In this document: positions 1 to 21,498 of the stretch, one piece after another
Layout: each line of letters starts with the position of its first letter
Position numbering within the stretch: position 1 is the first letter of the stretch
Source: a virus
DNA: 21,498 nucleotides
IMG/VR virus record: IMGVR_UViG_3300025860_000106
Span: 1-21,498 of that record
Reading direction: 5' to 3' (one strand)
Position numbers and translations under genes: made by a program
Notes under the pieces: generated by a model
Seen by the model: the letters and a program-made list of their open reading frames with translations, nothing else
What the model was told of the DNA's origin: nothing
Databases searched by the model: none

Positions 1-42
1 ACTCACCAACTGGTAATCCTTGGGTAATCGAAGGCGTGTGCC

Positions 43-62
43 CGATGATACTTATAGGGCGA
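43..62 (+). promoter_or_regulatory. Possible phage-type promoter upstream of the early block
   Basis: The stretch ending TATAGGGCGA matches 9 of 10 positions of the T7 class III initiation region TATAGGGAGA, with G57 as the putative first transcribed base. The upstream recognition half does not resemble the T7 promoter, and this phage's own RNA polymerase need not share T7 specificity. A host sigma70 promoter was also sought; TTGGGT at 20-25 is a poor -35 and no well-spaced -10 follows. This is a weak call made from one match. Confidence 0.2.
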
Positions 63-126
63 CAGGCCGCAAGGTGTGGCAGGGGACTGTAACTCCCCCA
101 AGACACCAAGCGGAGACAGTCGCTTC
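57..126 (+). ncRNA. tRNA-like fold in the leader, Tyr(GTA)-type anticodon arm, no T arm
   Basis: GGGCGAC (57-63) pairs with GTCGCTT (119-125) to give a 7-bp acceptor-like stem with two G-U pairs. A 4-bp D-like stem (66-69 with 77-80) has a 7-nt loop. A perfect 5-bp anticodon-like stem (82-86 with 94-98) encloses the 7-nt loop CTGTAAC, which places GTA at the anticodon. Only 20 nt remain between the anticodon and acceptor stems, with no TTCRA loop and no T stem, so this is not a normal tRNA. A competing hairpin, AAGCG (108-112) with CGCTT (121-125), uses part of the same bases. It could be a tRNA remnant, a tRNA mimic or chance pairing in a structured 5' UTR. Confidence 0.25.
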
Positions 127-168
127 CTCCACCCGACAAGGGTCAGGGATTAAGTCATCAACTTCACG

Positions 169-188
169 CCTTCTCAACCAAGAGAAGG
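169..188 (+). promoter_or_regulatory. Hairpin covering the ribosome binding site of the first gene
   Basis: CCTTCTC (169-175) and GAGAAGG (182-188) form a perfect 7-bp stem with a 6-nt loop. The 3' arm contains the AAGGA Shine-Dalgarno element (185-189) that serves the ATG at 198 with an 8-nt spacer. Folding would hide the ribosome binding site, so translation of the first early gene could depend on unfolding by a protein, RNase III cleavage or coupled transcription. The pairing is seen directly; the regulatory role is inferred. Confidence 0.45.
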
Positions 189-197
189 AACGAAAGA

Positions 198-752
198 ATG
201 ACAAACGTAACTAAAGTATTAAACACACAGCACTTTGTAGGTATCTCATTTCATGCCATAGCACTCAAGCACCTACCTGAAGGCGCAGAGTTCAGACGCA
301 AAACACTAGCAATCTCTTCATTCACTAAGAACCACTACAACCCAAAGGATGACTTTGGGGCTGAATGTTACTCATGTACTAACAACGACGACATCAACCG
401 CGAGATATTCTTAAACCCTAACACTGTTGTCTATATTGAGGATGATGGGCAAGAGGTGGTTGTTGCTGGTAGTGACGAGCAGTTAAACAATGAGGACAAC
501 ATTGAATTAGCGGAAGCTATTGAGATTGAAGCAGTCAAGATCAACAACGATGTAAATGGAAACCCTCGCTACTATTTTGCTGGCTATATGTTCCGAGATG
601 GTAGAGGTCGCAGAGTTCGCCCAGCATTTGCCGATAAGTACAGAGGAAAGAAGTTTGGAGCTGGTTGGGTCTTTACGTCTTTTAACCTCAATAGCACACT
701 GAGAAGATCAATCGCCTACACTGATCTAATCTTGGTAGGGGCGAAGTCATGA
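198..752 (+). CDS. Early hypothetical protein, 184 aa
   Basis: I do not recognise a family. The protein has 184 residues, an acidic middle (about 80-110) and a basic Arg/Gly-rich stretch near 133-153 (RDGRGRRVRP), so it could bind nucleic acid, but no named domain is visible. No signal peptide or membrane segment is seen. ATG 198 is chosen because GAAGGAACGAAAG lies just upstream with correct spacing; nearly the same leader precedes the gene at 1172. Its stop overlaps the start of the next gene in an ATGA arrangement, indicating translational coupling. As first gene of the early block, in the position where T7-like phages keep host-takeover genes, it may act on the host, but that is inference from position only. 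Confidence 0.75.
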   Translation: MTNVTKVLNTQHFVGISFHAIALKHLPEGAEFRRKTLAISSFTKNHYNPKDDFGAECYSCTNNDDINREIFLNPNTVVYIEDDGQEVVVAGSDEQLNNEDNIELAEAIEIEAVKINNDVNGNPRYYFAGYMFRDGRGRRVRPAFADKYRGKKFGAGWVFTSFNLNSTLRRSIAYTDLILVGAKS

Positions 753-985
753 GCAACTCACAGCCAAAGACCCTTTACATGGGCACACTTAAAGCAACTC
801 TTAATGATAACAGTGGCTACGCCCAAGACGGCTCAAGCTATTGGGTGTCTATTATTGCCAATGCAACCGAGGCTGACCCAGTCGGTCAGGTGATCAAGGC
901 GCGTTCTTATGGTAGCTATAAGACTGCCGAACGTGGTGCACTCAAGATGATGATGCAAATTGAGCCTTATGGGGTGCTATCATGA
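749..985 (+). CDS. Early hypothetical protein, 78 aa
   Basis: Small soluble protein of 78 residues without a recognisable domain. It contains a YWVSIIANA segment and a C-terminal helix-prone part (KTAERGALKMMMQIE). ATG 749 overlaps the stop of the preceding gene by four bases (ATGA) and has AGGGGCGAAG upstream, so start and coupling are well supported. Its own stop overlaps the next small gene in the same way, making a three-gene coupled run. Function unknown; the position suggests a small early takeover or accessory protein. Confidence 0.7.
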   Translation: MSNSQPKTLYMGTLKATLNDNSGYAQDGSSYWVSIIANATEADPVGQVIKARSYGSYKTAERGALKMMMQIEPYGVLS

Positions 986-1095
986 GAGACCTTATCAACC
1001 GCATGTCTACTCGTGAATTCTGGTCAGACTTTGGCCTTTTATTCTGTGTCGCAGTTTCAATCATAGTTGTTGTCTCAGGTCACTTGAGTGTCTGA
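982..1095 (+). CDS. Small single-pass membrane peptide, 37 aa
   Basis: A 37-codon ORF starts at ATG 982, overlapping the preceding stop (983-985) as ATGA, and ends with TGA at 1093-1095. The N-terminal half is polar and charged (MRDLINRMSTREFWSDF) and is followed by a hydrophobic run, GLLFCVAVSIIVVVSG, long enough for one transmembrane helix. This fits an N-in, C-out single-pass inner-membrane peptide. GGGG at 971-974 is a modest Shine-Dalgarno; translational coupling to the upstream gene is the likelier way in. No family recognised. Early position and membrane character would suit superinfection exclusion or membrane modification, but nothing in the sequence proves a role. Confidence 0.55.
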   Translation: MRDLINRMSTREFWSDFGLLFCVAVSIIVVVSGHLSV

Positions 1096-1100
1096 GCCTA

Positions 1101-1148
1101 CTTGTGCCGCCATGTTTCGGCGTGGCGCATCAAGTGGACTTAGCCACT
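1101..1148 (+). promoter_or_regulatory. Two adjacent RNA hairpins between early genes
   Basis: Between the stop at 1095 and the ATG at 1172 lies a long imperfect stem: CTTG at 1101 pairs with CAAG at 1131-1134, with inner TGC/GCA and GCCATG/CGTGGC helices and a short loop. A second stem, AGTGG (1133-1137) with CCACT (1144-1148), has a 6-nt loop. They share two bases and so may alternate. No U-tract follows, so this is not a typical intrinsic terminator. An RNase III processing site or an mRNA stabilising or translation-control element is more plausible. Confidence 0.4.
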
Positions 1149-1171
1149 ACAACAACTGAAGGAACAAAAGA

Positions 1172-1351
1172 ATGGTAAAAGATACATACAGCAAGAAGAC
1201 ACTTTTTATGTCTCAAGCCCCTAACTTCAACTTTGAATTGGATGCTGATCAGATCGTTGAGAAGGCTCTGGAAGCTGGGTTCGTCACCAAGATTGGCAAT
1301 GACCTGTATGAGGTCAACAAACTTTATGAAGGAATGGGAGCAAGCAAATGA
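1172..1351 (+). CDS. Early hypothetical protein, 59 aa
   Basis: A 59-codon ORF with an excellent ribosome binding site (GAAGGAACAAAAGA directly upstream, almost identical to the leader of the gene at 198). It encodes a small soluble protein with a helical middle (DADQIVEKALEAGFV) and short hydrophilic ends. Its stop TGA (1349-1351) overlaps the ATG of the following gene (1348) as ATGA, which strongly supports both genes being translated. No recognised family; probably a small early accessory protein. Confidence 0.65.
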   Translation: MVKDTYSKKTLFMSQAPNFNFELDADQIVEKALEAGFVTKIGNDLYEVNKLYEGMGASK

Positions 1352-1554
1352 GAAGCGATAGATTCGAAGTGAACAAGGTTCAACTGATCAATGGAGCACT
1401 GGCAGACTGTCAGGCTTCATTGCAAGCCTCTTATGATTACATCAAGAACAGCAAACTTAGCTTCCACCAAAGTGGAAAGAAGAAAGATGAGCTACTGGAG
1501 CAAATCAATCTTTCGCTGACCATTCTTGAGTTGATGAAGAGGGGAAGCAAATGA
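1348..1554 (+). CDS. Early hypothetical protein, 68 aa
   Basis: Small, highly charged, mostly helix-prone protein of 68 residues. A C-terminal amphipathic part (DELLEQINLSLTILELMKRG) could form a coiled coil or helical hairpin. ATG 1348 overlaps the preceding stop by four bases and has GGGAGC upstream; its own stop overlaps the next ATG (1551), so it sits inside a coupled run. No domain identified. Function unknown. Confidence 0.65.
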   Translation: MRSDRFEVNKVQLINGALADCQASLQASYDYIKNSKLSFHQSGKKKDELLEQINLSLTILELMKRGSK

Positions 1555-1868
1555 GACTTTACACAAACAAACGCGGCGATTGGGCTGGCACTCAGTCAGA
1601 CGCTAGGAAACTTGGTGGTAAATACATTGAGGTTGATGTCCCAGTAATGAAGGCTGACTTGCTGGCATTCCTAAATCAAAACTCAGTGGGAGCAATGGCA
1701 GTCGAGAGCAAGCCAGAGCCAACCCCAGCCGAGCGACCAGAGGTCTTATCTCACGACGCCGCTGGCTGGGTCTCTTGGGCTTACGAGAGATTGAGAAGGG
1801 GTCAGAAAGCAGACGCTGAAGCAATGCTTCTCAAGGGTCTAAAGATACAGCGAGAACTAGCCAGCTGA
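1551..1868 (+). CDS. Early hypothetical protein, 105 aa
   Basis: A 105-residue protein in two parts. The N-terminal part (about 1-45) has an RGDWAGTQSDARK motif followed by a beta/alpha-like IEVDVPVMKADLLAFLNQ. A Pro-rich linker (about 54-64, KPEPTPAERPE) leads to a C-terminal helical part ending RRGQKADAEAMLLKG. The overall look is that of a small phage adaptor, but I cannot assign a family. ATG 1551 is preceded by AGGGGAAGC and overlaps the previous stop. It is the last gene of the early run, followed directly by an intrinsic terminator. A 73-aa antisense ORF inside it is an artefact. Confidence 0.7.
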   Translation: MRLYTNKRGDWAGTQSDARKLGGKYIEVDVPVMKADLLAFLNQNSVGAMAVESKPEPTPAERPEVLSHDAAGWVSWAYERLRRGQKADAEAMLLKGLKIQRELAS

Positions 1869-1879
1869 TTACATCAGTT

Positions 1880-1907
1880 AACCCAGCGTCTAGGCGTTGG
1901 GTTTTCT
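1880..1907 (+). terminator. Intrinsic terminator after the small early genes
   Basis: AACCCAGCGT (1880-1889) pairs with GCGTTGGGTT (1894-1903) as a 10-bp stem with two G-U pairs and loop CTAG, followed by TTTTC. It sits 12 nt after the stop of the last small early gene and ahead of the integrase, so it would limit early transcription into the integrase. A second perfect hairpin, TCATGC (1907-1912) with GCATGA (1919-1924), follows and lies just ahead of the integrase ribosome binding site. Confidence 0.75.
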
Positions 1908-1942
1908 CATGCAATCAAGCATGAAACTAAAGGAGACTCAAA

Positions 1943-2842
1943 ATGACACTTACTCTAACTTTCCTTGATTTAGTCGAGATGGATTGCAAGTTGATCTGGG
2001 ATGGCAGAGCCCACAGGGCGCGAAGTATTGGCAAGGCTGAGAGATTCGCGGCTTTCTCTGATTATGACACCCGTTTGATCACTGACTACAAGCCCAGCCA
2101 CATTCATAAGTTCTTTGACCACCTCGCAGAACAGGGGCTGTCTAACAATACTATTAACCACTACGGGGCAATGATCATTAAGGTTTTTGGTCACGCAGTG
2201 GCTGAAGAACACATCTCACACGTACCCAAATTTAAGTATCGGAAGGTCAAAGGAAACCAGCGGCCTTTATACTTTACACAGTCTCAGATTGCCTTAATGT
2301 CCGAATACTTTCGTAAAAGTGCCGACTTCAAATCTTTGGAGCACTATTTGACCATAGGCATTCAGACTGGAATGAGAATTGGTGAAATAAGGAAGATAAA
2401 CAATTGCACATTGATACAAGACGAAACTGGTGGCTGGAGTGTTTTTCTCTCAGACACGAAGAATGGTGACTCAAGAACAGTCCCATTAACGGATGAAGCC
2501 TTGTCGTCAATCAGGAGCCTTGGAACGGACATTTCAAAGGACTGGAACAGCAAGCTATTTTATCGAGGCTGGAAGCAGATGCGAAGGGCAATCCTAGGCA
2601 ACGATGAGCGTTATGTTTTCCACACAACACGGCACACTTGCGCCACCACTCTAGCAAACTCAGGAGCATATAACAGTGAACTGATAGGGGCTTATTTAGG
2701 CCATAGAGACCTAAACACGACTCGCAAATATATCAAGAGTGAACCCCAGACGATGCGATCAATGGCTGAGTTGATGAGGGGAGCACAGGCTAAGAAGAAT
2801 ACTACACCGCAAGCCAAGCAAGGCGACTTGTTTGGACTGTAA
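1943..2842 (+). CDS. int: Tyrosine-family integrase (site-specific recombinase)
   Basis: Cuts and rejoins DNA through a 3'-phosphotyrosine intermediate; in temperate phages it joins attP to attB. All catalytic residues of the family are visible: Arg145 (TGMRIGEI), Lys173 (DTKNG), His227 and Arg230 (HTTRHTC), His254 (YLGHRDL) and the nucleophile Tyr263 (RKYIK). The N-terminal part (about 30-95) is a helical core-binding domain (SNNTINHYGAMI); the C-terminal catalytic domain spans about 108-275. At 299 aa it is a compact full-length integrase with no sign of decay. The start has AAAGGAGACTC upstream. Placement directly upstream of RNA polymerase is as in integrase-bearing marine T7-like phages. 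No attP matching the 3' end of a tRNA gene, and no excisionase, could be recognised nearby. Confidence 0.95.
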   Translation: MTLTLTFLDLVEMDCKLIWDGRAHRARSIGKAERFAAFSDYDTRLITDYKPSHIHKFFDHLAEQGLSNNTINHYGAMIIKVFGHAVAEEHISHVPKFKYRKVKGNQRPLYFTQSQIALMSEYFRKSADFKSLEHYLTIGIQTGMRIGEIRKINNCTLIQDETGGWSVFLSDTKNGDSRTVPLTDEALSSIRSLGTDISKDWNSKLFYRGWKQMRRAILGNDERYVFHTTRHTCATTLANSGAYNSELIGAYLGHRDLNTTRKYIKSEPQTMRSMAELMRGAQAKKNTTPQAKQGDLFGL

Positions 2843-2863
2843 GTTCAAGAAAAGGGAAGTAAA

Positions 2864-5476
2864 ATGAACAACGACGATAAAACCAGAGGTGGCAAGCAAG
2901 CCAACCCAGTAACAAAAATCTACAACGAGACTATGAGGGAAGACGGGCAGAAAAAGTGGGAAGCAAAGTACACAGGAGCAAAAGACGTTACTGAGCAAGC
3001 CCCAGAATACCAACAGCTGAAGAATGTTTTGGATGTTGTGGCAGAAGGTCTTGCAGGGGACATTGAAGCCGCACGTAAGGGCAAAGGAAGACGCCCTACA
3101 TGGCTTGATGATCTTATGCACCTAGACCCAAGACAGCTGGCCTTGATCGGCTTACAGTGCTGTTATAATGCGGTGCTAAAAGACAGCACTCTAAGCAATG
3201 TCACTCAAGAAATTGGAAGCCTAATTGATAGAGAATGTCTGGCCTTGGAACTACTACACAGTGATGATGAGGAAGCCAACAAGAACAACAGGCGGATCGT
3301 CAAGATGGTCAGTGAAGCCCACACTTCGGCACACATCCGACTGAAGGCACTCAGGAGCATAGCCACCAAGAATGGCACCAAGTCCATTTACTTTGGAACT
3401 GTTGAGAAAAAGGGTGATCGAAAGATGCACTTGAAGCGAAGGACAGCCAACGCCGCCCCAGTTCTCTCGGCTATCTTTCAGCATTGCCACATATTCGAAA
3501 AGGACACCCAGTTCACTACCCCAACCAACAGCATCACAAGACTTGCGTTTACTCAGGAAGCACAAGAGCAACTTGAGAAGAGCAAGGACTACTTGCAGTG
3601 GTCACAGCCGCTTCTAAAGCCAATTCCGATGGACTCCCCTAGACCTTGGGATGGCTACCACACAGGGGCTTATAAGGACTGGCGGCTGGCAGAGGCAGTC
3701 AAGTTAGTTAGAGGGGCATCTAGCAAGCAAATTGAGGCCATAGAGCACTCTTTCAAGGGTGAAACCCCAGAGCACTTCAGAGCACTCAATGCACTGCAAG
3801 AAACTAGGCTCTGCATCAATGAGGAGATGCTGGAAGTTGTAGAATGGTGCTGGGAATGTAGGCACTCTTTCGGTAAGTTCCCAAAGCGAGATACTCCAGA
3901 TTTCCCAAAGCTACCAGAAGACCACATGACAATGGATCAGGACTTGAAAAAGGCAATCAAGGAAGACCAGCGCGAATGGCGAAACACTGACCGCAGGGTA
4001 AAGGGTGCTGAAGCTGTCATGAAGCAGGATTTAATGGTAGCTAATGAGCTGGTAATCTTTGATTACTTTACGATCCCTTGGGCTTGTGATTTCAGAGGCC
4101 GCTTCAATATGGTTCCATCGTTTAACTACCACAGAGACGACCACATTAAGTCACTCTTCCAGTTTCAAAGGGGACGCATAGTCGAGGGTCAGAATATTCG
4201 CTGGCTCAAGATACACATTGCCAACTGTGGCGGCTTTGAGAAAATCGACAAAGCACCACTGGATGAACGTGTGGCTTGGTTTGACAGGAACGAGGGCTGG
4301 CTTTTGGACATGGCTAAAGACTACAAGTCCAGTCTGGGTCTATGGAATACTGCCGACAAGCCTTTTCAGTTTCTCGCCGCACTTTTCGAATACCAGAGGT
4401 TTATTGAAGAGGGCGATGAGTTTGTGGGGTACATCCCTTACGCTCTGGATGGCACCAATTCGGGCGTCCAGCACTATTCCATGCTAACCCTCGGAGAAGA
4501 CGAGGGAAGGCTATGTAACCTAGTACCACAGGCCGAAATGGCTGACCTTTACCAGACTGTTGCTGATAAGGTTACAGGCAGACTTGAGGCTGACTTGGAA
4601 GACCCCAGTGCCTTTGGAAAGAACCCCATCACTAAAGCAGAACTGGCGCGTATTTGGCTGGACTATGGTGTGGATCGACGCCTGACAAAACGACCATCAA
4701 TGGTATTTGCCTATAGTTCCGTTGCGGCTGGTATGACTGGACAATTCATGGAAGACGTAATGAAACCGCTACAGCGTGACGTGAGCTACGGGGACATCGA
4801 GTTCCATCCGATTGCTAGGACTAACAAAGAGCGAAAGGTTGCGGCTCGTTACCTTGCTGAACACTGTTACGACAGCATTGTTGAAACACTGCCAAAGGCG
4901 GCTGAAGCAATGAAGTGGATTCAATCTTGCACCAATGTTCTCAGTAAGCAGAATAAGCTGGTCAATTGGACTTCCCCAAGTGGCTTTAGAGTTTTCCACA
5001 ACTACCTAAAGAGGGACAGGGTGGAGACTAAAATCTTTCTATTCGATACAGCTGTAGGCGAGAGAACTAGGTCAAAGGTTTCTTTGTCGATGGATACAGG
5101 CAAGGTGGATGTGAGGAAGAACACAGCCAGCGTTGCGGCTAACTATATACATTCGCTCGATGCCTCTGGCATGGCTAAAACCATTGTCAGGTTGCGCGAT
5201 CAGTTTGACGGGCAGGGTGAGGGCGGTTGCCAAGATTTCTTTATGATACATGATTCATTTGCAATCTCTGGAGATGTTGACGACCTCTACTATGGTGTTC
5301 GTGATGCACATATTGAGATGTACCAGTCTGAGAACCTACTGCTTAAATGGCAAGAAGAACTGAGACAGCAATTAGACCATCCCAATGACTTCGAGAAAGC
5401 TGGAGTAGAGCCAATTCCAGAGATGGGAAACCTAGACTTACAGCTGATACGGGAGAGCCAATTCTGCTTTAGTTAA
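2864..5476 (+). CDS. T7-type single-subunit DNA-directed RNA polymerase
   Basis: Transcribes phage middle and late genes from phage promoters; the counterpart of T7 gene 1. Length (870 aa) is close to T7 RNAP (883). Catalytic motifs are in order: motif A DGTNSGVQHYS with metal ligand Asp529; motif B Arg605-x3-Lys609-x7-Tyr617 (KRPSMVFAYSS); motif C MIHDSFA with His796 and second metal ligand Asp797. The C-terminal end FCFS recalls the aromatic C-terminus (FAFA) of T7 RNAP. Odd point: the residue after Tyr617 is Ser618, where the Rx3Kx6-7YG motif has Gly (Gly640 in T7). The start has AAAAGGGAAG upstream, 21 nt after the integrase stop, and a terminator follows at 5558. Family assignment is firm; promoter specificity cannot be read from the sequence. 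Confidence 0.97.
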   Translation: MNNDDKTRGGKQANPVTKIYNETMREDGQKKWEAKYTGAKDVTEQAPEYQQLKNVLDVVAEGLAGDIEAARKGKGRRPTWLDDLMHLDPRQLALIGLQCCYNAVLKDSTLSNVTQEIGSLIDRECLALELLHSDDEEANKNNRRIVKMVSEAHTSAHIRLKALRSIATKNGTKSIYFGTVEKKGDRKMHLKRRTANAAPVLSAIFQHCHIFEKDTQFTTPTNSITRLAFTQEAQEQLEKSKDYLQWSQPLLKPIPMDSPRPWDGYHTGAYKDWRLAEAVKLVRGASSKQIEAIEHSFKGETPEHFRALNALQETRLCINEEMLEVVEWCWECRHSFGKFPKRDTPDFPKLPEDHMTMDQDLKKAIKEDQREWRNTDRRVKGAEAVMKQDLMVANELVIFDYFTIPWACDFRGRFNMVPSFNYHRDDHIKSLFQFQRGRIVEGQNIRWLKIHIANCGGFEKIDKAPLDERVAWFDRNEGWLLDMAKDYKSSLGLWNTADKPFQFLAALFEYQRFIEEGDEFVGYIPYALDGTNSGVQHYSMLTLGEDEGRLCNLVPQAEMADLYQTVADKVTGRLEADLEDPSAFGKNPITKAELARIWLDYGVDRRLTKRPSMVFAYSSVAAGMTGQFMEDVMKPLQRDVSYGDIEFHPIARTNKERKVAARYLAEHCYDSIVETLPKAAEAMKWIQSCTNVLSKQNKLVNWTSPSGFRVFHNYLKRDRVETKIFLFDTAVGERTRSKVSLSMDTGKVDVRKNTASVAANYIHSLDASGMAKTIVRLRDQFDGQGEGGCQDFFMIHDSFAISGDVDDLYYGVRDAHIEMYQSENLLLKWQEELRQQLDHPNDFEKAGVEPIPEMGNLDLQLIRESQFCFS

Positions 5477-5479
5477 TAC

Positions 5480-5495
5480 TTATGTCACCCCTAAG
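5480..5495 (+). promoter_or_regulatory. Candidate phage promoter motif after the RNA polymerase gene
   Basis: TTATGTCACCCCTAAG matches TAATGTCACTATAAAG at 15133-15148 in 12 of 16 positions, including an uninterrupted ATGTCAC. Both copies lie in non-coding DNA just after the last gene of a block, and both are followed within about 100 nt by a strong hairpin terminator. Immediately upstream the sequence reads TAATAC, like the start of the T7 promoter. The rest of the 5477-5557 gap shows only a pyrimidine-rich stretch (CTTTCCTCCTCC). Two copies are too few for a firm consensus. Confidence 0.2.
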
Positions 5496-5557
5496 AAGCC
5501 CCTGAGTTCACTTTCCTCCTCCTTGGACTCTAGGGACTTCATTCTCCCAAACTGAAA

Positions 5558-5591
5558 GGCCATCCATAGATAACTATGGGTGGTCTTTTTT
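5558..5591 (+). terminator. Intrinsic terminator between RNA polymerase and ssDNA-binding protein genes
   Basis: GGCCATCCATAG (5558-5569) pairs with CTATGGGTGGTC (5574-5585) over 12 bp (two G-U pairs) around the loop ATAA, followed by six T. This is a textbook intrinsic terminator. It occupies the place of the T7 early terminator after the gene 1 region, where host RNA polymerase stops and phage polymerase may read through. Confidence 0.9.
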
Positions 5592-5610
5592 ACTTTAGAA
5601 AGACAAAAGT

Positions 5611-6153
5611 ATGGCTAAAAAACCAAAGATTAACTTTGTGACTCCTATTGGAGTGGCTAAGTACCCCCACCTTAATAAACCAGATACTGCCTTTGACTCT
5701 GAAGGTAAGTATAAGACAGAACTATTGCTGTCTGCCGAAGACGCAAAGCCTTTAATTAAGAAGATTGAAGATGCGGCTAAAGCTGAACATGGGTCTGCCC
5801 ATTACAGAGTTCCTTATGTGAAGGATGAAGAGACTGGGGAAGTGGCTTTCAAGCTACAGTCTAAGTTCCAACCCGATTTCTTTGACACAGCTGGTCAAGT
5901 TGTGCCTGTAAACAAACTTCCAAAGATAGGCGGTGGAAGCCGTTTGAAACTCAAAGGCTACCTTAATGTCTATAAGGTCTCTGGTTCAGCTGGTGTGGCT
6001 ATCACACTACAAGGCTGTCAGATAGTAGAGGCTACCCAAGGCATGAATGGGTCAGGCTTTGATGCCATCGAGGAAGGTGGCTTCACTGTAGATGTTTCAG
6101 CGATTGATGAAGCATTTGAACCAATCGGTAATGAAGACAACTTTGACTTTTAA
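5611..6153 (+). CDS. Single-stranded DNA-binding protein, T7 gp2.5-like
   Basis: Coats ssDNA at the replication fork and assists recombination and annealing. The protein (180 aa; T7 gp2.5 has 232) has a beta-rich body of OB-fold type (INFVTPIGVAKYPHL near the start; GSRLKLKGYLNVYKVSG and GVAITLQGCQIVEA later) and an acidic C-terminal tail ending NEDNFDF. An acidic tail with terminal Phe is the gp2.5 feature that contacts DNA polymerase and primase-helicase. The helicase in this window ends in a similar DDNFGF. Position directly after RNAP and before endonuclease I matches the T7 order. ATG 5611 has a modest AGAAAGACAAAAG leader. The 3' end overlaps the endonuclease start. Assignment rests on tail, context and general fold, so it is good but below the enzymes. 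Confidence 0.85.
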   Translation: MAKKPKINFVTPIGVAKYPHLNKPDTAFDSEGKYKTELLLSAEDAKPLIKKIEDAAKAEHGSAHYRVPYVKDEETGEVAFKLQSKFQPDFFDTAGQVVPVNKLPKIGGGSRLKLKGYLNVYKVSGSAGVAITLQGCQIVEATQGMNGSGFDAIEEGGFTVDVSAIDEAFEPIGNEDNFDF

Positions 6154-6577
6154 TCGTCGGAATTACCGAGGCATCAAGGAAGGCTACAGGTCTGGACTTG
6201 AAGTTGGTGTTGCTGAAGAACTCAGGAGACTAGGTATTCCGTTTACCTACGAGACCGAGAGGTTTTCATACTTAATCCCATCGCGGACTGCCAAGTACAC
6301 CCCAGACTTTATTCTCCCAAAGGCTGGTGGTGTATGGTTTTTAGAAACCAAAGGACGATGGGTGACAGCTGATCGACAGAAACATGTGTTGATTAAGAAG
6401 CAACTACCTAACATAGACCTACGTTTCCTTTTCCAGAATGCCAACGCGAAGCTGTATAAGGGGTCTAAGACTTCTTATGCAGACTTCTGCATCAAGAATG
6501 GTTTCACTTGGGCACATAAAGTGATTCCAGATGAGTGGATTGAAGAATGCCATGAGGGCATGAAGCAAGCCAAATAA
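6131..6577 (+). CDS. Endonuclease I, Holliday-junction resolvase (T7 gp3-like)
   Basis: Cleaves four-way junctions and branched DNA and helps degrade host DNA; acts as a homodimer. Catalytic residues of T7 endonuclease I are present: Glu24 (SGLE), Asp59 (YTPDF), Glu72 and Lys74 (LETKG). The shared motifs KLYKGSKTSYADFC and PDEWIEE are also clear. I chose ATG 6131 (148 aa, T7 149 aa) over in-frame ATGs at 6092 and 6107, because the family begins shortly before the RSGLE motif and the longer forms only add sequence from inside the upstream gene. The gene overlaps the ssDNA-binding protein gene by 23 nt with no strong Shine-Dalgarno, so coupled translation is likely. A UUCG-loop terminator follows 9 nt after the stop. 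Confidence 0.95.
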   Translation: MKTTLTFNRRNYRGIKEGYRSGLEVGVAEELRRLGIPFTYETERFSYLIPSRTAKYTPDFILPKAGGVWFLETKGRWVTADRQKHVLIKKQLPNIDLRFLFQNANAKLYKGSKTSYADFCIKNGFTWAHKVIPDEWIEECHEGMKQAK

Positions 6578-6585
6578 AGAGAGCC

Positions 6586-6618
6586 AAGGGCGGTCTTCGG
6601 ATCGCCCTTTTTCTTTTT
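6586..6618 (+). terminator. Intrinsic terminator with UUCG tetraloop
   Basis: AAGGGCGGTC (6586-6595) pairs with GATCGCCCTT (6600-6609) around TTCG, a very stable tetraloop, followed by TTTTTCTTTTT (6608-6618). It closes the ssDNA-binding protein and endonuclease I pair. The next gene starts 14 nt later at 6632 with its own Shine-Dalgarno (AGGGAAGC). Confidence 0.92.
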
Positions 6619-6631
6619 AAGGGAAGCAATA

Positions 6632-7153
6632 ATGACATCACTAGAATTAGTAAGACGACTTGCTACGAATGAAGCAAGCGATGAATGCTACACGCCAACA
6701 AATCAAATACAGCCGATACTCAAATACCTAGACAAGTCTAAGACCTACTATGAGGCAACCAGTGGAAAGTCTAGTTTGATAGTCGATGCTTTTAACGAAA
6801 GCGGCTACAGTATTGTAGGTTCTGAAGGCAAAGATTTCTTCAGTACAACTCAAGATGATGTCCACGATGGTATCATCACAAACCCCCCATACAGTAAAAA
6901 AGATGACTTCATAGAACACTGCTACAGCCTTCAAAAGCCGTTTGCTTTGTTTCTTCCTGTCGCCGCCTTCCAAGGTAAACGCAGGGGCAACCTGTTCATG
7001 GAATATGGAATGTCTGCACTGGTCTACAACAACCGAGTTGATTTCACAGGTAAAGGCTCACCCCACTTTGGGAATGCTTGGTTCATGTGGGGCATCACGC
7101 CACCAAATACAATTTATTGGGTCAACAACCCACCTAAAGGAACGAACAAATGA
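6632..7153 (+). CDS. Small adenine-methyltransferase-like protein (NPPY motif)
   Basis: A 173-aa protein with the NPPY motif (about residues 84-87, ITNPPYS) that marks amino-methyltransferases acting on adenine N6 or cytosine N4. The context resembles small phage N6-adenine methylases: an N-terminal DECYTP segment and a VGSEGKDFF strand placed like the SAM-binding acidic region before NPPY. The usual FxGxG SAM motif is degenerate (ATSGKSSLI, about 43-51), and there is no target-recognition domain, so activity is uncertain. It might protect phage DNA, or be a SAM-fold protein with another job. ATG 6632 has AGGGAAGC upstream. The stop overlaps the ATG of the primase-helicase (ATGA), so it is translated with the replication operon. 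Confidence 0.65.
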   Translation: MTSLELVRRLATNEASDECYTPTNQIQPILKYLDKSKTYYEATSGKSSLIVDAFNESGYSIVGSEGKDFFSTTQDDVHDGIITNPPYSKKDDFIEHCYSLQKPFALFLPVAAFQGKRRGNLFMEYGMSALVYNNRVDFTGKGSPHFGNAWFMWGITPPNTIYWVNNPPKGTNK

Positions 7154-8733
7154 ATGAACAAGAAGAGAGCACTTTTGTGTCTCATGAAGCATGTGACGCC
7201 TGTGGGTCATCGGATGCAAACAGCCTCTACTCTGATGGACACAGCTTTTGCTTCAGCTGTCAGAAACGTACACCAGCTGACGGGGAACAGAAGCCCAGCG
7301 AAAAGCCAAAGATAGACACCAACTTCCTGACTGGTGATTTCATGGAGTTGAGGTCTCGTAGGCTGACTGAAGAGACATGCCGTAAGTTCGGATACTTTGT
7401 TACCAAGAACAGCAAAGGCGAACCAATTCAAGTGGCTAACTACAAGGATGCCAAAGGCACAATCACAGGCCAGAAGATACGAACAAAAGACAAAGACTTC
7501 CCGACCATTGGGAAGATCAATGGCCTCTTCGGTATGCACATGTGGACAGCTGGAAGGAAGATCGTGGTTTGCGAGGGCGAACTTGATTCCATGAGCGTAT
7601 CACAAATCCAACAGCATAAATTCGCCACAGTGTCTGTGAGAAATGGCGCACAGGGCGCAAAGAAAAACCTTCTGGAAAACATTGATTACCTTAATGGCTT
7701 CCAAGAGATAATCTTAATGTTTGATCAGGATGAAGCAGGGCGTAAGGCCGCTACAGAATGTGCTGAAGTTCTGCCAATTGGCAAAGTTAAGATTGCAGTG
7801 TTGCCTCACAAGGACGCCAATGAGTGTCTAGTCAAAGGTGAAGCTGGAGCAATCATCAGTGCAATTCATCAGGCCGCTGATTACAGGCCAGATGGCATAG
7901 TCCAGATGTCTGACATGCGTGAGACTGTTGCAACACCAGATGCTGAAAGCCCTTACAAGTATCCTTACCCAAGGTTGAACTTCATGACTAAAGGCATGAG
8001 GGGCATCACAACCCTTGTCAGTGGCTCTGGGTGTGGGAAGTCAACTCTAGTGCGCGAGATCGCCTATCATTTGCATATGACAGGCTCAACTGTAGGCATG
8101 TTGATGTTGGAGGAAAACACCAAGCGAACTTCGCAGGGGCTAGTAGGACTCCACATAAACAAGAACATCGTCATTGATCCAGAGGCCGCGACAGTAGATG
8201 AGGTAAAAGCTGGTTTTGATGACTTGGTGTTAAATGGCGAAATCTACTTATTTGATCATGTGGGCACGTTTGACTTAGATATTATTTGTTCTCGCATAAG
8301 ATACATGAAGCACGGCCTCGGCTGTGATGTCGTCTTTTTAGATCACATTAGTATTCTCGTAAGTTCGTATGCTGGAGCCTCTGACAACGAGAGGGTTCTG
8401 ATAGATCACATAATGCACACGTTAACTACTTTATGTGTCGAATTGGATTTAGCTCTAGTTCTTGTGTCCCACCTCAAGAGGCCAAAGTCTGAACGAGGTC
8501 ATGAAGGTGGCGACAAAGCCCAGCTGTCACAGCTTCGTGGAAGCCATAGCCTAGCACAGCTGGCTTGGTTCTGTATCGCCTTGAATGTGGATGAGGAAGA
8601 CCCCACGTCAGGCAAAAGACAACTTACTATCCTAAAAAACAGACACACTGGTTTTCTGGGGCAAGCAGATACGCTCCAGTACAATTCAGAGACAGGCAGA
8701 CTAACGGCTGTCGATGATAACTTCGGCTTCTAA
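7150..8733 (+). CDS. Bifunctional DNA primase-helicase, T7 gp4-like
   Basis: Unwinds DNA as a hexameric 5'-3' helicase and makes RNA primers for lagging-strand synthesis. Domains in order: an N-terminal Cys4 zinc finger (Cys15, Cys18, Cys34, Cys37); the TOPRIM primase core with CEGELD (Glu142) and FDQDEAG (Asp192, Asp194); a linker; then a RecA-type helicase domain with Walker A GSGCGKS (292-298) and Walker B DVVFLDHIS. The C-terminus, DDNFGF, is an acidic tail with terminal Phe like that of T7 gp4, which docks on DNA polymerase. At 527 aa it is slightly shorter than T7 gp4A (566). The start overlaps the upstream stop; AAAGGAACGAAC precedes it. No clear internal start for a zinc-finger-less short form was seen. 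Confidence 0.96.
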   Translation: MNEQEESTFVSHEACDACGSSDANSLYSDGHSFCFSCQKRTPADGEQKPSEKPKIDTNFLTGDFMELRSRRLTEETCRKFGYFVTKNSKGEPIQVANYKDAKGTITGQKIRTKDKDFPTIGKINGLFGMHMWTAGRKIVVCEGELDSMSVSQIQQHKFATVSVRNGAQGAKKNLLENIDYLNGFQEIILMFDQDEAGRKAATECAEVLPIGKVKIAVLPHKDANECLVKGEAGAIISAIHQAADYRPDGIVQMSDMRETVATPDAESPYKYPYPRLNFMTKGMRGITTLVSGSGCGKSTLVREIAYHLHMTGSTVGMLMLEENTKRTSQGLVGLHINKNIVIDPEAATVDEVKAGFDDLVLNGEIYLFDHVGTFDLDIICSRIRYMKHGLGCDVVFLDHISILVSSYAGASDNERVLIDHIMHTLTTLCVELDLALVLVSHLKRPKSERGHEGGDKAQLSQLRGSHSLAQLAWFCIALNVDEEDPTSGKRQLTILKNRHTGFLGQADTLQYNSETGRLTAVDDNFGF

Positions 8734-8776
8734 GCCACCCCCCAACCCCAAACATTAGTAAAGCAAAGGAACACGT

Positions 8777-9070
8777 ATGCGTGGTTTATCAAGCACGTCT
8801 CGCGAGGCGTATGCAAACACAGATTTAACTAGAAACACAAGAATGGTCTTTGATGTCATTCAAGCCGCTGGCGACAAAGGTTGCATCAGTGCACAAGTAC
8901 AGCTTGCACTCAAGCACATGCCATATGGTTCAATCACGAACCACTTCAAATGGCTCAAAGACGCTGGGCTTATCACAGTCATTGGTAAGCGAAAAAGTCC
9001 CTATGGGCGCAACCAACAAATTTTCAAAGCAACGAGGCAGATCAATGCCCAAGGGGAGTTATTTCGATGA
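8777..9070 (+). CDS. Small winged-helix-like protein, 97 aa
   Basis: The 97-residue protein reads like a compact winged helix-turn-helix: a first helix (RMVFDVIQAAG), then ISAQVQLALKHMPYGSITNHFKWLKDAGLITVIG with the helix-turn-recognition-helix pattern, and a basic wing (GKRKSPYGRNQQIFKA, about 74-89). This suggests DNA binding, either as a phage regulator or as a replication accessory, given its place between primase-helicase and MazG. The family is not recognised with certainty. ATG 8777 has CAAAGGAACACG upstream. The stop overlaps the next ATG (9067) as ATGA. The 43-nt gap upstream (8734-8776) is C-rich and shows no terminator. Confidence 0.65.
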   Translation: MRGLSSTSREAYANTDLTRNTRMVFDVIQAAGDKGCISAQVQLALKHMPYGSITNHFKWLKDAGLITVIGKRKSPYGRNQQIFKATRQINAQGELFR

Positions 9071-9429
9071 ACACTACAGGAATCCATGAATACACAATGA
9101 ATGAATACCAAGCTGATGCGGCTAAAACGATGATCTACAAGTGGAAGACGATCTACCCTGCATTGGGTCTCGCTAACGAGGCTGGCGAGGTATTGGGAAA
9201 AATCAAAAAGCTAATTCGTGATCAGGATGTAACCTTTGATGGCATGGACACAATCCCAGCGCAGAAGAAAGCTGAGATATGCGATGAGCTAGGTGACGTG
9301 CTCTGGTACATCGCGGCACTCTCAAAAGACCTCGGTTTAACTCTTAATCAGGTAGCGGCAATGAACCACGAAAAGCTGACATCTCGCCAGAAACGTGGTG
9401 TCTTGAAGGGCTCTGGTGATAAGCGATGA
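9067..9429 (+). CDS. mazG: MazG-like nucleotide pyrophosphohydrolase
   Basis: Predicted all-alpha NTP pyrophosphohydrolase that hydrolyses (d)NTPs or alarmones to monophosphates and pyrophosphate. The metal-binding pattern is clear: Glu38 and Glu41 in LANEAGE, then Glu74 and Asp77 in CDELGDVLWY, with the usual helix spacing. The length (120 aa) suits a single-domain MazG. Such genes are common in marine phages and have been proposed to affect ppGpp or clean nucleotide pools; which applies here cannot be told. It is coupled to the preceding gene and to DNA polymerase (overlaps of four bases at both ends), so it is co-expressed with replication. A second in-frame ATG near codon 11 (EYTMNEY) is a possible alternative start. 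Confidence 0.88.
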   Translation: MNTTGIHEYTMNEYQADAAKTMIYKWKTIYPALGLANEAGEVLGKIKKLIRDQDVTFDGMDTIPAQKKAEICDELGDVLWYIAALSKDLGLTLNQVAAMNHEKLTSRQKRGVLKGSGDKR

Positions 9430-11195
9430 GTCGGTGGGGCTTTGATTTAGAGAGCAATGGCCTCCTAGATACCATTCATACTATCTGGTGCATTGTCTGC
9501 CGTGAGGTGGACACTGGCGAGGTACGCACGTTTAACCCAGATCAGATCGAGGACGCACTTGAGCTACTAGCGAATGCTGATGAGATCATTGGTCACAATA
9601 TAATAGACTACGACATACCAGCGATACAGATTGTATTCCCTGAGTGGTCAACTAAGGCCAAGGTAACTGATACTTTAGTTCTCTCGCGCCTGATACATGG
9701 CGACATGTTTAATGAGGATGCTGAACGCAACTTCAGTGTCGCTAAGTTCCCAAAGAAACTCTGGGGAAGCCACAGCCTAAAGGCTTGGGGTCTTCGCCTT
9801 GGTGACTTCAAAGATGACTACGATGGTGGGTGGGAAGCCTATAGTGAAACTATGCTTTCATACTGCGTTCAAGATACTCAGGTTACTGATACGTTATACA
9901 AGAAGTTGATGAAGACTGAGCCTACTCAGAAGTCTATCGACCTTGAGCATCGTATGGCTTCTATCTGCCGTGAGATTGGCAACAATGGATGGACTTTTGA
10001 TGAGAAGAAAGCTGGTGAACTCTATGCTTATCTAGCTCAACAAAGGCACACCATTGAGGAAGACTTGAAGGAACTGTTTCCATCTTGGGAAGTGACTGAA
10101 GACTTCTATCCTAAAGTCAATAACAAGGCGCGTGGGTATGTCAAAGGTGAGTTGTTTGTTAAGTCTAAGACAGTCTACTTTAACCCAGCTTCTCGCGTCC
10201 ACATTCAGAAGTGCTTAGTCGATAAGTACAAGTGGCGTCCCAAAGAGTTCACACCGAATGGTCAAGCTAAGATCGATGAGAAAATACTAAATTCTCTTCC
10301 GTATCCAGAGGCCAAAAGGTTAGCGTCTTTCTTCCTCTTGCAAAAGAGGATCGGGATGCTGGCAGAGGGCAGTGCCGCATGGATGAAGCGATGCAGTCCT
10401 GATGGCAGACTACGCCATAGGCTTAACAGTAATGGATGTGTCAGTTCGAGAATGACAGCCACCTCTCCGAATCTCCAGCAAATTCCGTCTGCTAACTCAC
10501 CCTATGGAAAAGAATGCCGTGAACTATTCACAGCACCAAAGGGCTGGGTCATCTGCGGTACTGACCTTTCTGGAATCGAAATCCGCCTGATGGCTTCTTA
10601 CTTACATCCTTATGATGGCGGTGAGTATGCGAAGGTAGTCGTGGATGGTGACATACACAGCTACAACCAGAAAATGACTGGGCTTGCCAGCCGTGATCTC
10701 TCGAAACGCTGGCTCTATTCCACGCTTTATGGTGGAGGTGATCAGTTGATTGGGGCTATCGCTGGCGGTGGTGCTAAGAGGGGCAAACAACTCAAGGACA
10801 ACTTCGATAAGAATGTCCCAGCGTTTGCTACTTTAAAGAAGAACCTAAAGACAGCGGCTTCAAGGGGCTACATCAAAGGTTTGGATGGGCGCAAATTAAG
10901 GGTCAGATCGGAGCATCGTTGCCTCTCACAATTACTCCAGTCAGCTGGGGCGATAGTGGCGAAACAGTGGCTCATGATGACCTACGACACAATCAAATCA
11001 AAATATGGCGAGGACGCTTTCATAATGGGCATGATCCATGACGAAATGCAGATCGCTTGCAAAACAAAGGAGATAGCCGATGAAGTCGGGTGTATCGCTG
11101 GAAGAATGGCACAAGAAGCTGGGGTTGCTCTCGGACTTAACATTACCACTGCGGCAGAATATTCCGTGGGCGCAACTTGGGCTGACACACATTGA
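9426..11195 (+). CDS. Family A DNA polymerase with 3'-5' exonuclease domain, T7 gp5-like
   Basis: Replicative DNA polymerase. The N-terminal proofreading domain shows Asp7 and Glu9 (FDLESNGL) and a later YCVQDTQVT motif. The polymerase domain shows motif A GTDLSGIEIR (Asp380), motif B Arg423-x3-Lys427-x3-Tyr431 ending in Tyr435-Gly436, and motif C MIHDEMQ (His538, Asp539, Glu540). At 589 aa it is shorter than T7 gp5 (704). Tyr431 corresponds to Phe762 of E. coli Pol I and Tyr526 of T7; Tyr at this site is typical of virulent T7-like phages. T7 gp5 uses host thioredoxin for processivity; no thioredoxin-binding loop could be delimited here by eye. The start overlaps the mazG stop (ATGA). The 3' end carries an out-of-frame overlapping gene from 11080. 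Confidence 0.97.
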   Translation: MSRWGFDLESNGLLDTIHTIWCIVCREVDTGEVRTFNPDQIEDALELLANADEIIGHNIIDYDIPAIQIVFPEWSTKAKVTDTLVLSRLIHGDMFNEDAERNFSVAKFPKKLWGSHSLKAWGLRLGDFKDDYDGGWEAYSETMLSYCVQDTQVTDTLYKKLMKTEPTQKSIDLEHRMASICREIGNNGWTFDEKKAGELYAYLAQQRHTIEEDLKELFPSWEVTEDFYPKVNNKARGYVKGELFVKSKTVYFNPASRVHIQKCLVDKYKWRPKEFTPNGQAKIDEKILNSLPYPEAKRLASFFLLQKRIGMLAEGSAAWMKRCSPDGRLRHRLNSNGCVSSRMTATSPNLQQIPSANSPYGKECRELFTAPKGWVICGTDLSGIEIRLMASYLHPYDGGEYAKVVVDGDIHSYNQKMTGLASRDLSKRWLYSTLYGGGDQLIGAIAGGGAKRGKQLKDNFDKNVPAFATLKKNLKTAASRGYIKGLDGRKLRVRSEHRCLSQLLQSAGAIVAKQWLMMTYDTIKSKYGEDAFIMGMIHDEMQIACKTKEIADEVGCIAGRMAQEAGVALGLNITTAAEYSVGATWADTH

Positions 11196-11460
11196 GAAGA
11201 GTGAATACTTAGAGAACTTAATACTTCTTTTTGTAATCATAGATCGAGGTTGGCGAAAGCCGTTCACTGTCAAAAGTGACTTCGCAAGAGTTGGAGCACT
11301 TCACGTTGCCATTGCGGCAAGTGAGGGCTTCATCACCACACAATTAGATGAAGATAGCTGGGGCAATCGTTGGTTCGTGACCCCAGATGGACAGGATATT
11401 CATGAAGAAATCAGCAGTACACTTAAAGAAGTCATTTACAAAACCCACACTCATCATTGA
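11080..11460 (+). CDS. Hypothetical protein overlapping the 3' end of DNA polymerase, 126 aa
   Basis: The 126-aa ORF begins inside the polymerase gene in another frame. ATG 11080 has a very good Shine-Dalgarno, AAAGGAGA (11066-11073), with 7 nt after GGAG, while no ATG, GTG or TTG codon occurs in this frame between the polymerase stop and the conserved part. I therefore take the long form, giving a 116-nt overlap. The body has a hydrophobic start (ENLILLFVIIDRGW) and a conserved-looking KSDFARVGALHVAIAASEGFITT segment followed by RWFVTPDG, resembling small winged-helix-like proteins seen in marine phages. Function unknown. The 3' end overlaps the exonuclease gene by 59 nt. The N-terminal ~38 residues, constrained by the polymerase frame, may be poorly conserved. 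Confidence 0.65.
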   Translation: MKSGVSLEEWHKKLGLLSDLTLPLRQNIPWAQLGLTHIEKSEYLENLILLFVIIDRGWRKPFTVKSDFARVGALHVAIAASEGFITTQLDEDSWGNRWFVTPDGQDIHEEISSTLKEVIYKTHTHH

Positions 11461-12169
11461 TGGGGACTTATTCCTATTTAAAGCCGCAGTTGCGGTTGAG
11501 GAAGAGATCGACTGGGGAGATGACATATGGTCGTTATCAAGCGACCTCAAGGCCGCAAAGAAACTTTTCAAATCAACAATAGATGGTTTCAAGAAAGAGT
11601 TAGTTGTCAAAGATGTAGTCTTGACAGTCTCTGGTCAAAACAATTTCCGTAAGGAGATACTAGACACGTACAAGGGTGGACGAAAGAAAGTCCGAAAGCC
11701 CGTTGGGTACAAAGCACTCGTTGAGTGGGCGATGGCAGAATACGAGAGCATTCTTGTGGACTGCTTAGAGGCCGATGATGTCATGGGCATCATGGGCTCG
11801 ATGCCAAACACTGAGGCCATCATTGTCAGCGATGACAAGGACATGAAGACAATCCCCTGTCGTCTATTTAGACCACAGGCGAATGAACGTCTGGTTATCA
11901 GTGACATGGAAGCCAATAAGAACTTCCTCATCCAAGCCCTCATGGGTGACATGACCGATGGTTATGGTGGGTGTCCAAAAGTAGGCATTAAGACAGCCGA
12001 AAAAATACTAGGCAACCGCCCAACTTGGGATGCTGTCGTCAATCAATATCAAAAAGAAAATCTAACAGCTGACTACGCGCTGACACAGGCTCGTATGGCT
12101 CGCATTTTGCGCTGTCAGGACTGGGACGATGAAAAAGGAGAGGTCATATTATGGAAACCATCAAGATAG
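11402..12169 (+). CDS. 5'-3' exonuclease, T7 gp6-like (FEN/PIN fold)
   Basis: Removes RNA primers and degrades host DNA from 5' ends. The acidic residues of the FEN/PIN active site are visible: Asp20 and Asp22 (LIIDGDLFLF), Glu123, Asp125 and Asp126 (LEADDVMGI), Asp144, Asp145 and Asp147 (VSDDKDMK), then Asp183 and Asp186. A helix-hairpin-helix-like DNA-binding segment GYGGCPKVGIKTAEKIL spans 187-203. I chose ATG 11402 (255 aa), with AGGA in ACAGGATATTC just upstream, over ATG 11387, which has no Shine-Dalgarno and adds only MDRIF. It overlaps the preceding gene by 59 nt and the DUF3310 gene by 19 nt. Position after DNA polymerase equals T7 gene 6 after gene 5. Confidence in function is high, in the exact start moderate. 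Confidence 0.92.
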   Translation: MKKSAVHLKKSFTKPTLIIDGDLFLFKAAVAVEEEIDWGDDIWSLSSDLKAAKKLFKSTIDGFKKELVVKDVVLTVSGQNNFRKEILDTYKGGRKKVRKPVGYKALVEWAMAEYESILVDCLEADDVMGIMGSMPNTEAIIVSDDKDMKTIPCRLFRPQANERLVISDMEANKNFLIQALMGDMTDGYGGCPKVGIKTAEKILGNRPTWDAVVNQYQKENLTADYALTQARMARILRCQDWDDEKGEVILWKPSR

Positions 12170-12405
12170 ATGTCGTCAACAAACCACCGCATTACAACAC
12201 TGGGTCAATCGAGTGCATTGAGGCCATGCAAGCGATGGCTGATGGCTCACTGGTTTGGGGTCACAATGCCTACCTCTGGCAGAATGCTTTCAAGTACCTT
12301 TGGCGTTGGCCTTACAAAAAGAAACCCGTGGAAGATTTAAAGAAGTGCCGTTGGTACTTGGATCGCCTCATCACCCTCATTGAAGAAAAAGAAGAAACAC
12401 CATGA
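12151..12405 (+). CDS. DUF3310 protein (related to T7 gp1.7 nucleotide-kinase family)
   Basis: An 84-aa protein with the DUF3310 signature: VNKPPHYNTGSIECIEAM at the N-terminus, then AFKYLWRWPYKKKPVEDLKKCRWYLDRLI. The same domain occurs in T7 gp1.7, reported as an unusual nucleotide kinase without a Walker motif. This protein is little more than the bare domain, so kinase activity should not be assumed. Position between the exonuclease and the ribonucleotide reductase fits a role in nucleotide supply. ATG 12151 has AAAGGAGAGG upstream inside the exonuclease gene (19-nt overlap), and its stop overlaps the reductase ATG by four bases. Confidence 0.87.
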   Translation: METIKIDVVNKPPHYNTGSIECIEAMQAMADGSLVWGHNAYLWQNAFKYLWRWPYKKKPVEDLKKCRWYLDRLITLIEEKEETP

Positions 12406-14360
12406 ATAATTTATTACCAACAGACTACCAAGCATTCATCCACACCAGCCGTTATGCGCGTTGGATAGAGGAAGAGGGAAGGCGTGAAAGCTGGACTGAA
12501 ACTGTCTCTCGTTACATGGACAACGTGGTTAGGCCTCGCATCCATGAGCATGTTGCCAGTGAAATAGAAGAGGCAATCTTAAACCTTGATGTGATGCCAT
12601 CTATGAGAGCATTGATGACAGCTGGCAAGGCTTTATCGAGAGACAATACAAGCGGATATAATTGCTCGTACACACCTATCGACCACGTTCGCTGTTTTGA
12701 TGAGGTGTTGTTCATTCTCCTTTGTGGAACTGGTGTAGGCTTTTCGGTTGAGAAGAAATATACAAACAGCCTTCCATTAGTACCCAGACTTACAGCTGGT
12801 GCTTGCTTAATTGAAGTAGAAGACAGCAAAGAGGGCTGGGCGTCTGCTTATAGAGAACTAATCTCAGAACTGTATGCTGGAAGGATACCATCTTGGGACA
12901 CATCTAAAGTTAGACCAGCTGGTGCACGTTTGGAAACATTTGGTGGAAGAGCATCAGGTGCACAGCCTTTAGTTGAACTGTTTGAGCACACTATTGAAAC
13001 CTTCAAGAAAAAGCAGGGTAGCAAGCTATCACCTTTGGATGTCCACAGCATCATGTGCATGATAGGCTCCATAGTGATCGTCGGTGGAGTGCGACGTTCA
13101 GCGATGATCAGCCTAAGTGACCTATCGGACGATGAGATGAGGACAGCTAAGTCAGGCGAATGGTACATCGACAACCCACACCATGCTCTTGCTAACAACT
13201 CAGTGGCATTCGAAAGTAAGCCCAGCGGTGTTGACTTCATGAAGGAATGGGCATCACTAGCGGCCTCTGGCTCTGGTGAACGTGGTATCTTCAATAGACA
13301 GGCGGCTAGAGACAAAGCTAAACGTGAAGGCATAAGAGATCACATGTGGGAGTTTGGCACGAATCCATGTTCGGAAATCGTGTTATTAGGGCAACAGCTT
13401 GAGGAATATACCGATGCTGAAGGCGAGACTAAGACCAGAGGTATCGTTGGAACTGGTGGTCAGTTCTGCAATCTTACAGAAGCTGTTATTAGAGCCACAG
13501 ATACTGAAGGCGAAATCGCTAACAAGGTGCGTCTTGCGGCTATCTTAGGTACAATCCAAGCCACCTTAACTCACTTCCCGTACCTACGTGATTGCTGGAA
13601 GAAAAATACTGAACGTGAGGCATTGCTTGGCGTGAGTATGACAGGCATCATGGACTGTACTCTGACAAATGGTAAGGAAGCTGGTCTTGAAGAAAGGCTC
13701 ACTAAGTGGCGACAGTTTGCTGTGGACATCAATGAGTATTACGCAAAAGAACTAGGCATCAACAAGGCGGCGGCAGTTACTGCGGTTAAGCCAAGTGGTA
13801 CAGTTAGTTCTTTAGTTGATAGTTCTAGTGGGATTCATGCGAGACACTCTGACTACTACATCAGGACTGTGAGGGGTGACAACAAAGACCCACTAACTCA
13901 GTTCCTCATAAACCAAGGAGTAACATCAGAACCTTGCGTTATGAAGCCAGAGCAAACGACTGTCTTTAGCTTCCCGATGAAAGCACCAGAAGGCTCAGTC
14001 ACACGTCATGATATGACAGCGATTGAACAGCTGGAGATGTGGCTAATGTACCAACGTCACTACACTTGCCATAAGCCATCTGTGACTGTTTCAGTTGGGG
14101 ATGACGAATGGGCAGAGGTAGGTGCGTTTGTCTACAAGCACTTCGATGAGATGTCTGGTGTCAGCTTCTTACCTCGCTTTGACCACACCTACGAACAAGC
14201 ACCTTATCAAGACTGTACTCAGGAAGAATACGAGGTGGCATCGTTTGCCATGACCAATATTGACTGGACTGATCTATCACACTTCGAAACTGAAGACACA
14301 ACCAAAGGCTCACAAACATTAGCCTGTACTGGCGGCGTCTGTGACCTCGTAGACATCTAA
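12402..14360 (+). CDS. nrdJ: Class II (adenosylcobalamin-dependent) ribonucleoside-triphosphate reductase
   Basis: Reduces ribonucleotides to deoxyribonucleotides using a radical generated from adenosylcobalamin, so oxygen is not needed but host B12 is. Sequence resembles the monomeric RTPR type (Lactobacillus leichmannii): MPSMRALMTAGKAL, GYNCSY with Cys88 and GTGVGFSVE. NPCSEI carries the thiyl-radical Cys323 with Asn321 and Glu325, and the partner Cys356 lies in GQFCNLTE. The C-terminal redox pair is Cys642 and Cys647 (CTGGVC), which would be reduced by thioredoxin-like donors. At 652 aa it is shorter than the 739-aa bacterial enzyme, as is usual for phage versions. It is coupled to DUF3310 at the start and followed by a terminator. 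No class I NrdA/B and no class III NrdD is present here. Confidence 0.95.
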   Translation: MNNLLPTDYQAFIHTSRYARWIEEEGRRESWTETVSRYMDNVVRPRIHEHVASEIEEAILNLDVMPSMRALMTAGKALSRDNTSGYNCSYTPIDHVRCFDEVLFILLCGTGVGFSVEKKYTNSLPLVPRLTAGACLIEVEDSKEGWASAYRELISELYAGRIPSWDTSKVRPAGARLETFGGRASGAQPLVELFEHTIETFKKKQGSKLSPLDVHSIMCMIGSIVIVGGVRRSAMISLSDLSDDEMRTAKSGEWYIDNPHHALANNSVAFESKPSGVDFMKEWASLAASGSGERGIFNRQAARDKAKREGIRDHMWEFGTNPCSEIVLLGQQLEEYTDAEGETKTRGIVGTGGQFCNLTEAVIRATDTEGEIANKVRLAAILGTIQATLTHFPYLRDCWKKNTEREALLGVSMTGIMDCTLTNGKEAGLEERLTKWRQFAVDINEYYAKELGINKAAAVTAVKPSGTVSSLVDSSSGIHARHSDYYIRTVRGDNKDPLTQFLINQGVTSEPCVMKPEQTTVFSFPMKAPEGSVTRHDMTAIEQLEMWLMYQRHYTCHKPSVTVSVGDDEWAEVGAFVYKHFDEMSGVSFLPRFDHTYEQAPYQDCTQEEYEVASFAMTNIDWTDLSHFETEDTTKGSQTLACTGGVCDLVDI

Positions 14361-14366
14361 ATCAAC

Positions 14367-14408
14367 AAAAGCCCAACTAGCAGAAAGTTATCTAGCAGTT
14401 GGGCTTTT
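14367..14408 (+). terminator. Terminator after ribonucleotide reductase
   Basis: AAAAGCCCAACT (14367-14378) pairs perfectly with AGTTGGGCTTTT (14397-14408) over 12 bp, with an 18-nt loop that contains CTAG at both edges. Because the stem is flanked by A on one side and T on the other, it could stop transcription in both directions. It lies 6 nt after the reductase stop. Directly after it, TTGACA (14406-14411) resembles a -35 box, but no matching -10 was found. Confidence 0.88.
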
Positions 14409-14441
14409 GACAATCAAAACTAATGAAAACTGGAGAAGCAA

Positions 14442-14660
14442 ATGGACAGAGAAGAACTGTTATTGCTACAGCACATGTCTGTGGCAAAAGAAGAAAACAA
14501 AAGAATGCGTGAGATATTCAACATAAGAAAATATGCCGAGGGCGATCAATGGGAAGCCCAGCAAAACCGCAGGGCAACAGGTTCTAAGGGCGGCAAGAAG
14601 AACGCCCAGCGGCCTCCTCGGCCTTGGTGCAAGTCTGTGACTATATTGAGGGGGAAGTGA
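14442..14660 (+). CDS. Hypothetical basic protein, 72 aa
   Basis: A 72-aa protein with a helical N-terminal half (EELLLLQHMSVAKEENKRMREIF, possibly a short coiled coil) and a very basic C-terminal half (KGGKKNAQRPPRPW). This suggests nucleic-acid or anionic-partner binding, but no family is recognised. ATG 14442 is preceded by TGGAGAAGCAA, a leader also seen before other genes in this window. The stop is 4 nt before the zinc-ribbon gene, so both are probably co-translated. Confidence 0.6.
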   Translation: MDREELLLLQHMSVAKEENKRMREIFNIRKYAEGDQWEAQQNRRATGSKGGKKNAQRPPRPWCKSVTILRGK

Positions 14661-14664
14661 GCAC

Positions 14665-14868
14665 ATGCCCGAAATGAAAGACAGTGTGACCCACTGTCCA
14701 AAGTGTATCATAAAAACACAAATTATTGAGACCATCCCCCATTTCAAATATGGATACCCAACTAAGCGTAGGCAACGTCAGTGTCCTCAATGTGGCTTCC
14801 GAAGGACTACAATAGAAGTTCCAATAGAACAGGGGGATAAGTATTTCTCATGTTCACAGTCGAAATAG
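14665..14868 (+). CDS. NrdR-like zinc-ribbon protein, 67 aa
   Basis: The 67-aa protein carries two CxxC pairs, CPKC (residues 11-14) and CPQC (40-43), which would bind one zinc. The segment between and after them, TKRRQRQCPQCGFRRTTIEV, closely resembles the zinc-ribbon of NrdR (pattern RRRRQC..C..RFTT.E), the bacterial repressor of ribonucleotide reductase genes. The ATP-cone domain that follows in NrdR is missing, so nucleotide sensing in the usual way is not possible. Its gene lies two places after nrdJ, which makes a link with reductase control attractive but unproven. ATG 14665 has GGGGGAAG upstream with good spacing. The gene overlaps the following one by 19 nt. An unrelated phage zinc ribbon is the alternative reading. 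Confidence 0.65.
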   Translation: MPEMKDSVTHCPKCIIKTQIIETIPHFKYGYPTKRRQRQCPQCGFRRTTIEVPIEQGDKYFSCSQSK

Positions 14869-15080
14869 AATCAAACTATACCAAGATTGTTACTGTTGAT
14901 TCGGACGCTAAGTTTGAGGATGTCGAGATGTACCTTGAGGATAGCGGTACAGTTTTCATCAGACAGTATTGTGAGGAACTGAGGGAATTTCAGCTAATAT
15001 CCCTTAATTATAAGCAAGTTTTAGACCTCATGTCGTCACTGGACTCAGAGGATGGTGTCTATATTACAGCTGTAAAGTGA
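14850..15080 (+). CDS. Hypothetical acidic protein, 76 aa
   Basis: A 76-aa acidic protein with alternating beta-like and helical stretches (TVEIESNYTKIVTVDSD, then KFEDVEMYLED). No cysteine-rich or membrane motif is present and no family is recognised. ATG 14850 lies inside the zinc-ribbon gene (19-nt overlap) and has AGGGGGAT upstream at workable distance. It is the last + strand gene before the non-coding spacer that separates the two convergent blocks. Real by start signal and continuity, but its role is unknown. Confidence 0.6.
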   Translation: MFTVEIESNYTKIVTVDSDAKFEDVEMYLEDSGTVFIRQYCEELREFQLISLNYKQVLDLMSSLDSEDGVYITAVK

Positions 15081-15087
15081 GGTGTGG

Positions 15088-15132
15088 GGAGTGCAGGGAA
15101 GTCAATTCAAGATTGTCTAGCTACTGCACTCC
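15088..15132. repeat. Inverted repeat in the convergence spacer
   Basis: GGAGTGCAG (15088-15096) and CTGCACTCC (15124-15132) are perfect 9-bp inverted arms 27 nt apart. As RNA this is a stem with a large loop and no U-tract; as DNA it could be a protein-binding site. The same spacer (15081-15308, 228 nt without a gene) holds a shorter pair, GTATCA (15201-15206) with TGATAC (15230-15235), just before the terminator. No significant ORF was found on the + strand of this spacer. Confidence 0.5.
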
Positions 15133-15148
15133 TAATGTCACTATAAAG
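15133..15148 (+). promoter_or_regulatory. Promoter-like motif with T7 core in the convergence spacer
   Basis: TAATGTCACTATAAAG contains TCACTATA, identical to the core of the T7 promoter (ACTCACTATAG), and 12 of 16 bases agree with a motif after the RNA polymerase gene (5480-5495). If active it would make a transcript that meets the strong terminator at 15236-15280 after about 90-130 nt and would otherwise run antisense into the lysis genes. One T7-like core is suggestive only, since the promoter of this phage is unknown. Confidence 0.25.
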
Positions 15149-15235
15149 TAACAAAAGTATCTAAACCTATACCACAGTATATGTCAACACCCATACGATA
15201 GTATCAGGCAGAACCCACGAACCTCATAATGATAC

Positions 15236-15280
15236 AAAAAACACAGATTGCAATACCCAAGGCGGCAATCTGTGTTTTTT
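15236..15280. terminator. Bidirectional terminator between convergent gene blocks
   Basis: AAAAAACACAGATTGC (15236-15251) pairs perfectly with GCAATCTGTGTTTTTT (15265-15280), a 16-bp stem with a 13-nt loop, A-rich on one side and T-rich on the other. It therefore acts as an intrinsic terminator when read from either strand. It lies between the last + gene (stop 15080) and the last - gene (stop 15309), exactly where convergent transcription has to be separated. Confidence 0.93.
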
Positions 15281-15308
15281 GATTTAGTGGCGACATAAGA
15301 ATGCCGTT

Positions 15309-15389
15309 TTAGACTCTTTTGATAATTAAAATAGCCAACATACCGATCATTATAGCGTCGGTAATCATTACTGGAAATCCAGAGATCAT
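15309..15389 (-). CDS. 26-aa membrane micropeptide downstream of the endolysin
   Basis: A 27-codon ORF (26 residues) starts at ATG 15387-15389, 23 nt after the endolysin stop, with a convincing Shine-Dalgarno, AAGAAAGGTGG, on the - strand. After a short N-terminus (MISGFPVM) the peptide is one hydrophobic helix, AIMIGMLAILII, ending in a basic KRV. This gives a single-pass membrane peptide, perhaps N-out. It is the last gene before the bidirectional terminator and belongs to the lysis transcript by position. Possible roles are a holin-like or antiholin-like peptide, or a membrane partner of the spanin candidate. It has no cysteine, so it is not a lipoprotein outer-membrane spanin. No family recognised. 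Confidence 0.5.
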   Translation of the reverse strand: MISGFPVMITDAIMIGMLAILIIKRV

Positions 15390-15412
15390 GGATACCACCT
15401 TTCTTTTTGGCC

Positions 15413-15922
15413 TTAGACCATACTTAATGCTTGCTCTAAGGTTTCTTTGTTGCGCCTAGACCAACCACGCCCGAAGTGTTTGTAGTCTGATAGGCTTTCA
15501 TAAAACGCCTGTCTTACTGTGTAGATGTAGTCGATGATAAACTCTGGGTCTTTCTCAGCGACCAGCTGGAGTGTCTTACCTCCAATGTAGCCATCGGGGT
15601 CAGCCGCAACTGCACGTTGCACAGCTTTGGATGGTCTACTCCTACCCGAATTCACACACCAGTCCAGAACCGCCCAATCCAAGCCCGATGGAAGATCATC
15701 GAAGCGAATAGGGTCGGCGTAGTTCTTGCGGTAAATAGGAGCGACATCATCAGGTGTCAGGTCGCGCATCTCTTGTTCAGTAGACTCGCGGCCTATCCAT
15801 TCGTTATAGACACGCTGGGTTACACCTAAATTAGTCATCCCCCCGTTATCCATAGGGTCATTTACGAATCCTCCCTCGTGTTCAAGGATCATCTCTAGGC
15901 ATTTATCAAAATTCTCTTTCAT
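15413..15922 (-). CDS. Endolysin, glycoside hydrolase family 108 muramidase
   Basis: Cuts the glycan strands of peptidoglycan at the end of infection. The 169-aa protein has the N-terminal GH108 signature: HEGG with the presumed catalytic Glu16, then NDPMDNGGMTNLGVTQ. A C-terminal peptidoglycan-binding-type region begins near SKAVQRAVAADPDGYIGG and continues as helices to the end. There is no signal peptide, so release needs the holin encoded two genes upstream on the same strand. The start overlaps the end of the preceding TM/coiled-coil gene by 17 nt; AAAGGACAGCGGAAAC lies upstream. This differs from T7, whose lysozyme is a Zn amidase; none of that type is seen in the window. Confidence 0.93.
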   Translation of the reverse strand: MKENFDKCLEMILEHEGGFVNDPMDNGGMTNLGVTQRVYNEWIGRESTEQEMRDLTPDDVAPIYRKNYADPIRFDDLPSGLDWAVLDWCVNSGRSRPSKAVQRAVAADPDGYIGGKTLQLVAEKDPEFIIDYIYTVRQAFYESLSDYKHFGRGWSRRNKETLEQALSMV

Positions 15923-16271
15923 GTTTCCGCTGTCCTTTACTCACTTCTCTGGCAAGATATTTCATCTCGTTCTCAGTCAGTGCTATGCGTTGCTTAATGC
16001 TATTCATCTCACCGATTGAAGCGGTCATAGCTGACATGTCACTCCAGACATCTTCCATATCTTCTTTGATACGGACGAGTTCATTCTGGTTCTCTTTGAC
16101 ATCACGTTTGGTATTGATTGCATCCTCTAGTGCCATCCGTGAACCTAATGTGCTCACAGTTTCTTCTAAGGATGATATGGTTGTAGCCTGTTGGCTGACC
16201 CACCAGATACCACCAGCCAATTGGATCACCATAGCGAATATAAGCGTCAATGGTATTTTTAAGTTATCCAT
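15906..16271 (-). CDS. Single-TM coiled-coil protein, candidate inner-membrane spanin
   Basis: A 121-aa protein with one N-terminal transmembrane helix (about residues 7-25, PLTLIFAMVIQLAGGIWWV), followed by a long, charged, coiled-coil-prone region (about 30-120, for example SSLEETVSTLG and ENEMKYLAREVSKG). An N-terminal anchor with a periplasmic coiled coil is the layout of inner-membrane spanins (Rz, T7 gp18.5), and the gene lies between holin and endolysin. No lipoprotein outer-membrane partner with a lipobox was found, so the role is inferred. ATG 16271 overlaps the holin stop (TAATG) and has AAAGGT upstream. A second protein of the same design is encoded on the other side of the holin. 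Confidence 0.65.
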   Translation of the reverse strand: MDNLKIPLTLIFAMVIQLAGGIWWVSQQATTISSLEETVSTLGSRMALEDAINTKRDVKENQNELVRIKEDMEDVWSDMSAMTASIGEMNSIKQRIALTENEMKYLAREVSKGQRKHEREF

Positions 16272-16642
16272 TAGTTGTTTACCTTTTTTACTTTTTCCAG
16301 AGTCCGTAAGCCGCCTAAACCGAGCATTCCCATAAGGACGGGCATCATGACTGACATGTCTGCCTGTGGGACTATTATGTCTAAGGGTGCTAACAACGGA
16401 CTAACCAGAAAGTTTATGCCCATGCCCATCACACAGCACCAAGCAGTAGCTGGACGCCAACTAGATTGAAACCAATTACCTTTGGCCTCTTCTTTGTTCA
16501 CTGCTAACTGGGCGAGTGACAGTTCTTGGGCGTGTCTTTCGGACATCGTAGCTATCTCATGAGCGAGTGCCGCCGCTTGGTCTTTGTCTGGGATAAACTT
16601 ATCCAGCAGACCAGCGACAGGACTGATCAACGACTGTATCAT
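16271..16642 (-). CDS. Holin, GTA 3TM-type
   Basis: Forms inner-membrane lesions that let the endolysin reach the cell wall. The 123-aa protein has the layout of the GTA_holin_3TM family. A helical N-terminus (about 1-50) is followed by EEAKGNWFQSSWRPATAW, which matches the family's conserved Trp-Arg-Pro entry to the first clear membrane helix (about 62-85). A second helix spans about 96-115 (VMMPVLMGMLGLGG), then a basic tail KVKKVNN. ATG 16642 has AGGAAA upstream. Gene order on the - strand is TM/coiled-coil, holin, TM/coiled-coil, endolysin, a compact lysis cassette. Family match is by motif and context; no dual start suggesting an antiholin was evident. Confidence 0.85.
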   Translation of the reverse strand: MIQSLISPVAGLLDKFIPDKDQAAALAHEIATMSERHAQELSLAQLAVNKEEAKGNWFQSSWRPATAWCCVMGMGINFLVSPLLAPLDIIVPQADMSVMMPVLMGMLGLGGLRTLEKVKKVNN

Positions 16643-16643
16643 T

Positions 16644-16910
16644 TTATTTCCTGTCTGCCATCTTTTCGACAGCTTTTCGAATTGCTTTTATGTTTTCATC
16701 GATCCTAGCTGTAGCTATATCATTCATGTGGACGTTATCTTCGACTTCACCCAGACGCATAGTCACTGTGTCTATGGACTGAGTGTTTCTGTCGATGTCG
16801 GACATCATCATACTGACTGTCCAGACGATTGCTCCAGCTTGTGTGATTAGACCGAGTAGGAGGGTGGCAGGGACACTTTTGGATAAGTGCCAACCTTCCC
16901 CCTCATTCAC
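16644..16910 (-). CDS. Small TM plus coiled-coil protein upstream of the holin, 88 aa
   Basis: An 88-aa protein with one transmembrane segment (about 13-36, VPATLLLGLITQAGAIVWTV), followed by a helical, coiled-coil-like stretch with heptad-like Ile/Val/Leu spacing (DIDRNTQSIDTVTMRLGEVEDNV) and a charged end. The start codon is GTG 16910, overlapping the preceding stop as GTGA; AAGGCG lies upstream. No in-frame ATG occurs near the N-terminus before the membrane segment. Same architecture as the protein encoded at 15906-16271 although the sequences differ. It may be a holin partner, antiholin or spanin subunit; the family is not identified. Confidence 0.7.
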   Translation of the reverse strand: MNEGEGWHLSKSVPATLLLGLITQAGAIVWTVSMMMSDIDRNTQSIDTVTMRLGEVEDNVHMNDIATARIDENIKAIRKAVEKMADRK

Positions 16911-17308
16911 AGCCAGATACGCCTTGGTACTTCTGGTTCTACCCCATGAAGTGTGTCCAAGGCTTCTACAGTTTCACGCATAGCATCACCCACCAAACGT
17001 ATGTTCACATGCCATCCATCAAGGGCAGTCATCTCGACATCTATAAGACCATCCTCGGTTGTAACTGGTTCACCTGATTGATCGTAAAGTGTACCGACGA
17101 CATCCACAGCGTAGTCTGCCGTATTAGGGACAAAGTAAGGATCGCCCTCAACCTGAGTGCTTTCCTCGCCTGTCTCTTCGTCAACTACAGTGCTGTAGTC
17201 TTGCTTGTAGAAATCGTGTAATACAGTTTCCATGTCAGCTTCTGAGGCCAACTTTAGATAGAAGTCAGTCTTAATGATCTCCATCTCTAGTTCTAATTGT
17301 TCACTCAT
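16907..17308 (-). CDS. Conserved small phage protein after the fibre genes, 133 aa
   Basis: A 133-aa acidic protein with beta-rich pattern (IDVEMTALDGWHVNIRLVG) and a C-terminal EPEVPRRIWL. A similar ending (ProXArgXTrp, after a W-H-V-N strand) is familiar from short uncharacterised proteins next to tail or fibre genes in marine phages, but I cannot name a family. ATG 17308 has AGGAG with 8-nt spacing, overlapping the end of the fibre gene by four bases (ATGA). No membrane segment. A role as fibre chaperone or small virion protein would suit the position but is inferred only. Confidence 0.7.
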   Translation of the reverse strand: MSEQLELEMEIIKTDFYLKLASEADMETVLHDFYKQDYSTVVDEETGEESTQVEGDPYFVPNTADYAVDVVGTLYDQSGEPVTTEDGLIDVEMTALDGWHVNIRLVGDAMRETVEALDTLHGVEPEVPRRIWL

Positions 17309-18942
17309 GTTGTTAGCTCCTGTAGCTGTGTATTAGTTAGTCTGCGAGGGTAGTATTTGATGGACTTGATGTGTCCGTTTAAGTAGCTTCCGAGATAAGA
17401 TTGATACCAGTTACCGAGTGCTAATCTGGTTATCCCAGACGGAACTGTTCCTGATATGTCAGGGGCTGGTGATGAACCATTAGAAGTAGCGGCGAAGTCA
17501 TCCTCGGCAAATGCCAAAGCAAATTTAACAAGTTCAGAAGTTGCGCCTCTATTACCACCAGCTATATCTGCCTGTGTACCACTATCCGTCCTAACATAAC
17601 CACGATGATTAGGAACGGTCATGTGCATTATCCTATTGTTAGGAGTGCCATCATGTAAAACAAAAGCACCAAACTGCTCGCTAAGAGGCTTGTTACTCTT
17701 GAACTCTACCAAAACAGTCCCTGCCTTATGGTTATACCCAAAGTCACTCACAGGAATAAAAGCAACATCTTTCGCCCTAGTAGCTGTGCTACCTGTTGTT
17801 GGGATGTATGACGTAGGAAAAGCACCAGTTTCTATTTGATGACCCCACATGTAAACACCAGAAGTTCCGTCACCTTGGAATCGTGCAATATCAAAAGTGT
17901 CTGCAGAGGGCATCAAAAATATTGAGGGGTAAGGGTTTACGGTTGTTGCTGTGTATGTGACAGAGCAACGCCACCACCCATTACCTACGTCTTCTATATG
18001 ACCAGTAGCACCACTGTTTATAGCAATGTCAGGGAGTGAGCTATTTCCATTAGATAAATCAAAGTCATAATTAACATGACCGCCCATATTTGACATGCGA
18101 AGTCTTACATGATTATGCCCTGCATTCTTGAGATAAACTGAGTAAGTTTCCTTAGTACCAACAGTTGCATATGACCCATGATAACCAACGTAGCAATAAT
18201 CAAAATTATTCGTATGTGTGATTTTGTCAGAACCGTAAGCCCCTGTTGGATTAACTACACTAGAGTCAACAGTTTTAACGTGAGAACCATTACCATAAGC
18301 AGTATATGTATCTGTACTAGTTGGGTAGTAGTTAGTCCTAGCTTCTTCAATCAGTAAACCTTTGACTGCACCAGTAGTATCGTACTCAATGCGAGGTACG
18401 TTGTTACCGTGGTTAAAAAGTTGGAGTGTGCCATCAGCTTGGTCGAAGAAGACTTCTTTGACTGATACGTTGTCGAAGTTTGTAGCGCCAGTATTACTGC
18501 CTTTATAAAGACGTAGTTGAGAGGTTGTCGCTGTCGCTGTAAAATTAAATGCGTATGACCTAACAGCTCCTCTTGTGTAAAAAAACCTCTCTATGTAGGA
18601 GTAATCAGAGTTGTTTAGGTACATTCCGACCATTCTAGCACCTCCACCACCTTGCGTATCGTTTGTAACACTAAATTTAACTTGATAAGTGTTTCCGACG
18701 ACAAGGCCAGAGACTACTTGCCTTGCCCATCCGTTATAGGCTGTGTGACCTAATTTTATAGTTCCATTGTCAAACTCGCTCGACGAAGTGCCATGTGAAG
18801 TCGACCAACCAGAAATATCAGTATCAAACGTACCATTAGTAACCAACTCTGAGCCGTAGCTAATTTTCCTTAAAGCTGTACCACCTGATGCTCTGGTGAA
18901 TGTTATTAAGTCTGTTGCACTATTAAAATTCTTAGTACCCAT
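17305..18942 (-). CDS. Modular fibre/lectin-like protein 2, likely host recognition, 545 aa
   Basis: Predicted virion surface protein. Modules in order: a carbohydrate-binding-like beta-sandwich (about 32-163) opening ELVTNGTFDTDISGW and closing FDNVSVKEV; a second module (about 183-390) from GLLIEEARTNYY to GDGTSGVYMWG and TSYIPTTGSTATRA; and a C-terminal concanavalin/LamG-like part (about 400-545) ending with SIKYYPRRLTNTQLQEL. The long version would start with GTG 18951, only 1 nt after a GGAG; I prefer ATG 18942, which puts that GGAG 8 nt upstream and 1 nt past the preceding stop. The modules are homologous to those in the neighbouring larger protein but in another order. The lectin-like fold suggests glycan binding; no enzyme motif is seen. 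Confidence 0.8.
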   Translation of the reverse strand: MGTKNFNSATDLITFTRASGGTALRKISYGSELVTNGTFDTDISGWSTSHGTSSSEFDNGTIKLGHTAYNGWARQVVSGLVVGNTYQVKFSVTNDTQGGGGARMVGMYLNNSDYSYIERFFYTRGAVRSYAFNFTATATTSQLRLYKGSNTGATNFDNVSVKEVFFDQADGTLQLFNHGNNVPRIEYDTTGAVKGLLIEEARTNYYPTSTDTYTAYGNGSHVKTVDSSVVNPTGAYGSDKITHTNNFDYCYVGYHGSYATVGTKETYSVYLKNAGHNHVRLRMSNMGGHVNYDFDLSNGNSSLPDIAINSGATGHIEDVGNGWWRCSVTYTATTVNPYPSIFLMPSADTFDIARFQGDGTSGVYMWGHQIETGAFPTSYIPTTGSTATRAKDVAFIPVSDFGYNHKAGTVLVEFKSNKPLSEQFGAFVLHDGTPNNRIMHMTVPNHRGYVRTDSGTQADIAGGNRGATSELVKFALAFAEDDFAATSNGSSPAPDISGTVPSGITRLALGNWYQSYLGSYLNGHIKSIKYYPRRLTNTQLQELTT

Positions 18943-18943
18943 A

Positions 18944-21427
18944 TCATTCACTCCAATCTAATACTGTGAAACTGCTTGTGGATGAACCATCGAATGTTAA
19001 TTGTAGTGATGGTTCAGTGGATGGTTCAGTTGCTTCAATTATACCTGTGTCTGTTAAGTCTTCATCCCACACACGGAACTGTCCGATTGTACCCATAAAG
19101 ATGTAGCCAAGTTCTAAGTTAGTAGATGACAAGTCAGGCAGTTCTGTAGGGGTTGTGTTGGCTGTTAGTAGTGTGCCTTCGTGCGCACCATTAAGGAACG
19201 TAGAGCCATAACGACCAGCAAAGTTGAATGGTACGTTAATGTTTGGGCTGTAAACATTGTTTGCGCCAATAACCTCATCATAGCCAGAAGTTGCCTGTTG
19301 TTGTATGAACCTTGGTTGGCCTGTTCTAGTACCTGCCGTTGAAATTATGTTGTAGAGGATGTTACTTGAATCTAGCCTCCAACGCCACGGCAAGGCTGTG
19401 TTATTACCACCATCTTCAGCATAAGTCACCTTACCATCCATCTGTATAGACAAAGCAAGAGGGTTAATTTCTTTGGCTGATACGTTGTCCCAAAGGTTAT
19501 AATCCCCAGCATTACCAAAACCCCCAGCAGTAGCAAAGAAGTTTTGGAGAGTTAGTTTAGTGGTGTGACTAACTGCTTTAACAATAATTGAATATGTTTT
19601 ACTTACTGATGAGATGTCAGATCCACCACTATACAAAGCTGTACCAAACTCAAACTGTCCATCATGAACTGTGACCCTAGCATCGAGAGTACCGCCATGA
19701 ATAAAATCTGCTGTAATTAAATATAATTTACCTGAGACAGTAGGGAAGTTGGCGCTTGCAGTTCCCAAAAAGCTGGTGTCAGTAACTTTTAATCTGTTAG
19801 AGTCCACGGATAATGTAGAATTAGAAGAAGTCCAATCATTTGTGTTACTATCAAACGTACCATTTGTAATTAACTCAGTGCCTGTAGTCTCAACAGGTGT
19901 AGGATAAGGCAAGTTAGCCGCAGGGACTGTTAGTGTCTCAGCCGCCCTTGTTACAGTTGATCCTGATGTTGGGATGTAACTTGATGGGGTTGCGCCAGCT
20001 TCTAGTTGTACCCCTGCTACGTCAATAGCTTTTACAGAACCAAATGATGTACCTGTAGTAGTCGCACTTGTAGATAGGTAGAAAAATAAGTCATGATTAC
20101 GAGAGCTATCGTTTTCTGAGATTGTTCCGTAAAACCTACGCCATCCGCCACCTACATCAACCACACCTTGGGTAAGAAATGCAGTCGAAACAACTGTGCC
20201 ATCATAATGCCCTGTAGTCAGTACACCATTTGACGTGTTAATACATACCCCAATTATGTCAGGTCCAGTATTATATCTCACATGAATAAATGGAACAGTT
20301 GAACCCGACTTGTAATAGAAAGATAAACAATGAGTACCAGAACCACTTGTAGCAAAGGATAGATTATAAATCCTATTAGTAGTGCTTGTCGCACTAGTGT
20401 TAATCCGCACAGCCCCATTTGGTATGCCGTTCCAATCCGCCCTTGTCGTGTTAGACCATATTCCGCCAGTCCAACTACCACCACTAATATCTGAAGGATG
20501 TGCCAAGTTAGTCCTAGCTTCGCTCTCATGGAGGATGCCTTCGTTAACCCAAGCAGAACCATTGTAGACGTGATGTCCAACTCTTGGTAGGTAAACAGCA
20601 GAACTTGTTGCGGTTGGAACGTAGCTGTTGCCTGTTGCTGAGTTGTTTACCATGCCACCTAAGTCACTGCGGTAAACGTGTGCGCCCCAAGCATAGATGC
20701 CCGAAGTTCCATCTCCTACAAGTGCAGGGCTTGGGTTAACAGGATCACCAGACTGGTTAAAAGGCAAGATAGCCGTCCAAATTACATTGTCTGCTCTAGT
20801 AATATCAACAGTGCATAAATACCAACCGTCCCCAACAGAAGTAATAGTGGGATTTTCAACTAAACCATTAGTACCGTAGGTTACACCACTTGCGAGTGTT
20901 CCTGATGTTAAGTTGAAAGTCTTAGCTGAATGATCATTCCCATTATCGGTAATCATTAGTGAAACATGATCCCATTCTGCGGCTTTAGCATAAACAGCTA
21001 GTGTTCTCCCTGCTTGTGATTTTCGTTGTGCAACAAAACGTTTATGATGACCAGAATCCTCAATTAATTTAGCGGCAGTTAATGTACCATCTGGTGCAGT
21101 AGTAGCGTTTGAAACTGCTGTAATACCGTAGTCGTCCCAATACGAATGAGTAAAATCCTCAGAGTACGGCATTATGTTATGTGGAGCCCATTTGAGAAGA
21201 CCATCTGAGTCTACCATCGTAGCTTGTCCTGCGCGAGCATGTGTTACACTGTTAGCTAGAGTGCTATCTGCACCGCCTGTTCTGTACGTGTTACCGATGA
21301 AGTCCAATGCTAACTTTGGATCAAAGCCGCCTACTGCATAAACTGATAAGGCGGCTATTGATGTTGAAGACAGAGGCCACCCGAAGGTAGGCCATAGTTT
21401 CATAGTGTCTAAATTAAACTGCGTCAT
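18944..21427 (-). CDS. Modular fibre/lectin-like protein 1, likely host recognition, 827 aa
   Basis: Large predicted virion or tail surface protein. After an N-terminal lead (1-83, with ALDFIGNTYRTGG), four beta-rich modules follow. A (about 84-271) runs from NIMPYSEDFTHSYW to GDGTSGIYAWGAH and NSYVPT. B (about 304-495) runs from EARTNLAHPSD to VQLEAGATPSSYIPT. C (about 517-660) runs from ELITNGTFDSNTNDW to WDNVSAKEI. D (about 663-800) is LamG-like, with GSTFLNGAHEG and FMGTIGQFRVWDEDL. A short tail (801-827) ends DWSE. A and B are paralogous within the protein; B, C and D recur in the smaller fibre protein. ATG 21427 has AGGAGAAG upstream. These modules are typical of marine phage receptor-binding or decoration proteins; the ligand is unknown. 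Confidence 0.8.
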   Translation of the reverse strand: MTQFNLDTMKLWPTFGWPLSSTSIAALSVYAVGGFDPKLALDFIGNTYRTGGADSTLANSVTHARAGQATMVDSDGLLKWAPHNIMPYSEDFTHSYWDDYGITAVSNATTAPDGTLTAAKLIEDSGHHKRFVAQRKSQAGRTLAVYAKAAEWDHVSLMITDNGNDHSAKTFNLTSGTLASGVTYGTNGLVENPTITSVGDGWYLCTVDITRADNVIWTAILPFNQSGDPVNPSPALVGDGTSGIYAWGAHVYRSDLGGMVNNSATGNSYVPTATSSAVYLPRVGHHVYNGSAWVNEGILHESEARTNLAHPSDISGGSWTGGIWSNTTRADWNGIPNGAVRINTSATSTTNRIYNLSFATSGSGTHCLSFYYKSGSTVPFIHVRYNTGPDIIGVCINTSNGVLTTGHYDGTVVSTAFLTQGVVDVGGGWRRFYGTISENDSSRNHDLFFYLSTSATTTGTSFGSVKAIDVAGVQLEAGATPSSYIPTSGSTVTRAAETLTVPAANLPYPTPVETTGTELITNGTFDSNTNDWTSSNSTLSVDSNRLKVTDTSFLGTASANFPTVSGKLYLITADFIHGGTLDARVTVHDGQFEFGTALYSGGSDISSVSKTYSIIVKAVSHTTKLTLQNFFATAGGFGNAGDYNLWDNVSAKEINPLALSIQMDGKVTYAEDGGNNTALPWRWRLDSSNILYNIISTAGTRTGQPRFIQQQATSGYDEVIGANNVYSPNINVPFNFAGRYGSTFLNGAHEGTLLTANTTPTELPDLSSTNLELGYIFMGTIGQFRVWDEDLTDTGIIEATEPSTEPSLQLTFDGSSTSSFTVLDWSE

Positions 21428-21498
21428 ATCTGGCTTCTCCTGATCCTTTTGCCCATAGTCCTCCGCCTAATTCAGATAGAGAAGGAACTGAAACAGGT
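21414..21498 (-). CDS. C-terminal end of an unidentified gene (partial)
   Basis: An open frame enters from the right edge on the - strand and ends with TAA at 21414-21416, overlapping the start of the large fibre gene (ATG 21425-21427) by 14 nt. The visible 27 residues contain SELGGGLWAKGSGEARYDAV, Gly-rich and without a recognisable domain. Continuous reading and the overlap typical of this block support a real gene. Its start and identity lie outside the window; by position it should belong to the structural genes. Confidence 0.55.
   Translation of the reverse strand, partial: PVSVPSLSELGGGLWAKGSGEARYDAV

Follow-up and report, generated by a model that had tools for sequence, protein, structure and literature searches.

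The cobaviruses, phages of marine Rhodobacteraceae, carry two gene arms that meet at a bidirectional terminator (PMC6775973), and a description of LUZ24-like phages also reports convergent gene sets with a bidirectional terminator (PMC3517423). In Xanthomonas phage Xp10, promoters of the phage polymerase lie upstream of the structural genes (PMC2248197, PMC4331800). The DNA analysed here, all 21,498 nucleotides of record IMGVR_UViG_3300025860_000106 (hereafter the window), is linear in IMG/VR and holds a T7-type RNA polymerase gene and two opposed gene arms. It represents about half of a two-armed genome of ~40-42 kb, the whole plan of which was read from relatives.

The Replication Arm

From left to right, the + strand encodes a tyrosine integrase (1943-2842; PHROG 1 and 216, Pfam Phage_integrase), a T7-type single-subunit RNA polymerase of 870 aa (2864-5476; PHROG 414, E 7e-164; PF00940), a gp2.5-like ssDNA-binding protein, SSB (5611-6153; PHROG 112), an endonuclease (6092-6577; PHROG 945), a primase/helicase (7150-8733; PHROG 239), a family A DNA polymerase (9426-11195; profile match, nearest isolates marine Autographiviridae at 42-44%), an exonuclease (11387-12169; PHROG 107) and a class II (B12-dependent) ribonucleotide reductase (12402-14360; PHROG 367, Pfam RNR-II_ins_dom; 60-64% to roseophage enzymes). 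A reading of this DNA from its letters and open reading frames (the sequence-only reading) had described the + genes as following the T7 order, and comparison with HTVC019P, CRP-118 and LUZ100 bore this out. Between the endonuclease and the primase lies a short ORF of 173 aa that resembles a DNA methyltransferase (6632-7153; NPPY motif, PHROG 799); it was not seen at the corresponding place in the near-complete relatives.

The RNA polymerase profile aligns with T7 RNA polymerase over nearly the full length, and the motifs DGxxSGxQH, KR..M...Y and IHDSF are present. In a tree with six known phage polymerases, the protein and its relatives fall outside these as a separate clade (100/100 support) that sits on a long branch. 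The closest polymerase in the August 2025 phage collection is ~29% identical, no megablast match was obtained there, and a plasmid search gave distant polymerases only. A prophage search of bacterial genomes returned a single distant T7-type polymerase (25-29%; L231:9929-12655) on the Rhizobiales contig UCCA01000021.1, at a locus that is likely a prophage; since this was the only match, and a distant one, the search gives no host.

The Strand Switch and the Lysis and Tail Genes

The last + ORF stops at 15080, and according to the ORF calls all major genes from 15413 to 21427 are on the - strand. They comprise a GH108 endolysin (15413-15922; PHROG 315, PF05838), an unassigned ORF (15906-16271), a holin (16271-16642; PHROG 3427), small ORFs that follow the holin, and two tail proteins (17305-18951 and 18944-21427, both PHROG 5939). 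ORFs and profiles agree that the switch from the + replication block to the - fibre and lysis genes is exactly where it had been placed. The GC skew, positive up to the same spot at ~15 kb, is mostly negative beyond it, as two transcription units of long standing would lead one to expect. No capsid, portal or terminase gene lies in the window, so that the late arm is visible there in part and the rest was read from relatives.

A phage 99.4% identical to the window (G009) carries other tail genes past about window position 16909 (G009 from 12869, compared with window 16907-21427); the host-recognition part thus changes abruptly where the lysis cassette ends.

The Junction

An independent IMG/VR contig, 3300020165_000320, runs across the junction and matches window positions 3915-16909 at 99.4% identity; two further contigs align to the left part of the window at 98.8 and 99.4%. 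The reductase and endolysin genes are convergent in 71 of the 71 fetched loci that hold both, which by contig name correspond to ~54 contigs besides the window. Some of these contigs, for example G013 and G022, gave no match to the polymerase, and their DNA polymerase is distant, which indicates that this type of junction is wider than the polymerase lineage. The convergent layout is a fixed plan of an uncultured lineage, not a misassembly.

Between the two arms, at 15235-15281, lies an intrinsic terminator that reads on both strands. Its stem is a perfect 17 bp, formed by CAAAAAACACAGATTGC (15235-15251) and GCAATCTGTGTTTTTTG (15265-15281), with A6 on one flank and T6 on the other. Its predicted folding energies on the two strands are -23.8 and -25.3 kcal/mol (z -5.3 and -6.4), and none of 200 shuffles was as good. 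As far as structure goes, the claim of a perfect bidirectional terminator is upheld. A simple terminator scan did not list it because the loop is longer than the scan permits. In relatives, the terminator is kept with compensating changes (GATCG/CGATC, ACACTG/CAGTGT).

A second conserved structure (15081-15152, + strand) fills the space between the last + gene and the terminator. In it, 15088-15096 pair with 15124-15132 as a long stem, which is accompanied by an inner stem and by another, small hairpin. Compensating changes occur at one stem pair in 7 of 17 sequences and at two inner pairs in a single sequence; the element is more conserved than the adjoining coding DNA and is also found in G015, G016, G017, G022 and G023. 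Stem-loops of dissimilar sequence occupy this position in distant relatives, and Rfam gave no match for the element. The element could be a structure at the 3' end of the + transcript, or it could be a small RNA. A T7-like promoter had been guessed at 15133 (TAATGTCACTATAAAG); relatives have a hairpin there, GTTAC-loop-GTAAC, and the guess was dropped.

The Whole Genome Read from Relatives

Near-complete relatives measure 38-42 kb, and full maps were drawn for G001 and G014. One arm holds the early genes, integrase, polymerase, replication genes and reductase; the other holds lysis, tail, capsid, scaffold, portal, TerL, TerS and ejection-type genes. The polymerase and the portal are on opposite strands in all 11 records that have both (G001, G002, G003, G005, G006, G014, G015, G024, G025, G026 and G033; polymerase ~47-85% to that of the window). 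The sequence-only reading had proposed such a check on the strand of the flanking genes, and its outcome agrees with the two-armed layout. In the most distant subclade (polymerase 40-41%), collar and tail genes are opposite the polymerase too. The left flank of the window itself could be followed in L002, a 98.8% identical contig, which has - tail genes, then a divergent region, then the + genes.

The virion arm of G001 and G014 encodes a portal of PHROG 1216, a scaffold of PHROG 3927, a capsid of PHROG 1328 and TerL, and among isolates the portal is matched best by LUZ24-like phages, at ~29-31%. The description of this DNA as a T7-like phage with an inverted late arm could not be kept, as the virion arm of the relatives is of the LUZ24/phiEco32 kind. 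The expectation of one transcription direction, taken from T7, does not apply to such an arm because phages of the LUZ24/phiEco32 kind are two-armed anyway. As judged from these gene sets, the lineage probably arose by the joining of a T7/HTVC019P-type replication arm to a LUZ24/phiEco32-type virion arm.

For contrast, contig G012 (3300025880_000077; L213/L214) is a truly unidirectional T7-type phage. Its head, tail and terminase genes are of the T7 type (portal, capsid and terminase PHROG 449, 267 and 38) and share one strand with its replication and lysis genes. Its lysis cassette is that of the window (endolysin 78%, holin and neighbours). The same lysis module on the + strand of related genomes had been named as a sign against the layout. 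The cassette of G012 does sit on the strand of the replication genes, but the head, tail and packaging genes of this phage belong to another lineage and the finding stands. From these two lineages we infer that lysis cassettes move between one-direction and two-armed phages.

The near-complete contigs share one circular gene order but are opened at different points. Circularly permuted DNA would give this pattern, and so would the circular assembly of a genome with terminal repeats. Both ends of the G001 contig (L188:1-41 and L190:2149-2180) lie in the divergent region and carry tandem 10-base repeats, CATCTATAGT; a packaging or replication site may be nearby. G003 (L194-L196) has many broken frames, which are probably uncorrected long-read errors, and was used for layout only.

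A Pair of Candidate Promoters

A promoter-like motif, TAATACTTATGTCACCCCTAAGAAG (5474-5498, + strand), overlaps the stop codon of the polymerase gene and forms a 25-base block conserved in the clade. The window carries this one copy. Its partner was read on the - strand of L002 (3460-3484) with mismatches at 2 of 25 positions, ~60 bases to the left of window base 1. The sequence-only reading had predicted that a convergent layout would need phage promoters on both strands, and by sequence there are candidates on both. Among the genomes, the repeated motif measures 20-25 bp and the opposite-strand copy lies 660-891 bp upstream of the first virion gene. It is not palindromic, and its orientation always follows the direction of the arm ahead.

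In a scan of four full genomes with a matrix built from the post-polymerase copies only, the opposite-strand copies scored 20.1-27.5, compared with shuffled maxima of up to 18.2. A matrix-free test compared the post-polymerase region with the divergent region of each genome. Of the 12 genomes, 10 had their best match on the opposite strand, with 0-3 mismatches in 20 positions; the best on the same strand had 4-6. Shuffled sequences gave means of 4.4-5.8 mismatches and reached 2 once in G002, and 3 in G001 and G003. As shuffles sometimes come down to 2-3, the strength of the result is that the same word recurs from genome to genome, in the same place and orientation. The genomes are all of one lineage, and the motif tests are not independent of each other.

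Taken alone, the matrix-free test missed the pair in L278 and L276 (4 and 5 mismatches, shuffled minimum 4). This 41% subclade has another word, CTTCTACAACCCT, in two copies that flank the polymerase gene and a further copy on the other strand. The opposite-strand copy runs into ATAGGAGAGG, which resembles the start of a T7 promoter. The motif words thus vary between polymerase subclades and agree inside each genome, which is what a promoter changing with its polymerase would look like.

Copies of the motif number 2-3 per genome, few compared with T7. A repeat scan of this kind does pick up known promoters elsewhere (16 known sites in T7, 7 promoters in LUZ100), so that the low number here is real. 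Repeated 17-18-mers inside single genomes revealed no many-copy T7-like promoter set and were mostly coding noise; a third match to the motif, in the primase/helicase gene, was discounted as the codons for LVSHLKR. Sigma-70 and terminator scans gave counts near chance.

Proposed Transcription Plan

The window probably belongs to a temperate-looking marine podophage whose own polymerase would drive both arms from the oppositely directed motif pair. The two arms point away from each other at a single intergenic region, which lies immediately to the left of the window, and meet at the bidirectional terminator. Host polymerase probably starts the early genes. The phage polymerase would then recognise the motif behind its own gene and transcribe the replication arm, and from the opposite-strand copy in the divergent region it would transcribe the virion arm. 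The terminator at 15235-15281 may stop the converging units from colliding. The intrinsic-terminator-like hairpin between the polymerase and SSB genes (5554-5589, + strand) speaks against this plan, since it stands right behind the + motif and would have to be passed by the polymerase. In G002, G006 and G014, a sequence related to this hairpin also follows closely behind the capsid gene.

The phage polymerase might instead serve the replication arm only, with the virion arm left to a host RNA polymerase redirected by the phage and the opposite-strand motif serving something else. N4 is the precedent: its T7-family polymerase is encoded on the strand opposite the virion genes, and its late genes are transcribed by the host sigma70 polymerase (PMC4496689). 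We regard such a division as unlikely here. The opposite-strand motif matches the post-polymerase motif genome by genome, shifts with the subclade and is always directed into the virion arm, and the near-complete relatives are without a gene for a giant virion polymerase (the largest ORF of G001 is 1142 aa). Less probable again, and rather doubtful in our opinion, is that the repeated motif is an operator at which a lysogeny repressor would shut both arms and the polymerase gene. An integrase gene is present, and a MarR-like repressor has been proposed at the polymerase promoter of LUZ100 (PMC10134795), but the motif is non-palindromic and always oriented with the arm that follows it, and the end of the motif in one subclade is a start sequence like that of T7. 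Operator and promoter roles could also overlap.

A misassembled or chimeric contig, the dull explanation that had been offered for the convergent genes, is extremely improbable. The near-identical independent contig crosses the junction, the layout is identical in every relative tested, and the terminator and the adjoining structured element are conserved; we found no support for a chimeric junction.

Transcription of both arms from the opposed motifs can also be considered for the relatives as a group. With some reserve, we favour the view of a deep uncultured marine lineage in which one T7-type polymerase would use two opposed promoters that share one sequence, and in which promoter and polymerase would have changed in step from subclade to subclade. 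Several diverged candidate pairs of polymerase and promoter in one lineage would lend themselves to the study of how promoter recognition evolves and could be useful as orthogonal expression parts. A T7-type polymerase with its replication arm can be paired with a virion arm on the opposite strand; since such a polymerase is found here in a two-armed genome, transcription in one direction is not tied to it, and a T7-type polymerase on a marine contig does not by itself place the phage in the Autographiviridae.

Comparison with Known Systems

The replication arm is closest to Autographiviridae (HTVC019P, CRP-118, P-SSP7, LUZ100, T7), which have the same order of polymerase, SSB, endonuclease, primase, DNA polymerase and exonuclease, the integrase in the same order except in T7, a single-subunit T7-type RNA polymerase, and a DNA polymerase up to 44% identical. 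However, known members run essentially in one direction, in contrast with the two-armed lineage of the window, and their portal, capsid and terminase are of the T7 type whereas the relatives G001 and G014 carry other types.

The cobaviruses (Zobellviridae, Cobavirinae; Lentibacter phage ICBM2) share the opposed arms, the bidirectional terminator, which is rho-independent, and a class II ribonucleotide reductase in the replication arm, and direct terminal repeats are known in them; unlike the window, ICBM2 is without an annotated RNA polymerase gene. The LUZ24-like phages (Bruynoghevirus; Pseudomonas phages TL and tf) are alike in their convergent gene sets and bidirectional terminator and, as seen in the relatives of the window, in a portal ~29-31% identical and the same kind of scaffold and capsid. 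They differ in that TL has no annotated phage RNA polymerase and has host-type promoters annotated; LUZ24/phiEco32-like podoviruses in general are transcribed by the host polymerase and are not known to have a polymerase gene of their own, whereas the window carries one. HMO-2011 is also two-armed.

Xp10, compared by its published description, has a T7-like single-subunit polymerase together with leftward and rightward genes. It is a siphovirus with lambda-like virion genes. N4 (Schitoviridae) likewise combines a T7-family polymerase with a virion arm on the opposite strand, but it has a heterodimeric polymerase II and a giant virion polymerase where a single 870-aa polymerase is found here, and it uses host polymerase for late genes. 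No isolate or paper with the present combination was found in the collections and literature searched, a weak absence as most subscription journals are outside this coverage. The two-armed plan is thus known from cobaviruses and LUZ24-like phages, and a T7-family polymerase in a two-armed genome from N4 and Xp10; the present combination looks new.
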